A stretch of 64,000 bases of DNA from an uncultured Pelagibacteraceae bacterium (GTDB lineage Bacteria > Pseudomonadota > Alphaproteobacteria > Pelagibacterales > Pelagibacteraceae): positions 1 through 64,000 of the forward strand of contig CACEDU010000003.1 of NCBI GenBank assembly GCA_902558435.1. The letters are read 5' to 3'. Every line of letters begins with the position of its first letter. Positions within the stretch are counted from its first letter, which is position 1. Both the position numbers and the translations under genes were made by a program. Positions 1-64,000 of the stretch are shown here, piece by piece. The notes below the pieces were generated by a model. The model was not told where the DNA came from, did not search any database, and saw only the letters and a list, made by a program, of their open reading frames with translations.

Positions 1-201
1 TGCGAAGGTAAGCTTGATGTTGTATTCCAATGCAGTAATAAAATTTGGGATATTCATCCCTTAATACCTATTATCAAAGCATCAGGTGGAATTGTTTCTA
101 CAATTGATAATAGAGATGCAAAATATGCAGGTAATATTCTTGCATCATCAAATAAAAATATTCATATTAAAATTCAGAGTTTATTAAAACCAATAGCCTA
201 A
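1..201 (+). CDS. Inositol-monophosphatase-family phosphatase, C-terminal end only
   Basis: Reading frame 1 is open from the first base to a TAA at 199-201 and gives 66 residues; the start lies outside the window. The segment contains the family's C-terminal block, with W-D-I-H-P followed by A-S-G-G, which matches the metal-binding W-D-xx-A/P and G-G positions of inositol monophosphatase / histidinol-phosphatase (HisN) / CysQ proteins. The downstream amidotransferase starts only 2 nt after the stop, so the two are probably co-transcribed. The exact substrate (histidinol phosphate, inositol phosphate or PAP) cannot be told from this fragment. A separate full-length family member lies at 50353-51129. 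Confidence 0.75.
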   Translation, partial: CEGKLDVVFQCSNKIWDIHPLIPIIKASGGIVSTIDNRDAKYAGNILASSNKNIHIKIQSLLKPIA

Positions 202-203
202 AG

Positions 204-935
204 ATGGAAATTATTGTTCTTCAACACATTAAAATTGAAGATCCCGGTTATATAAAAGATTTGATGATTAAAGATGGGGTAAACTTAACCACCATTGAAC
301 TAGATGAGGGAGAAAAAATACCAAATGATCTAAATAAATTTGATGCAATGTTTTGTATGGGAGGTCCAATGGATACATGGATGGAGCAAGAATATCCATG
401 GTTAGTTGAAGAAAAAAATAAAATTAAAGAATTTGTTGTTAATTTAGAAAAACCTTATTTAGGCTTTTGTCTTGGGTGTCAATTACTCGGAGAAGTAGTA
501 GGCGGGAGTATTGTTAGAACAAAAAATCCCGAAATAGGAATGTTAAATATAAATTTCTCAGAAGAAAAAGAGAACGATACTCTTTTTTCGGAATTTCCAA
601 AAAAGTTAACATCATTACAATGGCATTCTTATGAGGTTCAAAATTTAGAAAATAATAAGGATGTTACACATATTGCATCTTCGGATGAAACGAAATACCA
701 AATATTTAGGTACAAAAATCATGCTTATGGTATCCAATTTCATATTGAAATAAAGGATACAACTGTAAATGATTGGGGGTGTGTGCCAGAGTATAAAATG
801 GCTTTGGAAAAGCAATTAGGTAAAGGAGCGCTCGAAAAGTTTGATCTTGAGGCGAGAAAAAATATGCAAAAAATGAATAATTATTCAGAAATTTTGTATA
901 CCAAGTTCAAAAATGAGATCATTCTTAACAACTAA
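204..935 (+). CDS. Class I glutamine amidotransferase (GMP-synthase-like GATase domain protein)
   Basis: This 243-aa stand-alone class I amidotransferase has the nucleophile elbow G-F-C-L-G-C with Cys89 and the second part of the triad as F-H-I-E (His180, Glu182). FHIE replaces the more common FHPE but keeps both catalytic residues. An early M-G-G-P block contributes to the oxyanion region. The family releases ammonia from glutamine, or hydrolyses gamma-glutamyl compounds, in the cytoplasm. No synthase partner is adjacent, so the acceptor is unknown. The start lies 2 nt after the preceding phosphatase gene, suggesting translational coupling. About 70 nt separate it from the ABC transporter operon downstream. 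Confidence 0.8.
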   Translation: MEIIVLQHIKIEDPGYIKDLMIKDGVNLTTIELDEGEKIPNDLNKFDAMFCMGGPMDTWMEQEYPWLVEEKNKIKEFVVNLEKPYLGFCLGCQLLGEVVGGSIVRTKNPEIGMLNINFSEEKENDTLFSEFPKKLTSLQWHSYEVQNLENNKDVTHIASSDETKYQIFRYKNHAYGIQFHIEIKDTTVNDWGCVPEYKMALEKQLGKGALEKFDLEARKNMQKMNNYSEILYTKFKNEIILNN

Positions 936-1006
936 AGCAATTATTTTGCACTTGTAGTTGTCCCATTAATCAGGTTTAATTTTATTTGTAATAATTAGGA
1001 GGAAAA

Positions 1007-2569
1007 ATGAAATTTAAAAATTTTATTAAAATTTTCTTTGCAATTTTATTTGTTTTTGTATCAACAAATTTATACGCGAAAACAATTAAATGGTCTATGC
1101 AGGGTGATAGTTTAACTTTGGATCCTCATGCACAAAATGAAGGTCCTACCACTCAAGTTTCAAGACAAGTTTATGAGGCGCTTGTAACAAGAGGTTTAGA
1201 TATGAGTATTGAACCTCAACTTGCCACCGATTGGAAAACAACAGATCCAAATACATGGATATTTAATTTAAGAAAAGACGTAAAATTTTCTGATGGTAGT
1301 AATATGACAGCGAAAGATGTTGTATTTAGTATATTAAGAGCAAAACAACCTACATCAGATTTTAAAGAGTACATTAGTACAATTTCAGATGTTAAAGAAA
1401 TTGATAATTATACTGTGCAGATTAGTACCAGCAAACCAAATCCAATTCTTTTAAACCAGTTATCAAATATATTTATAATGTCTAAAAAATGGTCTATTGA
1501 TTTTGGGGCTACAGTGTCACAAAACTGGGATGGTGGAGAAGAAACATTCTCAGCGACTAATGCAATGGGAACTGGACCATTCAAAATTACTTTAAGAGAG
1601 CCAAATACTAAGACAGTATTTGAGAGAAATAGTAATTGGTGGGGTTCGATGAAAGATAACAGTGTTACTGAAATACACTTATTACCAATTAAAAACTCAG
1701 CTACAAGAGTTGCAGCATTGTTATCTGGTGAAGTTGATTTAGTTACTGATGCACCGGTTCAAGACTTGGCTAGAATTGGAAATTCTTCAGATCATGAAGT
1801 AGTTAGCACTGCTCAAATGCGTACAATCTTTTTAGGTATGGACCAAGCAGCAGATAAACTAAGATCTGGAAATACTGGAGACAATCCATTTAAGAAAAAA
1901 GAGGTAAGACAAGCTCTTTATCAAGCAATAGATATTGAGGCAATAAAGAAAAAAGTAATGAGAGGTCTTAGTGAACCTGCAGGAATTATAACTTTTCCTG
2001 GTGTAAATGGATATACAAAAGAGTTAGATAAAAGATTACCTTATGATGTTGATGCAGCTAAAAAATTATTAGCGGATGCAGGATATCCTAAAGGTTTTGA
2101 TGTTGAGTTAAGATGCCCTAACGATAGGTATGTTAATGACGAAGCAATTTGTACAGCTGTTGTGGGTATGTTAGGCAAAATCGGCGTCAATGTTAATTTA
2201 TTTGCTCAAACAAAAAGTAAGCACTTTAAGGAATTAAAAGAAGATAAAGGTGATTTCTATATGTTAGGTTGGGGAGTTCCAACTTTGGATAGTCACTACG
2301 TATTCCATTACTTATACGAGTCTGGTGCTAGCTGGAATAAAGTAAACTTTAGTAACAGCGAAGTTGACGCTGCAATTAGAGTTATGGAAGGCGAAGTTGA
2401 CTTGGATAAAAGAAATGCTGCTATTGCAAATGCTTGGAAAATTGTAAAAGACGATATCTCGTATCTTCCTCTACATCACCAAGTAATTTCTTGGGCAACT
2501 AAAAAAAATGTAGATGTTCCAATTAGACCGAATAATGAACCATTATTCCGTTTTGCAAGTTTTAAATAA
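1007..2569 (+). CDS. ABC transporter substrate-binding protein, family 5 (oligopeptide/dipeptide type)
   Basis: This 520-aa periplasmic binding protein has a clear signal peptide (lysines, about 17 hydrophobic residues, cleavage after Y-A-K). The family 5 hallmarks follow: L-D-P-H near the mature N terminus, the region 'EPQLATDW' with 'W-I-F-N-L-R-K-D-V-K-F-S-D-G', and a G-T-G-P-F block. It captures peptides or other larger solutes for the membrane complex encoded immediately downstream. The ribosome site TAGGAGGAAAA sits directly before the ATG and is much stronger than those of the permease genes. A hairpin at 2581-2612 follows the stop. The substrate is not predictable; family 5 proteins also bind glutathione, opines, nickel and oligosaccharides. 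Confidence 0.93.
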   Translation: MKFKNFIKIFFAILFVFVSTNLYAKTIKWSMQGDSLTLDPHAQNEGPTTQVSRQVYEALVTRGLDMSIEPQLATDWKTTDPNTWIFNLRKDVKFSDGSNMTAKDVVFSILRAKQPTSDFKEYISTISDVKEIDNYTVQISTSKPNPILLNQLSNIFIMSKKWSIDFGATVSQNWDGGEETFSATNAMGTGPFKITLREPNTKTVFERNSNWWGSMKDNSVTEIHLLPIKNSATRVAALLSGEVDLVTDAPVQDLARIGNSSDHEVVSTAQMRTIFLGMDQAADKLRSGNTGDNPFKKKEVRQALYQAIDIEAIKKKVMRGLSEPAGIITFPGVNGYTKELDKRLPYDVDAAKKLLADAGYPKGFDVELRCPNDRYVNDEAICTAVVGMLGKIGVNVNLFAQTKSKHFKELKEDKGDFYMLGWGVPTLDSHYVFHYLYESGASWNKVNFSNSEVDAAIRVMEGEVDLDKRNAAIANAWKIVKDDISYLPLHHQVISWATKKNVDVPIRPNNEPLFRFASFK

Positions 2570-2580
2570 ATAACTTTCTT

Positions 2581-2612
2581 TACAAGCCCTTTAATTTAAT
2601 AAAGGGCTTGTA
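2581..2612 (+). terminator. Hairpin between binding-protein gene and permease genes (partial terminator / mRNA 3' stabiliser)
   Basis: A perfect 12-bp inverted repeat, TACAAGCCCTTT and AAAGGGCTTGTA, is separated by an 8-nt loop and begins 11 nt after the binding-protein stop codon. There is no uninterrupted T tract behind it, so it may stabilise the 3' end of the upstream message or attenuate read-through rather than end transcription fully. The permease gene starts 19 nt beyond it. Similar hairpins follow the binding-protein genes at 31093-31129 and 35734-35763. Confidence 0.8.
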
Positions 2613-2631
2613 ATTATAAAAATTTCTTAAA

Positions 2632-3615
2632 TTGATTAATTATTTTTTCAAACGTCTGATTCAGTCTGTAATAGTGATGCTTGTCGTATCATTTGTTTCT
2701 TTTTCTTTATTTAATTTTGTGGGAGATCCAATTAACAACATGGTTGGTGAAGAAACTTCAGATGAAGAAAGAGCTGAATTAAGAGAAACACTTGGATTAA
2801 CCGACCCCATACATATTCAATTTTCAAGATTTGTAGTTAACGCTTCTAAGGGAGAGTTTGGAATTTCATACCAACTTAGAAGACCGGTTTCAGAATTAAT
2901 AATTGAAAGACTGCCAGCAACTATTGAGCTAGTTCTAATTTCTGCACTAATTGCACTAGTTTCCGGTACTTTATTAGGAGTTTATACAGGTATTAACAGA
3001 AAAGGTTTTTTGAGTGATTTTATATTAGCAGTATCTCTTCTAGGGGTATCTCTTCCAACATTTGTGATTGGAATATTATTCATTTATCTTTTTGCAGTGA
3101 TATTAGGAGTTCTTCCATCTTTTGGAAGAGGAGATGTGATAGATCTAGGTTTTTGGTCAACAGGACTTCTAACAATTTCTGGATTGAAAGCAATCATACT
3201 CCCATCTGTAACGCTAAGCCTTTTTCAAATGACCTATATAATTAGATTGGTAAGAGCAGAGATGATGGAAATCTTACAAACTGATTATATAAAATTTGCA
3301 AGAGCAAGGGGAATAAGTGAAAAAAGTATAAATTATAAACATGCATTAAAAAATGGATTAATTCCTGTAATTACTATTGCTGGAATAAATATTGGAACTT
3401 TAGTGGCTTTCTCAATTATCACTGAAACAGTATTTCAATGGCCTGGTATGGGTTTTCTTTTTATTCAAGCAGTCCAATTTGTAGATATTCCAATAATGTC
3501 AGCTTACTTGGTTTTTATTGCTTTTGTTTTTGTGATGATAAATTTTATAGTAGATATTTTGTATTATTTTATTGATCCAAGAATAAGAGTTAAAGGAGAT
3601 GTTACAAGTGGATAA
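2632..3615 (+). CDS. ABC transporter permease, DppB/OppB family
   Basis: This 327-aa inner-membrane permease has about six transmembrane segments and the DppB-type N terminus 'Y-F-x-K-R-L-I-Q-S'. The cytoplasmic EAA loop is 'D-Y-I-K-F-A-R-A-R-G', followed by 'HALKNGLIPVIT', which docks the ATPase. It pairs with the DppC-type permease downstream. The start is TTG at 2632; no Shine-Dalgarno sequence is visible before it, which together with the preceding hairpin suggests much lower expression than the binding protein. The 3' end overlaps the next gene by a few codons, indicating translational coupling. Confidence 0.92.
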   Translation: MINYFFKRLIQSVIVMLVVSFVSFSLFNFVGDPINNMVGEETSDEERAELRETLGLTDPIHIQFSRFVVNASKGEFGISYQLRRPVSELIIERLPATIELVLISALIALVSGTLLGVYTGINRKGFLSDFILAVSLLGVSLPTFVIGILFIYLFAVILGVLPSFGRGDVIDLGFWSTGLLTISGLKAIILPSVTLSLFQMTYIIRLVRAEMMEILQTDYIKFARARGISEKSINYKHALKNGLIPVITIAGINIGTLVAFSIITETVFQWPGMGFLFIQAVQFVDIPIMSAYLVFIAFVFVMINFIVDILYYFIDPRIRVKGDVTSG

Positions 3616-4537
3616 TAGAACCTTAAATTCTTGGGAAAAATTCAAGGATAGTGATATTTACTTTAGTTTTATAAAATCCCCAACTGCAATTGTATCTTCG
3701 ATAATACTATTAATAATCTTCTTCTGCTCTTTTTTTGTTGAATTTGTTACCCCACATAATCCATTTGATCCAGCATCACTATCATTAATGGAAGCATTCA
3801 CACCTCCATCATGGACAGAAGAAGGTATGGCAAAGTTTATTTTAGGTACAGATGGACAAGGAAGAGATATGCTCTCTACTATACTTTATGGTTCACGAAT
3901 TTCATTAATAGTTGGATTTTCAGCAATTATTTTCAGTCTAATTCTAGGTGTCTCACTTGGTCTAACTGCAGGATACTTTGGTGGAAAATATGAAATGATA
4001 GTTATGAGATTAACCGATGTTCAATTAACTGTTCCTAGTATATTGATGGCTCTATTAGTAGATGGAATTGCAAGGGGTATCATTTCAAGAGAAATGCACG
4101 ATGAGATGGCAATTTATGTTTTAATTTTTGCTATAGGAATTTCAGAGTGGCCTCAATTTGCTAGAGTTTCTCGTGCAGCAACCTTAGTAGAAAAAAATAA
4201 AGATTATGTTTCAGCTTCATCCATTATAGGAGTTTCTAATTTACTGATTATGTTTAAACATATTTTACCAAATATTATGAGACCTGTTCTAGTTATAGGA
4301 ACTATTGGTCTGGCACTTGCAATAATAGCTGAGTCAACATTGAGTTTTTTAGGAGTAGGAGTTCCTCCAACAACACCATCATTAGGTACATTAATTAGAT
4401 TAGGAAATGACTTTTTATTTTCAGGTGAGTGGTGGATAACTTTTTTTCCAGCAATATTTTTAGTTATCCTTGCATTCTCAATTAATTTATTAGGAGATTG
4501 GATGAGAGACACACTTAATCCAAAGCTTAAAAAATGA
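3608..4537 (+). CDS. ABC transporter permease, DppC/OppC family
   Basis: This is the second permease of the peptide-type importer. It has an N-terminal OppC_N segment (one membrane helix near residues 25-45), then the 'G-T-D-x-x-G-R-D' motif typical of DppC, five more membrane segments and an EAA loop ('D-Y-V-S-A-S...ILPN'). I chose GTG 3608 (309 aa) because the AAAGGAG at 3592-3598 is 9 nt upstream of it; the alternative ATG at 3599 directly abuts that ribosome site. The gene overlaps the dppB-type gene and runs into the ATPase gene with a 4-nt ATGA overlap. Confidence 0.9.
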   Translation: MDNRTLNSWEKFKDSDIYFSFIKSPTAIVSSIILLIIFFCSFFVEFVTPHNPFDPASLSLMEAFTPPSWTEEGMAKFILGTDGQGRDMLSTILYGSRISLIVGFSAIIFSLILGVSLGLTAGYFGGKYEMIVMRLTDVQLTVPSILMALLVDGIARGIISREMHDEMAIYVLIFAIGISEWPQFARVSRAATLVEKNKDYVSASSIIGVSNLLIMFKHILPNIMRPVLVIGTIGLALAIIAESTLSFLGVGVPPTTPSLGTLIRLGNDFLFSGEWWITFFPAIFLVILAFSINLLGDWMRDTLNPKLKK

Positions 4538-6216
4538 CCTTTTTAAAAATAAATAACTTAAGCATTGACTATAAAATGAGGAAAGAAACAGTTAATGCAG
4601 CAAAAAATATAAATATAGATATTAATAAAGGTGAAATAGTCGGATTAGTTGGGGAGTCTGGGTCGGGTAAAAGTACTGTTGCTAACGCTATAGTAAATTT
4701 GATTGATGAACCAGGTAAAATTTCAAATGGATCAATATTTATGGGTGAAACAAATATAAGTGAAAATCAAGAAACTATCGTTCAATACAGAGGAAAAAAA
4801 ATAGGATTGATATTTCAAGATCCACAAACTTCTTTAAATCCAATTCTTACCGTTGGAGAACAGCTCATTGAAACAATACAAACTCATTTAAATATAAATA
4901 CAGGTGAAGCAAAAAATAGAGCAATCAATTTATTAAAGGAGGTGGGTATAAAAGAAGCAGAGAAAAGATTTAGCAATTATCCTCATCAATTTTCTGGAGG
5001 TATGAGACAAAGAGTTGTTATTTCTTTAGCTTTGTGTTGTGAACCAGAATTATTAATTGCAGACGAACCAACCACAGCACTAGATGTTTCAATACAATCT
5101 CAAATTCTTGAATTGATAAAAAAGTTAACAAAGGAGAGAAATTTAGCAGTTATACTTATAACTCATGATATGGGTGTAATTGCAGAAACTACAGATAGAG
5201 TAGCTGTAATGAAAAATGGAGATCTGGTGGAGATTGGTCCAACAAAGCAAGTTTTAGTAGAACCAAAAGAAAAATATACAAAAAGTCTAGTTAGCTCAGT
5301 GCCACCAACAAATAAAAAAATATCAAGGTTTACAATTATTGAAAAAGAGAATTTAAATAATCAAAATAATAATATCAAAATATTAAACAGATGGTCTAAA
5401 AAAAGTATTGTAGATCAAAACTTAGTTAAAATCCAAAATTTGAGCAAATCTTTTGATGATAGTTTTTTCACAGAAAATACAAAAAATTCAGTAATGGCAG
5501 TAGACGATGTTTCTTTTGATATCAAGGAAGGTAAATCATTTGGTCTAGTTGGTGAGAGCGGTAGTGGTAAAACTACTATAGCAAAAATGGTTGTGAATTT
5601 ATTTAAACCAAGTTCTGGGGATATATTTTTTGATAATGTAAATGTTACTAAGATCAAAAAAAATAAAGATTTATTAAAATTTAGAAGACAAATTCAAATG
5701 ATATTTCAAGACCCATTTTCCTCTTTAAATGGTAGGTTAAAAGTAAAAGAAATTATTGCAGAACCTATTAAACTTCATAACCCAAATATAAAATCTATGG
5801 ATTTAGACAATTATATTTACGATTTGTTAGAGTCTGTAGAATTAAGTCAACAATCGGCGATAAGATATCCTCATGAGTTTTCTGGTGGTCAAAGACAAAG
5901 AATATCAATTGCAAGAGCATTAGCTACACAGCCTAGACTTCTTGTTTGTGATGAACCAACTTCAGCCCTTGATGTTAGTATTCAGGCTCAAATCTTAAAT
6001 TTATTAAAAGATTTACAAGAACAGTTAAATTTAACTATTTTGTTTATTAGTCACGATTTACCTGTTGTCCGACAAATGTGTGATAAAATAGCTGTACTTA
6101 AAGATGGAAAATTATGTGAAGTTTCTGAAACGGAGGAATTGTTTAAAAACCCAAAACATAATTATACAAAGGAACTACTAAAATTAATGCCAAAAATTGA
6201 GTCAATTTATAACTAA
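4534..6216 (+). CDS. Fused two-domain ABC transporter ATPase (DppD-DppF type)
   Basis: This 560-aa protein carries two complete ABC ATPase domains. The first has Walker A G-E-S-G-S-G-K-S-T, signature F-S-G-G-M-R-Q-R and Walker B L-I-A-D-E-P. The second has Walker [10 protein letters not shown], signature F-S-G-G-Q-R-Q-R and L-V-C-D-E-P. Each domain is followed by the oligopeptide-transporter C-terminal segment. It energises peptide-type import by the permease pair encoded just upstream. In many bacteria DppD and DppF are separate proteins; the single-chain layout resembles YejF/GsiA. The ATG overlaps the stop of the permease gene by 4 nt. Confidence 0.95.
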   Translation: MTFLKINNLSIDYKMRKETVNAAKNINIDINKGEIVGLVGESGSGKSTVANAIVNLIDEPGKISNGSIFMGETNISENQETIVQYRGKKIGLIFQDPQTSLNPILTVGEQLIETIQTHLNINTGEAKNRAINLLKEVGIKEAEKRFSNYPHQFSGGMRQRVVISLALCCEPELLIADEPTTALDVSIQSQILELIKKLTKERNLAVILITHDMGVIAETTDRVAVMKNGDLVEIGPTKQVLVEPKEKYTKSLVSSVPPTNKKISRFTIIEKENLNNQNNNIKILNRWSKKSIVDQNLVKIQNLSKSFDDSFFTENTKNSVMAVDDVSFDIKEGKSFGLVGESGSGKTTIAKMVVNLFKPSSGDIFFDNVNVTKIKKNKDLLKFRRQIQMIFQDPFSSLNGRLKVKEIIAEPIKLHNPNIKSMDLDNYIYDLLESVELSQQSAIRYPHEFSGGQRQRISIARALATQPRLLVCDEPTSALDVSIQAQILNLLKDLQEQLNLTILFISHDLPVVRQMCDKIAVLKDGKLCEVSETEELFKNPKHNYTKELLKLMPKIESIYN

Positions 6217-6228
6217 AAGGAGAAAATT

Positions 6229-6621
6229 ATGACAGTGTTTAATAAAATTTCAGATAAAGAAGCATCTGGAAAAGTAAAAGAAATTTTTGATGAAATAAAA
6301 GAAGCAAGACAAATTACTGAAATTCCAAATTTCTGGAAAACTATGGCAAACAGTCCAGAAACGCTAGAAAGGACTTGGAGATCATTACAACAAGTAATGA
6401 AAAAAGGAGCTTTAGCGCCAGAGATTAAAGAATTAATTTATGTTGCTGTATCAATAACAAATGCTTGCGAATATTGTATTAAATCTCACACATTGGCTGC
6501 AAAAAAAAAGGGAGCCACTGATGAGATGATAAATGAAATGATTGCAATAGTTGGAATGGCAAATGAAACAAATCGACTAGTTGAGGGATACCAAGTAGAA
6601 GTCGATGATTTTTTAAAATAA
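6229..6621 (+). CDS. Carboxymuconolactone decarboxylase (AhpD-like) family protein
   Basis: This 130-aa protein has the AhpD-like core motif C-E-Y-C-I-K-S-H (Cys80, Cys83, His87), the redox-active CxxC plus histidine seen in alkylhydroperoxidase D-type members of the carboxymuconolactone decarboxylase superfamily. The conserved CxxC favours a thiol peroxidase or disulfide reductase role rather than true decarboxylation. It starts 12 nt after the peptide-transporter ATPase, with an AAAGGAG ribosome site, so it is probably the last-but-one gene of that operon. The physiological reductant and substrate are unknown. Confidence 0.85.
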   Translation: MTVFNKISDKEASGKVKEIFDEIKEARQITEIPNFWKTMANSPETLERTWRSLQQVMKKGALAPEIKELIYVAVSITNACEYCIKSHTLAAKKKGATDEMINEMIAIVGMANETNRLVEGYQVEVDDFLK

Positions 6622-6622
6622 A

Positions 6623-6970
6623 ATGAATTTTGATTTTGTTTACAAAATTTGTACAAAATCTGAATGGAATTATGCAAAAGAAAATAAAATTTTCAAAGGC
6701 ACACCCCTTGATTTAAAAGACGGTTTCATCCATTTTTCTGATATAAATCAGGTAAAACAGACACTTAATAAATTTTATTTAAATCAATCTAATTTAGTAC
6801 TTTTAAAAGTAGATGCGCTAAAACTTCAGAAATTAGTTTGGGAACAATCATCCTCTGGAGACATGTTTCCTCATCTATACTCTGATTTTGATATAGATTG
6901 TGTAGTTAAAGAATATTCTTTGGATTTAAAAGAAGATGGCAATCATAAAATACCAAGTGAAATTAAATAA
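6623..6970 (+). CDS. DUF952 family protein
   Basis: The 115-aa product matches the small cytosolic DUF952 family: an N-terminal 'Y-K-I-C' strand, the 'D-G-F-I-H-F-S' block around residues 34-40, a mid 'L-L-K-V-D' strand and a 'F-P-H-L-Y' block. The family has a fold related to ADP-ribosyltransferases but no firmly assigned function. The gene starts 1 nt after the AhpD-like gene, so the pair is likely translated from one message. It ends 1 nt before the stop of the convergent SMR gene. Confidence 0.82.
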   Translation: MNFDFVYKICTKSEWNYAKENKIFKGTPLDLKDGFIHFSDINQVKQTLNKFYLNQSNLVLLKVDALKLQKLVWEQSSSGDMFPHLYSDFDIDCVVKEYSLDLKEDGNHKIPSEIK

Positions 6971-6971
6971 A

Positions 6972-7307
6972 TTAACCTGACTTACCAACTAAATTTACAA
7001 TCAATACTCCTGAAATGATTAGTATTAGACCAATGATTGTAAATAAGTCTGGAATTTGATTAAACTTGTAAATTCCAACTATAGAAGTTGCAATTATACA
7101 TAATCCAGCAAATGAAGCATAAGTTATTCCAACAGGTATAGTTTTCATAACTAAGGACAATGTGTACATACAAGCAATTATAGTTATCGCGGTAAAAACA
7201 CTTGGTAAAAAAATTGTAAAACCATTCGCCGCTTTAGCAAATCCATTTGCAGTAGTTCCTAAAACTACTGCAATAATTAAAATTATGTAAGATGTTATAT
7301 TACTCAT
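6972..7307 (-). CDS. SMR-superfamily small membrane protein without the TM1 glutamate
   Basis: This 111-aa protein has four transmembrane helices and aligns end to end with small multidrug resistance proteins such as EmrE: 'N-G-F-T...P-S-V' after TM1, 'P-V-G-I-T-Y-A' in TM3 and 'G-V-L-I-V-N-L' in TM4. TM1 has no acidic residue: the position of EmrE Glu14 is Gly (or Val with a gapped alignment), and the TM3 tryptophan (EmrE Trp63) is Phe. Proton-coupled drug export by the usual mechanism is therefore unlikely. A similar protein is encoded at 25826-26161. It lies 48 nt downstream of the cupredoxin gene on the same strand. Confidence 0.82.
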   Translation of the reverse strand: MSNITSYIILIIAVVLGTTANGFAKAANGFTIFLPSVFTAITIIACMYTLSLVMKTIPVGITYASFAGLCIIATSIVGIYKFNQIPDLFTIIGLILIISGVLIVNLVGKSG

Positions 7308-7355
7308 TAGAAAAGAATAATATTATATAAAATTAATATCTACAAAATTTTGATG

Positions 7356-7853
7356 TTACTCAATAATTATTGGCCCAACCATTCCACTTTCGTAATGACC
7401 AGGAATATTGCATGCCATTTCTAAAGCTATATCTTTGGAAAATTTCCAAATTATCTCTCCATTTTTATTAGGTTCTAACATCACGCTATTAGCATGCTTA
7501 TGTCCAAGCGAGTGATCTTTTTTAGACATTTCTTTCATCTTAGCATGATCGATACTATCTCCTAATAGAATATCATGCTCTATTAATCTTGCCATTTCAG
7601 GCTGATGTTTTATATGCATCTCTTTTGTGGCAATATTATATTCATGCACCAGTTCACCTAAATTTTTAACAATTATCTTTACTGTTTCGCCTTTTTTTAC
7701 TTTAATTGAACTCGGTTCATAATAATTGTCATACATCTTAACTTCTATAACTCTTGTAACATCATTTGGATCACCTTTAGATCCAATCATCTTCATAGAA
7801 GCTGCATTAGAATTAAAGGCGATAAAAATAAATAAAAGTATAAGTTTTTTCAT
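7356..7853 (-). CDS. Secreted cupredoxin-domain copper protein
   Basis: A 165-aa precursor with a signal peptide (hydrophobic residues 3-14, cleavage near N-A-A). The mature part is a cupredoxin with probable type-1 copper ligands His70, Cys148, His153 and Met158 (A-C-N-I-P-G-H...G-M). Between the first and last ligands is an insertion of roughly 55 residues rich in histidine and methionine, longer than in plastocyanin-like proteins. It probably works in the periplasm in electron transfer or copper handling. The ATG overlaps the stop of the SnoaL-like gene by 1 nt (TAATG), placing it at the end of the small-gene operon. Confidence 0.82.
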   Translation of the reverse strand: MKKLILLFIFIAFNSNAASMKMIGSKGDPNDVTRVIEVKMYDNYYEPSSIKVKKGETVKIIVKNLGELVHEYNIATKEMHIKHQPEMARLIEHDILLGDSIDHAKMKEMSKKDHSLGHKHANSVMLEPNKNGEIIWKFSKDIALEMACNIPGHYESGMVGPIIIE

Positions 7854-8173
7854 TATTTAGGCATTGGTGTTGCGCCAGTCTCTAAACTCATGATTTTTCC
7901 ATTATCATATTTGTAGACTGCCATTACTGCTTCAGTATTTCCATCATCAAATGTTACAAATGCGTGGTGTACACCAACTTCATCATTTTCATATACAACT
8001 CTAGTATCTCTTTGATTAATATCACCGCTCATCGCCCATTTGATCACTTCAGATTTGCTTAAAGTATTACCTGATTTATGCATTGTAAATTTGAAATCAT
8101 CATGCAAAAGTTCATTCATAGCTGCTTCATCTTTATTTTTTAATGCAGCACTGTATTTTTCTAATATTGACAT
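7853..8173 (-). CDS. SnoaL-like (NTF2 fold) small protein, paralogue of the one at 10601-10930
   Basis: The start is the ATG at 8173, preceded by AGGAGATAAA; an in-frame start at 8197 would overlap the previous gene and lacks a suitable ribosome site. The 106-aa product begins M-S-I-L-E-K and has the small alpha+beta cone pattern of SnoaL/DUF4440-type NTF2-like proteins. It shares blocks with the product of 10601-10930: MSILEK, H-D-D, Y-E-N-D-E-x-G, D-G-N-x-E-A and L-E-T-G-A-T with a final P-K. The two are therefore tandem-derived paralogues. Ligand and activity are unknown; related folds act as cyclases, isomerases or binding proteins. Confidence 0.72.
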   Translation of the reverse strand: MSILEKYSAALKNKDEAAMNELLHDDFKFTMHKSGNTLSKSEVIKWAMSGDINQRDTRVVYENDEVGVHHAFVTFDDGNTEAVMAVYKYDNGKIMSLETGATPMPK

Positions 8174-8183
8174 TTTATCTCCT

Positions 8184-8471
8184 TTAAACTCCTTCAATTA
8201 TCATTCCATTAGAATCTGCGTTATCTAACCGAATTTGTTTTATTGGTTTATATTCCTCAGAATTATACCATTCTTTTGCTTTCTCGTAACTTGGAAATTT
8301 TATCACAACTGTCCTTGGATGTTGCCATGACCCTTCAATAGTCTCGCTAGTACCACCTCTCACAAGATACTCTCCACCAAATTTTTCTGCAGTGGGTTTA
8401 ACTTTGTCTATGTATTCCTTATAATTTTCTGGATTGTTAACATTAAGGTTAAAGATCGCATAACCACTCAT
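8184..8471 (-). CDS. DUF1330 family protein
   Basis: This 95-aa protein matches DUF1330, a dimeric alpha+beta barrel family: 'G-Y-A-I-F-N-L-N-V', 'Y-K-E-Y', 'G-G-E-Y-L-V-R-G-G', a mid-chain 'V-V-I-K-F-P-S' strand and 'W-Y-N-S-E-E-Y'. The family is cytosolic and functionally unassigned, although some relatives handle small reactive metabolites. It is separated from the GYD-domain gene by 2 nt and from the next SnoaL-like gene by 10 nt, so it sits firmly inside the small-gene operon. A ribosome site (AGGAGAAT) precedes the ATG. Confidence 0.83.
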   Translation of the reverse strand: MSGYAIFNLNVNNPENYKEYIDKVKPTAEKFGGEYLVRGGTSETIEGSWQHPRTVVIKFPSYEKAKEWYNSEEYKPIKQIRLDNADSNGMIIEGV

Positions 8472-8473
8472 AA

Positions 8474-8797
8474 TTATTCTCCTGGTTTAATAACAGACTT
8501 TGTGGCATCTGCAGCATTTTGAAAAGCTTTATTGTAGTCAATAACTTCATGTACCATCAAATCATCCATAAGACCTGAATTTTTAAATGCAATCTTCAAG
8601 GAAAGTGCTTGTTCATAATCTCCCTCGACACATGAGATAACATCAAATCTACCTCTTACCCATTCATAGCTGATCAATTTTAAACCAGCCGCCTCAGTAA
8701 CTTTCTTAGTCGATGCATATCTATCGGCAGAAGGATCATTTTGCATTCTTTTCATTAACTCTGCACTTATTTTGCCAATCAAATAAAATCTTGCCAT
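8474..8797 (-). CDS. GYD-domain-like small protein
   Basis: The preferred start is ATG 8797 (M-A-R-F-Y-L-I-G), giving 107 aa; a TTG at 8809 would add four residues and overlap the upstream gene. The pattern 'F-Y-L-I-G', 'A-A-G-L-K-L-I-S-Y-E-W-V-x-G-R-F-D' and the following strand match the GYD family of dimeric alpha+beta barrel proteins, where the D of 'G-x-x-D' is conserved. The function is unknown. It is packed 1 nt after the preceding gene and 2 nt before DUF1330. No strong Shine-Dalgarno sequence is seen, so it may depend on coupled translation. Confidence 0.68.
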   Translation of the reverse strand: MARFYLIGKISAELMKRMQNDPSADRYASTKKVTEAAGLKLISYEWVRGRFDVISCVEGDYEQALSLKIAFKNSGLMDDLMVHEVIDYNKAFQNAADATKSVIKPGE

Positions 8798-8798
8798 A

Positions 8799-9089
8799 TT
8801 ACATTTCAACTTTTGTTAAATCCCAAGCAGTCATTTTCTCAACACACTCATCGTAAATTGGCTTTCCAACTGGATGTGTACCAGATACTAATTCTTTCAT
8901 TTTTTCCATATTATGAACAAACACCTTAAACATTACTCCACTTTTATCTGGCTTTACTGCTCCTATAGTTTTTTCTGGATGAGCTGCAGATTTTCTCACA
9001 CTCATACCCTCATCTGATTGCATCCATCCCATAAATTTTTCAAGTTTTCCCTCTTTCAAATCTACGATCACTAACACTTCTTTTTCCAT
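8799..9089 (-). CDS. Unknown 96-aa protein, probably ferredoxin-like alpha+beta fold
   Basis: I do not recognise a named family. The strand-helix-strand-strand-helix-strand pattern (V-L-V-I-V-D-L ... E-K-F-M-G-W-M ... K-T-I-G-A-V ... V-M-F-K-V-F-V ... M-K-E-L-V) suggests the same dimeric alpha+beta barrel fold as several neighbours. There is no signal peptide and no obvious catalytic motif. An AAAAAGGAGAAACA ribosome site precedes the ATG. It lies downstream of the secreted-protein gene and 1 nt before the GYD-like gene. Confidence 0.7.
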   Translation of the reverse strand: MEKEVLVIVDLKEGKLEKFMGWMQSDEGMSVRKSAAHPEKTIGAVKPDKSGVMFKVFVHNMEKMKELVSGTHPVGKPIYDECVEKMTAWDLTKVEM

Positions 9090-9142
9090 ATTGTTTCTCC
9101 TTTTTTTATTTAGTATTTTAAATCAATCTAATGATTATTCAA

Positions 9143-9628
9143 TTATTTCATTAAAGAATATTCACCTTTAAAATAAATTGATGAGGCAAATTTATTTTCT
9201 TGGGCTGAGTTAATTGGTGTGTACCCTGTTGAGCCACTACATTCTATTCCTTTATATTTTCCTGTTCCCCCTAAACATTTAAATGTACCATTCATTGAGT
9301 CTCCAAGTGGAATTTCGTAGTATGTAAAAATAGTATCCCCATCCATTTGATTTATTTTACAGTGTCCCATTTCAAATCCCTTTCCTGGGATTGTGCCTGC
9401 GCCAAGACAATATTGTGAAGCATTATCCATGAATGTTGTACCTTCGACTGCCATTAATCCTCCAACTCCATCGTAAGTAAAAGTTAAAAAGTTACCCTCG
9501 TTATCAGTAAGAAATTTGTTATCTCCAACAATAAAACCTTTAAGATCAATTTTTCCTTTATGACCGTCTGCAAAACTTGATGTTGTAAATATTAAAAACA
9601 ACATAATTACATATATTTTTTTCATCAT
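9143..9628 (-). CDS. Secreted protein of unknown function
   Basis: The 161-aa precursor has a signal peptide (M-M-K-K-I, about 14 hydrophobic residues, cleavage after S-F-A-D). The mature part looks all-beta, with repeated G-T/G-D-G turns and four cysteines (Y-C-L, H-C-K, K-C-L, E-C-S) that could form two disulfides in the periplasm. Barrel-like proteins of the allene-oxide-cyclase type have a comparable look, but I cannot assign the family. It is the only clearly exported product inside the run of small cytosolic proteins, apart from the terminal cupredoxin. An AAGGAT ribosome site precedes the paired ATG codons. Confidence 0.7.
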   Translation of the reverse strand: MMKKIYVIMLFLIFTTSSFADGHKGKIDLKGFIVGDNKFLTDNEGNFLTFTYDGVGGLMAVEGTTFMDNASQYCLGAGTIPGKGFEMGHCKINQMDGDTIFTYYEIPLGDSMNGTFKCLGGTGKYKGIECSGSTGYTPINSAQENKFASSIYFKGEYSLMK

Positions 9629-9633
9629 TAGAA

Positions 9634-9927
9634 TTATCCTTTGTGGTTCATCACAGATTCATCAGTCATCATGGTCATTTTAGATTGGTCCATTATTACT
9701 CCAGAATCTATTCTTGCTTGAGTTAGTTCTGCATCTCCACCAAAACCTTTTAAGCCCTCAGGTGATTCAAAATGAATAACTACAGTCATAGCATTATCAT
9801 CTTCTTTATCTGCACCTGCAAAAGCTATAGTCATTCCATACTTTTTAAGTTTCTCACTATTTGCAAGCATCATTTCCTTCCAAGAATTAAAACCTTTTGA
9901 GAGTTTTTGTTCTATTTTTACAAACAT
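9634..9927 (-). CDS. Unknown 97-aa protein, possible DUF3764-like alpha+beta barrel
   Basis: A 97-aa cytosolic protein with a ferredoxin-like secondary structure pattern: 'F-V-K-I-E-Q', a helix with 'S-W-K-E-M-M', 'T-I-A-F-A-G', 'M-T-V-V-I-H-F' and a helix rich in acidic residues. It resembles DUF3764-type proteins, but only weakly and by eye. A purine-rich AAAAAAGGAGATATA site lies before the ATG. Upstream and downstream genes are 25 nt and 5 nt away. Confidence 0.65.
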   Translation of the reverse strand: MFVKIEQKLSKGFNSWKEMMLANSEKLKKYGMTIAFAGADKEDDNAMTVVIHFESPEGLKGFGGDAELTQARIDSGVIMDQSKMTMMTDESVMNHKG

Positions 9928-9952
9928 AATATATCTCCTTTTTTTTGCTAAT

Positions 9953-10222
9953 TTAATCTGAGCAAACGCTCATTACTGTTGTCTCTTGTTTATGACCAGA
10001 TTCCGCAATTACTTTAGCATTCTCTGGATTCTGCATAAATTTTTGCATAGTGTCTGCTGCTGGTGTTTCCATCACAATATGTACTTTATTTGGATTTTCT
10101 ATTTCATTACCTACGTAAATAGTTTTAATACCTGCTGCTTCCCTAGGACCAGAGTGCTCATCAAACATTTTTTTCCAGTGAGCCCAGTCTTTTACTTCAA
10201 AGTTACCAACCATTTTTACCAT
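9953..10222 (-). CDS. Small alpha+beta barrel protein (antibiotic-monooxygenase-like fold)
   Basis: The chosen start is ATG 10222, preceded by GGGGAGAATAAA and 1 nt after the cupin stop; an earlier in-frame start would overlap the cupin gene for 18 codons. The 89-aa product has the pattern 'V-G-N-F-E-V-K-D-W-A-H-W-K-K-M-F', 'G-I-K-T-I-Y-V-G' and 'K-V-H-I-V-M-E-T', similar to stress-response or antibiotic-monooxygenase-like dimeric barrels. No cofactor motif is visible and the function is unknown. Confidence 0.68.
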   Translation of the reverse strand: MVKMVGNFEVKDWAHWKKMFDEHSGPREAAGIKTIYVGNEIENPNKVHIVMETPAADTMQKFMQNPENAKVIAESGHKQETTVMSVCSD

Positions 10223-10223
10223 T

Positions 10224-10574
10224 TTATTCTCCCCAAACCCCGGCAAACTCATATGCTTCAACAGGTTCATTGCCAACTACCCAAGCGTCATGACCTGGTG
10301 TTACGGAGTAAGAATCTCCTGCTTTATATGTAACCTCTGTTCCATCATCGTGTTTTGCACAAACAGATCCCTTTGTGATAATTCCAATATGGTTTGCCTG
10401 ACAACTGTCAGTTCCAATATGTGGCTTAACATCTGTAGACCATTTCCATCCTGGTTTTAAATGTAATCTAACTACTCTTTGACCGCCTACTTTAACTGCT
10501 TCTATTTTAGCATTATTAAACTTATCAACTACCTCATCTGCTTTATCAAAGGTTTTAACTTCAATACTACTCAT
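10224..10574 (-). CDS. Cupin-domain protein
   Basis: This 116-aa single-domain cupin has a first motif around 'N-H-I-G-I-I-T-K-G' (with upstream D-S-C-Q) and a second motif 'Y-K-A-G-D-S-Y-S-V-T-P-G-H-D-A-W-V'. Histidines in both motifs could bind a metal, although the first motif is less complete than in classic H-x-H cupins. Such proteins may be dioxygenases, isomerases or small-molecule sensors. A GAAGGAGTTTA ribosome site precedes the start. It sits between the SnoaL-like gene (26 nt) and the small barrel gene (1 nt). Confidence 0.8.
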   Translation of the reverse strand: MSSIEVKTFDKADEVVDKFNNAKIEAVKVGGQRVVRLHLKPGWKWSTDVKPHIGTDSCQANHIGIITKGSVCAKHDDGTEVTYKAGDSYSVTPGHDAWVVGNEPVEAYEFAGVWGE

Positions 10575-10600
10575 ATTAAACTCCTTCTGTTAGTTTATAA

Positions 10601-10930
10601 TTATTTTGGTATTTTGGTTGCGCCTGTTTCGAGTTCAATGATTTTACCATCTTTAAATTTCCAATAACACATTAAAGCCTCTTTATTTCCATCTTCGGCA
10701 TAAGTAACAATAGAATGATCAAAACCTATTTCATCGTTTTCATATAAAATTCTATATTTATCAACTTTCATGAAACCTTTGTTAATTGCTTCAATCATAC
10801 CTGTTTTTCCACTTTCAGTATAGGCTCCCTGAAGATGAGAATATCTCTTATAATCATCATGAATAATCTCAGCTGCTGCTGCACCATCTTTTTCCATGAT
10901 GACTTTATTTAATTTTTCTAAAATTGACAT
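10601..10930 (-). CDS. SnoaL-like (NTF2 fold) small protein, paralogue of the one at 7853-8173
   Basis: A 109-aa protein starting M-S-I-L-E-K, with an N-terminal helix pair, the 'I-I-H-D-D-Y' turn and C-terminal strands 'Y-E-N-D-E-I-G' and 'G-K-I-I-E-L-E-T-G-A-T'. These blocks are shared with the product of the seventh downstream gene of the same operon. The fold is that of SnoaL / DUF4440 proteins, which bind small hydrophobic or polar ligands in a conical pocket. An AAGGAACAAT site precedes the ATG and the gap to the upstream gene is 8 nt. Confidence 0.72.
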   Translation of the reverse strand: MSILEKLNKVIMEKDGAAAAEIIHDDYKRYSHLQGAYTESGKTGMIEAINKGFMKVDKYRILYENDEIGFDHSIVTYAEDGNKEALMCYWKFKDGKIIELETGATKIPK

Positions 10931-10938
10931 ATTGTTCC

Positions 10939-11322
10939 TTATTTCTTCATAGCGTTGAACATGCTAAGCGTGTCATCAAATGTCATCATGGTTACAGTTT
11001 TTCCTTGATCATTCATTTCAAAATAATGTCCAAACATAGTATCCATGTTATCAGCTTTTGCATGAACTCTTACAAAAATCTTATTTCCTTCACTGATCAT
11101 ATCCATAATTTTTAAATTAAAATTTGGCCATGTTGCTGGAATTTTAGACATTGTTGCCATCATAGCTTGTTTTCCTTTATGAACTCCTGATAATGGGTGA
11201 ACTCCTTCTTTGCCTGGAAATGTCCACACAATATCGTCATCTATCATATCGTTAAAAAATGTTTCCATATCACCCGTGTTAAAAAGCTCATATGCTTTTT
11301 TCATTTGTTCTTTTACGTCCAT
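10939..11322 (-). CDS. SnoaL-like protein, first gene of the small-gene operon
   Basis: This 127-aa protein has the SnoaL-like layout: 'A-Y-E-L-F-N-T-G-D-M-E-T-F-F', 'D-D-D-I-V-W-T-F-P-G', 'G-V-H-K-G-K-Q-A-M' and a C-terminal pair of strands. The 'D-D-I-V-W-x-F-P-G' stretch is typical of ketosteroid-isomerase-like SnoaL members. It is preceded by TAAAGGAGAAACT and about 85 nt of AT-rich DNA after the cysK stop, so an operon promoter may lie there. It is more distantly related to the two shorter SnoaL-like proteins downstream than they are to each other. Confidence 0.76.
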   Translation of the reverse strand: MDVKEQMKKAYELFNTGDMETFFNDMIDDDIVWTFPGKEGVHPLSGVHKGKQAMMATMSKIPATWPNFNLKIMDMISEGNKIFVRVHAKADNMDTMFGHYFEMNDQGKTVTMMTFDDTLSMFNAMKK

Positions 11323-11407
11323 AGTTTCTCCTTTAAATTAATTGTCATATTAGAGTTTATTATAAGATAGAAATGTAATGAATTTATTACAGTACTGCTA
11401 TGCGTGA

Positions 11408-12409
11408 TTATATCCAGTGAGGATAGGGAAGACCTTTTTCTTGTAAAAAAGATTTATTAAACATCTTTGAGTTGTATTTATCAGATTTATCACAGAGAAT
11501 TGTCACAATTGTTTTACCTGGACCTAAAAGTTTACCCAATCTTATTGCTCCAGCAATGTTTACTCCACAACTTGTACCTAAACTTAAACCTTCCTTTTCA
11601 ATTAAATCAAATAAAACGGGCAATGACTCATGATCACTTATTGAAAATGCCCCATCAATGTTTGCTTTTGCAAAATTTGCAGTAACTCTACTAGATCCAA
11701 TACCTTCAGTTATTGAACCACCTTCACTCTTTAATTCACCATTTTCAATGTAACTATAAAGAGAGGAACCTGTTGGATCCGATAAATATATTTTAATATC
11801 TTTATTCTTTTCTTTTAAAAAACTACTTACTCCTGCGATTGTACCACCAGTACCAGACGAACATACAAATCCATCAATTTTGCCGTTTGTTTGTTCCCAT
11901 ATTTCTGGCCCAGTTGTTTCATAATGACCTTTAGAATTAGCAGTATTGTCAAATTGATTAGCCCAAACTACACCATGATTGTTACTACTTTTCAATTCAT
12001 CAGCTAATCTTCCTGCATATTTAACAAAGTTATTTTCATCTTTATATGGTTTTGGTGGAACCAATCTTAAATCAGCTCCAATATTTCTTAATAAATCTTT
12101 TTTTTCTTGTGTTTGATTATCATTCATTACGATAATAGTTTTATAACCAATAGAATTTCCTAATAGACATAACCCAATTCCAGTATTACCGGCTGTTCCC
12201 TCAACAATTGTTCCACCTTTTGAAATTAATTTTTTTTCTTCAGCATCTCTTATTAATGCTAAAGCCGCTCTATCTTTTACTGAGCCTCCTGGATTAAGAT
12301 ACTCTGCTTTTCCATAAATATTACAACCAGTAATTTCTGATGCAGCTTTTAATTTAAATAATGGAGTGTTTCCTATTGCTTCGACAAAATTATTTTGTAA
12401 AGTTTTCAT
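11408..12409 (-). CDS. cysK: Cysteine synthase (O-acetylserine sulfhydrylase), PLP-dependent
   Basis: This 333-aa fold-type II PLP enzyme has the lysine motif 'G-G-S-V-K-D-R-A-A', the substrate loop '[10 protein letters not shown]', the phosphate-binding '[10 protein letters not shown]' and a late 'S-C-G-V-N' region. The reaction is O-acetylserine plus sulfide giving cysteine. It is about 20 residues longer than E. coli CysK and resembles the longer bacterial and eukaryotic CysK-like forms, so cystathionine beta-synthase-like activity is an alternative. The ATG overlaps the cysE stop by 4 nt, giving a cysE-cysK operon downstream of sulfide-oxidation genes. Confidence 0.92.
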
Positions 12410-12987
12410 ACATCAAGCTTTGTATCACTCCCTGGTGCAACACCATAGGGTTTAAATTCTTCAGATGCAGTTCCAACATTTTTTGCAGGAATTCCAACCA
12501 TCACTGCATTTTCTGAAACATCTTTTGTAACAACAGCGTTAGCACCAATTTTTGCATTTTTACCAACTACAACTGGCCCAAGTATTTGTGCCCCTGATCC
12601 AACAACAACATTTTCTTTTAATGTTGGATGTCTCTTAACATTTCTTTGATTATCTGAATTTATGCTTGGAGCAATTCCGCCTAATGTTGCCATGTGATAG
12701 ATAGTAACGTTATCCCCAATATCAGATGTTTCTCCAATAACTACTCCCATTCCATGATCTATGAAAAGATTTTTTCCAATTTTAGCATTTGGATGAATTT
12801 CTATACCTGTTAAAAATCTTGAGAATTGAGAAATTATTCTTGCAACAAGATGAAATTTTGCAATTGAAAAAAAATTTGCAATTCTATGAAAAAATACAGC
12901 TTTAACACCAGGATAAGTTAGTATTAAACTTAACTTTGATCTTGCAGCAGGATCTCTTTTAATTATCGACTCTAAAAAATCATTCAT
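12406..12987 (-). CDS. cysE: Serine O-acetyltransferase
   Basis: This 193-aa left-handed beta-helix acetyltransferase contains hexapeptide repeats and the diagnostic block '[11 protein letters not shown]', '[11 protein letters not shown]' and 'H-M-A-T-L-G-G'. It makes O-acetylserine from serine and acetyl-CoA, the substrate for the cysK product encoded directly downstream with a 4-nt overlap. It is shorter at the N terminus than E. coli CysE (about 270 aa), similar to the compact forms of many alphaproteobacteria and Gram-positives. The preceding small gene encodes a cysteine-rich peptide. Confidence 0.93.
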
Positions 12988-13017
12988 GTTTATTTAAGAT
13001 TAGTTATTAAAATTTAA

Positions 13018-13128
13018 CTACTTGTTACAACAGCAGTTTTCTGATGATGGTTTGCAATCACAGTTTTTACAAACACATCTGTCACAAGAACATTTTTTAC
13101 ATTTACAGTGTGTATTATTGCATGACAT
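13018..13128 (-). CDS. 36-aa cysteine-rich, metallothionein-like peptide
   Basis: A reading frame from ATG 13128 to TAG 13018 encodes 36 residues of which 12 are cysteine, mostly in C-x-C and C-x-x-C spacings, ending in C-C-C-N-K; there is also one histidine. Aromatic residues are absent. These are hallmarks of metallothionein-like metal or sulfur-binding peptides. No strong Shine-Dalgarno sequence is visible, which lowers certainty. The frame lies between the persulfide dioxygenase gene (54 nt) and cysE (30 nt) on the same strand, so it would be co-transcribed with cysteine and sulfide metabolism genes. It does not align with a named family that I can identify. Confidence 0.6.
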   Translation of the reverse strand: MSCNNTHCKCKKCSCDRCVCKNCDCKPSSENCCCNK

Positions 13129-13182
13129 AAGAGTTATATAATTGTATATTTTTTAAAAACAATACTAATAATAACCCTGATT

Positions 13183-13875
13183 TTAGAGTTCTTTAAGCGT
13201 TAATCCCTTTAGATTTGCTGGTACTGCTATATCCATCATTTTTGGATTGGCTAGATTAAGATTATCCATAATTTCTGCATATTCCTCCTTTGAGCTAACT
13301 TGTAATCGAGGATTATAATTCTTTTCATTGCCTATTGTTGAATTTTTTTTTCCATTATAATCATGGGCAGGGTATACAAGCGTTTCTTCAGGAAGTTTTA
13401 ACAATTTTCCAAATAATGACTCATAAGCCTCATGAGCACTGCCATTTTGAAAGTCGGTTCTGCCTGTTCCATTAATTAAAAGAGTATCCCCTGTAAAAAC
13501 TCTATCTTTCATCAGATAGCTATAAGAACAGTCAGTATGACCAGGTGTATAAATAGCTTTAAGGTTAATATTTTCAATGCCTACATTTTCTTCATCTTTT
13601 AATTTAATATCAATAACTTCAGATTTAGAATTTTCACCCATTATACGAGTACAATTTGTTCTTTTGTTTAACTCGTTTAATCCAGTTACATGATCTGCAT
13701 GAATATGAGTATCAATTACTTTTACAAGTTTTAATTCTAAACTTTCTAAAACTTTTATATATTCATCGGTATGTTCAATTACTGGATCTATGATTAGAGC
13801 TTCGCGACCTTTTCCACTAGAAATGATATAAGTGTATGTTGAGGACTTAGTATCAAAAAGTTGTTCAAAAATCAT
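13183..13875 (-). CDS. Persulfide dioxygenase (ETHE1-like metallo-beta-lactamase fold)
   Basis: This 230-aa MBL-fold protein has T-H-I-H-A-D-H (His57, His59, Asp61, His62), P-G-H-T (His113), T-G-D (Asp130) and P-A-H-D (His170). The iron in ETHE1-type enzymes is held by a subset of these residues. The 'G-R-T-D-F-Q' segment after the Asp is characteristic of ETHE1/persulfide dioxygenases and distinguishes them from glyoxalase II. It oxidises glutathione persulfide to sulfite and glutathione. It is 35 nt downstream of a type II sulfide:quinone oxidoreductase, the usual partner. The sulfite produced could be used by AprBA encoded at 58824-61150. Confidence 0.9.
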   Translation of the reverse strand: MIFEQLFDTKSSTYTYIISSGKGREALIIDPVIEHTDEYIKVLESLELKLVKVIDTHIHADHVTGLNELNKRTNCTRIMGENSKSEVIDIKLKDEENVGIENINLKAIYTPGHTDCSYSYLMKDRVFTGDTLLINGTGRTDFQNGSAHEAYESLFGKLLKLPEETLVYPAHDYNGKKNSTIGNEKNYNPRLQVSSKEEYAEIMDNLNLANPKMMDIAVPANLKGLTLKEL

Positions 13876-13910
13876 AATTATAAAATAATTAAAATTTTAT
13901 AAAATTAAGA

Positions 13911-15152
13911 TTAATTTTCAATAGCTTTATGATTAGGCTTGCTCCATTCTTTTCCTTTAAACATCACATTCCATTGCAACCAAGGAAAAAGTCTAGATTT
14001 CATTTGCCAGTACATTGAACTTGGTTTTGTAGGATCAAAAGGAAAGCTTGGAGTAACTTTTCCTCCATAACAAAATTCAGCTAACATTACTTTTCCATAT
14101 GCAACTGTTAGAGGACAAGCTCCGTATCCATCGTAAAGTCTATATGCTTCAGATGATTTATTAATATCTTTTACAATGTTATGAGCAACTATCGGTGCTT
14201 GTTTTCTTACTGCTGCACCTGTTTTTGCATTAGGTGCATTCATTACATCTCCTAAACTGTAAATATTTTCATATTTAGTATGTCTTAATGTCCCTTCTTT
14301 ATGATCTACATCAACCCATCCACCAGCATCAGCTAATGGACTATTTTTTATAAAGTCAGGTGCAGTTTGAGGTGGTGTAACATGTATAAAATCAAATTTT
14401 CTTGTTACTTCTTTTGTATTTCCATCTTTATCTGATTGTTTGAATACAGCTTCTTTTGCTTCACCATTAATTGAAATTAAATTATGTTGAAAACTTCTTT
14501 TAATTCTATATGAGTCACAAATTTCATTTAGTGGCCCTTGAAAATGAGGCACACCAAATATTACAGGCTTTGCACACAAAAATTCTAAATTACTATCTTT
14601 AAGAGCACCTTTTTTTTTCATGTGATCTGCAGCTAAATAAGCAATTTTTTGCGGAGCACCAGCACATTTAATTGGCATTGGAGGCTCAGTAAATAGTAAA
14701 GTTCCTCCCTGCAAATTCTTTAAACATTCCCAAGTATAAACAGCCATATCTGAACTGTAATTGGTACAAACATTATTTTTTCCTAAAGTTTCTTTTAACC
14801 CTGCCACTCCATCAAAGTTAATTTTTAGACCAGGACAAACTACTAAATAATCATAAGAATATTCACCACCTGAAGTCTTTACAGAATTAGACTCTGGAGA
14901 AAAACTTTCAGCATATTCTTTAATCCAATTAACATAACTAGGCATTACAGATGACATTGGTTTTATAGTGCTGTTTACATCATAAGCACCTGCACCTACT
15001 AAAGTCCATGCTGCTTGATATAATGATTTTTCCGAAGGTTCTATAATTGATATTGATAAGTCAGACTTTAAACTTTTTAGTCTTGTGGCAACTGATATAC
15101 CAGCGCATCCGCCACCGATAATCAAAATGTTTGAGTGATTAGAGTTATTCAT
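13911..15152 (-). CDS. sqr: Sulfide:quinone oxidoreductase, type II (SQRDL-like)
   Basis: The selected start is ATG 15152 (413 aa), placing the FAD dinucleotide motif 'I-I-G-G-G-C-A-G-I-S' near the N terminus; a farther in-frame start at 15191 would add 13 residues without a ribosome site. The 'P-I-K-C-A-G-A-P-Q-K-I-A-Y-L' segment, 'H-V-T-P-P' and 'Y-S-L-G-D-V' match mitochondrial-type SQR, and Cys residues at C-A-G-A-P and near the C terminus (E-F-C-Y-G-G) are the candidate redox pair. It oxidises sulfide at the membrane, passing electrons to quinone and sulfur to a thiol. It is the first gene of the sqr-pdo-peptide-cysE-cysK run. Confidence 0.9.
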   Translation of the reverse strand: MNNSNHSNILIIGGGCAGISVATRLKSLKSDLSISIIEPSEKSLYQAAWTLVGAGAYDVNSTIKPMSSVMPSYVNWIKEYAESFSPESNSVKTSGGEYSYDYLVVCPGLKINFDGVAGLKETLGKNNVCTNYSSDMAVYTWECLKNLQGGTLLFTEPPMPIKCAGAPQKIAYLAADHMKKKGALKDSNLEFLCAKPVIFGVPHFQGPLNEICDSYRIKRSFQHNLISINGEAKEAVFKQSDKDGNTKEVTRKFDFIHVTPPQTAPDFIKNSPLADAGGWVDVDHKEGTLRHTKYENIYSLGDVMNAPNAKTGAAVRKQAPIVAHNIVKDINKSSEAYRLYDGYGACPLTVAYGKVMLAEFCYGGKVTPSFPFDPTKPSSMYWQMKSRLFPWLQWNVMFKGKEWSKPNHKAIEN

Positions 15153-15283
15153 ATCAAAAAACCTAACACTTATAATTTGCTTAAGATACACGTCTTATAA
15201 GTTGTTTTTTCAAACTTAAATATCGTTGATAAACCTAATCAATAATTTATAATGGTTCTAATTAATTAAAAGGAGAGTGAAGA

Positions 15284-15943
15284 ATGTTAAAAATAAACAG
15301 TATGTGTCCTGACTTTCAATGCAAAACTACTGAAGGAGATATCTCTTTTCATGAGTGGCTTGGAGATAGCTGGGGCGTATTATTTTCTCACCCAAAAGAT
15401 TTTACACCAGTTTGTACTACAGAATTAGGTTCATTAGGACAAATGAAAGCTGAGTTTGATGCAAGAAATGTAAAAGTAATCGGACTAAGTGTAGATGGAG
15501 TTGAGGATCACAAAAAATGGTTAGAAGATATCAAAGATGTATCTGGAACGATGCCTGATTATCCTATTATCGCTGATGAAGATTTAAAAGTTGCAAAACT
15601 TTTCAATATGTTAGAGGCCGATGCAGGGACAACATCAATGGGTCGTACTGCAGTTGATAATGAGACTGTAAGAACTATTTTTGTTGTAAGACCAGATAAA
15701 AGAATTGGTCTTTATTTAACTTACCCAATGGCTACAGGTAGAAATTTCCATGAAATTTTGAGAGCCATAGACTCAATGCAACTGACTGCAAAACATAAAG
15801 TTGCAACACCTGCTAACTGGAAAAAAGGTGAAGACGTAGTTATTCTTCCAGCAGTTAAAGATGAAGAGGCTAAGAAAATTTATCCAGATGGATGGGAAAC
15901 AGTTAAACCATATCTAAGAAAAGTACCTGACCCTTCAAAATAA
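15284..15943 (+). CDS. Peroxiredoxin, Prx6 (1-Cys) subfamily
   Basis: This 219-aa peroxiredoxin has the peroxidatic cysteine in 'D-F-T-P-V-C-T-T-E' (Cys44), the conserved Arg in 'V-R-T-I-F' and the long C-terminal extension typical of Prx6. No resolving cysteine is obvious, consistent with a 1-Cys mechanism using an external thiol. It detoxifies hydrogen peroxide and organic hydroperoxides in the cytoplasm. It is transcribed divergently from the sqr gene with 131 nt between starts and has a strong AAAGGAGAGTG ribosome site. A hairpin follows the stop. Confidence 0.92.
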   Translation: MLKINSMCPDFQCKTTEGDISFHEWLGDSWGVLFSHPKDFTPVCTTELGSLGQMKAEFDARNVKVIGLSVDGVEDHKKWLEDIKDVSGTMPDYPIIADEDLKVAKLFNMLEADAGTTSMGRTAVDNETVRTIFVVRPDKRIGLYLTYPMATGRNFHEILRAIDSMQLTAKHKVATPANWKKGEDVVILPAVKDEEAKKIYPDGWETVKPYLRKVPDPSK

Positions 15944-15961
15944 ACGGTTAAAAAAATATAC

Positions 15962-16004
15962 AATAAACTCAGTTTTAGTTAATAAATACTAGGACTGGGT
16001 TATT
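15962..16004. terminator. Convergent hairpin between peroxiredoxin and racemase genes
   Basis: An imperfect inverted repeat (left arm 15962-15979, right arm 15988-16004) forms a stem of about 17 pairs with one bulged A and a few G-U pairs, around an 8-nt AT loop. It lies between the stop of the peroxiredoxin gene and the stop of the convergent racemase gene, and T-rich DNA follows on the plus strand. It probably serves as a bidirectional terminator. Confidence 0.55.
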
Positions 16005-16005
16005 G

Positions 16006-16707
16006 TTATTTAAATTTTTTATATTTTATCATTGATACGTTAGCAATGAGAAGATTTGGATCAACAAAAACTTTAGATTCTTTAATTTTTTTAAAAGATT
16101 TATAAGCAAATATTGCTATAGGTAACTCCGTACATCCTAAGATAATTTTCTTACACTTGATTTTTATAAGATAATTTACTGCTGGTCGAATTGCTTTTTC
16201 AGCTTCTCGAATTTTACCCATTTTTACAAATTTTATAGATTTATTAACCGAACTTTTCTGCAAAATTTTACTAGGGCTCAGTAAATCAAAACTTTTTTGG
16301 AAATATTTATGATAAATTTTAGTATTAAGAGTTGCTTCAGTCGAAAGAATTCCTATTCTAGAATTTTTTTTGGATGTTTTTTTTATATTCACATAAACTT
16401 CTTTAGGCATACTTAAGATTGGTATTTTAATTTTTTTTTGAAGATCGTCATACCAGTAATGTGCAGTGTTACAAGGCATCACAATAAATTTGCAGCCATT
16501 CTTTTCCAACATTTTACAACCTTCAACAAGAGACTTTAAAACGTTAGAATATTTTCTTATATTTTCAGGACGCCTTGGTATGTTTGATTTGTTATACAAA
16601 ACAAATAAAGGATATTTTTGATCAAGCTTACCTCTATTAAGTTTTGCAAGTTTATTGCAGAAATCCAGACCTGCTTGTGTTCCCATTCCTCCAAGAATAC
16701 CAATCAT
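16006..16707 (-). CDS. Aspartate/glutamate racemase family protein
   Basis: This 233-aa protein begins 'I-G-I-L-G-G-M-G', the Asp/Glu racemase N terminus. It contains the two catalytic cysteines in 'M-P-C-N-T-A-H' (Cys79) and 'L-G-C-T-E-L-P' (Cys192), so a PLP-independent two-base racemase mechanism is intact. Aspartate is the most likely substrate given the 'C-N-T-A-H' and 'G-C-T-E-L' context; glutamate or hydantoins are alternatives. It is divergent from the alpha/beta hydrolase gene. Confidence 0.87.
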   Translation of the reverse strand: MIGILGGMGTQAGLDFCNKLAKLNRGKLDQKYPLFVLYNKSNIPRRPENIRKYSNVLKSLVEGCKMLEKNGCKFIVMPCNTAHYWYDDLQKKIKIPILSMPKEVYVNIKKTSKKNSRIGILSTEATLNTKIYHKYFQKSFDLLSPSKILQKSSVNKSIKFVKMGKIREAEKAIRPAVNYLIKIKCKKIILGCTELPIAIFAYKSFKKIKESKVFVDPNLLIANVSMIKYKKFK

Positions 16708-16766
16708 AAATTTTTTTGAATTTTGTATTAAAAACTAGCTTATACAACTATATTTTATCTAAATTT

Positions 16767-17522
16767 ATGCAAGAAATTTATGTAGATGATTTTGGTGACG
16801 GCTTTCCACTAGTTTTAGTTCATGGATATCTAGGATCTTCAGAGATGTGGAAATTTCAAAAAGATTATTTAAGCAAATACTTCAGAGTTATTACTCCAGC
16901 TCTACCTGGATTTGGAGAAAGTCATGATATTAAATCTTTAAATTCCATAAACTTAATGGCAAAAAATATTTTGAAATTAGTTGATAAGAAAAAAATAGAT
17001 AAATTTAATTTATTGGGACACTCAATGGGGGGCATGATAGTTCAAGAAATTGCAAGAATAAGTGGAGATAGAATTAATAAATTAATCTGTTTTGCTACAG
17101 GTCCTATTGGAGATATTCCTGGAAGGTTTGAACCAATAGATAAATCAATTGAAAGACTTCAAGTTGAGGGAATTAAAAATCATGTTGAAAGAATACCGCC
17201 TAACTGGTTTGTAGAAGGCAAAAATTCAAAAAATTATTCTTTGTGTGAAAATGCTGTTAAGAATACATCAAAAGAAACTGCTCAAAATGCATTAATAGCA
17301 ATGAGAGATTGGAATGGACTTGAAAATTTGAAAAATATTAAAAATAAAACCCTTATTATATGGGGAGATAGAGACAAGTCATACAATTATGAGCAGATCT
17401 CTTTATTAAAAAAATTTATACAAGAAAGTTATTTAAAAATATTTGAAGGGTGTTGCCATAACGTACACTTGGAGGAACCAGAGAAATTTAATCAAGCAGT
17501 GAAAGAATTTTTAATTAAATGA
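16767..17522 (+). CDS. Alpha/beta hydrolase
   Basis: The start used is ATG 16767 (251 aa, M-Q-E-I-Y-V-D-D); an ATG at 16716 would add 17 residues that do not look like part of the fold. The catalytic pattern is visible: 'V-H-G-Y-L-G-S' oxyanion loop, nucleophile elbow 'G-H-S-M-G-G', acid in 'W-G-D-R-D', and histidine in 'C-C-H-N-V-H-L-E-E-P'. Its closest general type is the hydrolase group that includes BioH, MhpC and haloperoxidase-like enzymes, and the substrate is not predictable. The 3' end overlaps the MFS gene by 4 nt. Confidence 0.83.
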   Translation: MQEIYVDDFGDGFPLVLVHGYLGSSEMWKFQKDYLSKYFRVITPALPGFGESHDIKSLNSINLMAKNILKLVDKKKIDKFNLLGHSMGGMIVQEIARISGDRINKLICFATGPIGDIPGRFEPIDKSIERLQVEGIKNHVERIPPNWFVEGKNSKNYSLCENAVKNTSKETAQNALIAMRDWNGLENLKNIKNKTLIIWGDRDKSYNYEQISLLKKFIQESYLKIFEGCCHNVHLEEPEKFNQAVKEFLIK

Positions 17523-18685
17523 ATAAAAATGTATGGTTACTATTTGCAAGTAATGCATTTGCATTTTCTGTTGCACCTGTAACAGTGTTTTTAAGTGGAA
17601 TAATTGGATCTAGCATAAGCCCAATTAAATCTTTGTCGACTTTACCAATGTCGTTATCAATTGTAGGCACAGCTCTTTTTATAATAGCTGCTTCCAAAAT
17701 AATGAGTATCACTGGCAGAAAAAAAGGATTTATATTATCATCGATAACAAGCTCATTGTTTGCTTTACTGGCAGCCTATGCAGTGATGAAACAAAATTTT
17801 ATTCTTTATTCATTCTCATGCTTTTCACTTGGATTTGGGATGGCATTTGCTCATCAATATCGTTTTGCTGCTGCTGAAAGTGTAGATAAAAAACAGGCTC
17901 CAAAGGCTATTTCCTTATTACTTTTTGCAGGAATTTTATCAGCTCTATTAGGTCCTAATCTAGCAAATCTTGGAAAGAATATAATTTCAGAGGGTTTATA
18001 TGTCGGCTCTTATCTATGTTTGTCATTATTAACTTTATCATCAATTATTTTTTTAGTTTTTTATAATGAAAAGAAAGTTACTGAGAAAAAAAAAATTTCA
18101 AGAGGAAGATCAATTTTAGAATTAATTTCTCAACCAAGGTTTCTTCAGGCTTTAGTCTCCTCATCTTTTGCTTATGCAGTAATGTCTTTTTTAATGACCG
18201 CTACTCCAATAAGCATGCATATTAATGATAATATGTCTTTAAACAGCACCAGTTTTGTAATTCAATTACATATAATTAGCATGTTCCTGCCAGCATTAGT
18301 TACTGGAAATCTAATTAAAAAATTCGGACACAGCAAAATTATGTATTGTGGCGTATTATTTTTTATAATCACAATATTTCTGAGTTATCTTGATCAAACA
18401 GTTACAAACTATTTATTTTCATTAATATTTTTAGGTCTTGGATGGAATTTTCTATTTATATCAGGGACAAGCTTACTTGTATTAAATTATAGAGAAGAAG
18501 AAAGGTTTAGAGCTCAAGGTTTTAATGATTTTATAGTTTTTTCGATTCAAGCTACTGCAAGTTTAACAGCAGGTGTTGTTTTAAGTTATACTAGCTGGAA
18601 AACAATGAATATGCTTTGCATACCTTTTTTAATTATAATTATTTTTACAACATTAAGAGCAGATAGATTATCAAGAAAAGTTTAA
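17519..18685 (+). CDS. Major facilitator superfamily transporter
   Basis: A 388-aa protein with about 12 predicted membrane helices. The loop between helices 2 and 3 reads 'I-T-G-R-K-K-G-F', a version of the MFS motif A. There is no domain pointing to a specific substrate; YcaD/YfcJ-type exporters are comparable in length. The ATG overlaps the alpha/beta hydrolase stop by 4 nt, so the two may act on the same compound or be linked only by transcription. Confidence 0.87.
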   Translation: MNKNVWLLFASNAFAFSVAPVTVFLSGIIGSSISPIKSLSTLPMSLSIVGTALFIIAASKIMSITGRKKGFILSSITSSLFALLAAYAVMKQNFILYSFSCFSLGFGMAFAHQYRFAAAESVDKKQAPKAISLLLFAGILSALLGPNLANLGKNIISEGLYVGSYLCLSLLTLSSIIFLVFYNEKKVTEKKKISRGRSILELISQPRFLQALVSSSFAYAVMSFLMTATPISMHINDNMSLNSTSFVIQLHIISMFLPALVTGNLIKKFGHSKIMYCGVLFFIITIFLSYLDQTVTNYLFSLIFLGLGWNFLFISGTSLLVLNYREEERFRAQGFNDFIVFSIQATASLTAGVVLSYTSWKTMNMLCIPFLIIIIFTTLRADRLSRKV

Positions 18686-18749
18686 TTCTTACAGGCCGTG
18701 TCAACTTGTAACAGATATTGATTATTGTAAGATTATTTTAAAAGCATAT

Positions 18750-19202
18750 ATGCATCTCATGAAATCACACAATAAATTTTTAATTATCACTACCTTTTTA
18801 ATATCAACACTATTTGCTAATATTGGTTTAGCTGCAGATGTAACAGTAGAAATGTTAAATAGACTGGATAAACAGTCAAATGTTTTTGAGCCAAAGATAG
18901 TAAGAGTAAACGTTGGAGATACAGTTCTTTGGAAAGCTAAAGACAAAGGTCACAACGTTGAATTTATCAAAAAAGGAGTTCCAGAAGGTGTTGGTAAATT
19001 TAAATCAAAATTCAACAAGGATGTTGAATACAAATTTGAAGTTCCTGGAATTTACGCATACTGGTGCACACCCCATAAAAATATGGGTATGATTGGTTTT
19101 GTAGTTGTGGGTGACGATAAATCAAATTTAGAAGCAATAAAAAAACTTAGATTTTCATCTAAATCTAAGAAAATGGCCCCAGATTTAATAAATTCATTAT
19201 AA
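18750..19202 (+). CDS. Pseudoazurin-like type-1 copper protein
   Basis: The precursor is 150 aa with a signal peptide ending near G-L-A-A-D; a second start at 18759 (M-K-S-H) is equally possible and no clear ribosome site decides between them. The mature protein has the pseudoazurin ligand set: His68 in 'K-G-H-N-V-E', Cys106 and His109 in 'Y-W-C-T-P-H', and a methionine in 'N-M-G-M'. It is a periplasmic single-electron carrier. No nitrite or nitrous oxide reductase is near, so the partner is unknown; a cytochrome oxidase or sulfur enzyme could be served. Confidence 0.9.
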   Translation: MHLMKSHNKFLIITTFLISTLFANIGLAADVTVEMLNRLDKQSNVFEPKIVRVNVGDTVLWKAKDKGHNVEFIKKGVPEGVGKFKSKFNKDVEYKFEVPGIYAYWCTPHKNMGMIGFVVVGDDKSNLEAIKKLRFSSKSKKMAPDLINSL

Positions 19203-19318
19203 ATCTAGATATTTTAATCAAAATTTTCTGATTACGAAATATCGTAAAATAGTTTCTAATTGGTATACTTCTTATAATAAAACTACTCATAGTTTTGTTG
19301 GGGGGAGTATAGAAGTTA

Positions 19319-20368
19319 ATGTCTAATATAAAATTCAATGGTGTAAACAAATCATTTGGATCAAATAAAATAATAACTGACTTTAGTTTATTAGGTAAAG
19401 AAGATGAATTCTTAGTTTTAGTTGGTCCCTCTGGATGTGGTAAATCAACATTATTGAGAATGATTGCTGGATTAGAAAAGATTGATGAAGGTGAAATTTT
19501 TATAAATGATCAAAAAATAAATGACTTACATCCTTCTAAAAGACAAACAGCGATGGTATTTCAGTCATACGCTCTTTACCCACATATGAATGTTTATGAA
19601 AATATGTCTTTTGGACTAAAGATTGAAAAAAGATCCAAAGAAGAAATTCAAACAAAAGTAATGGAAGCAGCTAAGATTTTAAAAATTGAGGAGTTGTTGG
19701 AAAGAAGACCCAAACAATTGTCAGGAGGACAAAGACAAAGAGTTGCAATCGGACGTGCAATTACAAGAAATCCTAAAATTTTTTTATTTGATGAACCTTT
19801 ATCGAATTTAGATGCTGCCTTAAGATCTGAAATGAGAGTTGAGATTTCAAAGTTACATAATCAAATTAAAACAAATATGATTTATGTCACACACGATCAA
19901 GTAGAGGCAATGACACTTGCTGATAGGATTGTGATATTAAATCTTGGTAACATTGAACAAGTTGGAACACCAGATGAAATATATAACAATCCTGCTAATA
20001 TATTTGTTGCTCAATTTATAGGAACACCAAAAATGAATATTTTACCCTTAAACAATGAAAATATTGTTTCAGATAATAAAATTAATTTTTTAGGTAATGA
20101 AATAATTTTTGAAAAAATTAAATTTGATAAAAAAAAATATTTTTTGGGAATAAGACCTGAGCATTTTAATTTATCAAGTAGTTCACAATTTAAAATTAAG
20201 CCTAAAATTGATTTAGTTGAGAATTTAGGAAATGAGAAGATTGTTTATATTAGCAATGATAATCTAGAATTAAGTGCAAAAATTTCGAGCCAAGAAGATT
20301 TTCAAAATGAAATAAATTTTAACTCGAAAGATATTTTTATATTTGATGAAGATGGAAATAGAATTTAG
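19319..20368 (+). CDS. ABC transporter ATPase of the UgpC/MalK sugar-importer type (orphan)
   Basis: This 349-aa protein has an N-terminal ABC domain (Walker A 'G-P-S-G-C-G-K-S-T' near residue 36, signature 'L-S-G-G-Q-R-Q-R', Walker B 'L-F-D-E-P', H-loop 'V-T-H-D-Q') and a C-terminal TOBE domain, the layout of MalK/UgpC/MsmK. Such ATPases energise sugar, glycerol-3-phosphate or polyol importers and can be shared between several permeases. No cognate binding protein or permease lies in the window. A run of six G (GGGGGGAG) lies about 12 nt before the ATG as a probable ribosome site. Confidence 0.92.
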   Translation: MSNIKFNGVNKSFGSNKIITDFSLLGKEDEFLVLVGPSGCGKSTLLRMIAGLEKIDEGEIFINDQKINDLHPSKRQTAMVFQSYALYPHMNVYENMSFGLKIEKRSKEEIQTKVMEAAKILKIEELLERRPKQLSGGQRQRVAIGRAITRNPKIFLFDEPLSNLDAALRSEMRVEISKLHNQIKTNMIYVTHDQVEAMTLADRIVILNLGNIEQVGTPDEIYNNPANIFVAQFIGTPKMNILPLNNENIVSDNKINFLGNEIIFEKIKFDKKKYFLGIRPEHFNLSSSSQFKIKPKIDLVENLGNEKIVYISNDNLELSAKISSQEDFQNEINFNSKDIFIFDEDGNRI

Positions 20369-20402
20369 TTTTCTAAACAAACTCTTAAATAAATAATTTC
20401 AC

Positions 20403-21302
20403 GTGAATTGGATAGTTGTTACAGTTATTGCAGCATTTTTTCAGAATTTAAGGTCTTCATTTCAAAAAAAAATTAATAAAGATGTCTCGACTATAGCTTC
20501 AACTTATGTAAGGTTTTCCTTTGCTCTACCTTTAGCATTAGTATTGTTCTTTATATATTTTAGAGAAGTTTCTGTGATTAATGAAATACTTAATCAACCA
20601 GGTTTTTTAATAAATGTAACTCTAGCATCAATTTTTCAAGTAATATTTACCTTTGTATTATTATACTTATTTAAGTTCTCAAATTTTGTTGTTGGAACCT
20701 CACTAAGTAAAACAGAAGTTGTCCAAGTTGCTATATTTGAATATTTAATATTAAACGAAAAATTAAGTAAATTAGGAATTAGTGGAATTGTAATATCAAC
20801 TCTTGGTGTAATAATTTTATCGATAAAAGATTTAAAATTATTTATTCAAAATTTATTTTCAAAAACAACACTAATTGGACTAATATCTGGTTTATTCTTA
20901 GCGCTGAGTATTGTTTATTTTAGATCTGCAGCATTATCTTTAGAGAATTTTAGCTCAAATTTTGAAAAAGTAATATCAACCTTACTTTTTGGATTATTAA
21001 TTCCGACAATTATTTTAACGATATACCTTTTAGTTTTTGAAAAAAAAGAATTTAGAAAATTATATAATGATAAATACGACTGTATGTTAATTGGCATTGG
21101 AGGTTTTTTCGCATCTCTCTCATGGTTTTATGCATTTACTTTAATTCAAGCATCATTTGTAAGAGCGGTTGGTCAAATTGAATTATTATTTAGTTATTTT
21201 TCTTCAAAATATTTATTTAAAGAAAAAGTAAAGTTAACTGAAATCCTAGGTATTGTTGTTTTTGTAATTGGCGTTACAATTTTATTACTATCTAGAGTTT
21301 AA
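20403..21302 (+). CDS. EamA/DMT-family transporter
   Basis: A 299-aa protein with about ten transmembrane helices in two EamA repeats, a typical drug/metabolite transporter size. The repeats end in similar 'L-G-I-S/L-G-I-V ... I-G-V-T-I-L' segments. The start is GTG 20403. The exported or imported metabolite cannot be inferred. It follows the UgpC-type ATPase by 34 nt and ends 2 nt before the convergent stop of the HisD-superfamily gene. Confidence 0.85.
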   Translation: MNWIVVTVIAAFFQNLRSSFQKKINKDVSTIASTYVRFSFALPLALVLFFIYFREVSVINEILNQPGFLINVTLASIFQVIFTFVLLYLFKFSNFVVGTSLSKTEVVQVAIFEYLILNEKLSKLGISGIVISTLGVIILSIKDLKLFIQNLFSKTTLIGLISGLFLALSIVYFRSAALSLENFSSNFEKVISTLLFGLLIPTIILTIYLLVFEKKEFRKLYNDKYDCMLIGIGGFFASLSWFYAFTLIQASFVRAVGQIELLFSYFSSKYLFKEKVKLTEILGIVVFVIGVTILLLSRV

Positions 21303-21304
21303 AA

Positions 21305-22591
21305 CTAATTAGAAAATCCATATTTTCTAAGCCTTACATCCCCAGTTCTTGCATGAGCCTCCATACCTTCATATCTTGAAATTCTAGCACATGCCGCTCC
21401 TACTTCTTTTGTAGACTCTTTAGTCATTCTTTGAAAACTTAATGTTTTAATAAATTTTCCAACAAACAAACCACCAGTATATTTTCCTGCACCCTTAGTA
21501 GGTAAAATGTGGTTTGTACCAGAACATTTATCACCATAAGCAACTGTAGTCTCTTCTCCAATAAATAATGATCCATAATTTTTTAATCTGTCATGGAACC
21601 ATTTAAGATTTTTAGTTTGAATTTCTAAATGCTCAGGGGCATATTCATCACTTATTTTAGCCATTTCCTCGTCTGTGTCACAAAGAATAACTTCACCATA
21701 GTCTCTCCAAGCAGCACTGGAGTTTTCTCTTGGTAAATCTGGCAGATCTGCAATAAGCTCTGGAACTCTTTGTATTACATAATCAGCAAGTTTTTTGGAA
21801 GTTGTAAATAACCAAGCTGGAGAATTATATCCATGCTCTGCTTGTCCAACTAAATCAAAAGCTACCAATTCTGGATCAGCTGTATCGTCGGCTATAACTG
21901 CGATTTCTGTAGGACCTGCAAATAAATCAATCCCAACTTTTCCAAACAGAATTCTTTTTGACTCTGCAACAAATTGATTACCTGGGCCTACAAGCATATC
22001 CGCAGGCGCGTTTCCAAAAAGACCATAAGTCATTGCCGCTATAGCTTGCACACCACCTAAGTTCATTATTACATCTGCGCCACATAAATCCGCAGTATAG
22101 ACTATCGCAGGATGAACACCCACACCTGGTTTTGGAGAACTACAAACAATAATATTTTTTACACCAGCTACCTTTGCTGTTGTTACGCTCATCACTGCTG
22201 ATGCTATGTGAGCGTATCTACCTGCAGGAACATAACAACCTGCAGTATTAACTGGAATTAATTTTTGCCCAGCATATAAGCCATCTGATAACTCTACTTC
22301 AAAATCCTGACCATAGTTTTTTAATTGCGCTTCAGCAAATTTTCTTACTCTTTCATGAGAAAATTGAATATCATCTTTAGTCTTAGGATCTAGATTTTTT
22401 TTGATTTCTTCAATTTTTTCTCTCGTAACAATTACTTCACCTTCATATTTATCAAATTTTTTTGATAGTTCGATACATCCTTCTTCTTTAGTTTTTTCAA
22501 TATCTTTAAGAATATTTTCAACAATCTCTCTGGTCTTTGTATCATCAGTTGATGAAGTTTTTGGTGATTTTTTTAAGTAAGTTATTGCCAT
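21305..22591 (-). CDS. hpsN: HisD-superfamily dehydrogenase, probably sulfopropanediol 3-dehydrogenase (HpsN) rather than histidinol dehydrogenase
   Basis: This 428-aa zinc-dependent NAD enzyme has the family ligands in 'G-Q-A-E-H-G', 'A-P-E-H-L-E' and the late 'G-M-E-A-H-A-R' helix. By memory of the sequences, its N terminus ('I-T-Y-L-K-K'), the 'A-W-R-D-Y-G-E-V-I-L-C' segment, 'G-T-N-H-I-L-P-T' and 'G-M-E-A-H-A-R-x-x-D-V-R-L' resemble HpsN, which oxidises 2,3-dihydroxypropane-1-sulfonate (DHPS) to sulfolactate. No other histidine-biosynthesis gene is nearby, while suyB, a taurine transporter and Apr genes are in the window. A true histidinol dehydrogenase remains possible and would normally be annotated hisD. 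Confidence 0.62.
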   Translation of the reverse strand: MAITYLKKSPKTSSTDDTKTREIVENILKDIEKTKEEGCIELSKKFDKYEGEVIVTREKIEEIKKNLDPKTKDDIQFSHERVRKFAEAQLKNYGQDFEVELSDGLYAGQKLIPVNTAGCYVPAGRYAHIASAVMSVTTAKVAGVKNIIVCSSPKPGVGVHPAIVYTADLCGADVIMNLGGVQAIAAMTYGLFGNAPADMLVGPGNQFVAESKRILFGKVGIDLFAGPTEIAVIADDTADPELVAFDLVGQAEHGYNSPAWLFTTSKKLADYVIQRVPELIADLPDLPRENSSAAWRDYGEVILCDTDEEMAKISDEYAPEHLEIQTKNLKWFHDRLKNYGSLFIGEETTVAYGDKCSGTNHILPTKGAGKYTGGLFVGKFIKTLSFQRMTKESTKEVGAACARISRYEGMEAHARTGDVRLRKYGFSN

Positions 22592-22633
22592 ATTTAAATC
22601 CTAATTTAATTATTATTTTTTTTCAATATTCAT

Positions 22634-23545
22634 TTAATCTAAAGCTACCACAGCTGCAGCAATTGAGGCTAGTCTTGCTGTCGCATCATCTGATCTACTA
22701 GTTATTACAACAGGGACTTTACCACCAACAACTACACCAGCTGCACAAGCTCCCATAAAATATATCATCATCTTTACTAAAGCGTTTCCAGCCTCTACAT
22801 TTGGAACTAATAAAACATCTGCATCTCCTGCAACTTCATTTTTAATTCCTTTTATAGTTGCCGATTTTTTAGAAACACTATTATCAAACGCTAGGGGACC
22901 AAAAATATCTGCATTAAAATTTTCTTTGCTAGCCAATCTACAAATTTCCTTAGCATCAACAGAACTTTGCATACTATCTAAAACTTCCTCTGTGGCTGAC
23001 AAAATAGAAACTTTAGGTCTTGCAATTTTTATTCTGTGACAAAAATCTATAACATTTTTTAAAATATGCATTTTTGTTTTGACATTAGGATTAACATTTA
23101 ATGCACCATCAGTAATAATTAGAGGATCGTCTTCTTTATCCAATGTCATATGCCAAATATGGCTTAATCTTGTTTTTCTGATTAAGTTATATTTTCTTAA
23201 CAAAACTTCTTTCATTAACACATCAGTATGTATATGACCTTTGACTATAATCTTTACATCACCATCGCCTGCTAGTTTAGCAGCAACTTTAGCAGTATTA
23301 TTTTCAATTGGTTCATGAACAATTTCATAATCAGAAATATCAAATTTTAATTCTTCAGCTATCTTTTTAATTTCCCCCTCATCACCGATCAAAACAGGAA
23401 CTATTAATTTTTCTTTAACGGCATCCATAACGGAGAGCATTGGCAGTTCCTTACCAGCATTCACAATTGCAGCTTTAATTCCTCTCTTTTGATGAGCAAT
23501 ATCTAATAAATTAAGCGGACAAACTGTTGATTTATCTGAAAGCAT
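22634..23545 (-). CDS. Phosphate acetyl/butyryltransferase family enzyme
   Basis: The start used is ATG 23545 (303 aa, M-L-S-D-K-S); an upstream in-frame start at 23605 adds a hydrophobic stretch and crowds the divergent gene. The chain matches the PTA_PTB family: 'V-P-V-L-I-G-D', the 'V-K-G-H-I-H-T-D-V-L-M-K' block, 'I-T-D-G-A-L-N' and C-terminal 'V-V-V-G-G-K-V-P-V-V-I-T-S-R-S-D'. It transfers an acyl group between CoA and phosphate. Acetyl phosphate made by sulfoacetaldehyde acetyltransferase (Xsc) is one possible source, but xsc is not in the window. It is 42 nt upstream of the HpsN-like gene on the same strand. Confidence 0.85.
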   Translation of the reverse strand: MLSDKSTVCPLNLLDIAHQKRGIKAAIVNAGKELPMLSVMDAVKEKLIVPVLIGDEGEIKKIAEELKFDISDYEIVHEPIENNTAKVAAKLAGDGDVKIIVKGHIHTDVLMKEVLLRKYNLIRKTRLSHIWHMTLDKEDDPLIITDGALNVNPNVKTKMHILKNVIDFCHRIKIARPKVSILSATEEVLDSMQSSVDAKEICRLASKENFNADIFGPLAFDNSVSKKSATIKGIKNEVAGDADVLLVPNVEAGNALVKMMIYFMGACAAGVVVGGKVPVVITSRSDDATARLASIAAAVVALD

Positions 23546-23608
23546 TAAATTTATATATACTAAAATGATTAAAAAACTAATATAACAAATATAGTATAAG
23601 GACAAAAA

Positions 23609-24457
23609 GTGGAAATAGTTACAAAAATAGCTCCAATCGCTTTAGCACTTATAATGTTAGGTCTAGGGTTAGGTCTAACTGGAAGAGACTTTTTAAGGGT
23701 GATAAATAATCCTAAAGACTTTGTAATTGGATTTTTCTGCCAACTGTTACTTTTGCCGATAGTTGCGTATATTTTAATATTAATATTAAATTTGCCTGTT
23801 GAGATTGCATTAGGCATTATGATTATTGCTGCTGCACCAGGGGGCGTTACAACAAATGTTATGACCAAATTTGCAAATGGTGATGTGGCTTTGTCCATTT
23901 CATTAACTGCAATAATTAGTTTAATTAGTATAATTTCAGTTCCATTTATTGTTTTAAAATCAGCTGATTTACTTGGAGTTACTAATATCTCAGCAGATAT
24001 TACTATGACAGCAATTACACTTAAAATGGCATTGGTTGTTACTGTGCCAGTAATTTTAGGCATGATTATTAGAAAATTTGCAGATAATTTAATTTCCTCA
24101 AATCTTTCGATTGTTAATAAAATAACAACAGCTTTGTTCGTTATTGTATTTGCTGCCATTTGGATTGAAGAAAGAGAAAATATTTTTAATTACTTAAAAC
24201 AAGCAGGCTTTGCAGTATTAGTATTGAATGTTGTGATGATGATACTTGCTTATTACATAGCCAAATTCTTTGCAACCGGAATGAAACAAAGAAAATGTAT
24301 TTCGATAGAATGTGGTTTACAAAATGGAACTTTGGCAGTGTTTGTAGCAACACAAATGTTTAATGATATTGCTTATATGATACCAACAGCAGCATATGCT
24401 CTTATAATGTACTTAACTGGCTTCGCTTTAATCTTTATACTTCGAAGAGCTAATTAA
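23609..24457 (+). CDS. BASS-family sodium/solute symporter
   Basis: This 282-aa protein has about nine to ten membrane segments and the bile acid:sodium symporter (BASS) pattern, including 'A-A-P-G-G-V-T-T-N' in the first half and 'E-C-G-L-Q-N-G-T-L-A' in the second, both close to the sodium and substrate sites. Relatives carry bile acids, pantothenate, pyruvate or other organic anions. The GTG start at 23609 has an AAGGA site 6 nt upstream. It is divergent from the phosphate acyltransferase gene, so an organic anion linked to that pathway is a reasonable guess. Confidence 0.88.
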   Translation: MEIVTKIAPIALALIMLGLGLGLTGRDFLRVINNPKDFVIGFFCQLLLLPIVAYILILILNLPVEIALGIMIIAAAPGGVTTNVMTKFANGDVALSISLTAIISLISIISVPFIVLKSADLLGVTNISADITMTAITLKMALVVTVPVILGMIIRKFADNLISSNLSIVNKITTALFVIVFAAIWIEERENIFNYLKQAGFAVLVLNVVMMILAYYIAKFFATGMKQRKCISIECGLQNGTLAVFVATQMFNDIAYMIPTAAYALIMYLTGFALIFILRRAN

Positions 24458-24468
24458 TTTTTACTTTT

Positions 24469-25401
24469 TCAAAATATTTTACAAACCAAATCCGACAAAG
24501 AAGAGATATTTTGTTCTTGAATTCTAATAGTATCGCTTAATGCTTGATCCTTCATATTTATAGTGAATTGTTTTTTTTTATTAACACTAATATATTTATT
24601 TTTTAATAAATAATTCAATTTTCTTACAACTGTAGGTCTTGGAATATGAGTTATCTCAGAAATTGACATAGTATTTACCCCGCCTTCTTCAACATTGACC
24701 ATATCTTTCTCCCATTCTGAAAAATTTAAACCAACACCCTCATAAGATTTATTTACTATTGAGTGACATGTTATAACCATGCCTACTGAATAAATTTCAA
24801 GATCCCCTAATTGCTTTTTCCATCTTAAGGTTAAAGTAAAAATAAATATATAAAAATAGTACCAACAATATGAAAAGTTATCCTTTAAATGCTCTGATAC
24901 TTCGTTGACATTTAAAGATTTGTCTATTAAATTTTCTATTTTCAATATTTCAGAAATTTTTGATAATAATGCGCTCAAATTTTTAAGAGTATTTTTCGGC
25001 TGTACCAGTCTATAAGCCGACCTATCTATATAAATTTTTTTTCCAATTTTTTGAAGAACGTTTAATTTTTCAAGGTCGAGAATTTTTCTTCTAGTACTTT
25101 CCTTTGGAATATTTAAACTTTTTGATATTTCAATTATATTAATTCGATCTAATTCCAAAGATTTATCAAACATAAAAAAATTATCATAGCTCTCTATTTT
25201 TTTAATTTGTATGTAGCGCTCAAAATCTTTGTTTATTAGATAAAGAATTATCCTGTACTTATCTATATCGTTAAAAACTTCATATGAAGAATTCATCCAT
25301 TCAGATATTAATCTGTAGTATGTTGGGGCAAGTTTTTCAAAATTTCCTGTGATTAATTTTTGAATATTTTTTTTTATGAGATTATTAAGGATTTTAGTCA
25401 T
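24469..25401 (-). CDS. Putative transcriptional regulator with two winged-helix domains
   Basis: The 310-aa product has two separate winged-helix segments: residues about 88-128 ('I-I-E-I-S-K-S-L-N-I-P' then 'S-T-R-R-K-I-L-D-L-E-K') and about 243-282 ('M-S-I-S-E-I-T-H-I-P-R' then 'V-V-R-K-L-N-Y-L-L-K'). Both have the 'helix, turn I-P, recognition helix, wing' look of MarR/IclR-type domains. The middle (170-235) is hydrophobic and aromatic and could bind a ligand or dimerise. I do not recognise the family. Two direct-repeat copies of a 15-bp motif lie 30-76 nt upstream of its start, suggesting autoregulation. Confidence 0.72.
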   Translation of the reverse strand: MTKILNNLIKKNIQKLITGNFEKLAPTYYRLISEWMNSSYEVFNDIDKYRIILYLINKDFERYIQIKKIESYDNFFMFDKSLELDRINIIEISKSLNIPKESTRRKILDLEKLNVLQKIGKKIYIDRSAYRLVQPKNTLKNLSALLSKISEILKIENLIDKSLNVNEVSEHLKDNFSYCWYYFYIFIFTLTLRWKKQLGDLEIYSVGMVITCHSIVNKSYEGVGLNFSEWEKDMVNVEEGGVNTMSISEITHIPRPTVVRKLNYLLKNKYISVNKKKQFTINMKDQALSDTIRIQEQNISSLSDLVCKIF

Positions 25402-25430
25402 TTTTTGCAGATAACTATTCTATTATTTTA

Positions 25431-25477
25431 AACCCAAAATGGACATAAAATTAATTGTGCATAACCCATTTTGGACA
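25431..25477. promoter_or_regulatory. Two direct-repeat copies of an AACCC(A/T)4-rich operator-like motif
   Basis: The sequences AACCCAAAATGGACA (25431-25445) and AACCCATTTTGGACA (25463-25477) lie 32 bp apart, about three helical turns, and each is followed by a related AATTAATT tail (to about 25490). The inner CCAAAATGG and CCATTTTGG are reverse complements of each other. They sit between the divergent double-wHTH regulator gene and a small membrane-protein gene. Similar 15-mers lie at 29932-29946 and 36824-36838. Confidence 0.65.
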
Positions 25478-25522
25478 CAGAATTAATTTTTACAAATTAA
25501 ACATGTGTTTAAATAAAACCAT

Positions 25523-25735
25523 ATGAGTTATAATAAGAATAGTAGAGCATCTGATATTGAAATTTCTTCTCAATTAACAGGTGACGTAAATATTGATACC
25601 CCTCATAAAGTAAATATCAGTGCTCTCAAACTCAGAATTATTCAAAAAGAAAAAAAAGAAATTTTAAAGAATAGAGTTTTCATTTTAATGTTTTTTTTAA
25701 TCCTAGGCACTATTGGGTACTTTGTGTCTAATTAA
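25523..25735 (+). CDS. Small single-pass membrane protein of unknown function
   Basis: This 70-aa protein has a polar N terminus with two S/D/N-rich stretches, a lysine-rich helix (I-I-Q-K-E-K-K-E-I-L-K) and one C-terminal membrane helix (about residues 52-68), so it is probably tail-anchored with the N terminus in the cytoplasm. I do not recognise it. No Shine-Dalgarno sequence is seen before the ATG. It is divergent from the double-wHTH regulator, and the repeated operator-like motif lies 46-92 nt upstream. Confidence 0.55.
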   Translation: MSYNKNSRASDIEISSQLTGDVNIDTPHKVNISALKLRIIQKEKKEILKNRVFILMFFLILGTIGYFVSN

Positions 25736-25825
25736 GTCTTTTTAGGTTCATAATTTAAATTAAATTCAAGTACTTAAAGGCATATCAACTGTTGTAATAA
25801 ATAATAATTAGTAAATAATAAAGTA

Positions 25826-26161
25826 ATGAAACCATTTACTGGATATCTAATATTAGCTTTAGGAATATCCACAGGAATAGCAGCAAATAGTTTTGCAAAA
25901 ATTTCTGAAGGATTTACTAAACTAACTCCTACAATTGCTTGCTTACTTTTAATGACTGTAACAATGTTTTCTTTAGCAAAAGCGATGTCTGTAATACCTG
26001 TTGCTTTTAGTTACTCTACTTATAGTGGTTTAACAGTAGCAGGAGTAGTAATCTTTGGTATGTTAAAATATAATCAAGTTCCTAATGTTTATGGTTTTGT
26101 TGGAATTTGTTTAATCGTGACAGGTGTTATAATGGTAAATTATTTAGGGCGAGCTGGCTAA
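25826..26161 (+). CDS. SMR-superfamily small membrane protein without the TM1 glutamate (second copy)
   Basis: This 111-aa, four-helix protein aligns with EmrE from 'S-E-G-F-T' after TM1 through 'G-V-I-M-V-N-Y' in TM4. As in the protein at 6972-7307, TM1 contains no acidic residue (the Glu14 position is Gly), and the TM3 tryptophan is replaced, here by Tyr in 'Y-S-T-Y-S-G'. Both share 'A-N-x-F-A-K' in TM1, so they form one subgroup rather than independent losses. Transport of small metabolites, or partnering another SMR chain, is possible; drug/proton antiport is unlikely. Confidence 0.82.
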   Translation: MKPFTGYLILALGISTGIAANSFAKISEGFTKLTPTIACLLLMTVTMFSLAKAMSVIPVAFSYSTYSGLTVAGVVIFGMLKYNQVPNVYGFVGICLIVTGVIMVNYLGRAG

Positions 26162-26171
26162 AAATTTTTTA

Positions 26172-27176
26172 CTATTTTAAAAGACTTCGAATATCTTTTT
26201 TTATATTTTCTGGTATTTTAATTCCAGATTTAAAATTTTTTTTATATCTTCTTAATTTATTTTCTCCAGGGTATAATATTTCTTCTAGACCTTTTAGTTT
26301 AGGAAGTTTTTTGATTCTTTTAATATTTTCTCTAATTCTGGTTTTAAAATTTGATTGAAATAAATTTGCTTTCATTACTATAAATAAATGTCCAATATTT
26401 TGCGGTCCAGAAAAATCATCAAATGGATCTTTTACTTTTCCACCGTGATTACCTCCAGTATAAACTCCACTTAAAATATCGACCATCCATGCAAGACCAG
26501 AACCTCTAAAACCTGCAATAGGGAGCTGAACACCTTCAAGAGCCCTCATGGCATTGGTAGTAGGGTTACCAAATTTATCTAGAGCTACACCTTTAGGTAT
26601 TTTTGAATTAGTTATTGATGCTACTCTAATTTTTCCTCTATTAATCATAGAAACAGATGTATCTAAAATGAAAGGTGTTTTAGATCCTGTTGGTGATCCA
26701 AAGCAAATAGGATTGGTGCCAAATAATGATTTAATAGCACCATGTGGAGCAATTGCTGGTGGTGCATTAGTAAAAACTAAAACAATCATGTTTTTCTTAA
26801 CTGCTCGCTCTGCGTAATATCCTGACATTCCATAATGACCACTATTTTTAACAGCCACTAATCCTATTCCAGTTTTTTTTGCATTTTGTATAGCTTTTTT
26901 TATTGCTGTATCGGCAGCAACAAAACCAATGCTATCATCAGCATTTATATGGGCTACAGATTGAGAAATATTTTTAATTTTTATTTTAGGTTTAGGGTTA
27001 ATTAATTGATGATTTATGCGATCACAGTACATTTTTAGCCTTGATAAACCATGTGTTGGAGCACCAACTAATTCAGCATTAATTATTGCATCAGCGCAGA
27101 TTATTGAATGACTTTTTGAGAGTTTATATTTTCTAAATATTTCGACTATAATTTTTTTTAGTTTATTTTTTTCCAT
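26172..27176 (-). CDS. Ldh_2 family (malate/L-lactate/sulfolactate-type) NAD(P) dehydrogenase
   Basis: This 334-aa protein is a member of the malate/L-lactate dehydrogenase family unrelated to classic Rossmann LDH. It has 'G-A-P-T-H-G-L-S-R-L', 'N-S-G-H-Y-G-M-S-G-Y-Y', 'P-H-G' and 'G-T-N-P-I-C-F' plus a 'G-F-R-G-S-G-L-A' segment. Family members act on malate, L-lactate, ureidoglycolate or (R)-sulfolactate (ComC). Given HpsN-like and SuyB genes in the window, a sulfolactate substrate is possible but unproven. It overlaps the epoxide hydrolase gene by 19 nt and is the last gene of a three-gene operon with an aldehyde dehydrogenase. Confidence 0.85.
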   Translation of the reverse strand: MEKNKLKKIIVEIFRKYKLSKSHSIICADAIINAELVGAPTHGLSRLKMYCDRINHQLINPKPKIKIKNISQSVAHINADDSIGFVAADTAIKKAIQNAKKTGIGLVAVKNSGHYGMSGYYAERAVKKNMIVLVFTNAPPAIAPHGAIKSLFGTNPICFGSPTGSKTPFILDTSVSMINRGKIRVASITNSKIPKGVALDKFGNPTTNAMRALEGVQLPIAGFRGSGLAWMVDILSGVYTGGNHGGKVKDPFDDFSGPQNIGHLFIVMKANLFQSNFKTRIRENIKRIKKLPKLKGLEEILYPGENKLRRYKKNFKSGIKIPENIKKDIRSLLK

Positions 27177-28330
27177 TTAATATTTTTTAAATCTTTATTA
27201 AAAAATGAAAGGATATCACCAACCAAAATATCTGGTTCTTCCAAAGCTGCAAAATGACCACCGTTCAGAAATTTATTCCATCTTTTTACATTAAAAATTC
27301 TATTAACATATGATTTTGGAGGCCATTCTAACATTTCTTTAGGAAAAATTGCTATTGCAGTAGGTACTTTTATTTTTTTAAAATTTTTTGGAAAAGATCT
27401 TCCACCTTCTTTTCTTCTGCCAAAATATATCCAACTAGCAGTATTAAAAGTTTTGGTTATTATATAAATCATTATATTTGATAATAATTCATCCTTTGAG
27501 AAAGTTTTTTCTATCTTACCCATTTTTAGATCTGACCAACCATGAAATTTTTCCAAAATCCAGGCTGCTGTACCTACAGGACTATCTATCATTGCATAAG
27601 ATAAAGTTTGAGGTTTTGTGGCTTGTTGTGTTCTATATCCCTCTTGTGTTATTTGATCAAAATTAAATTTTTTTTCCCATTTTCTCTCTTTACTATTTTT
27701 TGGTCCTTTTGGATGTCTAAGCGGTAAACAATTAATATGTATTCCTTTACAATATTTTGAACTATCAAGACCTATCCATCCAGCAATAGTAGCTCCCCAG
27801 TCACCACCTTGTACAAAATAGTTTTTGTAGCCCAAGTTTTTAATCATAAATTTATTTAAAATTTTTCCTATTTTTCTTGGACCCAATGCTTTGTTGATTT
27901 GAGATGAAAATCCAAATCCTGGCAATGAGGGAACAATTACATCAAATCCATCTTCAATTTTCCCCCCAAATTTTTCTGGGTGAGCAAGTTTTGGAATGAT
28001 ATTTAAAAATTCAGATATACTTCCTGGCCATCCATGCAAAAGTAATAATGGTCTAGAATTAGGATTTTTACTTTTTTCAAAAATAAAATGTAAGTTTATA
28101 TCTTCAACTTTCGTTTTATAATTTTTAAATGAATTGATTTTGTTTTCAAATTTTTTCCAATTATACTTTTTTATCCAGTATTTAGATATATTTTTTAGAT
28201 ATTTTAAGTTGGTTCCATACTCCCAACCATTCATATTTTGAGCAGCACTCCAAGGAAAGTTTCTTACTTTTTTATAGATCTCATTAAGTGTGCTTTTAGG
28301 CACACTTATTTTGTATTGTTTAATCATCAA
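27158..28330 (-). CDS. Epoxide hydrolase (EHN domain plus alpha/beta hydrolase fold)
   Basis: The 390-aa product begins with the EHN-type N-terminal region ('I-x-V-P-K-S-T-L-N-E-I' with 'W' and 'Y-L-K' segments). It continues with the hydrolase fold: oxyanion motif 'H-G-W-P-G-S', nucleophile Asp in 'G-G-D-W-G-A', and a C-terminal 'G-G-H-F-A-A-L-E-E-P' histidine. This is the layout of microsomal-type / limonene-independent epoxide hydrolases, which convert epoxides to diols. It starts where the aldehyde dehydrogenase gene ends (0 nt gap) and overlaps the Ldh_2 gene, so all three probably process one compound. Confidence 0.87.
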   Translation of the reverse strand: MMIKQYKISVPKSTLNEIYKKVRNFPWSAAQNMNGWEYGTNLKYLKNISKYWIKKYNWKKFENKINSFKNYKTKVEDINLHFIFEKSKNPNSRPLLLLHGWPGSISEFLNIIPKLAHPEKFGGKIEDGFDVIVPSLPGFGFSSQINKALGPRKIGKILNKFMIKNLGYKNYFVQGGDWGATIAGWIGLDSSKYCKGIHINCLPLRHPKGPKNSKERKWEKKFNFDQITQEGYRTQQATKPQTLSYAMIDSPVGTAAWILEKFHGWSDLKMGKIEKTFSKDELLSNIMIYIITKTFNTASWIYFGRRKEGGRSFPKNFKKIKVPTAIAIFPKEMLEWPPKSYVNRIFNVKRWNKFLNGGHFAALEEPDILVGDILSFFNKDLKNIKWKKIN

Positions 28331-29818
28331 TTAACTATGACTTATCCAAATTGTTTTTGTTTGAAGAAACGAATTTAGAGCTTCAGTACCTTGATCTCTA
28401 CTTAATGAACCTGATTGCTTATAGCCTCCAAATGGAGTTTTAATATCTCCTTCTGAAAATGTATTTACTGATATAGTTCCACAAGGCAAACTTTTAGCTA
28501 AATGAAACGCTCTATTTATGTCTTGTGTAAATACACTAGCATGTAATCCGTATTTAGAATTACTAGCAATTTTCAAAGCTTCCTCATCATTTTTTACTGT
28601 TAAAACACCTAACACTGGTCCAAATATTTCTTCTTGAGCGATGGTCATATTTTCTTTTAATCCATCAAATAGGGTTGGTTTTGCATAAAAACCTTTTTGC
28701 TTTTTGCTTGAAACTCCTCCAGATAAAAGTTTTGCTCCTTCATCTATCCCTTTTTGAATATATCCATCAACAGTTTGTAAATGTCCTTTTGAAATCATAG
28801 ACCCCATATTTGATTTTAAATCTAACGGATCTCCTACTTTAAGTTTTTTAACTTTTTTTATAACTTTATCTAAAAATTCGTCTTTAACTTTTTTATGTAT
28901 TATCTGTCTCATATTTGCTGAACAGTTTTGTCCACCGTTCCAAAATGCAGAATTCATTGCATTATCAATTAAATCATCTGTAATTTTAGCATCTTCTAAA
29001 ACTATAAATGGACTTTTTCCTCCCATCTCTAATGCAACAGGTTTTAAATTACTTTCACTTGAGTATTTTAAAAAATAACCACCTACTTCGGTAGATCCTG
29101 TAAAAGAAACTGCATCAACATCTTTGTGTCTACCTAAGGCCTCTCCAACATCACCATAACCTGGAAGTACATTTAAAACACCATCTGGTATTCCAGCTTC
29201 TTTTCCAATTTGAGCAACTCTAATTGCTGTAAGTGGTGTATCTTCTGCTGGCTTAATTATAACCGAGCAACCTGCTGCAAGAGCTGGCGCCATCTTCCAT
29301 ACAGCCATCATTAAAGGAAAGTTCCAAGGAACAATTCCAGCAACAACTCCTATTGGCTCTTTAACAATTAAACTTGTAATGGATGGTTCAGTTGGACCAA
29401 CTTTCCCAAATACTTTATCAATTAATTCTCCATACCATTGAAAATGCATTGGTGCGTCATTTGCAACTTCATTAATGCAGTCTGCGATAAGTTTACCAGT
29501 ATCTATACATTCTAAAACTGAATTTTCATCACCATGTTTTCTAAGCAATTCAGCAAATTTTAATAAAACTTCTTTTCTATGTTCAGGCGAACTCTTAGAC
29601 CAAACTCCACTATTGAAAGCTTTTCTTGAAACTTTAACTGCTAAATCAACATCTTTATGATTACATTTTGCAACAGCGCAAAGTTTTTTACCCGTTGCAG
29701 GATTGATAGTTTCGAACTTATTTCCATCGATTGCGTTTACATATCTTCCATTAATGAATGCTCTTCCTTCAAACTTGAGTTTATTGGCTATTGATTTATA
29801 TTTATTACCTGAGCTCAT
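28331..29818 (-). CDS. NAD(P)-dependent aldehyde dehydrogenase
   Basis: This 495-aa aldehyde dehydrogenase has the catalytic Glu motif 'L-E-M-G-G-K-S-P', the catalytic Cys in 'N-G-G-Q-N-C-S-A-N', the NAD-binding 'G-S-T-E-V-G' and 'P-W-N-F-P-L-M-M'. It resembles PuuC-type gamma-glutamyl-gamma-aminobutyraldehyde or betaine-aldehyde enzymes but the substrate is open. It is the first gene of an operon with the epoxide hydrolase and the Ldh_2-type dehydrogenase, consistent with aldehyde, epoxide and alcohol or hydroxy-acid steps. Confidence 0.92.
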   Translation of the reverse strand: MSSGNKYKSIANKLKFEGRAFINGRYVNAIDGNKFETINPATGKKLCAVAKCNHKDVDLAVKVSRKAFNSGVWSKSSPEHRKEVLLKFAELLRKHGDENSVLECIDTGKLIADCINEVANDAPMHFQWYGELIDKVFGKVGPTEPSITSLIVKEPIGVVAGIVPWNFPLMMAVWKMAPALAAGCSVIIKPAEDTPLTAIRVAQIGKEAGIPDGVLNVLPGYGDVGEALGRHKDVDAVSFTGSTEVGGYFLKYSSESNLKPVALEMGGKSPFIVLEDAKITDDLIDNAMNSAFWNGGQNCSANMRQIIHKKVKDEFLDKVIKKVKKLKVGDPLDLKSNMGSMISKGHLQTVDGYIQKGIDEGAKLLSGGVSSKKQKGFYAKPTLFDGLKENMTIAQEEIFGPVLGVLTVKNDEEALKIASNSKYGLHASVFTQDINRAFHLAKSLPCGTISVNTFSEGDIKTPFGGYKQSGSLSRDQGTEALNSFLQTKTIWISHS

Positions 29819-29931
29819 AAATTTTTTTCTATAAATTTAATTTTATTTTATATTTTATTTTTAAATCTAAGGCACCTTTAGACTAAAATAAATAGATTAA
29901 CCAACAATAATTAATACAACTTTTAATTGCA

Positions 29932-29946
29932 AACCCATTTTGATAA
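29932..29946 (+). promoter_or_regulatory. AACCCATTTT operator-like motif upstream of the TRAP operon
   Basis: AACCCATTTTGATAA at 29932-29946 shares its first eleven bases with the motif at 25463-25477 and is followed by an A/T-rich stretch like the tail there. It lies 85-99 nt before the ATG of the TRAP binding-protein gene, in the only sizeable gap of the region. This is the weakest of the four copies after position 11. Confidence 0.5.
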
Positions 29947-30030
29947 TAAAATTTTTCTTTTTTGTTTTACTTCGCACTCGATTTGAATTTAAATATCAAT
30001 AATTTAATTAAATTATAGGAGATAAATTAT

Positions 30031-31071
30031 ATGTTTACTAAAAAAATTTGTAAGACATTACTCACAGGTTTTGCGATTGCATTTTTTGCCCAAGCTGCTT
30101 ATGCAGAGATAACTCTAAAGCTTGGTACTACTGGTAGATTGGGTATGCCAATTGGTGACGCAATAGACCAGGCGTTAATACCAGCAATGGAGAAAGCATC
30201 TGGAGGTAAAATGAAAATTGAACCTCATTATCAAAGAAGCTTGTGTGCAGAGCAAAAATGTGGTGAACAAGCCAACCAAGGACTTATTGCTTTATGGACT
30301 AGTTCTACTGCAAACTATGGTAATTTTGGACCAGAGTTAGCAATTTTCGATTTACCATTTATATTCAAATCACTTGAAGATGCGAAAAGAATCTCAGATG
30401 AATGGTTAGCTGAAAGACAGTGTAAACTTGCTCTTGAAAATGCTGGTCATATTTGCCTTTCTGTATATTCAAGTGGTGGATTTAGACAGCTTGGAAATGC
30501 AACTAAACCTGTTCATGAACCAGATGATATGAAAGGACTTAAATGGAGAACTACTAAAAGTCCAGTTGAGTTCATGCTAGTTAAAAATTGGGGCGCAACA
30601 CCAACACCTTATGACTGGAGTCAATTATATCAAGGTCTTCAATCAGGTGTAGTTGAAGGTCAGTATGTTGCAAGTCCATGGCAGCACGTTGCAAAACTTC
30701 ATGAAGTTGCAAAATATTTCACTGAGATCGGAGGAATGTGGTCTGGAAATATTTTAGCAATGGATGCTAAACAGTACAATGCATTGTCTGACCAACAAAG
30801 AAAATGGTTACACGAAGCAGCAGATGCGTATGGAGAAAAAGTAAACGAGTTGGATAACGCTTGGATTAAAAATGGTGAAGATGCAATTAAAGCATCTGCT
30901 AAAGAGTGGTATGTGCCAACAGAAGCGGAAATGACTAAGTGGAGAGCAGGTGCAATCGGTGCTTGGTTAGACGCTAAGGGTACTTTTGAACCAGAAGTAG
31001 CTAAAAGAGTACTTTTAGAACAAGGTATGGATGGATTTGTAGCTCAGTTAGAAGCAGCTGGAGCTCTATAA
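30031..31071 (+). CDS. TRAP transporter solute-binding protein (DctP family)
   Basis: A 346-aa periplasmic binding protein with a signal peptide ('F-A-I-A-F-F-A-Q-A-A-Y-A'). Family features include 'Y-Q-R-S-L-C', the 'I-F-D-L-P-F' strand, 'G-L-K-W-R-T' and 'E-G-Q-Y-V-A-S-P'; the Arg in 'K-W-R-T' normally holds the carboxylate of the ligand. TRAP ligands are usually organic acids, and here a sulfonate such as DHPS (HpsKLM type) is an attractive possibility. The ATAGGAGATAAATT ribosome site is strong. All nine arginines are encoded by AGA, unlike in the two membrane-subunit genes that follow. Confidence 0.92.
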   Translation: MFTKKICKTLLTGFAIAFFAQAAYAEITLKLGTTGRLGMPIGDAIDQALIPAMEKASGGKMKIEPHYQRSLCAEQKCGEQANQGLIALWTSSTANYGNFGPELAIFDLPFIFKSLEDAKRISDEWLAERQCKLALENAGHICLSVYSSGGFRQLGNATKPVHEPDDMKGLKWRTTKSPVEFMLVKNWGATPTPYDWSQLYQGLQSGVVEGQYVASPWQHVAKLHEVAKYFTEIGGMWSGNILAMDAKQYNALSDQQRKWLHEAADAYGEKVNELDNAWIKNGEDAIKASAKEWYVPTEAEMTKWRAGAIGAWLDAKGTFEPEVAKRVLLEQGMDGFVAQLEAAGAL

Positions 31072-31092
31072 ATCTTCAAAGAAAACAATGTG

Positions 31093-31129
31093 AAGACCAT
31101 TTAGTTCTGTTTTAGAATTAGATGGTCTT
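31093..31129 (+). terminator. Hairpin between TRAP binding-protein gene and membrane-subunit genes
   Basis: A 16-bp stem (arms 31093-31108 and 31114-31129, with two G-U pairs) around a 5-nt loop GTTTT begins 21 nt after the binding-protein stop. A short A-rich tract follows, not a T run, so it may stabilise the upstream message or reduce read-through rather than terminate fully. It is the second of three hairpins found directly after binding-protein genes. Confidence 0.75.
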
Positions 31130-31161
31130 TACTCAAAAAAAATCATAACTTATAAATATCT

Positions 31162-32445
31162 ATGGAAAGTATTATTTTACTCGTAGTACTCCTTTTTCTA
31201 ATTTTATTAGGAGCTCCTATTGGTTTTATTTTAATACTGATACCATTTGTTTATATTCTTCTCACAGATGCAGTTCCTCTTGTTTTAATTCCTAGTCAAA
31301 TGTTTACCGCTATAGATTCAGTTCCATTGACCGCAATTGCATTCTTTATGTTGACGGGTGAATTAATGACAAGTGCAACTATTACTGACCGTTTAGTTGC
31401 TTTAAGTAGAGCGTTAATTGGGCGTATACGAGGGGGGTTGGCTCAAGTAAATGTACTTGTGAGTATGTTTTTTGCTGGCATGAATGGTTCTGTCGTAGCA
31501 GATACAGCTACAGTAGGAGCATTAGTTTTACCTGCAATGAAGAGAGCAGGTTATCCTGCTGCATTTTCAGCTGCGGTTACAGGTGTAAGTTCCACTATAG
31601 GAGGGATTATTCCACCTAGCATCATGATGATTGTGCTCGCAAACGCAACCGAGATTTCAATTGCGTCTTTATTTGCAGCCGGGATTGTTCCAGGTATTTT
31701 GATTGGTGTTGTGATAATGGTAATCAATCATTACTTTGCAGTTAAATATAACTTTGAGCGTAGCGATGAACCATTCTCAGTTCGTAGAGCTGGTAAAGAA
31801 TTATATCGCTCTTCATTTGCTCTTTTAATACCTTTAGTATTGGTAGGTTCAGTCATGGGAGGTGTGGCATCAGTTGTTGAGGCTGGAGCTATCACTGCTT
31901 TGGTTGCTTTATTTACAGGCGTATTTGTTTATCGAACTATCAAATGGAAAGATTGTACCAGTGCTTTTCGTCGGGCATTCCGTAATTCAGCAATGGTTTT
32001 TATTATAATAGCTGCTTCAGGACCTTTTAGTTGGTTACTCACTTCACTTGGTGCAATTGGTGATCTCGAAACTTGGCTTTTAGGGTTAGCAGACTCTCCT
32101 ATATTATTTATTTTGGCTTTGATATTATTCATCTTTCTTCTTGGAACGGTAATGGACTCAGCGGTTAACATTATAATTGTTGGTCCAGTATTAGTGAATG
32201 TTATGTCTCAAGCCGGCTTTCCAGAGGTGCAAGCAGCTATGGTTGTAATAGTTGGGTTCTTAATAGGATCAGTAACGCCACCAGTTGGTGTTGCCTACTT
32301 TACATCTGCAACAATAGCACAAGTCCGTCTTGAAAAGGTTGCTATCGCTTTAATTCCTTATCTGATTGGATTGTTTTTACTTTTATTTTTTATTCTTATT
32401 GTACCAGAATTAACTATGTTTCTTCCAAACCTATTGAGTAATTAA
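31162..32445 (+). CDS. TRAP transporter large membrane subunit (DctM family)
   Basis: This 427-aa protein has about twelve membrane segments, 'S-S-T-I-G-G-I-I-P-P-S' after the first substrate-channel segment, and 'G-S-V-T-P-P-V-G-V' near the C terminus, the two conserved DctM blocks. It carries the sodium-coupled transport pathway for the solute bound by the preceding protein. The gene order binding protein, large subunit, small subunit is less common than P-Q-M. Eleven of the 14 arginines use CGN codons, in sharp contrast to the AGA-only binding-protein gene. No Shine-Dalgarno sequence is visible. Confidence 0.93.
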   Translation: MESIILLVVLLFLILLGAPIGFILILIPFVYILLTDAVPLVLIPSQMFTAIDSVPLTAIAFFMLTGELMTSATITDRLVALSRALIGRIRGGLAQVNVLVSMFFAGMNGSVVADTATVGALVLPAMKRAGYPAAFSAAVTGVSSTIGGIIPPSIMMIVLANATEISIASLFAAGIVPGILIGVVIMVINHYFAVKYNFERSDEPFSVRRAGKELYRSSFALLIPLVLVGSVMGGVASVVEAGAITALVALFTGVFVYRTIKWKDCTSAFRRAFRNSAMVFIIIAASGPFSWLLTSLGAIGDLETWLLGLADSPILFILALILFIFLLGTVMDSAVNIIIVGPVLVNVMSQAGFPEVQAAMVVIVGFLIGSVTPPVGVAYFTSATIAQVRLEKVAIALIPYLIGLFLLLFFILIVPELTMFLPNLLSN

Positions 32446-32449
32446 TGAA

Positions 32450-32959
32450 ATGTTAAAATTTTTGAACAGCATAGATCGTTTTATCCATTGGATGTTGGAA
32501 GCTATGTGCTCACTCTTGTTAGCTGCTATGGTTGCTTTCACTCTTTATAATGTAACAATGCGATATGTTTTTAACAACCCTCCTGTTTGGGGGGATTTGC
32601 TAACAGTGTTAAGTAATATTTGGTTAATGTTTATAGCACTTTCTTTAACAGCACGAGACAATGAACATGTAGCTTTAAACTTAATTTATGAAAAATTACC
32701 AGAAAGAATTTCTTTATACATCCGCCAGTTCTGGAAAATTATGATTATGATAATTGGTGTTGTCTTAATTATTTATGGAATTGAACTTGTAGAGGGTATG
32801 CGAGGGAAGTACTGGGAAATGTGGTATTTTGAGATTAGTATGCAAGGTATTGAGTTCAAACCAAATTACATGCCTAAAAAATATGCAGTTGCTATCCTAC
32901 CATTAGCTGGATTTTTGACGACCATTGGTGCTGCTATTGGTTTTTTTAAAAAGGTCTAG
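32450..32959 (+). CDS. TRAP transporter small membrane subunit (DctQ family)
   Basis: A 169-aa protein with four membrane helices and the DctQ-type 'M-R-Y-V-F-N-N-P-P-V-W-G-D' motif after the second helix, then 'L-T-A-R-D-N-E-H-V' loops. DctQ partners DctM and is needed for assembly with the binding protein. It follows the large-subunit gene by 4 nt. Most of its arginine codons are CGN, matching the large-subunit gene but not the binding-protein gene. It ends convergently with the TauC-like gene. Confidence 0.88.
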   Translation: MLKFLNSIDRFIHWMLEAMCSLLLAAMVAFTLYNVTMRYVFNNPPVWGDLLTVLSNIWLMFIALSLTARDNEHVALNLIYEKLPERISLYIRQFWKIMIMIIGVVLIIYGIELVEGMRGKYWEMWYFEISMQGIEFKPNYMPKKYAVAILPLAGFLTTIGAAIGFFKKV

Positions 32960-32976
32960 TTCAAACAGTTTTAATT

Positions 32977-34902
32977 TTAGCCTTTGCCTCTCCAAGGTAT
33001 TGTTTTATCTATTATTTTTCTTAAAGTTACATCAAACAATAGACCAAGCATACCCATTATAAATATTGTTATCCAAATTACTTCATATTGAAAATATTTT
33101 TTCGCAACATTTTCAACAAAACCAATACCTGTTGTTCCAGCTAAAAATTCTGCTGCAACTAAAGTTCCCCAACACATTCCAACAGCGACTCTTATTCCAG
33201 TAAGAATTTCAGGTAAAGAATTTGGAAATATAACATGTCTAAGTATTTGTCTTTTTGATGCCCCAAGTGAATGTGCAGCATGAATTTTAGAAAGTTGTGT
33301 TCCAGATGCTCCAGCTCTAGCTGATATAATCATAATTGATAATGAAACCATAAATAATAAAAATACTTTACCTGTATTATCAATTCCAAGAACAGAAATG
33401 ATTAAAGGTGCCCAAGCTAATGGTGGTACAGGTCTGTATAGTTCGATTAAAGGATCAAAGAAACCTTTGGCAAATCTATTTAGTCCCATGAATAAACCCA
33501 ATGGCACCCCAATAATTATTCCAAACACTAATCCTAAAAATACTCTTAAGAAAGAGTCCCAGATATGACCATAAGGAACAGGTATTTTAAATAATTTAAA
33601 ATCACCTGTTACAATTTTTAATACTTTTCCTTTAAAGTTTTCTTTAACAATACCTTCACTTGTGTGAACAGGATATTCACCTGGTAAAATATCAGCAATC
33701 CAATCTGGTAAAATAAATCCAATAATTGAGCTGACATCTATCATTTCTATCCAAAGAAGAGGGATATTTTTGTAACCTACGCTTGGTTTAGACATTAATA
33801 TAAATTTATTAAAAGTATCTGAAGGTTTAGGTAACCATCTTCCTGATCCTTGTTCAGAACAACTTGGTCCACTAGCAACAATTGTTCCAGCTGGAAATAA
33901 AAGAATATCAATCAATCTTAGACCGGCTTGCTCACTTTCCTGAAGTTTATCAAATTCTACAATTGCCTTTTGCATTTCATTTAGAGCATTCGGTGGATAA
34001 ATACTTGCAAACTCTATTCTTCTTGCAATTTTGACAATATTTTTTGCATAATCAGATGCAATTTCTTCAGTGTCATTTAGATTTTTTCTATAAGCTTTGA
34101 CTTCATCTTTTAGTTGTTTAATAGAATTTTTGAATTGTGGATTGTGATTTCTTAATTTGAAAAATTTATCATTTATGATTTTAAGTTCTTCAGCTGCTGC
34201 TTGAAATTTCAATCCTTTTGCTGTTTCAGCAACAAATGGAACTTCTATAGTATTTTCTATTGATCCTGTTCCAGATCTTACTGTAATTATACCCCATTCA
34301 CCCTGTTCTGAAATTGCTTTAAGTCTATCATTTTTTTGATCATTAGTTTCAAATGGATAATCTTGCTTTTTAAAATTAGAACTTAAAAGTCTTATTTCTT
34401 TAGTCATCTCATCAATTTTTATTTTTGTATCCATTTCAATTAAATCTTCATTTGTTAAAAGAGGTATTAATTGTTTAGTCTTATTTATAAAACCAATTAA
34501 AATTGTTTTTTGTTGATTATTTAAATCTTTAGAATTCTGTATTTCAGATGTAATTTTTTTTAGATTTTTGTTCTCGATTTTAATAATTGAGGTACTTTTA
34601 AATTCTCTTTCTTCTATAGGAAATTGATATTTTAATCCTAATAACGATTCATTAATTTTTGCAACTTGACATAATTCATTTGCAGATTTTGGATAAAAAC
34701 CTTTTGCAATATCCCATGAATAATAAAGCCAAACTAATAATATTGCAGCACTACCAACAATAACCCAGTGTGTTCCTCCTTTTGCTCTTTCTGGATTACC
34801 AAATACTGCATCAACTTTTTCAGTTTGAATAAGTCTTCTCCCATAAAGTATACATCCAATAATAGATACAAAAATTAGTATTGTTACTATTTGGGTTAAC
34901 AT
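32977..34902 (-). CDS. tauC: TauC-type ABC transporter permease with a long N-terminal extension
   Basis: The 641-aa product ends in a normal TauC/SsuC permease of about 200 residues (442-641), with the EAA loop 'H-A-A-H-S-L-G-A-S-K-R-Q'. It is preceded by about 440 extra residues: two membrane helices (about 1-20 and 45-66), then a mostly soluble, helical and coiled-coil-rich section (about 75-330) and a further segment around 'F-P-A-G-T-I-V'. E. coli TauC has about 275 aa. The extension probably lies in the periplasm and may touch the binding protein. The gene is the last of the tauA-tauB-tauC set, 0 nt after tauB. Confidence 0.85.
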   Translation of the reverse strand: MLTQIVTILIFVSIIGCILYGRRLIQTEKVDAVFGNPERAKGGTHWVIVGSAAILLVWLYYSWDIAKGFYPKSANELCQVAKINESLLGLKYQFPIEEREFKSTSIIKIENKNLKKITSEIQNSKDLNNQQKTILIGFINKTKQLIPLLTNEDLIEMDTKIKIDEMTKEIRLLSSNFKKQDYPFETNDQKNDRLKAISEQGEWGIITVRSGTGSIENTIEVPFVAETAKGLKFQAAAEELKIINDKFFKLRNHNPQFKNSIKQLKDEVKAYRKNLNDTEEIASDYAKNIVKIARRIEFASIYPPNALNEMQKAIVEFDKLQESEQAGLRLIDILLFPAGTIVASGPSCSEQGSGRWLPKPSDTFNKFILMSKPSVGYKNIPLLWIEMIDVSSIIGFILPDWIADILPGEYPVHTSEGIVKENFKGKVLKIVTGDFKLFKIPVPYGHIWDSFLRVFLGLVFGIIIGVPLGLFMGLNRFAKGFFDPLIELYRPVPPLAWAPLIISVLGIDNTGKVFLLFMVSLSIMIISARAGASGTQLSKIHAAHSLGASKRQILRHVIFPNSLPEILTGIRVAVGMCWGTLVAAEFLAGTTGIGFVENVAKKYFQYEVIWITIFIMGMLGLLFDVTLRKIIDKTIPWRGKG

Positions 34903-35700
34903 TTAATTTTCTTTCCCCATTATTTCTTCTTCCATGTTCCAAATCATGGATAATATTTCTTCACGCTTAGATGAAAATTCTTTATTCTTTTTAATTTCTC
35001 TTAAATCCTCTTTTAAACCCATTTCTGCAAAAGGAAGATTGTACTCTTTATGTATCCTGCCTGGTCTTGGCGCCATTACATATAATCTTTCACCAAGCAG
35101 TAAGGCTTCCTCTACTGAGTGAGTAATTAAAATAATTGTTTTTCCTGTTTCTTTCCAAATCTTAAGAACTAAAGATTGCATTTTTTCTCTTGTTAGAGCA
35201 TCAAGAGCACCCAACGGCTCGTCCATTAATATTAAATCTGGATCATTTATAAGACATCTTGCAAGTGCAACTCTCTGCTGCATTCCTCCTGATAATTGAT
35301 ATGTAGGAGTATTGCCAAAACCTTTTAATCCAACTATTTCTAACCATTCATCAACTTTTTTAGCTGTTTTAATTGGATCTTCTTTTTTCATTCTAAGTCC
35401 AAAATCAACATTTTCAGCAACCGTTAACCATTCAAATAAAGCTCCTTGTTGAAATACCATTCCTCTTTCTACACCAGGACCATTAATTTCATTTCCACCA
35501 AGAACAATAGAGCCAGATGTTGGTCTTAAAAATCCTGCTGCTATATTTAAAAGTGTAGTTTTCCCACATCCTGAAGGTCCTAGGACTGTAAGTAGTTCGC
35601 CTTTTTTAAGAGTGAAACTTACATCTTTTAATGCATGAACAGTTTCTCCCTTAGGTGTTTTAAAGATCATATTTAGATCTTGAGAAACTAAATCACTCAT
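34903..35700 (-). CDS. tauB: Taurine/sulfonate-type ABC transporter ATPase
   Basis: A 265-aa ABC ATPase with Walker A 'G-P-S-G-C-G-K-T-T', signature 'L-S-G-G-M-Q-Q-R', Walker B 'L-I-L-M-D-E-P-L-G-A-L-D' and 'I-T-H-S-V-E-E-A', the pattern of TauB/SsuB/nitrate-type importers. It powers uptake of taurine or another sulfonate or amine through the TauC-type permease. The start has no visible Shine-Dalgarno sequence, and a hairpin terminator lies between it and tauA, so expression should be far below that of tauA. Confidence 0.9.
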   Translation of the reverse strand: MSDLVSQDLNMIFKTPKGETVHALKDVSFTLKKGELLTVLGPSGCGKTTLLNIAAGFLRPTSGSIVLGGNEINGPGVERGMVFQQGALFEWLTVAENVDFGLRMKKEDPIKTAKKVDEWLEIVGLKGFGNTPTYQLSGGMQQRVALARCLINDPDLILMDEPLGALDALTREKMQSLVLKIWKETGKTIILITHSVEEALLLGERLYVMAPRPGRIHKEYNLPFAEMGLKEDLREIKKNKEFSSKREEILSMIWNMEEEIMGKEN

Positions 35701-35733
35701 AAGATAACTTTATATAAAAATTTTATTAAAAAA

Positions 35734-35763
35734 AATAGGCGCTAATTTTGGTTAGCGCCTATT
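35734..35763 (-). terminator. Intrinsic terminator-like hairpin between tauA and tauB
   Basis: Arms 35752-35763 and 35734-35745 form a perfect 12-bp GC-containing stem around a 6-nt loop. On the minus (tau operon) strand the hairpin is followed by eight T residues, the classic intrinsic terminator form. Because tauB and tauC lie beyond it on the same strand, it should act as a partial terminator that favours tauA message. Confidence 0.85.
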
Positions 35764-35783
35764 AAATATTTTTACTCTTTAAA

Positions 35784-36725
35784 TTATAAAGGTAAGAAAC
35801 TTGTATCTACATTTCCACCTGGAGTTCCCATTCCTTTTAAGAATGCATCAAGGTTTCCACTTTCCATAGATTGTTTAGTTTCTTCTGGAGTTAAGAATTT
35901 AAATCCACTTAAAGTTTCTTTCATATCTGCAACTTTCATTTCAGAAGCTTTAGACATAGCATTCATATCACTCTTACCTGCTCTGTATCTGTCATTTGCT
36001 TCATGAGTTACTTCTATAAAAGTTCTTAACATTCCAGGATTTTCCTTCATAAATTTATCAGTTACTGAAGTAATATCTATTCCTAGAATTCCAGCTGCTC
36101 TTGCTTCATCTACTGTTAGTAGTCTTGAACCTACAGCGACTGCTGCTTTAATAGAGTTACCACCAAATAAACATGCCATTACAACATCACCACTTACTAA
36201 TGCAGCAGCTCCTTCTTCAGGATCCATCTGAATTATATCCATTTTACTTCTGTCAGCTCCAACTACTTTCATACTTTCATCAAATACATATTCAGCCATT
36301 GTTCCTAATGGAACTGCAACTTTTTTACCTTCTAATTCAGTTGCATTAGCTTTTGTAATTCCAGAAGCGTTAGATGTAACACAAGTAGTTCCGCCCATTC
36401 CGTATTCCATAGCAATATCAACTAACTTGATAGGTGCATTAGATTTTACAGCATTAATAAAAGGCACTAGACCTTGTGAATAAGATATATCAATGTCTCC
36501 TGCTAGCATTGCATCTGTCATTGCTCCACCATTTGTGAAGTTTGTCCATTTTACTGGAACTCCAAGAGCTTTAGCAAAATTCTTTTTTTGCATGTCCTCT
36601 AGATTTGGACTAGGCCATTCTAGAAAGTATGCAACCCTAACTTCATTTGCAGCAGCATTAGCAGCTGAAATTGATAGATTGAGAGCAAATAAACTTCCTA
36701 AAATAAAACTAATTATTTTCTTCAT
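35784..36725 (-). CDS. tauA: Taurine-type ABC transporter substrate-binding protein
   Basis: This 313-aa SsuA/THI5-like binding protein has a signal peptide ending in 'A-N-A-A'. The mature N-terminal strand is 'E-V-R-V-A-Y-F-L-E-W-P-S-P-N', followed by 'A-M-L-A-G-D-I-D-I-S-Y-S-Q-G' and 'G-K-K-V-A-V-P-L-G-T', matching TauA/AtsR-type taurine or aliphatic sulfonate binding. An aromatic/acidic pocket for the amine and sulfonate is plausible, but the ligand is inferred from genomic context (Tpa, Ald). The strong AAGGAGATAAA ribosome site precedes the ATG. An AACCCATTTTAGACA motif lies about 100 nt upstream. Confidence 0.88.
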   Translation of the reverse strand: MKKIISFILGSLFALNLSISAANAAANEVRVAYFLEWPSPNLEDMQKKNFAKALGVPVKWTNFTNGGAMTDAMLAGDIDISYSQGLVPFINAVKSNAPIKLVDIAMEYGMGGTTCVTSNASGITKANATELEGKKVAVPLGTMAEYVFDESMKVVGADRSKMDIIQMDPEEGAAALVSGDVVMACLFGGNSIKAAVAVGSRLLTVDEARAAGILGIDITSVTDKFMKENPGMLRTFIEVTHEANDRYRAGKSDMNAMSKASEMKVADMKETLSGFKFLTPEETKQSMESGNLDAFLKGMGTPGGNVDTSFLPL

Positions 36726-36823
36726 TTTATCTCCTTAATTAAATTTAATTAGCGTCATTTAAGTTCAATTTTGAATATAAGTAAATGAATTTTGTAGTCA
36801 TCATTAGTACAGGTAAATAAAGA

Positions 36824-36838
36824 TGTCTAAAATGGGTT
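36824..36838 (-). promoter_or_regulatory. AACCCATTTTAGACA operator-like motif upstream of tauA
   Basis: Read on the minus strand, 36838-36824 is AACCCATTTTAGACA, identical to the regulator-upstream copy AACCCATTTTGGACA except for one base. It lies about 99-113 nt before the tauA ATG and about 115-129 nt before the divergent aminotransferase gene, so it could control either. Confidence 0.6.
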
Positions 36839-36953
36839 CAATTGTAGGTTGTATCTCATATCACCTTATTACATATTAAATGTGCGCATTAATTATTTTC
36901 TATTTTTTTAAATTAGTCTATGAGAGAGTATAGTTAACAATTTTAAAATATTT

Positions 36954-38297
36954 ATGAGTTCTGAAAAACCACAAATACCAAATTCATTAAATGAACATTG
37001 GATGCCATTCTCTTCAAATAGAGACTTTAAAGCAAATCCAAGATTAATTGTAGAAGCAAAAGGAGTTTATTTAAAAAATCATCAAGGACAAACTCAAATA
37101 GATGCAAGTTCGGGTTTATTTTGTAACCCATTAGGCCATGGTAGAGAGGAAATAATTGAGGCTATAACAAAACAATTAAGAACAGTTGATTACGCTCAAC
37201 CCTTTCAACAGGGCTTCGGAGGTTCATTTGAACTTGCTACAAGAATTTCAAAACATACACCAGGAAATTTAAATAGAATTTTTTATACTATTTGTGGTTC
37301 AACTGCTGTTGAAACGGCAATTAAAATTTCAGTTGCTTATCATAAGGCTAGAGGTGAAGGGCAAAGATTTAGATTTGTGGGAAGAGAAAGAGCTTACCAT
37401 GGTATGAATATTGGAGCTACCTCAGTTGGCGGAATGATTAATAATGTAAAAACTTTTGCAAGTGTTTTAATGCCAGGAGTTGTTCACATGAGACACACGC
37501 ATTTACCTGAACATAAATTTGTTTCTGGTCAACCAGAAACTGGAGCTGAGATAGCTGAAGATCTTGAGAGAATTTGTACTAACTTTGGATCTGAAAACAT
37601 TGCTGCATGTATTGTTGAACCGATTGCAGGGTCAACTGGAACACTTGTTCCTCCAAAAGGATACTTACAAAGACTAAGAGAGATATGTGATAAACATGGC
37701 ATTCTTTTAATTTTTGATGAAGTAATTACAGGGTGGGGAAGAACAGGTTCTCCATTTGCATCTCAAGAATACGGAGTAACACCTGACATAATTACTATGG
37801 CTAAGGCTACAACAAATGGAATTAGTCCTTTGGGAGCAGTTGCTTGCAAAGAAGAAATTTATGATACAGTAATGGATGGATCACCAAAAGGTTCAATTGA
37901 ACTATTTCATGGTTATACTTATTCTGGGATACCTGTTTCTGTTGCAGCAGGATTAGCAGTTCAGGATATTTTTGAGAAAGAAGATATATTTAATAGAGCT
38001 AAAAACTTAGCTCCTTATTTCCAAGAAGGTTTAATGTCTTTAAAAGATATTGATGTAGTAGATAATATAAGAGGATATGGAATGATGGGTGGAATTGATA
38101 TTAAAATGGATAAAAAACCTGGAGCAGCAGGATTTACTTGTTTTAAACATTGTTATGAATCAGGTGTCAATTTTAAAGCAACTGGGGACTGTTTAATCAT
38201 TGCTCCTATGTTCATTTGTGAAAAGAAACATATTGATGAAATAATCGATAAACTTAGAACAGGAATTACGAATTACTCTAAAAGTAAAAAAAACTAA
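36954..38297 (+). CDS. tpa: Class III omega-aminotransferase, probably taurine:pyruvate aminotransferase
   Basis: A 447-aa PLP-dependent class III aminotransferase with 'F-D-E-V-I-T-G-W-G-R-T-G', the PLP lysine in 'T-M-A-K-A-T-T-N-G' and 'Y-T-Y-S-G-I-P' near the dimer interface. The N terminus 'H-W-M-P-F-S-S-N-R' is common to omega-amino-acid:pyruvate and taurine:pyruvate enzymes. Its position beside tauABC (divergent) and directly upstream of alanine dehydrogenase points to taurine plus pyruvate giving sulfoacetaldehyde plus alanine. Beta-alanine or another omega-amino acid is a realistic alternative, and no xsc gene is in view. Confidence 0.85.
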   Translation: MSSEKPQIPNSLNEHWMPFSSNRDFKANPRLIVEAKGVYLKNHQGQTQIDASSGLFCNPLGHGREEIIEAITKQLRTVDYAQPFQQGFGGSFELATRISKHTPGNLNRIFYTICGSTAVETAIKISVAYHKARGEGQRFRFVGRERAYHGMNIGATSVGGMINNVKTFASVLMPGVVHMRHTHLPEHKFVSGQPETGAEIAEDLERICTNFGSENIAACIVEPIAGSTGTLVPPKGYLQRLREICDKHGILLIFDEVITGWGRTGSPFASQEYGVTPDIITMAKATTNGISPLGAVACKEEIYDTVMDGSPKGSIELFHGYTYSGIPVSVAAGLAVQDIFEKEDIFNRAKNLAPYFQEGLMSLKDIDVVDNIRGYGMMGGIDIKMDKKPGAAGFTCFKHCYESGVNFKATGDCLIIAPMFICEKKHIDEIIDKLRTGITNYSKSKKN

Positions 38298-38306
38298 CTC
38301 ACTTAT

Positions 38307-39422
38307 ATGAAAATAGGTGTTCCAAAGGAAATTAAACCTCAAGAAAATAGAATCGGCCTAACTCCTGAAAGCGTTAAAACATTAACTGCCAATGGTCATG
38401 AAGTCTTAGTTGAAAATAATGGGGGATATGAAGCAGGTTTTGAAAATGATCAATATAAGTCTGCTGGAGCAAAAATAGTTAATCAAGCAGAGGATATATT
38501 TAATGATGCGGATGTAATTGTGAAAGTTAAAGAACCCCTTTCAAATGAAGTAAAAATGATTAAGGAAAATCAAATAGTTTTTACCTACCTACATTTAGCA
38601 GCAGCAAAAGAATTAACTAAAGGATTGGTAGATTCAAAAGCAGTTTGTATAGCTTATGAAACTGTTACAGATAATAATGGAAGACTTCCTTTATTGGCAC
38701 CAATGAGTGCCGTTGCTGGTAGAATGTCAGTACAAGCAGGTGCACATTGTTTAGAAAAAAATCAAAAAGGTAGAGGGATATTATTAGGTGGCGCTCCTGG
38801 AGGCGATCCAGCAGAGGTTGTTATACTTGGTGGAGGTGTAGTTGGTGAAAATGCTGCAATCATTGCAACTGGAATGAGAGCAAAAGTGCATGTTGTTGAT
38901 AAATCAGAGGCAAGATTAAAACAATTGACTGAAATGTTTGGCGATAAAATTATTCCTCAATTAAGTGATAAGACAGACTTGGAAAAATTAATTTCCCAAT
39001 GTGATCTTTTAGTTGGAGGAGTTTTAATTCCAGGTGCGGAAGCTCCTAAATTAGTTACTAAAAAAATGATAAAAAATATGAAACGTGGGTCCGTAATAGT
39101 TGATGTCGCAATTGATCAAGGAGGATGTGTTGAAACAAGTAAACCTACAACACACGCAGAACCAACTTACATTGTTGATGATATTGTACATTATTGTGTA
39201 GCGAACATGCCAGGTGGAGTACCTAGAACTTCAACTTTAGCATTAAATAAAGCAACTTTACCTTTCTTAACAAAACTTGCGAATGATGGTTATCATAAAG
39301 CACTAAAAGACGATCACAATTTTTTAGCTGGACTAAATGTTCATAAAGGACAAGTTACCTATAAAGCAGTTGCAGATGTTTTTGGCTATGATTATTTAAC
39401 TGCTAAAGAAGCATTAAATTAA
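38307..39422 (+). CDS. ald: Alanine dehydrogenase
   Basis: This 371-aa NAD enzyme begins 'M-K-I-G-V-P-K-E-I-K-P-Q-E-N-R-I-G-L-T-P', the AlaDH/PNT N terminus. It contains 'L-L-G-G-A-P-G-G-D-P-A-E-V-V-I-L-G-G-G-V-V-G' for NAD binding and 'V-D-V-A-I-D-Q-G-G' at the active site. It deaminates alanine to pyruvate and ammonium, which would regenerate the amino acceptor for the adjacent aminotransferase, the classical Tpa-Ald pairing. The gap to the aminotransferase gene is 9 nt. The stop overlaps that of the convergent tesA gene. Confidence 0.95.
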   Translation: MKIGVPKEIKPQENRIGLTPESVKTLTANGHEVLVENNGGYEAGFENDQYKSAGAKIVNQAEDIFNDADVIVKVKEPLSNEVKMIKENQIVFTYLHLAAAKELTKGLVDSKAVCIAYETVTDNNGRLPLLAPMSAVAGRMSVQAGAHCLEKNQKGRGILLGGAPGGDPAEVVILGGGVVGENAAIIATGMRAKVHVVDKSEARLKQLTEMFGDKIIPQLSDKTDLEKLISQCDLLVGGVLIPGAEAPKLVTKKMIKNMKRGSVIVDVAIDQGGCVETSKPTTHAEPTYIVDDIVHYCVANMPGGVPRTSTLALNKATLPFLTKLANDGYHKALKDDHNFLAGLNVHKGQVTYKAVADVFGYDYLTAKEALN

Positions 39423-40030
39423 TTAAGTATATTTAGTAATTTTTTCTCTATATTTTTACTTATTACAATGACACCTTTTTCATTAGGATGCATACCATCA
39501 TCTAAATTTAAATCGGGATTTAAAGCAACTCCATCTAGCAAAAAAGGTATAAAATCTAATTCATATTTGATGGATAGTCTTTTAAAAATTTTATCAAATT
39601 CATTTTTATAATCATCTCCATGACTATCAGGTGCTATCATTCCAGCAATAACTATTTGAATTTTTTTATTTAATATTTTTATTATAATTTCTTCCAAGTT
39701 TTTTTCAGTTTCATTTGGACTAATTCCTCGCAACATATCATTTGCGCCAAGGCCTAATAAAATTATATCAATATTCTTTTCACTAATTGTCCAATCTATT
39801 CTATTTAGACCTCCGGCAGATGTATCTCCTGAGACACTTGCATTGATGACATTTACTTTTAAGCCTTTTTTATTTAAATTTTTCTCGAGTAAGTTTGATA
39901 AATGATATTTTTTATCCAACCCATAACCTGCCATAAGGCTATCACCAAATAAGACAACTTTGTAATCGGCTTTGGCTACAAATGCTGGTATTAATAAAAC
40001 AATTATTTTAATTATTAATTTTTTTATCAT
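39419..40030 (-). CDS. tesA: SGNH/GDSL hydrolase, TesA family (acyl-CoA thioesterase/arylesterase/lysophospholipase)
   Basis: A 203-aa secreted SGNH hydrolase with a signal peptide (K-K-L-I-I-K-I-I-V-L-L-I-P-A), block I 'F-G-D-S-L-M-A-G-Y' (Ser nucleophile), block II 'G-D-T-S-A-G-G', block III 'G-L-G-A-N-D' and block V 'D-G-M-H-P-N' with the Asp/His pair. The export signal suggests a periplasmic esterase/lysophospholipase. Its ATG overlaps the ATG of the divergent ABC ATPase gene (shared CATG), as in the E. coli tesA-ybbA-ybbP arrangement. Confidence 0.92.
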   Translation of the reverse strand: MIKKLIIKIIVLLIPAFVAKADYKVVLFGDSLMAGYGLDKKYHLSNLLEKNLNKKGLKVNVINASVSGDTSAGGLNRIDWTISEKNIDIILLGLGANDMLRGISPNETEKNLEEIIIKILNKKIQIVIAGMIAPDSHGDDYKNEFDKIFKRLSIKYELDFIPFLLDGVALNPDLNLDDGMHPNEKGVIVISKNIEKKLLNILN

Positions 40031-40703
40031 GAGTAAACTTTTAAAATTATCTAATGTTAGTTTAAATTATACCATAGACAATAAGTCTATAAATATTTTA
40101 AAAAATATTAGTTTCGATGTAGATTATAAAGAAACCATTTCAGTAGTTGGAGAAAGTGGTTCAGGCAAAACAAGTTTAATCATGTTAATTGGAGGACTTG
40201 AAAAAGTATCGTCAGGAAATATTTTTTTTAGAGATTCAGAGTTGTCTAAAATGAATGAGGATGAAATTTCTGAAATTAGAAGAAAAAATATTGGAATAGT
40301 ATTTCAATCCTTTTATTTAATACCAAATTACACTGCTCTTGAGAATGTAAGCCTATCTTTAGAAATAAATAAATTTGATAATCCAAAAGCGAAGGCAAAA
40401 GAAATTTTAGATAGGTTTGGTTTAAGTAATAGATTTAATAATTTTCCAAGTCAACTTTCAGGAGGAGAACAACAGAGGGTTGCCATTGCAAGATCTGTTG
40501 CAATGAAACCAGAGATTATTTTAGCAGATGAGCCAACTGGTAACCTAGATAGTGAAAATACACACAAAATTTCTAATTTACTTTTTAATTATATTGAAGA
40601 TGAAAACGCTAGTTTAATAATGGTTACACACGATAATAATTTGGCCAATTTAACAAAAAGGAAAATCACTATTAAAGATGGAGTAATAAGTGAAAATAAA
40701 TGA
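40029..40703 (+). CDS. ybbA: ABC transporter ATPase, LolD/YbbA family
   Basis: The 224-aa ATPase has Walker A 'G-E-S-G-S-G-K-T-S', signature 'L-S-G-G-E-Q-Q-R', Walker B '[11 protein letters not shown]' and 'M-V-T-H-D', typical of LolD/MacB-type exporters that handle lipids, lipoproteins or amphipathic molecules. I chose ATG 40029 (M-S-K-L-L) because it gives the normal length; it overlaps the tesA start on the other strand, so no promoter fits between the two genes. The 3' end overlaps the permease gene by 14 nt. Confidence 0.88.
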
Positions 40704-43215
40704 TTTAAGTCTTTACTCTAGATATGCATTTCGTGATTTAACTAGAAGTTACTCAAAAATATTAAGCATCATAATTACTTTATTAATAAGCCTATTTATA
40801 CTTAGTGCTATCTTAACTATCGAGGACAGTTTAGAAAATGAACTTAACGAAAATTCAAAAGTTCTTTTAGGAGGCGATTTAGAAATTGATTATAATAATA
40901 AAGAAGGTGATAGAAGTTTAATCAATCAGGTCGAAAGTTTTTCTACAGTATCACAAATGGTTGAATTCAGCACAATGATTTCAACAACAAAAAATAAAAA
41001 TAATAAAACATCATTTACAAGAATAAAAGCAGTTGATCAAAATTACCCTTTGTATGGAGAAGTAATTTATGAACCAATTGGGTCATTAGAAAATTTGAAC
41101 AAAATTGATAACACTATAATTGTAAACGAAAATATATTTAAGAACTTAGAACTCAAAATTAATGATATCGTAAAAGTTCAAAATAAAGAATTCAAAGTTA
41201 TTGGTACCGTGAAAGTTCTACCAGATATTGGTGGAGCATTTGTTTTTGGTGATTTTGCCCTAACGGGAAAAAAAACATTAGATAATTTGGAATTAAATAC
41301 TTTAGGAAGCTTCTTGAATTACGAATACAAAATCCGATTTGATAGTAACGAAAATAAAGATAATAAAATAAATAAAATTGTTAATATTTTTAAAAATGAC
41401 AGTAAAGTAAAAATACGATATCCAGAAAACTCTGCTGGAGGCATTAAAAGAATTATAGATAATTTTTCACAATTTTTATCATTGGTATCAATTAGCGCTA
41501 TGCTTATTGCTGGAATAGGAATTGCAAATACTCTTCTTTCATTTATTAATCAAAAGAATTCATCAATTGCAGTTCAAAAAGCAATAGGAATTAATTCTAT
41601 GAATATTAAGACTATTTATTATTTACAATTATTTATAATTTTATTTTTTATTTCACTGATTGCCTATGGGTTAAGTTTTTTATTGGTGCCAATTGTAGAT
41701 AAATATATATCAGATGGATTTGGATTAAATATTGAGGCCTCTTTTTCATTAACAAATTTATCAATAGTTTTTTTAGTCGGATTATTGGTAATAATTATAT
41801 TTTCAATCCCAACTGTTAATTCTATTGACCAAATTAAAGCCTCTAGTTTGTTTAGAAATGTTTTTCAAAGTTTGCAGTTTAAGTATTCAAAAAAATCAAT
41901 AATATTAAGTTTATTTCTACTAGCTATTTTAATTATTTTATTTGCATATAGGTCCTCTCTTCCTTATTACAGCTTGATTTATTTTGCGTCTTTTTTTGTA
42001 TGCCTAGCTATGTTTTTTTATGTTTCCCGTTTAATAATATTATTACTTAGGAACAATCTAACTAATCTTGGAATTTCGTCAAAAATAGCGGTTAAAAATA
42101 TTACACAATCAAAAAGTATTACTCCAATAACTGTTATGTCTCTTGGATTAGGAATGACATTGTTGCTTACTTTAGCATTTGTGGGCTCTAATTTTAAAAG
42201 AGAAATAGCAAAATCAATTCCAGATATTGCTCCTGATTATTTCTTTTTAGGTATTCAAAATAATCAGAAAGATTTATTTCAAAAAGTCATTAATGAAACA
42301 GATGAAGATGCTGTAATAGAAATTGTTCCTATGGTGTCAGCTGGAATTGTTAAAATTAATGGAATAGACCCAATCACCTATATATCAAATTCTAATGACA
42401 GCTATTGGGTAATTATGAACGATAGACGAGTTTCTTGGGTCGACACAATTCCAAAAGATAATCCAATTTTAGAGGGTAGTTGGTGGGACACTTCACAACC
42501 TAACAAATTACAAATTTCATTAGATAGCAAAGTCGCAAAAGATTTTGGAGTTAAAATTGGTGACAAGTTTACACTAAGAATTTATGGTAGAGAAATTGAA
42601 GGTGAAGTAGTTAATTTAAGATTGGTGAATTATCAAGATTTAAGTATTAACTTTGCAATGTTACTTAATCCGCAATTCGCAAAAAATATTCCATATGAGT
42701 ACCTTTCTACAATAAAATTTAAAAAAGCTGAAAATTTCAATGAAGTAAATTTTTTAGATCAATTCCCAAGTGTATCAATAATAAAAATTTCAGATTATTT
42801 GACAAAAGTGACTGATGTTCTTAATAAAGTATTTATTGCAGTAAGTATAATTTCAGCTGTCACTGTTATTATTGGCTTAGTTGTAATTTCAAGTGCAATT
42901 ATTGTTCAAGGAAAAATTAAAACATTTCAAAATCTTATTTTCAAAATTTTAGGCTTTTCAAAGAAAGAAATTATTATTTCTTCAATTATTGAATTCATAA
43001 TATCTTTTTTGTCTATAATATTATTTTCTACTATTTTTTCTGCAATAGCATCAAAGTTTATTATTGAAAATATATTTCAACTCAATTGGTTATTCGAATT
43101 TGATATATTTTTATATGTTATAATTGGTGTAGGTTTAACAACACTTGCTCTTATAATATTGACAAACTTTAAATACTTAAATCCAAAAGTTTATCCACTT
43201 GTCAGAAACGAATAA
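40690..43215 (+). CDS. ybbP: ABC transporter permease, YbbP/FtsX superfamily
   Basis: This 841-aa protein has an N-terminal membrane helix and a periplasmic MacB-PCD-like domain. An FtsX block (about 250-360) and a central pair of helices follow, then a second periplasmic domain and a second C-terminal FtsX block, giving about ten membrane segments in the two-domain YbbP layout. It is the membrane partner of the YbbA-like ATPase. With TesA on the other side, the set matches the conserved tesA/ybbA/ybbP neighbourhood that is thought to move hydrophobic or lipid substrates. The GTG start lies within the last codons of the ATPase gene. Confidence 0.85.
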   Translation: MKINDLSLYSRYAFRDLTRSYSKILSIIITLLISLFILSAILTIEDSLENELNENSKVLLGGDLEIDYNNKEGDRSLINQVESFSTVSQMVEFSTMISTTKNKNNKTSFTRIKAVDQNYPLYGEVIYEPIGSLENLNKIDNTIIVNENIFKNLELKINDIVKVQNKEFKVIGTVKVLPDIGGAFVFGDFALTGKKTLDNLELNTLGSFLNYEYKIRFDSNENKDNKINKIVNIFKNDSKVKIRYPENSAGGIKRIIDNFSQFLSLVSISAMLIAGIGIANTLLSFINQKNSSIAVQKAIGINSMNIKTIYYLQLFIILFFISLIAYGLSFLLVPIVDKYISDGFGLNIEASFSLTNLSIVFLVGLLVIIIFSIPTVNSIDQIKASSLFRNVFQSLQFKYSKKSIILSLFLLAILIILFAYRSSLPYYSLIYFASFFVCLAMFFYVSRLIILLLRNNLTNLGISSKIAVKNITQSKSITPITVMSLGLGMTLLLTLAFVGSNFKREIAKSIPDIAPDYFFLGIQNNQKDLFQKVINETDEDAVIEIVPMVSAGIVKINGIDPITYISNSNDSYWVIMNDRRVSWVDTIPKDNPILEGSWWDTSQPNKLQISLDSKVAKDFGVKIGDKFTLRIYGREIEGEVVNLRLVNYQDLSINFAMLLNPQFAKNIPYEYLSTIKFKKAENFNEVNFLDQFPSVSIIKISDYLTKVTDVLNKVFIAVSIISAVTVIIGLVVISSAIIVQGKIKTFQNLIFKILGFSKKEIIISSIIEFIISFLSIILFSTIFSAIASKFIIENIFQLNWLFEFDIFLYVIIGVGLTTLALIILTNFKYLNPKVYPLVRNE

Positions 43216-43239
43216 TATTTGATAATTTTGATTATTTTT

Positions 43240-43632
43240 TTAAATTGAAGCTTTTAATGCCTCATAAATTAAATCTTCTGTAGTTTCGCCGATGCTTCTG
43301 TAGACTTCTTTGCCATCCTTGAAAATTAACAAAGTAGTCTGATAAAGCACATTAAAAGCGTCAGCAATATCACTATTCGTTACATCAAATGAAAAATATT
43401 CAATATTATCAAATTTAATATCTGATAATTCACCTTCTTTTTTCGCAGTTTGCAATATTTTCATTTGTTTTGCACAAGATGAACAATATTCTATCCAAGA
43501 ACTAATCACTATAACTTTCCCCTCTGATTGAGCTTTATTAAACAATTCTTGGTCAAATGTTGTTTTCTTTTCCATTGCATTCGCACTAAATGCAAATATA
43601 CAAATTGTAAGTATTAAAATTCTTTTAAACAT
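43240..43632 (-). CDS. Periplasmic thioredoxin-fold protein
   Basis: This 130-aa precursor has a signal peptide (F-K-R-I-L-I-L-T-I-C-I-F-A-F-S-A-N-A) and a thioredoxin-like domain with 'W-I-E-Y-C-S-S-C-A-K' (Cys50, Cys53). This is an active CxxC in the DsbD-C/thioredoxin style, followed by the 'cis-Pro-like' 'Y-Q-T-T-L-L-I-F-K-D-G-K' strand. It probably reduces or oxidises disulfides in the periplasm or supports cytochrome or copper-protein maturation. Its ATG and the riboswitch that drives thiV are divergent and about 50 nt apart. Confidence 0.82.
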   Translation of the reverse strand: MFKRILILTICIFAFSANAMEKKTTFDQELFNKAQSEGKVIVISSWIEYCSSCAKQMKILQTAKKEGELSDIKFDNIEYFSFDVTNSDIADAFNVLYQTTLLIFKDGKEVYRSIGETTEDLIYEALKASI

Positions 43633-43682
43633 TTCTTTATTGAAAATATCTATTTTTAAAATAAAAAAAATACTTTATATTG

Positions 43683-43749
43683 ACACATGGGGTGCCAATG
43701 TAGGCTGAGAAAAACCCAACGAACCTGTCCGGTAATTCAGAAAGGGAAT
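43683..43749 (+). promoter_or_regulatory. TPP (THI-box) riboswitch upstream of thiV
   Basis: The conserved thiamin pyrophosphate aptamer elements are all present in order: GGGGTGCC (43689-43696), GGCTGAGA ending at 43710, an ACCC at 43714-43717, GAACCTG at 43721-43727 and the closing GGTAAT...AAAGGGAA. The AAAGGGA that ends the aptamer is 4 nt before the ATG, so it is also the likely ribosome site. Ligand binding would hide it, giving translational repression when TPP is plentiful. Confidence 0.93.
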
Positions 43750-43750
43750 A

Positions 43751-45181
43751 ATGGAACAAATAAATATCATTAGTCAATCCTCAGCGATAATATTAACTTT
43801 AGCAATTAGTATTATTTTTGTAATAATTGGAATCCTTTACTCTAAAAAGTATCAAGGGATTAATAATTATTTAGTTGCAAGTAGATCTGTTGGTACTTTT
43901 TCTTTAACTGCAAGTTTGGTCGCATCTGCTTTGGGTGCATGGATATTATTTGGTCCTGCATCTGCTGCTACATGGGGAGGTGTAGGGGCAGTTATCGGAT
44001 ATTCTTTAGGAACAGCATTTCCTCTTTTCACCCTTATATACTTAGGAAAAAAATTTAGAGATAAATACCCAAGAAGCAAATCTTTAATTGAAGTTGTAAG
44101 ACATAGATTTGGTTCACAATTATTTAAACTGATTTTATTTTTATCCATTTTTTATATGTCCATTTTTTTAATAGCAGAGGTGACAGCTGTTTCTATATTA
44201 ATCAATTATATATCTGGAACAGATCTGTGGATAACATCATCTATAGTGATAATTAGTTCTCTTTTATATACTTTGTATGGTGGATTAAGAGCTTCAATAT
44301 TTACAGATAATATTCAGTTTATAGTTTTTGGTTTACTTTTAATAATATCATTTTCGTATTTGATATCTTTAAACTCTAATGAGTTTAGCTTTGAATTTAT
44401 CAAACAAAATAAACCTAATTTATTAAGCTTTAACTATTTGCCAAATTTTACTGCAGGTCTAACTTTTTTTATAGCTGTTGCAGCAACAAATCTTTTTCAT
44501 CAAGGTAATTGGCAAAGAGTTTATGCAGCTAAAGACAATAAAGTTTTAAAAAGTAGTCTAATTTTTTCATTTTTAATCATAATACCAATTGTATTTTTGG
44601 TGGGATTTACAGGGTTAATTGCAACTTCTCAAAATTCAAATCTTATTCCTGATCTAGCATTTTTTTCTTTGTTACTTAAAGAAAATGCTCTTTTTCTATC
44701 AATTATAATAATAATTTTAGCTATTTCATTAACAGTAAGCAGCGTAGATACTTTGGTAAATGCTATTTCTAGTTTAATCATTGTTGATGGAAATAAAGTT
44801 ATCAAATTTAAAGGTGATTATTTAAAATTATCTAAGCAAATAATAATATTAATCTCTTTAATTTCTTTTTTCGTTGCATCAAAAGGAATAAGTATTTTAT
44901 ATTTATTTTTATTAGCTGATTTATTTTGTTGTGCGGCTGTACTAAGTGTATTTTATAGTTTTTACTCCAAAAAATTTACTGAAAAAAATGCATATGTTGC
45001 TATTATTGTTGGATTAATTGGAGGAATTCTTTTATTCCCAAGTCCTGACTTTTCAAAATCAATTCTGGTCGGAATAATATTGCCTTTAGACTTTTTACCT
45101 ATATTTGTCTCTCAATCCTTGCTTTTTTGCTCATTTATTGTTGCAACATTTTTACCTATTTTAACTTGGAGACTAAAATAA
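43751..45181 (+). CDS. thiV: Sodium:solute symporter ThiV, putative HMP (thiamin pyrimidine) transporter
   Basis: A 476-aa sodium:solute symporter with 13 or so membrane segments; 'S-L-V-A-S-A-L-G-A-W-I-L-F-G-P' in the first helices and 'H-Q-G-N-W-Q-R-V-Y-A' later are typical of the SSS family. A TPP riboswitch lies directly upstream. SAR11 cells lack de novo synthesis of the pyrimidine precursor of thiamin, and a riboswitch-linked SSS transporter named ThiV has been proposed to import HMP. This gene has the same arrangement. Transport of HMP is thus a context-based inference, supported by the riboswitch. Confidence 0.88.
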   Translation: MEQINIISQSSAIILTLAISIIFVIIGILYSKKYQGINNYLVASRSVGTFSLTASLVASALGAWILFGPASAATWGGVGAVIGYSLGTAFPLFTLIYLGKKFRDKYPRSKSLIEVVRHRFGSQLFKLILFLSIFYMSIFLIAEVTAVSILINYISGTDLWITSSIVIISSLLYTLYGGLRASIFTDNIQFIVFGLLLIISFSYLISLNSNEFSFEFIKQNKPNLLSFNYLPNFTAGLTFFIAVAATNLFHQGNWQRVYAAKDNKVLKSSLIFSFLIIIPIVFLVGFTGLIATSQNSNLIPDLAFFSLLLKENALFLSIIIIILAISLTVSSVDTLVNAISSLIIVDGNKVIKFKGDYLKLSKQIIILISLISFFVASKGISILYLFLLADLFCCAAVLSVFYSFYSKKFTEKNAYVAIIVGLIGGILLFPSPDFSKSILVGIILPLDFLPIFVSQSLLFCSFIVATFLPILTWRLK

Positions 45182-45224
45182 ACCATCATTTACATCCTGT
45201 TTATATAAATATATTATAAAAATT

Positions 45225-46331
45225 ATGAGTTTTATTTTGCCATTTATTATATTGATCATTGTAGTTGTTTTTATTCATGAATATGGACATTACTATTTTG
45301 CAAAGAAATATGGTGTTGGAGTAACTGACTTTTCTATAGGTTTTGGAAAAGAATTATTTGGTTGGAATGACAAATCTGGAACAAGATGGAAAATTTGCTG
45401 GATACCCCTTGGCGGTTATGTTAAATTTTTTGGAGATCGAAATGTTTTTTCCCAGGCTGATCAAGAAGAACTTTTAAAAAAATACAATAAAGAAGATCAA
45501 GAAAAGCTTTTTGTCACAAAACCGTTGTATCAAAGATCATTGATTGTTGCAGGTGGTCCAATTGCAAACTTTGTTTTAGCAATATTTATTTTTTTATTCA
45601 TATATATGTTTGCTGGAAAAGACTTTACCCCAGCAATTATCGATGAGGTTCAAAAAGACAGCCCTGCAGAAATTGCTGGAATGAAAAAAAATGACATAAT
45701 ACTTGAGATAGATAATAGCAAAGTAGAGAGTATTCTTGACGTTTCTAAACTAATTTTAATGTCAACATCTGAAATAGTTGATTTTAAAGTTTCTAGATAT
45801 GATCAAGAATTATTATTAAAAGTAAAACCAAAAATTGTCGCCGGAGTTGATAATCTAGGAAACAAAATTAACAAAAGAATTATTGGCATAAAACTTAGTC
45901 CTTATAACAATGAAATAAATCATAAAAAATTAGGACCAGCTAGGGCATTAATTGAGTCTTTTAAAGAAGTTTACTTTGTTACCACTTCTTCTCTTAAATA
46001 TATGGGCTCAATGATTATTGGCTCTGGAGACAGCTCTCAATTAGGAGGGCCTATTAGAATAGCTAAAATTTCAGGTCAAGTTGCAGAGTTTGGAATACTC
46101 CCATTTATTAGCATGATGGCTTATATTTCGATTAGTCTAGGTTTAATAAATCTATTTCCCATCCCACTTTTAGATGGTGGTCACTTAATGTTTTACGCTT
46201 TCGAAAAAGTATTAGGAAAGCCGTTAAGCCAAAAAACTCAAGAAGGTTTTTTTCGAATCGGAATGTTTTTATTATTAACTTTGATGTTTTTTGCCACTTT
46301 CAACGACCTTAAAGATTTAGGCTTATTTTAA
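45225..46331 (+). CDS. rseP: Site-2 protease family zinc metalloprotease (RseP-like)
   Basis: This 368-aa membrane protease has the zinc motif 'F-I-H-E-Y-G-H-Y' (H-E-x-x-H) in its first helix, the substrate-shaping 'P-L-G-G-Y-V-K' segment, a single PDZ domain (about residues 125-215) and the third-ligand motif 'P-I-P-L-L-D-G-G-H' near the C terminus. It cleaves membrane-embedded substrates such as anti-sigma factors or leftover signal peptides. RseP often sits beside dxr and bamA, but here it is flanked by thiV and hup, and E. coli RseP has two PDZ domains, so it may be a separate paralogue. Confidence 0.88.
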   Translation: MSFILPFIILIIVVVFIHEYGHYYFAKKYGVGVTDFSIGFGKELFGWNDKSGTRWKICWIPLGGYVKFFGDRNVFSQADQEELLKKYNKEDQEKLFVTKPLYQRSLIVAGGPIANFVLAIFIFLFIYMFAGKDFTPAIIDEVQKDSPAEIAGMKKNDIILEIDNSKVESILDVSKLILMSTSEIVDFKVSRYDQELLLKVKPKIVAGVDNLGNKINKRIIGIKLSPYNNEINHKKLGPARALIESFKEVYFVTTSSLKYMGSMIIGSGDSSQLGGPIRIAKISGQVAEFGILPFISMMAYISISLGLINLFPIPLLDGGHLMFYAFEKVLGKPLSQKTQEGFFRIGMFLLLTLMFFATFNDLKDLGLF

Positions 46332-46482
46332 AGGCATTTTTGACAGTTAAAAAAGCTATATAAATCAACGTTTTTTTACAACTATATGTTGTGCCAAAAA
46401 ATATTTTAGACACAAAAAAAAAGCTTGAATTATCAATGATTTTGTTAAGTATATAAATATAACCTTTAAAACCGGAGCTAAA

Positions 46483-46758
46483 ATGAACAAAAAACAACTA
46501 ATAGCGAAACTAGCTGGGTCGTTAAATCAAAGTAAAGCTGATGCTGAGCGTACTTTTGATACAATTACCAACACTATTTTGGATGCTTTAAAAGGCGACG
46601 ATAATGTGAAAATTGCTGGTTTTGGTACATATAAAGTGGCTAAAAGAAAAGCCCGAATTGGCCGTAATCCAAGAACTGGAGAACAAATCCAAATCGCAGC
46701 TTCTCAAAAGGTAAAATTTTTACCTGCAAAAGCACTTAAAGAAGTTTTCAACAAATAA
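46483..46758 (+). CDS. hup: HU-family DNA-binding protein
   Basis: A 91-aa nucleoid protein starting M-N-K-K-Q-L-I. It has the HU/IHF beta-arm signature 'V-K-I-A-G-F-G-T-Y-K-V' followed by 'R-x-A-R-I-G-R-N-P-R-T-G-E', where the proline intercalates into bent DNA. The mid-length form without extensions fits HU rather than the IHF subunits. A CGGAGCTAAA site precedes the ATG, about 150 nt of AT-rich DNA lies upstream, and a hairpin terminator follows. Confidence 0.95.
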   Translation: MNKKQLIAKLAGSLNQSKADAERTFDTITNTILDALKGDDNVKIAGFGTYKVAKRKARIGRNPRTGEQIQIAASQKVKFLPAKALKEVFNK

Positions 46759-46767
46759 ACTTTTTTT

Positions 46768-46807
46768 AACAGCCTTTTTTAAGCTTAAAAACTTGAAAAA
46801 GGCTGTT
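46768..46807 (+). terminator. Terminator-like hairpin downstream of hup
   Basis: Arms AACAGCCTTTTT (46768-46779) and AAAAAGGCTGTT (46796-46807) are perfectly complementary over 12 bp around a 16-nt loop that can itself pair weakly. It starts 9 nt after the hup stop codon. The A/T pairs near the stem top and the lack of a long T run make strong termination uncertain, but the position fits an end for the hup message. Confidence 0.7.
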
Positions 46808-46904
46808 ACTACATGCACTTACTGCATACCTATTTTTCCTAACTATCAATAGTTTTTTAATTTTATTAAATTTATAAGAACACCTTTAATTAAACGGAGG
46901 TGAA

Positions 46905-48206
46905 ATGGTTAAACTTTTAAAAAAACTGGTTGGTCCATTAGTAAGTTTATTTTTCTTACTAAATATGACTAGTGCCGGTTATGCTGAAACTACAGTTTCA
47001 GCTGAAGTAGGTTTCATATTCAATACATTTCTTTTCTTGGTCTGTGGTTTTCTAGTAATGTTTATGGCAGCTGGATTCGCCATGCTTGAATCAGGAATGG
47101 TAACATCAAAAAGTGTATCAGTAATATGTGCCAAAAATATTGGATTATTTTCAATAGCTGGAATTATGTTCTGGATGGTTGGATATAATTTAGCATACGG
47201 AATTCCAGAAGGTGGATACATTGGAAGCTTTACTCCATGGTCTGATGCAAGTTCAGTAGATACTGGATATGCAGATGGATCTGATTGGTACTTCCAAATG
47301 GTTTTCTGTGCAACAACAGTTTCAATTGTATCTGGAACATTAGCTGAAAGAATTAAGTTATGGCCGTTCTTTTTATTTGCAGCTATTCTTTCAGGTATCA
47401 TTTATCCAATCGTTATGGGTTGGCAGTGGGGAGGTGGCTGGTTAGCAGCTGCTGGTTTCTCAGACTTTGCTGGCTCTACTCTCGTTCACTCAACTGGAGG
47501 TGCAGCAGCATTAGCTGGAGCAATTCTATTAGGAGCTAGAACAGGTAGATTTGATAAATCTGGAGCAGCTAAACCTATGAAGCCGTTTGCGGCGTCATCT
47601 GTACCATTGGTAACAGTTGGAGTATTTATTTTATGGCTAGGTTGGTTCGGATTTAATGGTGGATCACAATTAGCAATGGGAACATTTGATGATGCAGTTG
47701 CTGTATCAAATATTTTCATTAACACAAATTTAGCAGCCTGTGGTGGTGTATTAGCAGCTGGAGCAGTAACTAGATTAATGGCAGGTAAAACTGACGTTAT
47801 ACAAATGCTTAACGGAGCAATTGGTGGTCTAGTAGCAATTACAGCTGAACCATTAATGCCTTCACCGCTAGCAGCAATTCTTATAGGTGCAATTGGTGGA
47901 CTAATAGTTGTGTTCGGAACTAAATTATTATTCTCACTTAAAATCGATGATGTAGTTGGAGCAATTCCAGCTCACTTATTCGCTGGAGTATGGGGAACAT
48001 TAGCTGTTCCACTTACAAATGGTGATGCATCATTCGGTGCGCAGCTTCTTGGAGTAATATCAATCAATGCGTTTGTTTTTATAGTTTCACTAATAGTTTG
48101 GGGAATTATGAAAGGTACAATGGGTATAAGATTGAGTAAAGAAGCAGAAAGACTTGGAACTGACGTTTCAGAGTCTGGTGTAATTGCATACGCAATAAGA
48201 GACTAA
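46905..48206 (+). CDS. amt: Ammonium transporter, Amt family
   Basis: The 433-aa protein has a signal-like first helix (as in AmtB), 11 membrane helices and the Amt motifs: 'F-A-G-S-T-L-V-H-S-T-G-G' with the first pore histidine, 'F-G-F-N-G-G-S' and 'I-P-A-H-L-F-A-G-V-W-G' with the second pore histidine. It imports ammonium for nitrogen assimilation. Ammonium from alanine dehydrogenase would be internal, so this gene serves external supply. An ACGGAGGTGAA site precedes the ATG. No GlnK gene is adjacent in the window. Confidence 0.96.
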   Translation: MVKLLKKLVGPLVSLFFLLNMTSAGYAETTVSAEVGFIFNTFLFLVCGFLVMFMAAGFAMLESGMVTSKSVSVICAKNIGLFSIAGIMFWMVGYNLAYGIPEGGYIGSFTPWSDASSVDTGYADGSDWYFQMVFCATTVSIVSGTLAERIKLWPFFLFAAILSGIIYPIVMGWQWGGGWLAAAGFSDFAGSTLVHSTGGAAALAGAILLGARTGRFDKSGAAKPMKPFAASSVPLVTVGVFILWLGWFGFNGGSQLAMGTFDDAVAVSNIFINTNLAACGGVLAAGAVTRLMAGKTDVIQMLNGAIGGLVAITAEPLMPSPLAAILIGAIGGLIVVFGTKLLFSLKIDDVVGAIPAHLFAGVWGTLAVPLTNGDASFGAQLLGVISINAFVFIVSLIVWGIMKGTMGIRLSKEAERLGTDVSESGVIAYAIRD

Positions 48207-48235
48207 AGAATAACTATCTCTCTCTCTATAGTTAG

Positions 48236-48260
48236 AAAAGGCCCCTATTTGGGGCCTTTT
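48236..48260. terminator. Intrinsic terminator downstream of amt, shared with convergent bcp
   Basis: A perfect 10-bp stem, AAAAGGCCCC and GGGGCCTTTT, is closed by the loop TATTT and followed on the plus strand by further T residues. The convergent bcp gene ends immediately after it (stop at 48261), so the element may terminate both messages. A CT-repeat flanked by TAACTAT and ATAGTTA lies just before. Confidence 0.92.
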
Positions 48261-48707
48261 TTATTTAATACTATTAATAAAATCTAAAACCTCTTGAGCA
48301 TGGCCTACTGCTCTAATGTTTCTCCACTCTTTTATAATTTTATTTTTTTTAATTACAAAAGTACTTCTAACCGTGCCCATAATTTCCCTGCCCATAAATT
48401 TCTTTTTAGCCCATGTTTTGTATGCTTTAAGAGAGGTCTTATCTTCATCAGCTAGTAACTCAAACTTTAGATTAAGTTTTTTGCTCCATTTTTGATGACT
48501 CACTAAACTATCTTTTGAAATTCCATAAATTGTACATCCAAGATTTTCAAATTTACTTAGAAGTTTATTAAAATCATTTGTTTCAATCGTACATCCACTT
48601 GTATTGTCCTTTGGATAAAAATAGATAATAATAAATTTTGATTTTATTTTATTTAATTCAACAGTTTTTCCAGATGTAGATGATAATTTAAAGTTTGGAG
48701 CCTTCAT
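48261..48707 (-). CDS. bcp: Peroxiredoxin, BCP/PrxQ type
   Basis: A 148-aa thiol peroxidase with the peroxidatic cysteine in 'S-G-C-T-I-E-T' (Cys39) and, as in PrxQ/BCP, a possible resolving cysteine in 'G-C-T-I-Y-G-I-S' a few residues later. The thioredoxin fold, 'F-Y-P-K-D-N-T' loop and 'R-S-T-F-V-I' segment are typical. It reduces peroxides in the cytoplasm using thioredoxin. It is transcribed towards the amt gene, sharing the terminator region. Confidence 0.93.
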   Translation of the reverse strand: MKAPNFKLSSTSGKTVELNKIKSKFIIIYFYPKDNTSGCTIETNDFNKLLSKFENLGCTIYGISKDSLVSHQKWSKKLNLKFELLADEDKTSLKAYKTWAKKKFMGREIMGTVRSTFVIKKNKIIKEWRNIRAVGHAQEVLDFINSIK

Positions 48708-48761
48708 ATTGTGATCTTTATTTTTTATAGTAATATATTTTATTTAGTGTATTAAACCTTT

Positions 48762-49148
48762 ATGACAATAAAATCAGCATCAACATTAGTCGCAGAAGCT
48801 CTAAAAGAAATAAAAACCATATCACCCAGTGAAGCTTTAGAAAAAGTTAATAATAATATCTGTAATCTTATTGATATAAGAGATGTAAGAGAATTAGAAA
48901 GATTAGGTAGAATAGAAAACTCTTCTCATATACCAAGAGGAATGTTGGAATTTTGGATGGATCCAGATAGTCAATATTTTAAGGAAGGAAAAATCGATAT
49001 GAATAAAGAAATAGTTTTATTCTGTGCCGGAGGACTTAGATCAGCTTTGGCCACTAAAACTTTACAAAATATGGGTTTTACTAACATTTCTCATGTGGAT
49101 GGTGGATTTGGTTCAATGCAAAATTCTGGATTTAAAATTATAAAATAA
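48762..49148 (+). CDS. Rhodanese-like domain protein
   Basis: This 128-aa single-domain rhodanese has the active loop 'F-C-A-G-G-L-R-S-A-L' with catalytic Cys88 and the 'L-I-D-I-R-D-V-R-E' strand. It transfers sulfane sulfur from thiosulfate or persulfides to acceptors. A sulfur-transfer role alongside MnmA (51340-52458) or the sulfide-oxidation genes is possible, but the gene is monocistronic here. It is divergent from bcp with 54 nt between starts. Confidence 0.9.
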   Translation: MTIKSASTLVAEALKEIKTISPSEALEKVNNNICNLIDIRDVRELERLGRIENSSHIPRGMLEFWMDPDSQYFKEGKIDMNKEIVLFCAGGLRSALATKTLQNMGFTNISHVDGGFGSMQNSGFKIIK

Positions 49149-49156
49149 TCCTGAAG

Positions 49157-49630
49157 TTAGTCTAATAAATTTATTCTCTTTGCGTAAAACATCCTAGCAA
49201 TCCAATAAATTACCAAACCAATTGGACCAATAAAGTAAGTTATAATTAATGGAATAAAAACTAAATATTTTGACATAAATAATTTTTGACTATCTTTCAT
49301 AATCCAGGCCCCGCAAAATAAATTTACAGCTAAAAAGTGTGTCCAAAACATTATTAAAAAAGCTTCTGCCTCAAAGAGGTTTTTTAAATCGTATAAACCA
49401 AGATACAGTGTAAAATTATAATCAAAATCGTATCCAGAAACAAAAAAGAAGTAACCCAGATAGCAATACACAGCAGACAATATTAAAAAAGGAACAACAG
49501 ATGTTACTAGCAAACCACAAACTTTAGATTGTGGAAAAACAATCAAAATCAGCCAAAAAGGTATTACGCCAATATTTAACCACAAATAGATCATTTCTAT
49601 GGTAAAAAAAGCTGCTATTTGTTCAATCAT
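49157..49630 (-). CDS. ABA4-like family membrane protein
   Basis: The 157-aa protein has about four to five membrane helices with charged ends. The patterns 'G-x-I-P-F-W-L-I-L-I' and 'F-M-S-K-Y-L-V-F-I-P-L...I-G-P-I-G-L' match the ABA4-like (DUF4281) family, named after a plant protein required for neoxanthin synthesis. Bacterial members are poorly understood; a link with carotenoid or retinal chemistry is possible but unshown. The gene is convergent with the rhodanese gene and divergent from recX. Confidence 0.75.
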   Translation of the reverse strand: MIEQIAAFFTIEMIYLWLNIGVIPFWLILIVFPQSKVCGLLVTSVVPFLILSAVYCYLGYFFFVSGYDFDYNFTLYLGLYDLKNLFEAEAFLIMFWTHFLAVNLFCGAWIMKDSQKLFMSKYLVFIPLIITYFIGPIGLVIYWIARMFYAKRINLLD

Positions 49631-49659
49631 AATATTTTTATATTATATTATATAGGCGC

Positions 49660-50223
49660 ATGATTCCTATAAAAAATAAAAAAAAGACATTAGAAGTCAC
49701 GGTAACTGAAATGACTAATTTCGCACTTAATTATGTAGAAAAATTTGCTCCATCAAAACAACAATTGAGAACGTATTTGTTAAAAAAATATCTTACGTCA
49801 AGAACTCCAAATATAAAAAAAAATGATGTATCAAATTTAATCGATATTGTTCTTGAAGATCTTGAAAAATCAAAATTTATTAATGACAAATTTTACTCAG
49901 AATCTAAAGCAAAAAGTTTAATACAAAGAGGATCTTCAATAAATAAGATAAGAAATTATTTAATCACCAAAGGCGTAGGTGAAAAATATATAAAAAATAC
50001 TATCAAACGAATCAAAGATATAAATGAAGACCAAGATTTTTTTTCAGCTATAAAAATTTGTAAAAAAAAAAGAATTGGACCATCAAGACAGGAGGACAAT
50101 AGACCTTTATTTTATAAAAAAGACATCGGAGTATTAGCACGCTCAGGTTTTGATTTTGAAGTTTCAAGAAGAGTAATGGATTTAGATAAAGATGAATATT
50201 TAAAGATTATAAATCTTCTTTAG
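49660..50223 (+). CDS. recX: RecX family regulatory protein
   Basis: This 187-aa lysine-rich protein shows tandem three-helix repeats typical of RecX ('L-R-T-Y-L-L-K-K-Y', 'I-D-I-V-L-E-D-L-E-K-S-K-F-I-N-D', 'R-G-S-S-I-N-K-I-R-N-Y-L-I-T-K-G-V-G'). RecX binds RecA filaments and limits their activity. No recA is next to it in the window. Similarity is moderate by eye, with the helix pattern better conserved than exact residues. It is convergent with a small membrane-protein gene whose last 17 nt overlap. Confidence 0.78.
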   Translation: MIPIKNKKKTLEVTVTEMTNFALNYVEKFAPSKQQLRTYLLKKYLTSRTPNIKKNDVSNLIDIVLEDLEKSKFINDKFYSESKAKSLIQRGSSINKIRNYLITKGVGEKYIKNTIKRIKDINEDQDFFSAIKICKKKRIGPSRQEDNRPLFYKKDIGVLARSGFDFEVSRRVMDLDKDEYLKIINLL

Positions 50224-50356
50224 TTTTTTTATTTTTTTCTTCTAAATAATATTGAATTTTGTTTTTTATATAATTTTTGACCATTACAAAAACTATTAAG
50301 CCAAATATTGAAACGGATACAATGATTATTAAAATTATTCTTAATTGCTCGCTCAT
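50207..50356 (-). CDS. 49-aa small membrane protein translationally coupled to cysQ
   Basis: The frame from ATG 50356 to TAA 50207 encodes 49 residues: M-S-E-Q, a strongly hydrophobic helix (about residues 6-27, I/V/L/F rich) and a lysine-rich C-terminal tail (K-N-K-K-T-K-E). The ATG overlaps the cysQ TGA by 3 of 4 nt (ATGA), a classic coupling arrangement. The size and shape recall CcmD-like or other small single-pass proteins, but I do not recognise it. The 3' end overlaps the convergent recX by 17 nt. Confidence 0.6.
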   Translation of the reverse strand: MSEQLRIILIIIVSVSIFGLIVFVMVKNYIKNKIQYYLEEKNKKTKEDL

Positions 50357-51129
50357 TTTAATTTATCGCTTCTTTTAATAATTAAACTTGGATTTTTAAA
50401 ATCTTTTTTTCCATATCTAATTTCATTACCATCAAAATCTCTAATTATACCACCTGAGTTTTCTAATATGGCATGTCCTGCAGCAATATCCCACTCACAC
50501 GCTCTAGGTTCAGCAACATAACCATCAAATTCTCCTGTTGCGATAACGCAAAATTTGAGTGAGCTCTTCATTTTAACGTATTCTGTTACGCCAATTTTTT
50601 TATGAATTATCTCAATTTCAGGTTTTAATATATTTGAGTATGAAACAACTTTTACCGAATTTAATGAAGTTAATTTTTTACAATCTAATTTAGTTTTTTT
50701 ATTATTAGATAATTCAAATGATTTATCTTTTCCATAAGAATAAAACATCCTTTTTTTCGCTGGTGCATTGATTAATCCTGCAACAGCTTTTCCATTTAAT
50801 ATCAAACCAGCATTTAAAGTAAATTCCTCTTTGTTGTTAATATAATCATATGTTCCATCAATAGGATCGATAAGCCAAAAGTCTTTTAGATCTGTTTTAG
50901 ATTTGTTGTGCGAAGTTTCTTCAGAGACAATTGGAATTTCAGGTGTTAATTCTAATATTTTTTTTGTAAGGAGCTTATTTACTTCAATATCACCATTACT
51001 AACTGGCGTATTATCAGATTTAATTTCTTTTATTAAACCTTGATTTCTAAGTTTAATAGAGAGATCTCCTGCAATTAAGAAAGTGTCAATTAAATTTTCG
51101 ATAATATTTTTTAATTTAGTTTCATCCAT
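50353..51129 (-). CDS. cysQ: 3'(2'),5'-bisphosphate nucleotidase, CysQ-like (inositol monophosphatase family)
   Basis: The start used is ATG 51129 (258 aa), overlapping the DUF3553 gene by 8 nt; a TTG at 51138 is possible. The IMPase metal sites are present: 'S-E-E-T' (Glu), 'W-L-I-D-P-I-D-G-T-Y-D' and 'C-E-W-D-I-A-A-G-H'. CysQ hydrolyses PAP to AMP in sulfur assimilation and degrades phosphoadenosine by-products. The 'D-P-I-D-G-T-x-D-Y/Y-I-N' block fits CysQ better than inositol monophosphatase. It continues into a small membrane-protein gene through an ATGA overlap. Confidence 0.86.
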   Translation of the reverse strand: MDETKLKNIIENLIDTFLIAGDLSIKLRNQGLIKEIKSDNTPVSNGDIEVNKLLTKKILELTPEIPIVSEETSHNKSKTDLKDFWLIDPIDGTYDYINNKEEFTLNAGLILNGKAVAGLINAPAKKRMFYSYGKDKSFELSNNKKTKLDCKKLTSLNSVKVVSYSNILKPEIEIIHKKIGVTEYVKMKSSLKFCVIATGEFDGYVAEPRACEWDIAAGHAILENSGGIIRDFDGNEIRYGKKDFKNPSLIIKRSDKLK

Positions 51130-51298
51130 TACTTTCAATTCTCTCTAGCTCAATATTATTTGCATTTATCACTTTTTTACCAACATTTTCAAAGTTCACA
51201 GTTACTTTGTCTTTAATTATCGACTGAACTTGACCAATACCCCAACTTTTGTTGGCAGGATTAATAACTTTGTCACCTGGCTCAAAATCTAAAATCAT
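51122..51298 (-). CDS. DUF3553 family protein
   Basis: The frame from ATG 51298 to TGA 51122 encodes 58 residues with the DUF3553 pattern '[10 protein letters not shown]', 'W-G-I-G-Q-V-Q-S-I', '[13 protein letters not shown]', a small beta-rich CarD/Tudor-like protein widespread in alphaproteobacteria. Function is unknown; the fold resembles nucleic-acid or polymerase-binding domains. The stop lies inside the cysQ start region (8-nt overlap), so the two are co-translated. Confidence 0.8.
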
Positions 51299-51339
51299 TT
51301 AATTTAACTTATAATAGAAATAAGTATAAATACCATCAA

Positions 51340-52458
51340 ATGAATTTAGAAACTAACTCTTTAGGATTTAATAAAAAACCATCAGAAACAACAGTTGTTG
51401 TTGCAATGTCTGGAGGTGTAGACTCCTCGACTGTTGCAGGAATGATGAAAAAAGAAGGTTATAAAGTAATTGGTATAACTTTGAAATTATACGATGACGG
51501 TAAAGAGGTTGCTGCTTCAAAACAATGTTGTTCAGGTCAGGATATAATGGATGCTAAGAGGGTAGCACATAAATTAGATATAGAACACAAGATACTATAT
51601 TACCAAAGTAAATTTAAACAAGGTGTTGTTGATAATTTTGTTGAGAGTTATTTAAAAGGGGAAACGCCAATACCTTGTGTGCAATGCAATCAAACAGTCA
51701 AATTTAAAGATTTATTTGAATTTTCAAAAGATTTAAATGCGGATGCTTTAATTACAGGTCACTATGTTAAGAGTTTGACGCAAAATAATAAAACAAACAT
51801 GTATAGAGCAATAGATGAGAATAGAGATCAAAGCTATTTTTTATTCAATACCACAAGAGAACAATTAAACTATATTAGATTTCCATTAGGAGGATTATTA
51901 AAAGATAAAACAAGAGAAATTGCAAAAGAGTTAAATTTAAATGTTGCAGATAAACCAGATAGCCAAGACATATGCTTTGTTCCTAATGGAGACTATGCAT
52001 CAGTAATAAAAAAATTTAAACCAGAGTCCTATAAAAAAGGAAATATTAAAAATTTAGATGGAAAAGTTGTTGGCGTACATGATGGAATAGTCAATTTCAC
52101 AATTGGTCAAAGAAAAGGAATTAAAGTTTCCAACGAGGAACCATTTTATGTAATTAAAATTGATGCTGAAAAAAATGAAATATTTATAGGACCTAAAGAA
52201 AAATTAGCAAAGACAGAAATTAATTTAAAAAACTTAAATATTTTGGCAGACAATCAAGAATTTAATCAAAAAATTTTAGTTAAAGTAAGATCCACTGGTA
52301 AACTTTTAGAGGCAAATGTAAATTTTCAGAACAATAATGATGCAAAAGTTAATCTTTTTAGTCCTGAGTATGGAATTTCACCTGGCCAAGCTTGTGTATT
52401 TTACAAGAAAGACCAATTTGGTCATAAAGTATTAGGTGGTGGTTGGATTAAAGATTAA
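51340..52458 (+). CDS. mnmA: tRNA 2-thiouridylase
   Basis: This 372-aa enzyme has the PP-loop '[10 protein letters not shown]' and the catalytic cysteines 'P-C-V-Q-C-N' and 'Q-D-I-C-F'. The 'T-G-H-Y' motif, '[10 protein letters not shown]' and C-terminal barrel with 'G-Q-R-K-G-I' are also present. It thiolates U34 of Glu, Gln and Lys tRNAs, taking sulfur from a persulfide carrier. A mild N-terminal extension (S-L-G-F-N-K-K-P) precedes the PP-loop. It is divergent from the DUF3553 gene with a short intergenic space. Confidence 0.95.
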
Positions 52459-52463
52459 AAATT

Positions 52464-52547
52464 TTATTTCTTTTTATTTTTTTTTCTAGCTCTTCTCTTT
52501 TTAGAGCCCATTTTTCTACGGCCTCTGTGTTTTTTTGGGTATCCCAT
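52464..52547 (-). CDS. 27-aa polycationic microprotein
   Basis: From ATG 52547 to TAA 52464 a frame encodes 27 residues, 16 of them Lys or Arg, starting M-G-Y-P-K-K-H-R and ending K-K-N-K-K-K. The ribosome site AAGGAG lies 6-7 nt before the ATG on this strand, which is unusually good for the window. It runs convergently toward mnmA. A tiny RNA- or ribosome-binding protein is the most likely interpretation; it has a loose resemblance to the AURKAIP1/COX24-type ribosomal mini-proteins, but this is weak. Confidence 0.6.
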   Translation of the reverse strand: MGYPKKHRGRRKMGSKKRRARKKNKKK

Positions 52548-52622
52548 AATCTCCTTAGTTTTACTATTTTATTGACTTATTTGGTGGATATAGCATTGTC
52601 CAATGAACATAGCAATTTTTTT

Positions 52623-53798
52623 ATGAGCAAATCGTTTAAGACTTTTTTAAAACATACTGCCAAAGATTTCCATAATCATTCAGTTAATCCGCCAGTAGTA
52701 CGCGCATCTACCATAATATTCAAATCAATGAACGACATAAGACGAACTCAGTCTAAATATAAGAAAGATCCAAGAGGTGGCCATTTTGATTATGGGAGAC
52801 AAGGAACATCAACAACACATATTTTGCAAAAAATTTTAACCAAGCTTGAGGACTCTTATCATGTTTTTTTAACACCCACGGGTTTTGGATCTGTTTTCTT
52901 AGCAATTTTTAGTGTTGTAAGACCTGGAGATGAAATAGTTGTTGCTGACCCTGTTTACAATCCAACAAGAGTTTTAACCCAAGACTTTTTAAAAGAATTT
53001 AATATTAAAACAAGTTTTTACAATCCTCATGATTTAAAATCTCTCAATAAAATAATTAACAAAAAAACAAAATTAATTTTCGTAGAAAATCCTGGTAGCA
53101 ATTCATTTGAATTTCAAGATCTATCAAAAATAATATCTATTGCTAAAAAAAGGAAAATATTTACTGCAATTGATAATACTTGGGCAACACCATATTTTTT
53201 TAAACCGATGAAACTAGGATTTGATATGTCGATAGTTTCAGCGACCAAATATTACTCAGGACACTCGGATGTAATGGGAGGAAGTCTAGCAGTGAATAGA
53301 AAAGTTTTTAAACACGTTGAGAAAGCACAAAAAATTATTGGTTTAAGATTAGGTCCTGATGATGCTTACTTGATAACTCGAGGATTGAGAACATTAGATG
53401 TTAGATTAGATAAACATCAAGAAAATGCTAGAAAGGTTGCAGAATTTTTATCAAAAAATAAAAAAGTTAAACTTCTGTATCCTTATAAAAAAGGATCTCT
53501 AAATTACAGGTTATGGAAAAAATATTATTCAGGAGCATCTGGTTTAATGGGTCTAAAAATAAAAACTAAGGACAGAAAATCTGTAATCAAATTTGTTAAC
53601 TCTCTTAAATTATTTGGTTATGGATATAGTTGGGGAGGTTTTGAAAGTTTAGCACTTCATCAAAGTAAAGCTGAGAGAGGAAATAGAATTTATTCAGACA
53701 TAAAAGAAGACGAAAAAATTGTAAGATTACATATAGGTCTAGAGGATCCAAAAGATTTAATTGAAGATTTGCGAAAATCGCTTAAATTCATTAAATGA
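52623..53798 (+). CDS. metC: Cystathionine beta-lyase (Cys/Met metabolism PLP enzyme)
   Basis: The start used is ATG 52623 (391 aa, M-S-K-S-F-K); an in-frame ATG at 52527 would add 32 unsupported residues and overlap the 27-aa gene on the other strand. The PLP lysine lies in 'S-A-T-K-Y-Y-S-G-H-S-D', and 'R-G-L-R-T-L-D-V-R' and 'G-G-F-E-S' fit MetC/cystathionine beta-lyase rather than gamma-synthase. It splits cystathionine to homocysteine, pyruvate and ammonia. It overlaps the MFS gene by 4 nt. Confidence 0.88.
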   Translation: MSKSFKTFLKHTAKDFHNHSVNPPVVRASTIIFKSMNDIRRTQSKYKKDPRGGHFDYGRQGTSTTHILQKILTKLEDSYHVFLTPTGFGSVFLAIFSVVRPGDEIVVADPVYNPTRVLTQDFLKEFNIKTSFYNPHDLKSLNKIINKKTKLIFVENPGSNSFEFQDLSKIISIAKKRKIFTAIDNTWATPYFFKPMKLGFDMSIVSATKYYSGHSDVMGGSLAVNRKVFKHVEKAQKIIGLRLGPDDAYLITRGLRTLDVRLDKHQENARKVAEFLSKNKKVKLLYPYKKGSLNYRLWKKYYSGASGLMGLKIKTKDRKSVIKFVNSLKLFGYGYSWGGFESLALHQSKAERGNRIYSDIKEDEKIVRLHIGLEDPKDLIEDLRKSLKFIK

Positions 53799-55015
53799 GT
53801 TCAGAAAAATTTTTTACTACAAAAAAAGCATTAATTACACTAATTGCAGCTTCGTTAGTTGTTATTGTATCTCTTGGTATAAGACAGACATTCGGATTAT
53901 TTTTTTTTGATTTTAATGCTGATCTAAATATTTCAATTTCTCATTTTGGGTTTGTTATTGGATTACAATTATTGATGTGGGGAGTCTTTAGTCCAATATT
54001 TGGTTTCATTACTGATAGGTACGGAGGTGCAACCGCAATATTCATAGGATTTTTATTTTACTTAGCAGGACTTTTCTTGTTTTATTCAGGCCTAAATACA
54101 GGTTATCTTTTTACTTTGACCATAGGACTTCTGATTGGAATTGGATTAGGTGGAACTGCTATAAGCATTCCAGTTTCAGTAGTTGCAAAGCATTTTCCAT
54201 CATCTAATAGAACAATTGCTACTGGCATTGTAACTTGTGCAGGATCATTTGGTTTTTTTGTGTCGCCTTTACTTGTAAGATATTCACTAATTGAAATTGG
54301 ATGGGAAATAACGATTTTATATTTTTGTTTTCTTTTAGGAATTGGTCTAATAACAGCTTTATTTATAAGTACACCTAAAACTCCAGTTGGAAATAACGAC
54401 AATAATCACCAAACAGCTAAGGAAGCCTTAATAGAGGCATTTAATAATAAAAGTTTTATATTTTTAACTTTAGGATTTTTTGTTTGCGGTTGGCATATAG
54501 CTTTAGTTGCTACACATATACCAACATACATGATGGATAGAGGTATGCCAGACTGGACAGCAGCTATGATTTTAGCATTAGTAGGTGTATTCAATATGAT
54601 AGGAACTATGGGGAGTGGTTATCTTGCAACAAAGTTTAGTAAAAAGAAAGTACTGAGTGCAATATATTTATTAAGAGGTGTGTCTCTAATATATTTTTTA
54701 TATTTACCACCAAGTATATTTAATTCGGTTGTATTTGGAGTTACTTTTGGACTTCTATGGCTGTCAACTGTGCCACCAACAAATGGTTTAGTAGGTCATA
54801 TATTTGGAACTAAACACATTGGTCTTCTTTATGGAATAGTTTTTGTAAGTCACCAGATTGGATCTTTTCTTGGTGCATATTTAGGAGGGGTTTTTTATGA
54901 AATGCATGGAAATTTTGATTATGCATGGTACGTTTCTATCGCATTATCAATCTTTGCAGGTTTGATACACTTACCAATTAAAGAGAAATCAATTGAAAGA
55001 GTTCAAACAGCATAA
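53795..55015 (+). CDS. Major facilitator superfamily transporter (monocarboxylate/oxalate-formate type)
   Basis: A 406-aa protein with 12 membrane helices. The N-terminal 'G-I-R-Q-T-F-G-L-F' and 'G-F-I-T-D-R-Y-G-G' (motif A) match the MCT/oxalate-formate antiporter subgroup. The substrate could be a small organic acid. It overlaps metC by 4 nt and pabB by 23 nt, so it is part of an apparently mixed operon without clear pathway logic. Confidence 0.87.
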   Translation: MSSEKFFTTKKALITLIAASLVVIVSLGIRQTFGLFFFDFNADLNISISHFGFVIGLQLLMWGVFSPIFGFITDRYGGATAIFIGFLFYLAGLFLFYSGLNTGYLFTLTIGLLIGIGLGGTAISIPVSVVAKHFPSSNRTIATGIVTCAGSFGFFVSPLLVRYSLIEIGWEITILYFCFLLGIGLITALFISTPKTPVGNNDNNHQTAKEALIEAFNNKSFIFLTLGFFVCGWHIALVATHIPTYMMDRGMPDWTAAMILALVGVFNMIGTMGSGYLATKFSKKKVLSAIYLLRGVSLIYFLYLPPSIFNSVVFGVTFGLLWLSTVPPTNGLVGHIFGTKHIGLLYGIVFVSHQIGSFLGAYLGGVFYEMHGNFDYAWYVSIALSIFAGLIHLPIKEKSIERVQTA

Positions 55016-56207
55016 ACTTAAATTTAGTCCATTTTTAGAAAATCTTTATCAGTCTAATAAGCCGTTGATAATATATAAAGTTGAAGGTGGTTACGATTTA
55101 TTTACTGATTTTTCAAAAAAAATAATACTAAACAATAGAAATATAGAAAATTTCTTAAATTCTTTTTCAACAAAAAAATATAGAAAAGAAACAGATATTT
55201 TTATTGGCTTTTTTGGTTATGAAATACTTTGTAATTTACTAAAAATAAAAATTAAAAATCAAAAAAATATCAAATTCTATAAAGGTGTGTTTTATAAACC
55301 AGAAACAATTATAAAAATTAGAGATAAAATTAAAATATATTCAACAAAAAAAAATCATAATTTTAGTTATCAGTTCCAAAAAACTAATATTTCGAGCCCC
55401 TTTAAGTTAAATATTAGCTATAAAAAGTACAAAAAAATATTTGATATTTTTTCAAAGAAAATACGTGAAGGACAAACTTATCAAATCAAAATATGCACTA
55501 AATATAAAAATAAATCTGAGATAAATCCTGTTAATTTCTTTTGGAAACTTATGAAAATCAATTCATCTCCAGAGTCATTTATGATTAGAGATAAAGATTA
55601 TTCAATAGTTAGTTGTTCTCCAGAAACATTGATTGATAGAAAAGGTAACACAATCTTCACTAAACCAATAGCTGGAACCCTAAAAAAGAATAAATTTTAT
55701 AATAAATTAAAGGCTCTAAAATATTTTAGAAACAATAATAAGGAAACCAAAGAACATAATATGATTGTTGATCTTGAAAGAAATGATTTATCAAGAATTT
55801 GCAAACCTGGAACCGTAGAGATTAAAAAGGAAAAGTATGTTGAAGAATATAAGCATCTTTATCATTATGTAACAAGTATAGCAGGTAGGATAAAAAAAAA
55901 TATTTCTGTAAAAGAAATAATAACTGCTATGATGCCTGGTGGATCTGTAATTGGATGTCCAAAAATTAAGACATTACAATTATTAAACTCTCAGGAAAAA
56001 GAAGACAGAAATATTTTTACTGGAAGTTTTGGTTTTATCAAATTCAATGAAGATATGAGGTTTAATATAATAATAAGATCTATTCTAAATTTTAAAAAAC
56101 AATCAGAGATTTCCGCTGCTTCAGGTGTAGTTTTAGACAGTGCAGCAAAAAAAGAATTTAATGAGAATTTTATAAAAGCAAAATCACTATTAGAATTATT
56201 TAAATGA
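54993..56207 (+). CDS. pabB: Aminodeoxychorismate synthase component I (PabB-like)
   Basis: This 404-aa chorismate-binding enzyme starts at TTG 54993, 23 nt inside the preceding MFS gene. It contains 'E-G-Q-T-Y-Q-I-K-I-C-T-K-Y-K', 'K-P-I-A-G-T', 'M-I-V-D-L-E-R-N-D-L-S' and 'M-P-G-G-S-V-I-G-C-P-K', the active-site blocks of PabB/TrpE. With the PabA- and PabC-like genes following directly, it makes 4-amino-4-deoxychorismate for folate. The short N-terminal region lacks TrpE-type feedback elements, supporting PabB. Confidence 0.88.
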   Translation: MKEFKQHKLKFSPFLENLYQSNKPLIIYKVEGGYDLFTDFSKKIILNNRNIENFLNSFSTKKYRKETDIFIGFFGYEILCNLLKIKIKNQKNIKFYKGVFYKPETIIKIRDKIKIYSTKKNHNFSYQFQKTNISSPFKLNISYKKYKKIFDIFSKKIREGQTYQIKICTKYKNKSEINPVNFFWKLMKINSSPESFMIRDKDYSIVSCSPETLIDRKGNTIFTKPIAGTLKKNKFYNKLKALKYFRNNNKETKEHNMIVDLERNDLSRICKPGTVEIKKEKYVEEYKHLYHYVTSIAGRIKKNISVKEIITAMMPGGSVIGCPKIKTLQLLNSQEKEDRNIFTGSFGFIKFNEDMRFNIIIRSILNFKKQSEISAASGVVLDSAAKKEFNENFIKAKSLLELFK

Positions 56208-56761
56208 TATATATAATTGACCATCAAGACTCATTTACTTGGAATGTTGTTCATCAATTTTCCCAATTTGATGAAGTAATCTGCACAAATTATTTTGAAT
56301 TAAACAATAACTTACTTGAAAAATCTGAAACAATAGTGCTATCACCAGGTCCTGGATCTCCTAAAGATTACCCAAATACGTCAAAACTTTATAAAAAATT
56401 CAAGGGAAGAAAAAAAATAATAGGAATATGCCTAGGATATCAACAAATTTTATTTTCTGAAAAAGCAAAAATTATTCAACAAAAAAATATCTTCCATGGA
56501 TACCAATCAGAAGTAAAAGTAACAAGTAACAAGTCAATCTTTGAGAAAAATTCAAAATTTAAAGTTGGCAGATATCACTCATTAAAACTGAAAGAGCCAT
56601 TTTCAGCTAAAAATTTTGAGATAACAATCAGATGTTCAAACACTGGTATTGCAATGGGTTTTGAAAACATTAAAGATGATATATATGGATTTCAATTTCA
56701 CCCAGAATCTTTTTTAACAAAAAATGGTAAACTACTTATTAAAAAAATCCTATCAGCGTAA
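56204..56761 (+). CDS. pabA: Aminodeoxychorismate/anthranilate synthase glutamine amidotransferase component (PabA-like)
   Basis: A 185-aa class I GATase with 'Y-I-I-D-H-Q-D-S-F-T-W-N', the oxyanion 'S-P-G-P-G-S-P', nucleophile 'G-I-C-L-G-Y-Q' and 'F-Q-F-H-P-E-S' triad. It delivers ammonia to the PabB product; dual use for anthranilate synthase is possible in compact genomes. It overlaps pabB by 4 nt and the lyase gene by 38 nt. Confidence 0.9.
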   Translation: MIYIIDHQDSFTWNVVHQFSQFDEVICTNYFELNNNLLEKSETIVLSPGPGSPKDYPNTSKLYKKFKGRKKIIGICLGYQQILFSEKAKIIQQKNIFHGYQSEVKVTSNKSIFEKNSKFKVGRYHSLKLKEPFSAKNFEITIRCSNTGIAMGFENIKDDIYGFQFHPESFLTKNGKLLIKKILSA

Positions 56762-57497
56762 CACACTTAAGGAGATTAAATTTAATGATCTTTGGAATAA
56801 AAATGGTGTCTTTACTACAATGTGGATATACAGCAGACCGCCTAAAATTCTTTTTTTTAAATCACATATTCAAAATTTAATCAAATCTTTAAAAGCTTAT
56901 AATATAAGCGAGGTTAATATTAAAAACATTATTTTAAATTTAATTAAAAAAAATGTTAATAAAAAAATTTCTTACAATCATTTACTCAGAGTTGCTTTAA
57001 ATAAAAAAATTATATCTGTTTCTATTAGGGAAAGAGTAATACCAAAAAGTAAATTTAGTTTAAAATTAGTAAATTATGAGAGAGTAAAACCTGAGTATAA
57101 AAATCTGAAATATAAAAAAATATTAGAATTTTTGTCAAAAATGAATACATCAAAACAGGATATCGCTCTATGTGTAAATAATAAAATTCTTGAAACTGGA
57201 ACCTCTAATCTTTTGTTTGTTTATAAAAAAAAAATATATTCACCAAAATCAAATTATTACAAAGGAACGAATATTAAGTTTTATGAAAAAAAATTTCGTA
57301 TTATTAAAAAGGATATTTATCTAAAGGATATTGAGCAGTTTGAGGAAATTATATTAGTTGGATCGGGAAAAGGTGTTGTATCTGTCAATTTTATAGATGG
57401 TTATAATTGGAGAAGAAAAAGCAAAGAAATGTTTAATAAAATTTTTAAAATCTTTAAAAGTGAGTTCAAAAAAAATATATATAATTATAATCAATGA
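56724..57497 (+). CDS. pabC: Aminodeoxychorismate lyase (PabC-like, class IV PLP enzyme)
   Basis: The 257-aa fold-type IV enzyme shows 'G-V-F-T-T-M-W-I-Y-S-R-P-P' near its start, 'L-R-V-A-L-N-K-K' and 'I-L-E-T-G-T-S-N-L-L-F', the PLP-phosphate site of BCAT/ADCL proteins. It makes 4-aminobenzoate and pyruvate from aminodeoxychorismate, completing the pabB-pabA-pabC set. The first in-frame ATG (56724) overlaps pabA by 38 nt; no better start is available before the conserved region. Confidence 0.82.
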   Translation: MVNYLLKKSYQRNTLKEIKFNDLWNKNGVFTTMWIYSRPPKILFFKSHIQNLIKSLKAYNISEVNIKNIILNLIKKNVNKKISYNHLLRVALNKKIISVSIRERVIPKSKFSLKLVNYERVKPEYKNLKYKKILEFLSKMNTSKQDIALCVNNKILETGTSNLLFVYKKKIYSPKSNYYKGTNIKFYEKKFRIIKKDIYLKDIEQFEEIILVGSGKGVVSVNFIDGYNWRRKSKEMFNKIFKIFKSEFKKNIYNYNQ

Positions 57498-57892
57498 GGG
57501 ATCCAAATAACCCATGTCTTTTTTGTAATGTTCCACCAAGTGATTATATATTTGAGAATAATTTAACCTTTTCTACTTTTGACTCCTATCCAGTTTCAAA
57601 ACATCATGCGCTTATAATTCCAAAGAGACATGTTGAAAACTATTTTGATATGTCAGAGGAAGAAGTTATATCCTGTAATAAGCTAATAAAAAAAATGAGG
57701 TATAAAATTAAAGAAATTGATCCGACTGTAGATGGTTTTAATATTGGCACAAATTCCGGTAAAATAGCAGGACAATCAATAATGCATTGTCATATACATT
57801 TAATTCCTAGAAGAAAAAATGATGTGGATAACCCACAAGGAGGTGTTAGAGGAGTTATACCTTCAAAACAGCATTATCAGCGAAAAAAATAA
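57494..57892 (+). CDS. HIT-family nucleotide hydrolase/transferase
   Basis: The 132-aa product has 'P-C-L-F-C-N' at the N terminus, the strand 'F-D-S-Y-P-V-S-K-H-H-A-L-I-I-P-K' and the histidine triad 'H-C-H-I-H-L-I-P-R'. HIT proteins hydrolyse dinucleotide polyphosphates or AMP conjugates. It begins with a 4-nt overlap with pabC. The two-cysteine start suggests a zinc-binding HINT/bis(5'-nucleosyl) subgroup. Confidence 0.92.
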   Translation: MRDPNNPCLFCNVPPSDYIFENNLTFSTFDSYPVSKHHALIIPKRHVENYFDMSEEEVISCNKLIKKMRYKIKEIDPTVDGFNIGTNSGKIAGQSIMHCHIHLIPRRKNDVDNPQGGVRGVIPSKQHYQRKK

Positions 57893-57988
57893 ATTTTTAA
57901 CAATATACCAGTGCTAAAATGTCACTTTATCGTAGTTGATCTATTTTAATAAGTATACTAAGAATCCATTGGCGGAAGGAACATCATA

Positions 57989-58789
57989 ATGATTTCAACA
58001 AACCCATTTTTTATTTTATCACAGAGTGTACCAGCTATTTTAATACAATCGTTCGTTATACTTATGGGTATTTTAATACTAGTTGGAACTGTTATGGATA
58101 TAATCCATAAAAAAAATGTTAAATACTTTTTCCAAAATGCAAAAAAAGCAAAATTATCAGCTAAAAAAGAATTAACTACTTCTGAAAGAATATCAGTAAT
58201 ATCAAAAACTATTGCAAGCGACATAGCAACTACTTCTGAGCTAGGGGCAGGTAAAAGAAGATTGGCACATGTAATGGGAATGTATGGAACAATTTTGTTT
58301 TGGGTTGGATCAGTCGTAATGATATTTTTTTATACCTCTCCAAATTCAGTAACGCCTGCTTTTTGGCCAATCATTTGGCATGTTGGTGCGGCTTTAACAG
58401 TTCTAGGCGGAGGTTGGTTTTGGTTTTTTTTAAGAGTTGATGTTTATTCCGAAGCTCAACCATGGTACAGAATAATCCAAGCAGACTTATTTGTACTGGC
58501 ATTGATTGCATCCTCACTATTTGGATTAATTTGGTCATATCTTCAATCTTTAAACTTACAAGGTAGATGGGATGATTTTGTATTTTTAGGATTATTTATA
58601 GTTGCAAATTTAGTTTTATTTGGTGGTGTATATTGGTCTAAATTTGCTCATATGTTTTACAAACCTGGTGCCGCTTTACAAAAAAATTTAGCTGAAGCTG
58701 ATGGATCTAGAGATAATCTTCCACCTGAAGCTGACGCTCCAGAGCAATTTGGCCTAGGTATAAAAAGAGAAGAGCCAAAACATTATTAA
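57989..58789 (+). CDS. aprM: AprM, membrane anchor for APS reductase
   Basis: This 266-aa membrane protein has five helices and histidines in membrane segments, similar to NarI/HmeC-type quinone-linked b-type cytochromes. It is directly upstream of aprB and aprA. Such AprM anchors are found with AprBA of SAR11 and other sulfite-oxidising lineages, where they probably carry electrons to the quinone pool. The ATG is preceded by a GGAAGGAAC ribosome site. Heme ligation is inferred, not proven. Confidence 0.85.
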   Translation: MISTNPFFILSQSVPAILIQSFVILMGILILVGTVMDIIHKKNVKYFFQNAKKAKLSAKKELTTSERISVISKTIASDIATTSELGAGKRRLAHVMGMYGTILFWVGSVVMIFFYTSPNSVTPAFWPIIWHVGAALTVLGGGWFWFFLRVDVYSEAQPWYRIIQADLFVLALIASSLFGLIWSYLQSLNLQGRWDDFVFLGLFIVANLVLFGGVYWSKFAHMFYKPGAALQKNLAEADGSRDNLPPEADAPEQFGLGIKREEPKHY

Positions 58790-58823
58790 TATGATACAGA
58801 ACTTAAAGGAGAAAATATAAATT

Positions 58824-59294
58824 ATGTCAACTTTTGTGTACATGACTAGATGCGATGGCTGTGGTCACTGTGTGGATATTTGTCCATCAGATATTATGCA
58901 TATCGATGAGACGATAAGAAGAGCGAAAAATATTGAACCAAACTTTTGTTGGGAATGTTACTCATGTGTAAAAGCATGTCCGAACCATGCGATCGATGTA
59001 AGAGGTTATGCAGATTTTGCTCCTATGGGACATAGTGTAAGAGTTAGAAGAGAAGAGGAAAAAGGAACTATTTCTTGGAGAATAAAATTTAGAAATGGAA
59101 CTGAAAAGAATTTTGTGTCGCCGATAACTACTAAGCCTTGGGGTAAATTTATTCCAAAATTAGCTGACGGAGATAAGCCCAATCAAGGAGAAATTAATTC
59201 TCAAATATTATACTCAGAGCCAGAGGGATTAAATACAAATAAAGAATTACCAAAAGTAGATAAGAGTGCTTTTAAAAAAGGAGTTTATTATTAA
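58824..59294 (+). CDS. aprB: Adenylylsulfate (APS) reductase beta subunit, two 4Fe-4S clusters
   Basis: This 156-aa iron-sulfur protein has two four-cysteine sets, Cys10/13/16/20 ('C-D-G-C-G-H-C-V-D-I-C') and Cys42/45/48/52 ('C-W-E-C-Y-S-C-V-K-A-C'), followed by a C-terminal tail that wraps AprA. It carries electrons between the FAD in AprA and the membrane anchor AprM. In this lineage it probably oxidises sulfite plus AMP to APS. It has an AAAGGAGAAAA site and shares 1 nt with aprA. Confidence 0.95.
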   Translation: MSTFVYMTRCDGCGHCVDICPSDIMHIDETIRRAKNIEPNFCWECYSCVKACPNHAIDVRGYADFAPMGHSVRVRREEEKGTISWRIKFRNGTEKNFVSPITTKPWGKFIPKLADGDKPNQGEINSQILYSEPEGLNTNKELPKVDKSAFKKGVYY

Positions 59295-61150
59295 TGGCTA
59301 GAAAAACTATAGTAGAAAATTGCGATATTTTAGTTGTTGGTGGAGGAATGGCTGGAACTGGTGCAACTTTTGAGGCTAGACATTGGGGTAGAGATCTAAA
59401 AATAGTTTGTGTTGAAAAAGCAAATATAGATAGAAGCGGTGCAGTTGCTCAAGGTTTATATGCAATCAACTGCTACATGGGAATGCAGTGGGGTGAAAAC
59501 CAACCTGAGGACCATGTAAGATATGCAAGAAATGATTTAATGGGATTGGTCAGAGAAGATTTAGGATATGACATGGCTCGTCATGTAGATTCAACTGTTC
59601 ATATGTTTGATGAATGGGGTTTGCCAATGATGAAAAATAAAGAGACAGGTCGATACCAAAGAGAAGGTAAATGGCAAATAATGATACATGGTGAAAGTTA
59701 TAAACCAATTGTTGCAGAAGCAGCAAAAAAATCAGCAGATAAAATTTATAACAGAATAATGATTACCCATCTATTAATGGACGAAAATAATGAAAACAGA
59801 GTTGGTGGGGCAGTTGGATTTAATATGAGAACAGGTGACTACCACGTGTTTAAATCAAAAACAGTTATTGTTGCTGCCGGAGGGGCTTCACATATTTTCA
59901 AACCTAGAGCTGTTGGTGAAGGAATGGGAAGAACTTGGTATGCTCCATGGAGTAATGGATCAGCATATGCATTGCCTATTGCTGCTGGAGCTAAAATGAC
60001 CCAAATGGAGAATAGAATTGTTCTTTGCAGATTTAAGGATGGTTATGGTCCAGTTGGCGCGTACTTCTTACATTTAAAAACATACACACAAAATGCAAAC
60101 GGTGAAAATTATGAGAAAAAATGGTACGAAAAAACAAAAGAATTAGTTGGAGAGTATATTGATCATCATCCTACTCCTACATGTTTACGTAATCACGCTT
60201 TTATACAAGAAACAATGGCAGGTGGTGGACCAATTCATATGGTAACGAAAGAAGCATTTCAAGACCCACACTTAGAAACAGTTGGTTGGGAAAATTTCTT
60301 AGGTATGACAGTTGGACAGGCAGTTGTATGGGCTTCTCAAAATATTGATCCAAAATACACTAACCCTGAACTTACAACATCAGAGCCCTATGTTATGGGT
60401 TCTCACGCGACGTGCTCAGGAGCGTGGGTAAGTGGCCCAGAGGATTTATCTCCACCTGAATATTTTTGGGGATATAATAGAATGACAACAATTCAAGGTT
60501 TATTTGGAGCTGGAGATACTGTAGGTGGAAGCGCCCATAAATTCTCATCTGGATCTTTTACTGAGGGAAGATTAGCTGCAAAAGCTGCTGTTAAATATAT
60601 AGAAGATCAAAAGGCAAACGATATTAAAGTAAGTAACAAGCAATGTGATGATTACAAGGAAGTGATTTATAAACCGTTAGAAAATTATACAGTAGGAAGA
60701 AATGAAATAACGGGTGGAACAGTATCACCAAGTTATATTTCCCCGATCCAAGGGTTACAAAGACTTCAAAAAATTATGGACGAATATGTAGGTGGAATTA
60801 GCTATAATTACATGACGAATGAAAATACTCTCAAAAAAGGTTTAGAGTTACTTGCGTGGCTTGAAGAGGATTTAGAAAATGTCGGAGCTGAAGATTATCA
60901 CCAACTTATGAGAGCTTGGGAGCTAAAACATAGAACAATTACATCTCAATGTGTAACAGAACATACGTTATTCAGACAAGAAACTCGTTGGCCAGGTTAT
61001 TATTATAGAGGTGATTATATGAAATTAGACGATGAAAATTGGCATTGTCTCACCCTATCAAGAAGAGACCCTAAAACAGGTAAGTTTACTATGGAAAAGG
61101 CACCTGTTTATCACATAGTTGATGAAAAAGAGAAAAAAGAAGCTTCTTAA
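59294..61150 (+). CDS. aprA: Adenylylsulfate (APS) reductase alpha subunit
   Basis: A 618-aa flavoprotein with the FAD-binding 'I-L-V-V-G-G-G-M-A-G-T-G-A-T', the 'N-I-D-R-S-G-A-V-A-Q-G-L' loop, 'H-P-T-P-T' and 'S-H-A-T-C-S-G-A-W' active-site blocks typical of AprA. AprA interconverts APS and sulfite plus AMP. With no dissimilatory sulfite reductase in the window, it is expected to run in the oxidative direction, taking sulfite from SuyAB, persulfide dioxygenase or sulfoacetaldehyde cleavage. It shares its first base with the last base of aprB. Confidence 0.96.
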   Translation: MARKTIVENCDILVVGGGMAGTGATFEARHWGRDLKIVCVEKANIDRSGAVAQGLYAINCYMGMQWGENQPEDHVRYARNDLMGLVREDLGYDMARHVDSTVHMFDEWGLPMMKNKETGRYQREGKWQIMIHGESYKPIVAEAAKKSADKIYNRIMITHLLMDENNENRVGGAVGFNMRTGDYHVFKSKTVIVAAGGASHIFKPRAVGEGMGRTWYAPWSNGSAYALPIAAGAKMTQMENRIVLCRFKDGYGPVGAYFLHLKTYTQNANGENYEKKWYEKTKELVGEYIDHHPTPTCLRNHAFIQETMAGGGPIHMVTKEAFQDPHLETVGWENFLGMTVGQAVVWASQNIDPKYTNPELTTSEPYVMGSHATCSGAWVSGPEDLSPPEYFWGYNRMTTIQGLFGAGDTVGGSAHKFSSGSFTEGRLAAKAAVKYIEDQKANDIKVSNKQCDDYKEVIYKPLENYTVGRNEITGGTVSPSYISPIQGLQRLQKIMDEYVGGISYNYMTNENTLKKGLELLAWLEEDLENVGAEDYHQLMRAWELKHRTITSQCVTEHTLFRQETRWPGYYYRGDYMKLDDENWHCLTLSRRDPKTGKFTMEKAPVYHIVDEKEKKEAS

Positions 61151-61167
61151 ATTCAATAGATCATAAA

Positions 61168-61518
61168 ATGGCTTTATTAGATAAATCCGATGAGGAAATT
61201 ATTAAAATAGCCGAACCTATCTGGGCAAACCTAGTTAAATCATCAAACATCAAAGATTATGGTGGATTTACAAGAGATCTGTCTTCACAAATGATGTATG
61301 GAGCCAATGAAGTTGAGTTAGGTAAACAATGGGCAAGTAATAAACTTATCTCAAGTTTAGCAGAAGGATGTAAAGCTATAGGCTGCTTAAGAAGAGGACT
61401 TTATATTACTATACTTTATAAACAAACTAGCACTGAAATACCAGGGGACTTTCTTGGTAGACTCGTCCTTGGAGATGAAGGGGATGAGGTTAAGGTTTTT
61501 GGAGCAACAATCTTTTAA
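61168..61518 (+). CDS. Unknown 116-aa protein in the apr operon
   Basis: The product is a small soluble protein with no transmembrane segment. Its only visible points of note are two cysteines in 'C-K-A-I-G-C-L-R-R-G' and a C-terminal G-E/D-E-rich turn ('G-D-E-G-D-E-V-K'). It follows aprA by 17 nt, so it is likely co-transcribed, and it may help maturation or regulation of the APS reductase. I do not recognise its family. Sulfate adenylyltransferase (Sat), which would convert APS to sulfate and ATP, is not the product here: the chain is too short. Confidence 0.75.
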   Translation: MALLDKSDEEIIKIAEPIWANLVKSSNIKDYGGFTRDLSSQMMYGANEVELGKQWASNKLISSLAEGCKAIGCLRRGLYITILYKQTSTEIPGDFLGRLVLGDEGDEVKVFGATIF

Positions 61519-61568
61519 AAAATTAAAATATTCTTTGCATTTAACACAACTTGTGATATCCCGCGAGT

Positions 61569-61715
61569 ATGTTTCAAATAATAAATCAAAATTTAAAAAA
61601 ATTACCTTTATTCTTTGAAAATCAATTAAGCAAAATAATCAAATCATTTTTATATCTTTTTATATTCTTTGCTTGGGGTATTATAATCTTAAGTACGGCT
61701 CAAAACTTTATATAA
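61569..61715 (+). CDS. Possible 48-aa small membrane protein
   Basis: ATG 61569 to TAA 61715 encodes 48 residues: a polar N terminus with several N/Q, then one hydrophobic helix (F-L-Y-L-F-I-F-F-A-W-G-I-I-I-L) and a short tail. It lies in the 246-nt space between the apr-linked gene and the TauE/SafE exporter. The ribosome site is weak. It is a candidate small membrane subunit or leader, not a firm gene. Confidence 0.4.
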   Translation: MFQIINQNLKKLPLFFENQLSKIIKSFLYLFIFFAWGIIILSTAQNFI

Positions 61716-61764
61716 AATATTCATATTTATTGACTTTGAACTATTAGAAGAATAGTTAGTATTT

Positions 61765-62850
61765 ATGGAGTATTTTCTTCCAATTGCACAAGTTGAAATT
61801 AATATTTTATATATTTTTGGTTTAAGTTTAGTTGTAGGAATTTTATCAGGATTATTTGGAGTAGGAGGTGGGTTTTTAATGACGCCATTTTTAATTTTTA
61901 TGGGTGTACCACCAATTTATGCTGTTCCAAATGAAGCAAGCAATATTCTTGGAACCTCTGTTTCAGGTTCTACTACGCATTATCTTAAGGGGACACTTGA
62001 TTATAAAATGGGGTTCATGATTGTAATTGGTGGGATAGTAGGAACCATTCTAGGTATTATAACTTTTTCATATTTTAAAGATATTGGGAAAATAAATGTA
62101 GTTATTTCTCTTGCTTATATGTACATCCTCGCAATTTTAGGAACTTTTATGTTAATTCAAGGTGTTTCAGAAATTGATAAAGCTAGAAAAAAAATTACTG
62201 AGAGAAAAAAATTACATAAACACTATTGGATACATGGATTACCTTTGAGGATGCGTTTTAAAAAATCTAAACTTTATGAAAGTGCTTTCACCCCAATTAT
62301 AATTGGTTTAATTGTTGGTTTCATAGCAGCAATTATGGGAATTGGAGGAGCTTTTATACTTGTACCTGCAATGATTTATTTAATTGGAATGCCGACAAAG
62401 TTGATACCAGGCACATCTCTCTTTGTAACTATCTTTGTAAGTGCAATTGTAACAATTCTTCATGCTTTAAACTATGGAACTATAGACTTAATTTTAGTTT
62501 TTGTTTTAATCTTAGGATCAATAATTGGAGTGCAGTTTGGACAAAAAATAGGTGAAAAAATTGACAGTTCAGAATTCAAAACTATTTTAGCAATTCTTTT
62601 GCTTTTAGTAGGTATAGCGATTGCTTATGATACTTTTATTAAAGATGAAAACGCAATAAATACAGTTGTAAACACAAGTGATAATTTAGGAAAATTGAGT
62701 CAATTTATATTAAACTTTTCTGAAGATATGCCAATATTTTATGGTCTTACATCGGTATTACTAGCAATAGTGTTAGGAGTTGGTGCTGCAATGATTAGAA
62801 GAGTTTACTCTAATTGGAATGATGCAAGATTAGTTAAACTAAAAAAGTAA
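61765..62850 (+). CDS. TauE/SafE-family sulfite (sulfonate) exporter
   Basis: A 361-aa membrane protein with eight or nine helices in two repeats, each carrying the family's 'G-x-x-G-V/I-G-G-G/A-F' motif ('L-F-G-V-G-G-G-F-L-M-T-P' and 'I-M-G-I-G-G-A-F-I-L-V-P'). TauE is linked to export of sulfite and related sulfur anions. It lies beside suyB (stops touching) and downstream of aprBA, so it could export excess sulfite. The extra C-terminal helices after residue 300 exceed the usual 250-270 aa of the family. Confidence 0.88.
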   Translation: MEYFLPIAQVEINILYIFGLSLVVGILSGLFGVGGGFLMTPFLIFMGVPPIYAVPNEASNILGTSVSGSTTHYLKGTLDYKMGFMIVIGGIVGTILGIITFSYFKDIGKINVVISLAYMYILAILGTFMLIQGVSEIDKARKKITERKKLHKHYWIHGLPLRMRFKKSKLYESAFTPIIIGLIVGFIAAIMGIGGAFILVPAMIYLIGMPTKLIPGTSLFVTIFVSAIVTILHALNYGTIDLILVFVLILGSIIGVQFGQKIGEKIDSSEFKTILAILLLLVGIAIAYDTFIKDENAINTVVNTSDNLGKLSQFILNFSEDMPIFYGLTSVLLAIVLGVGAAMIRRVYSNWNDARLVKLKK

Positions 62851-64000
62851 CTAGGCGCTTCTATACAGTTTAGTCATAACAAATTCTTTATGACCCAAAG
62901 CTTCTGCACAAGTTAATCTTCCATTTGCAACTCTTAAGGTTGATTTAATTAACTCATCTCCTGCTTGGCTTAAATTCATCTCTCTAGACAGAATTTTTGA
63001 TACATCAACATCAATATGTTCACTCATAGTTTTGGCTGTAAGCGGATTTGCAGTCAATTTAATTACAGGTTCAATTGGATTTCCAATGATATTTCCTTGC
63101 CCGGTTGGAAATAAGTGTATATTAAAGCCACCTGCAGCTTGTAAAGTAACACATTCAGCTGCCGCTGATGAAGTGTCCATAAAGTATAAGCCAGCTCCTT
63201 TTGTTGGTTCTTCTGCAGGTTCTAAAACATCAATAAATTGACATCCACCAATCTTTTGAAAGTTTCCAAAAGCTTTTTCCTCAATAGTTGTTAATCCACC
63301 AGCTATATTTCCTGCTGTAGGTTGACTTTCGGAAAGGTCATCAGTTGCTTCTTTAAGAATAAAATCATTGTAATCGTTCCACGTTTTTTTGAATTTTGCT
63401 TGTGCCTCAGGTGTTTTTCCTCTTTTCTCACAAACTGTCTCAGCACCTGTTAGTTCAGAAGTTTCCCCAAAACATAAATGAACACCTAGCGGCTCTAATT
63501 TATCCATAAGGTTACCAACCGTTGGATTAGAAGCTAATCCAGATGTCGTATCAGACTCACCACACTTAACTGAAATCCATAAATCGCTCATTGGACATTC
63601 TTCTCTTTGTTTCTCAGATGCCCACATTGAAAATTCTTGTGCTTTTTTTGATACTTTTGCAATTGTATCAATATCACCCACACCTTCTATACTAAAACCT
63701 TCAACTGGTTTTCCTGTAGTTGCAATCGCATCAACAATTCTTTTTGTCCATTTAGGTTCTATACCTATAACTATAACAGCAGCAACATTTGGGTTTTTTC
63801 CTGTACCGATCATTGTTCTAAAATGAAGTTCTAGATCTGCACCAAATTGTAGCCTACCATAAGAATGTGGTAAAGCTATCGTACCTTTGATATTATTTGC
63901 GACTGCTTCAGCACATGCATTAGAAATATCATCTACAGGAAGAATTATAACATGGTTTCGTGTTCCTGCTCGACCATTTTCTCTTTTGTAACCTAAAAAA
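62851..64000 (-). CDS. suyB: (R)-sulfolactate sulfo-lyase beta subunit (SuyB), 5' end cut by window edge
   Basis: The frame is open from the right edge to the stop at 62851 and gives 382 residues, so only a few N-terminal residues are missing; an internal Met at 63813 is not the start. The visible N terminus '[16 protein letters not shown]' and 'V-D-D-I-S-N-A', then '[10 protein letters not shown]' and '[10 protein letters not shown]', match SuyB of the UxaA/altronate dehydratase family. SuyAB splits (R)-sulfolactate into pyruvate and sulfite. SuyA is presumably encoded just beyond the edge. Its stop touches the TauE/SafE stop. Confidence 0.87.

Follow-up and report, generated by a model that had tools for sequence, protein, structure and literature searches.

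A predicted autoregulatory operator of a tandem winged-helix protein in Pelagibacteraceae recurs at taurine-type and TRAP transporter promoters of some lineages

Comparison of related loci indicated that a 15-bp motif found in a 64,000-nucleotide stretch of DNA from an uncultured Pelagibacteraceae bacterium (the window) is most likely the operator of a double winged-helix regulator encoded beside it. The best explanation of the data, to which we give a probability of roughly 70%, is that the regulator is autoregulated, is accompanied by a small membrane protein and has acquired a secondary link to sulfonate and TRAP uptake. Cells of the SAR11 group rank among the most numerous in the sea and are known for sparse regulation, and the predicted operator would describe a testable gene switch in some of these cells.

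Motif sites and neighboring genes in the window

The initial annotation had reported four intergenic copies of one motif, two of them in the same orientation beside the regulator gene, and had read them as the binding sites of a regulator of the uptake of sulfonates or related compounds. All four copies were located in intergenic DNA, and the pair had the same orientation and a start-to-start distance of 32 bp. The observation thus stood, but the interpretation was only partly supported by the comparisons described below. The relevant features are as follows.

23609 to 24457, plus strand: SBF-family transporter (bile acid:Na+ symporter type; Pfam SBF, E = 9.9e-31), adjoining the regulator gene
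24469 to 25401, minus strand: regulator of 310 aa with a tandemly duplicated helical plus winged-helix unit (AF2, hhalign, Pfam)
25431 to 25445, pattern match on the plus strand, feature assigned to the minus strand: box 2 of the regulator promoter, TGTCCATTTTGGGTT, predicted operator (PWM and comparison)
25463 to 25477, pattern match on the plus strand, feature assigned to the minus strand: box 1 of the regulator promoter, TGTCCAAAATGGGTT, predicted operator (PWM and comparison)
25523 to 25735, plus strand: small protein of 70 aa with a single hydrophobic segment at its C terminus, transcribed divergently from the regulator
29917 to 29929, plus strand: dyad CAACTTTTAATTG, common to tauA promoters, 2 bp off the TRAP box
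29932 to 29946, plus strand: weak box in the divergent promoter of the TRAP binding-protein and aldehyde dehydrogenase genes (PWM and upstream-region counts)
30031 to 32959, plus strand: TRAP transporter genes for a binding protein, a large permease and a small permease (the last, 32450 to 32959, named by position, the other two by searches)
32977 to 36725, minus strand: tauCBA, taurine-type ABC transporter (searches; tauB named by position)
36824 to 36838, pattern match on the minus strand, feature assigned to the plus strand: box TGTCTAAAATGGGTT in the tauA/tpa divergent promoter
36839 to 36851, minus strand: dyad CAACCTACAATTG, abutting the tauA box
36954 to 39422, plus strand: genes for a class III aminotransferase, taken to be Tpa, and for alanine dehydrogenase (Ald)

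TauA matched taurine/SsuA models with scores below their cut-offs. The aminotransferase scored above the NCBIfam cut-off for the omega-aminotransferase AptA, and its reading as Tpa is based on context. Rfam gave nothing in the window at gathering scores.

The box had an information content of ∼17.7 bits, with conserved C and GGG positions. The TRAP site had a PWM score of 13.5, compared with 23.8, 23.0 and 17.0 for the other three sites, and was weaker in its right half (GATAA versus GGACA). Three perfect matches to AACCCAWWWTRGACA were present in the 1.32-Mb genome (91.4% complete), every one inside the window, versus ∼0.06 expected from base composition; as the pattern was derived from those three sites, this count describes more than it tests. 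When up to two mismatches were allowed, no excess was detected either genome-wide (47 matches versus 61 for a reversed control) or within the window (3 versus 3.1 expected). Loose counts were therefore rejected as evidence, and the significance of the motif was judged by comparative genomics. A one-mismatch match (C5:1664) was set aside as it lies within coding sequence.

Conservation of the box at regulator promoters

Paired boxes exactly 32 bp apart were detected in 41 of 60 distinct regulator loci, the window locus included, and pairs 31 bp apart in 5 further loci; the paired box was kept before regulators of down to ∼28% identity. At a threshold score of 13, which was fixed after the window scores were known, 121 of 138 distinct regulator genes were preceded by a box versus 1.7 expected, and in other genera the box was reversed in orientation relative to the regulator. 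Of 561 related named loci, 80 entered the comparison. Duplicates were counted once (identical proteins for pair spacing, identical upstream sequence for promoter counts) and too-short regions excluded; many of the loci were closely related, so the counts are not independent. Conservation upstream of orthologues had been named as a check of the original proposal. Since the paired box was conserved across the genus and the box recurred in other genera, the motif is most likely the operator of the regulator, and comparison of the regulator promoters makes autoregulation likely, both as originally suggested.

Seventeen of the 138 promoters had no box scoring at least 13, including those of all seven sampled loci of genus g4 (L291 to L297), in which the regulator was present without either box or small gene. 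The g4 regulators keep the same HTH residues, and hence the absence of the box is not accounted for by an altered recognition helix; no operator was found for them. Both regulator copies of genome G193 (L304 and L305) also lacked a box.

Exact matches were then located in 38 genomes chosen for holding the regulator (35 of the 39 same-genus ones plus G000, G082 and G012, with G236, G324, G326 and G334 left out). There were 64 such matches, 57 of which, in 34 genomes, lay within 400 bp of the regulator; the reversed control gave 9 in all in the same genomes. The seven matches away from the regulator were at the level of the control, and no wider regulon is therefore claimed. Five of these seven were inspected (those in G283 and G176 lying outside this set): four preceded a small-family gene or a gene judged by eye to resemble those for substrate-binding proteins (L322, L323, L329 and L343), and one preceded a different gene (L327). 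With one mismatch allowed, a modest excess was observed across 43 genomes (165 versus 113).

Another protein could bind the box, with the regulator gene merely one of its targets, as ownership of the operator was deduced from proximity and conservation. The g4 regulators persist with their HTH residues but without the box, and in G193 a box directly precedes a small-family gene that adjoins SBF, at a distance of 739 kb from either regulator copy or more. The adjacency of 57 of the 64 exact matches to the regulator gene argues against this explanation, which we consider improbable.

Structure and relatives of the regulator

The regulator had been described as a double winged-helix protein, and the AF2 model (pLDDT 85.7, pTM 0.86) likewise predicted two winged helices. 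Its N-terminal and C-terminal halves aligned with each other (hhalign 98.5%, E = 2.9e-15, 145 columns). We propose a Pelagibacteraceae tandem winged-helix family with two homologous helical plus winged-helix units per chain and, as a second character, TGTYCAWWWTGGGTT boxes at the promoter plus an adjoining small membrane-protein gene. Both characters were present in the window; across loci, the second was observed as a box in 121 of 138 promoters and a small gene in 140 of 157, and fails in genus g4. Within the genome draws made, the family was found only in Pelagibacteraceae. Of 78 family genomes with a completeness of 90% or more, 64 had a match, in some cases a partial one. In a class-level draw of 385 genomes, 382 had no match at E ≤ 1e-12.

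Foldseek with the whole model returned nothing at E ≤ 0.001, and a PDB profile search yielded weak HTH matches only (best E, 0.006). With VIA-align, the helix plus winged helix of the N-terminal half fell on modules of the CRP type, a placement that does not show the remaining fold as new. Residues 46 to 136 of the N-terminal half aligned with Clr and CRP (Z 10.5, rmsd 3.0 Å, 80 residues), a middling Z score that may mean only a common arrangement, and 37 of 48 relatives matched Pfam HTH_Crp_2 at E ≤ 1e-3. Unlike CRP/FNR proteins, the regulator has the winged-helix unit twice per chain. A cyclic-nucleotide domain was absent from the Pfam matches of the regulator (E ≤ 1) and from the 20 Pfam families listed across 48 relatives (E ≤ 1e-3). 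The regulator box also differs from the CRP site, TGTGA-N6-TCACA. Resemblance to the TrmB (PF01978), MarR and IclR group was seen in the C-terminal HTH, which scored 25.5 bits over 42 residues against the TrmB cut-off of 25.6; 41 of 48 relatives matched TrmB at E ≤ 1e-3 (best, 5.4e-9), but no TrmB sensor domain was listed among the Pfam matches of the regulator.

TauR, the taurine activator of other proteobacteria and a member of the MocR/GntR subfamily, offers a functional parallel in that it acts on tauABC and related genes. One account (PMC5320631) describes TauR as a GntR plus aminotransferase-like domain protein that binds CTGGACYTAA in Rhodobacter capsulatus, and MocR-type direct repeats as sharing one face of the DNA at a spacing of two or three turns. 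Neither a GntR nor an aminotransferase match was present in the regulator, which thus lacks the domains of a MocR-type TauR. The sole GntR match in the 91.4%-complete genome lay in a frame of 238 aa, too short for a MocR protein.

Among the literature matches listed (titles and abstract starts, with few subscription papers covered), there was no description of the regulator or operator. A table in PMC2217521 contains SAR11_1248 as a 'winged helix dna-binding' gene, which may or may not belong to this family, and a 2011 study of strain HTCC1062 (PMC3090418) gives the role of regulators as unconfirmed for lack of a genetic system. The family is common in SAR11-type genomes and its predicted operator is precise, so that binding could be tested in vitro without SAR11 genetics.

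Proposed mode of action at the regulator promoter

The two homologous units of the chain may act as a built-in pseudo-dimer, one winged helix contacting each half-site of the 15-bp imperfect dyad TGTYCA-WWW-TGGGTT. Two boxes, three helical turns apart, would be bound between the regulator and the divergent small membrane-protein gene. The regulator-proximal box appears to cover the core of the regulator promoter, which suggests self-repression; the regulator would repress its own gene, and probably the small gene too, until a signal, presumably a ligand, releases it. Of 41 pairs, 22 had TTGAC at 17 nt ahead of the CAWWWT in box 2, 6 had it at 6 nt and 13 had none; it was missing from the clade of the window, and a sigma-70 consensus scan of 25380 to 25560 detected no sigma-70-like site. 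Repression is hence read from part of the relatives.

The coincidence of box 2 with a plausible −10 element in 22 of 41 pairs raised the alternative that the conserved words are core promoter elements (−35/−10) and not operators. This is very unlikely given the information content and conserved C and GGG positions of the box, the presence of two complete boxes with a constant spacing of 32 bp and the opposite orientation to the regulator in other genera.

The small membrane protein as constant partner

The small gene at 25523 to 25735, which encodes a single-pass membrane protein and was absent from the initial annotation, was the most constant partner of the regulator. A box scoring at least 13 was detected upstream of 113 of 122 distinct small-family genes (0.9 expected), the nine others being counted as misses although some may be duplicate copies or reflect artefacts of start-site calling. 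The ORFs behind the small-protein profile were initially chosen for lying next to boxes; of 68 small genes from loci that did not contribute to the profile, 66 had a box. The box usually stayed with the small gene where the two genes were separated: in loci without the divergent arrangement, it was present at the small gene alone in L155, L157 and L160 and at both genes in L151, L162, L298, L300, L301 and L307 to L309.

In 126 of the 141 loci examined, an SBF gene lay no more than 8.5 kb from the regulator, and no box was found in 107 SBF upstream regions or at the SBF start in the window. The small protein had a conserved stretch, (K/R)V(D/N)(I/V)xxLxxR...EKKKE, next to its C-terminal membrane segment. 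A speculative and rather unlikely extension is that regulator, small protein and SBF transporter form a Pelagibacteraceae-specific sensing unit, in which the cytoplasmic stretch would tether or release the pseudo-dimeric regulator at the membrane according to transport, and into which lineages would plug uptake operons (taurine and TRAP types) by gaining a box. If so, a one-component regulator would work as a membrane-coupled switch.

Lineage-specific boxes at tauA and TRAP promoters

Boxes were detected in 32 of 80 tauA promoters (0.2 expected) and 16 of 33 TRAP promoters (0.05 expected), compared with 1 of 87 for ldh2, 0 of 80 for ald and 0 of 46 for smr. Lowering the threshold to 11 gave 34 and 17, with 0.75 and 0.2 expected. 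The 32 tauA boxes were located at about −113 (21 promoters), −146 (10) or −119 (1). The proposed link to these operons was therefore above chance but lineage specific, with 48 of 80 tauA promoters having no box.

A second element, dyad CAACYNNNRRTTG, was read off the tauA and TRAP promoters before being counted there and was present upstream of 73 of 80 tauA and 31 of 33 TRAP genes (shuffling gave an expectation of 0.0), against 1 of 135 for the regulator, 0 of 87 for ldh2, 0 of 107 for SBF and 2 of 80 for ald. Its near-universal presence suggested that taurine control is probably exerted mainly by a second factor. These operons could then be mainly under that factor and the 15-bp boxes secondary or nearly irrelevant, an explanation compatible with autoregulation of the regulator and favored by the scarcity of the dyad elsewhere and the many boxless tauA promoters. 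It is a serious contender, though short of even odds: the dyad was taken from the very promoters in which it was counted, the position of the tauA box varies, and two TRAP genes of different arrangement and dissimilar promoter (L114 and L132) have the box without the dyad. Under the preferred reading, an autoregulated regulator wired secondarily to uptake, the box in the subclade of the window would have been placed beside the separate dyad in both divergent promoters, tauA/tpa and TRAP/aldehyde dehydrogenase, and the regulator would modulate these operons on top of another factor. Such a lineage-specific spread of the box would illustrate how a regulon is rewired in streamlined genomes.

The original claim of a dedicated sulfonate-uptake regulon is favored by the location of the regulator in a sulfonate island, with an HpsN-like enzyme (PDB 8v35, E = 4e-161), tau genes, the aminotransferase, Ald, a phosphotransacylase and, just beyond the window, Xsc (974 bits; cut-off, 676). 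In the 44 same-genus genomes with a completeness of at least 94%, tauA accompanied the regulator in 38 of 39 and occurred in 2 of the 5 that have no regulator. Control of sulfonate uptake is plausible within the subclade of the window but was not apparent as a general function: most tauA promoters have no box, the other dyad is near-universal, the regulator is distant from the tau genes in G088, G135 and G176, and the target that stays constant is the small membrane-protein gene. A dedicated regulon is accordingly doubtful.

Boxes in the window and at regulator promoters

The initial annotation had described four copies of a 15-bp motif (the box), and all four were located in the window as listed here, every one of them intergenic.

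24469-25401, minus strand, regulator gene (310 aa)
25431-25445 and 25463-25477, boxes beside the regulator gene
29932-29946, box before the TRAP binding-protein gene
36824-36838, box before tauA
25523-25735, plus strand, divergent from the regulator gene, small gene (70 aa, one C-terminal hydrophobic segment)

Three perfect matches to AACCCAWWWTRGACA were detected in the 1.32-Mb genome, an assembly of 28 contigs with 91.4% completeness in which the window spans C3:1-64000. All three lay inside the window, against an expectation of ∼0.06; loose matching gave no excess in the window or the genome. On a box matrix built from 32 distinct boxes (17.7 bits), the TRAP site was a weaker variant, scoring 13.5 versus 17.0 to 23.8 at the other sites.

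Conservation upstream of regulator orthologues was examined from 170 bp before to 60 bp into each gene, and a box scoring at least 13 was present at 121 of 138 distinct regulator genes (1.7 expected by shuffling). Among 60 regulator loci with distinct proteins, the window included, two boxes were exactly 32 bp apart in 41; other pairs were spaced by 31 bp (5 loci), 20 bp (3 loci), 64 bp (1 locus) or 85 bp (1 locus), and 9 loci had fewer than two boxes, all locus counts here being drawn from related genomes and hence not independent. The 38 regulator-holding genomes contained 64 exact WGTYCAWWWTGGGTY matches compared to 9 for the reversed pattern, and 57 of the 64, spread over 34 genomes, lay within 400 bp of a regulator. 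With one mismatch allowed, an earlier 43-genome set gave 165 matches versus 113 for the control. At all seven sampled loci of another genus (g4; L291 to L297), the regulator was present and its HTH residues were kept, although both the promoter box and the small gene were absent. Five of these seven relatives adjoined an SBF transporter gene.

The small membrane-protein gene

The partner genes named by the initial annotation did not include the small gene. Of 122 genes of this family, collected with a profile built from ORFs first chosen beside boxes, 113 had a box upstream, against 0.9 expected. Outside the profile-building loci, a box was present at 66 of 68 small genes, mostly from close relatives, and at 8 of 9 in the set L291 to L310, mainly from other genera. 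In nondivergent arrangements, either only the small gene had a box (L155, L157 and L160) or both the regulator and the small gene did (L151, L162, L298, L300, L301, L307, L308 and L309). The small gene accompanied the regulator in 140 of 157 loci, and 12 of the 17 loci without it also had no box. In genome G193, a box directly preceded a small-family gene (E value, 5e-7) adjoining an SBF gene, 739 kb from the nearest regulator copy; the regulator copies of this genome had no box of their own. Relatives of the small protein shared a stretch like (K/R)V(D/N)(I/V)xxLxxR...KKE ahead of the hydrophobic segment, and the best Pfam match of four small proteins reached only an E value of 0.015.

Build, distribution and proposed action of the regulator

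An AlphaFold2 model from 48 aligned relatives (pLDDT, 85.7; pTM, 0.86) contained a block of helices plus winged helix twice in succession, in agreement with the double winged helix originally read from the sequence. The two halves were homologous (hhalign probability, 98.5%; E value, 2.9e-15; 145 columns), and structure comparison indicated a CRP-like helix-winged-helix in the N-terminal half, as a resemblance only. The window protein's matches to Pfam and NCBIfam were short or weak, with none at its cutoff, and no description of the regulator or candidate operator was found among the literature matches listed. Of 80 retained named relatives, 79 were titled Pelagibacteraceae or Pelagibacterales and 1 was an alphaproteobacterial MAG. 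A regulator match was detected in 109 of 151 sampled genomes of the genus (E ≤ 0.001) and, with some matches short and partial, in 129 of 197 sampled genomes of the family and 64 of the 78 that were at least 90% complete (E ≤ 1e-6). Only 3 of 385 sampled genomes of the class had it (E ≤ 1e-12), namely, the window's genome and two of its genus. The protein is a putative one-component regulator with an unusual tandem build, an apparent restriction to one family and a constant small membrane partner. Half-size relatives matching only one part of the regulator occurred at G289 C1 (L343) and, as frames of ∼130 to 210 aa, in other genomes of the family sample; one of them lay directly before a box and a putative glycine-betaine-type binding-protein gene, read by eye.

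As each chain has two winged helices, one molecule could span the imperfect dyad TGTYCA-WWW-TGGGTT, and two molecules at the 32-bp spacing would occupy one helix face. In the 41 promoters with this spacing, TTGAC was located 17 nt ahead of the CAWWWT of box 2 in 22 and 6 nt ahead in 6 and was absent in 13. Since box 2 would overlie the −10 region where TTGAC stands at 17 nt, the arrangement suggests that the regulator may repress its own promoter. The window's own clade had no recognizable −35 of the TTGAC kind at the regulator promoter.

The box at tauA and TRAP promoters

The proposed link to the transporter operons stood in part. At a score threshold of at least 13, picked with the window scores already known, 32 of 80 distinct regions upstream of tauA contained a box, as did 16 of 33 upstream of the TRAP binding-protein gene (0.2 and 0.05 expected, respectively), but 48 of the 80 tauA regions had none. 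Comparison regions gave 1 of 87 for ldh2, 0 of 107 for SBF, 0 of 80 for ald and 0 of 46 for smr; at a threshold of at least 11, the counts were 34 for tauA (0.75 expected) and 17 for TRAP (0.2 expected). The tauA box was at about −113 in 21 of the 32 (the window's clade, mostly TGTCTAAAATGGGTT), at about −146 in 10 (another clade, mostly TGTCCAATGTAGGTC) and at −119 in 1, and these differing positions speak for probable gain of the box more than once. Outside the window, TGATCAAATTGGGTT (score, 20.2) was observed at C8:7632-7646 of genome G000 (L140, 1633), ∼104 bp ahead of a putative TAXI-type TRAP binding-protein gene, read by eye; the word was also present in the close relatives G121 and G102.

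Two further elements were present in both divergent promoters.

36839-36851, minus strand, and 29917-29929, plus strand, dyad CAACYNNNRRTTG in the tauA and TRAP promoters
36913-36920, minus strand, and 29879-29886, plus strand, third word TAGACTAA

In the window, the dyad directly abuts the tauA box and is 2 bp from the TRAP box. Read by eye off the tauA and TRAP promoters before being counted there, it was present in 73 of 80 tauA and 31 of 33 TRAP regions; elsewhere it occurred in 1 of 135 regulator, 2 of 80 ald, 0 of 87 ldh2 and 0 of 107 SBF regions. The two TRAP regions without it (L114 and L132) had the gene in a different arrangement with a dissimilar promoter, and the box was present again. 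The third word, found in 77 of 80 tauA and 20 of 33 TRAP regions, may be a promoter element serving the genes on the other side, those for the aminotransferase and the aldehyde dehydrogenase. Both divergent promoters seem to follow a single plan, in which the box would be an optional extra.

The sulfonate island

The regulator is located within a sulfonate island, which includes the following genes.

21305-22591, minus strand, hisD-like gene (NCBIfam hisD model, histidinol dehydrogenase)
32977-34902, minus strand, TauC-type permease (641 aa; permease match only at residues 444 to 640)

The product of the first was far nearer to sulfopropanediol 3-dehydrogenase HpsN (PDB 8v35; E value, 4e-161) than to the best histidinol dehydrogenase (4e-71). 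This HpsN-like product suggests possible DHPS use by the SAR11 lineage of the window. The island also has a phosphotransacylase, an SBF transporter, tauABC, alanine dehydrogenase, an enzyme of the malate/lactate dehydrogenase family (best NCBIfam match, sulfolactate dehydrogenase, at 256 bits versus a cutoff of 500) and an aminotransferase matching NCBIfam AptA above the cutoff, read from genomic context as Tpa. An Xsc gene (974 bits; cutoff, 676) was located at C3:64405, just past the window end.

In the same genus, tauA was present in 38 of 39 genomes with the regulator, compared to 2 of the 5 that lacked it (P = 0.003 by a Fisher test that takes no account of relatedness); in other genera, it was present in 1 of 6 regulator-less genomes. 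The taurine island and this co-occurrence suggest that the regulator may respond to a sulfonate or flux signal. TauR, the taurine activator already described, belongs to the MocR proteins and in Rhodobacter capsulatus binds CTGGACYTAA repeats (PMC5320631). The sole GntR match in the window's genome was in a 238-aa frame. The TauC-type permease had a long additional N-terminal part.
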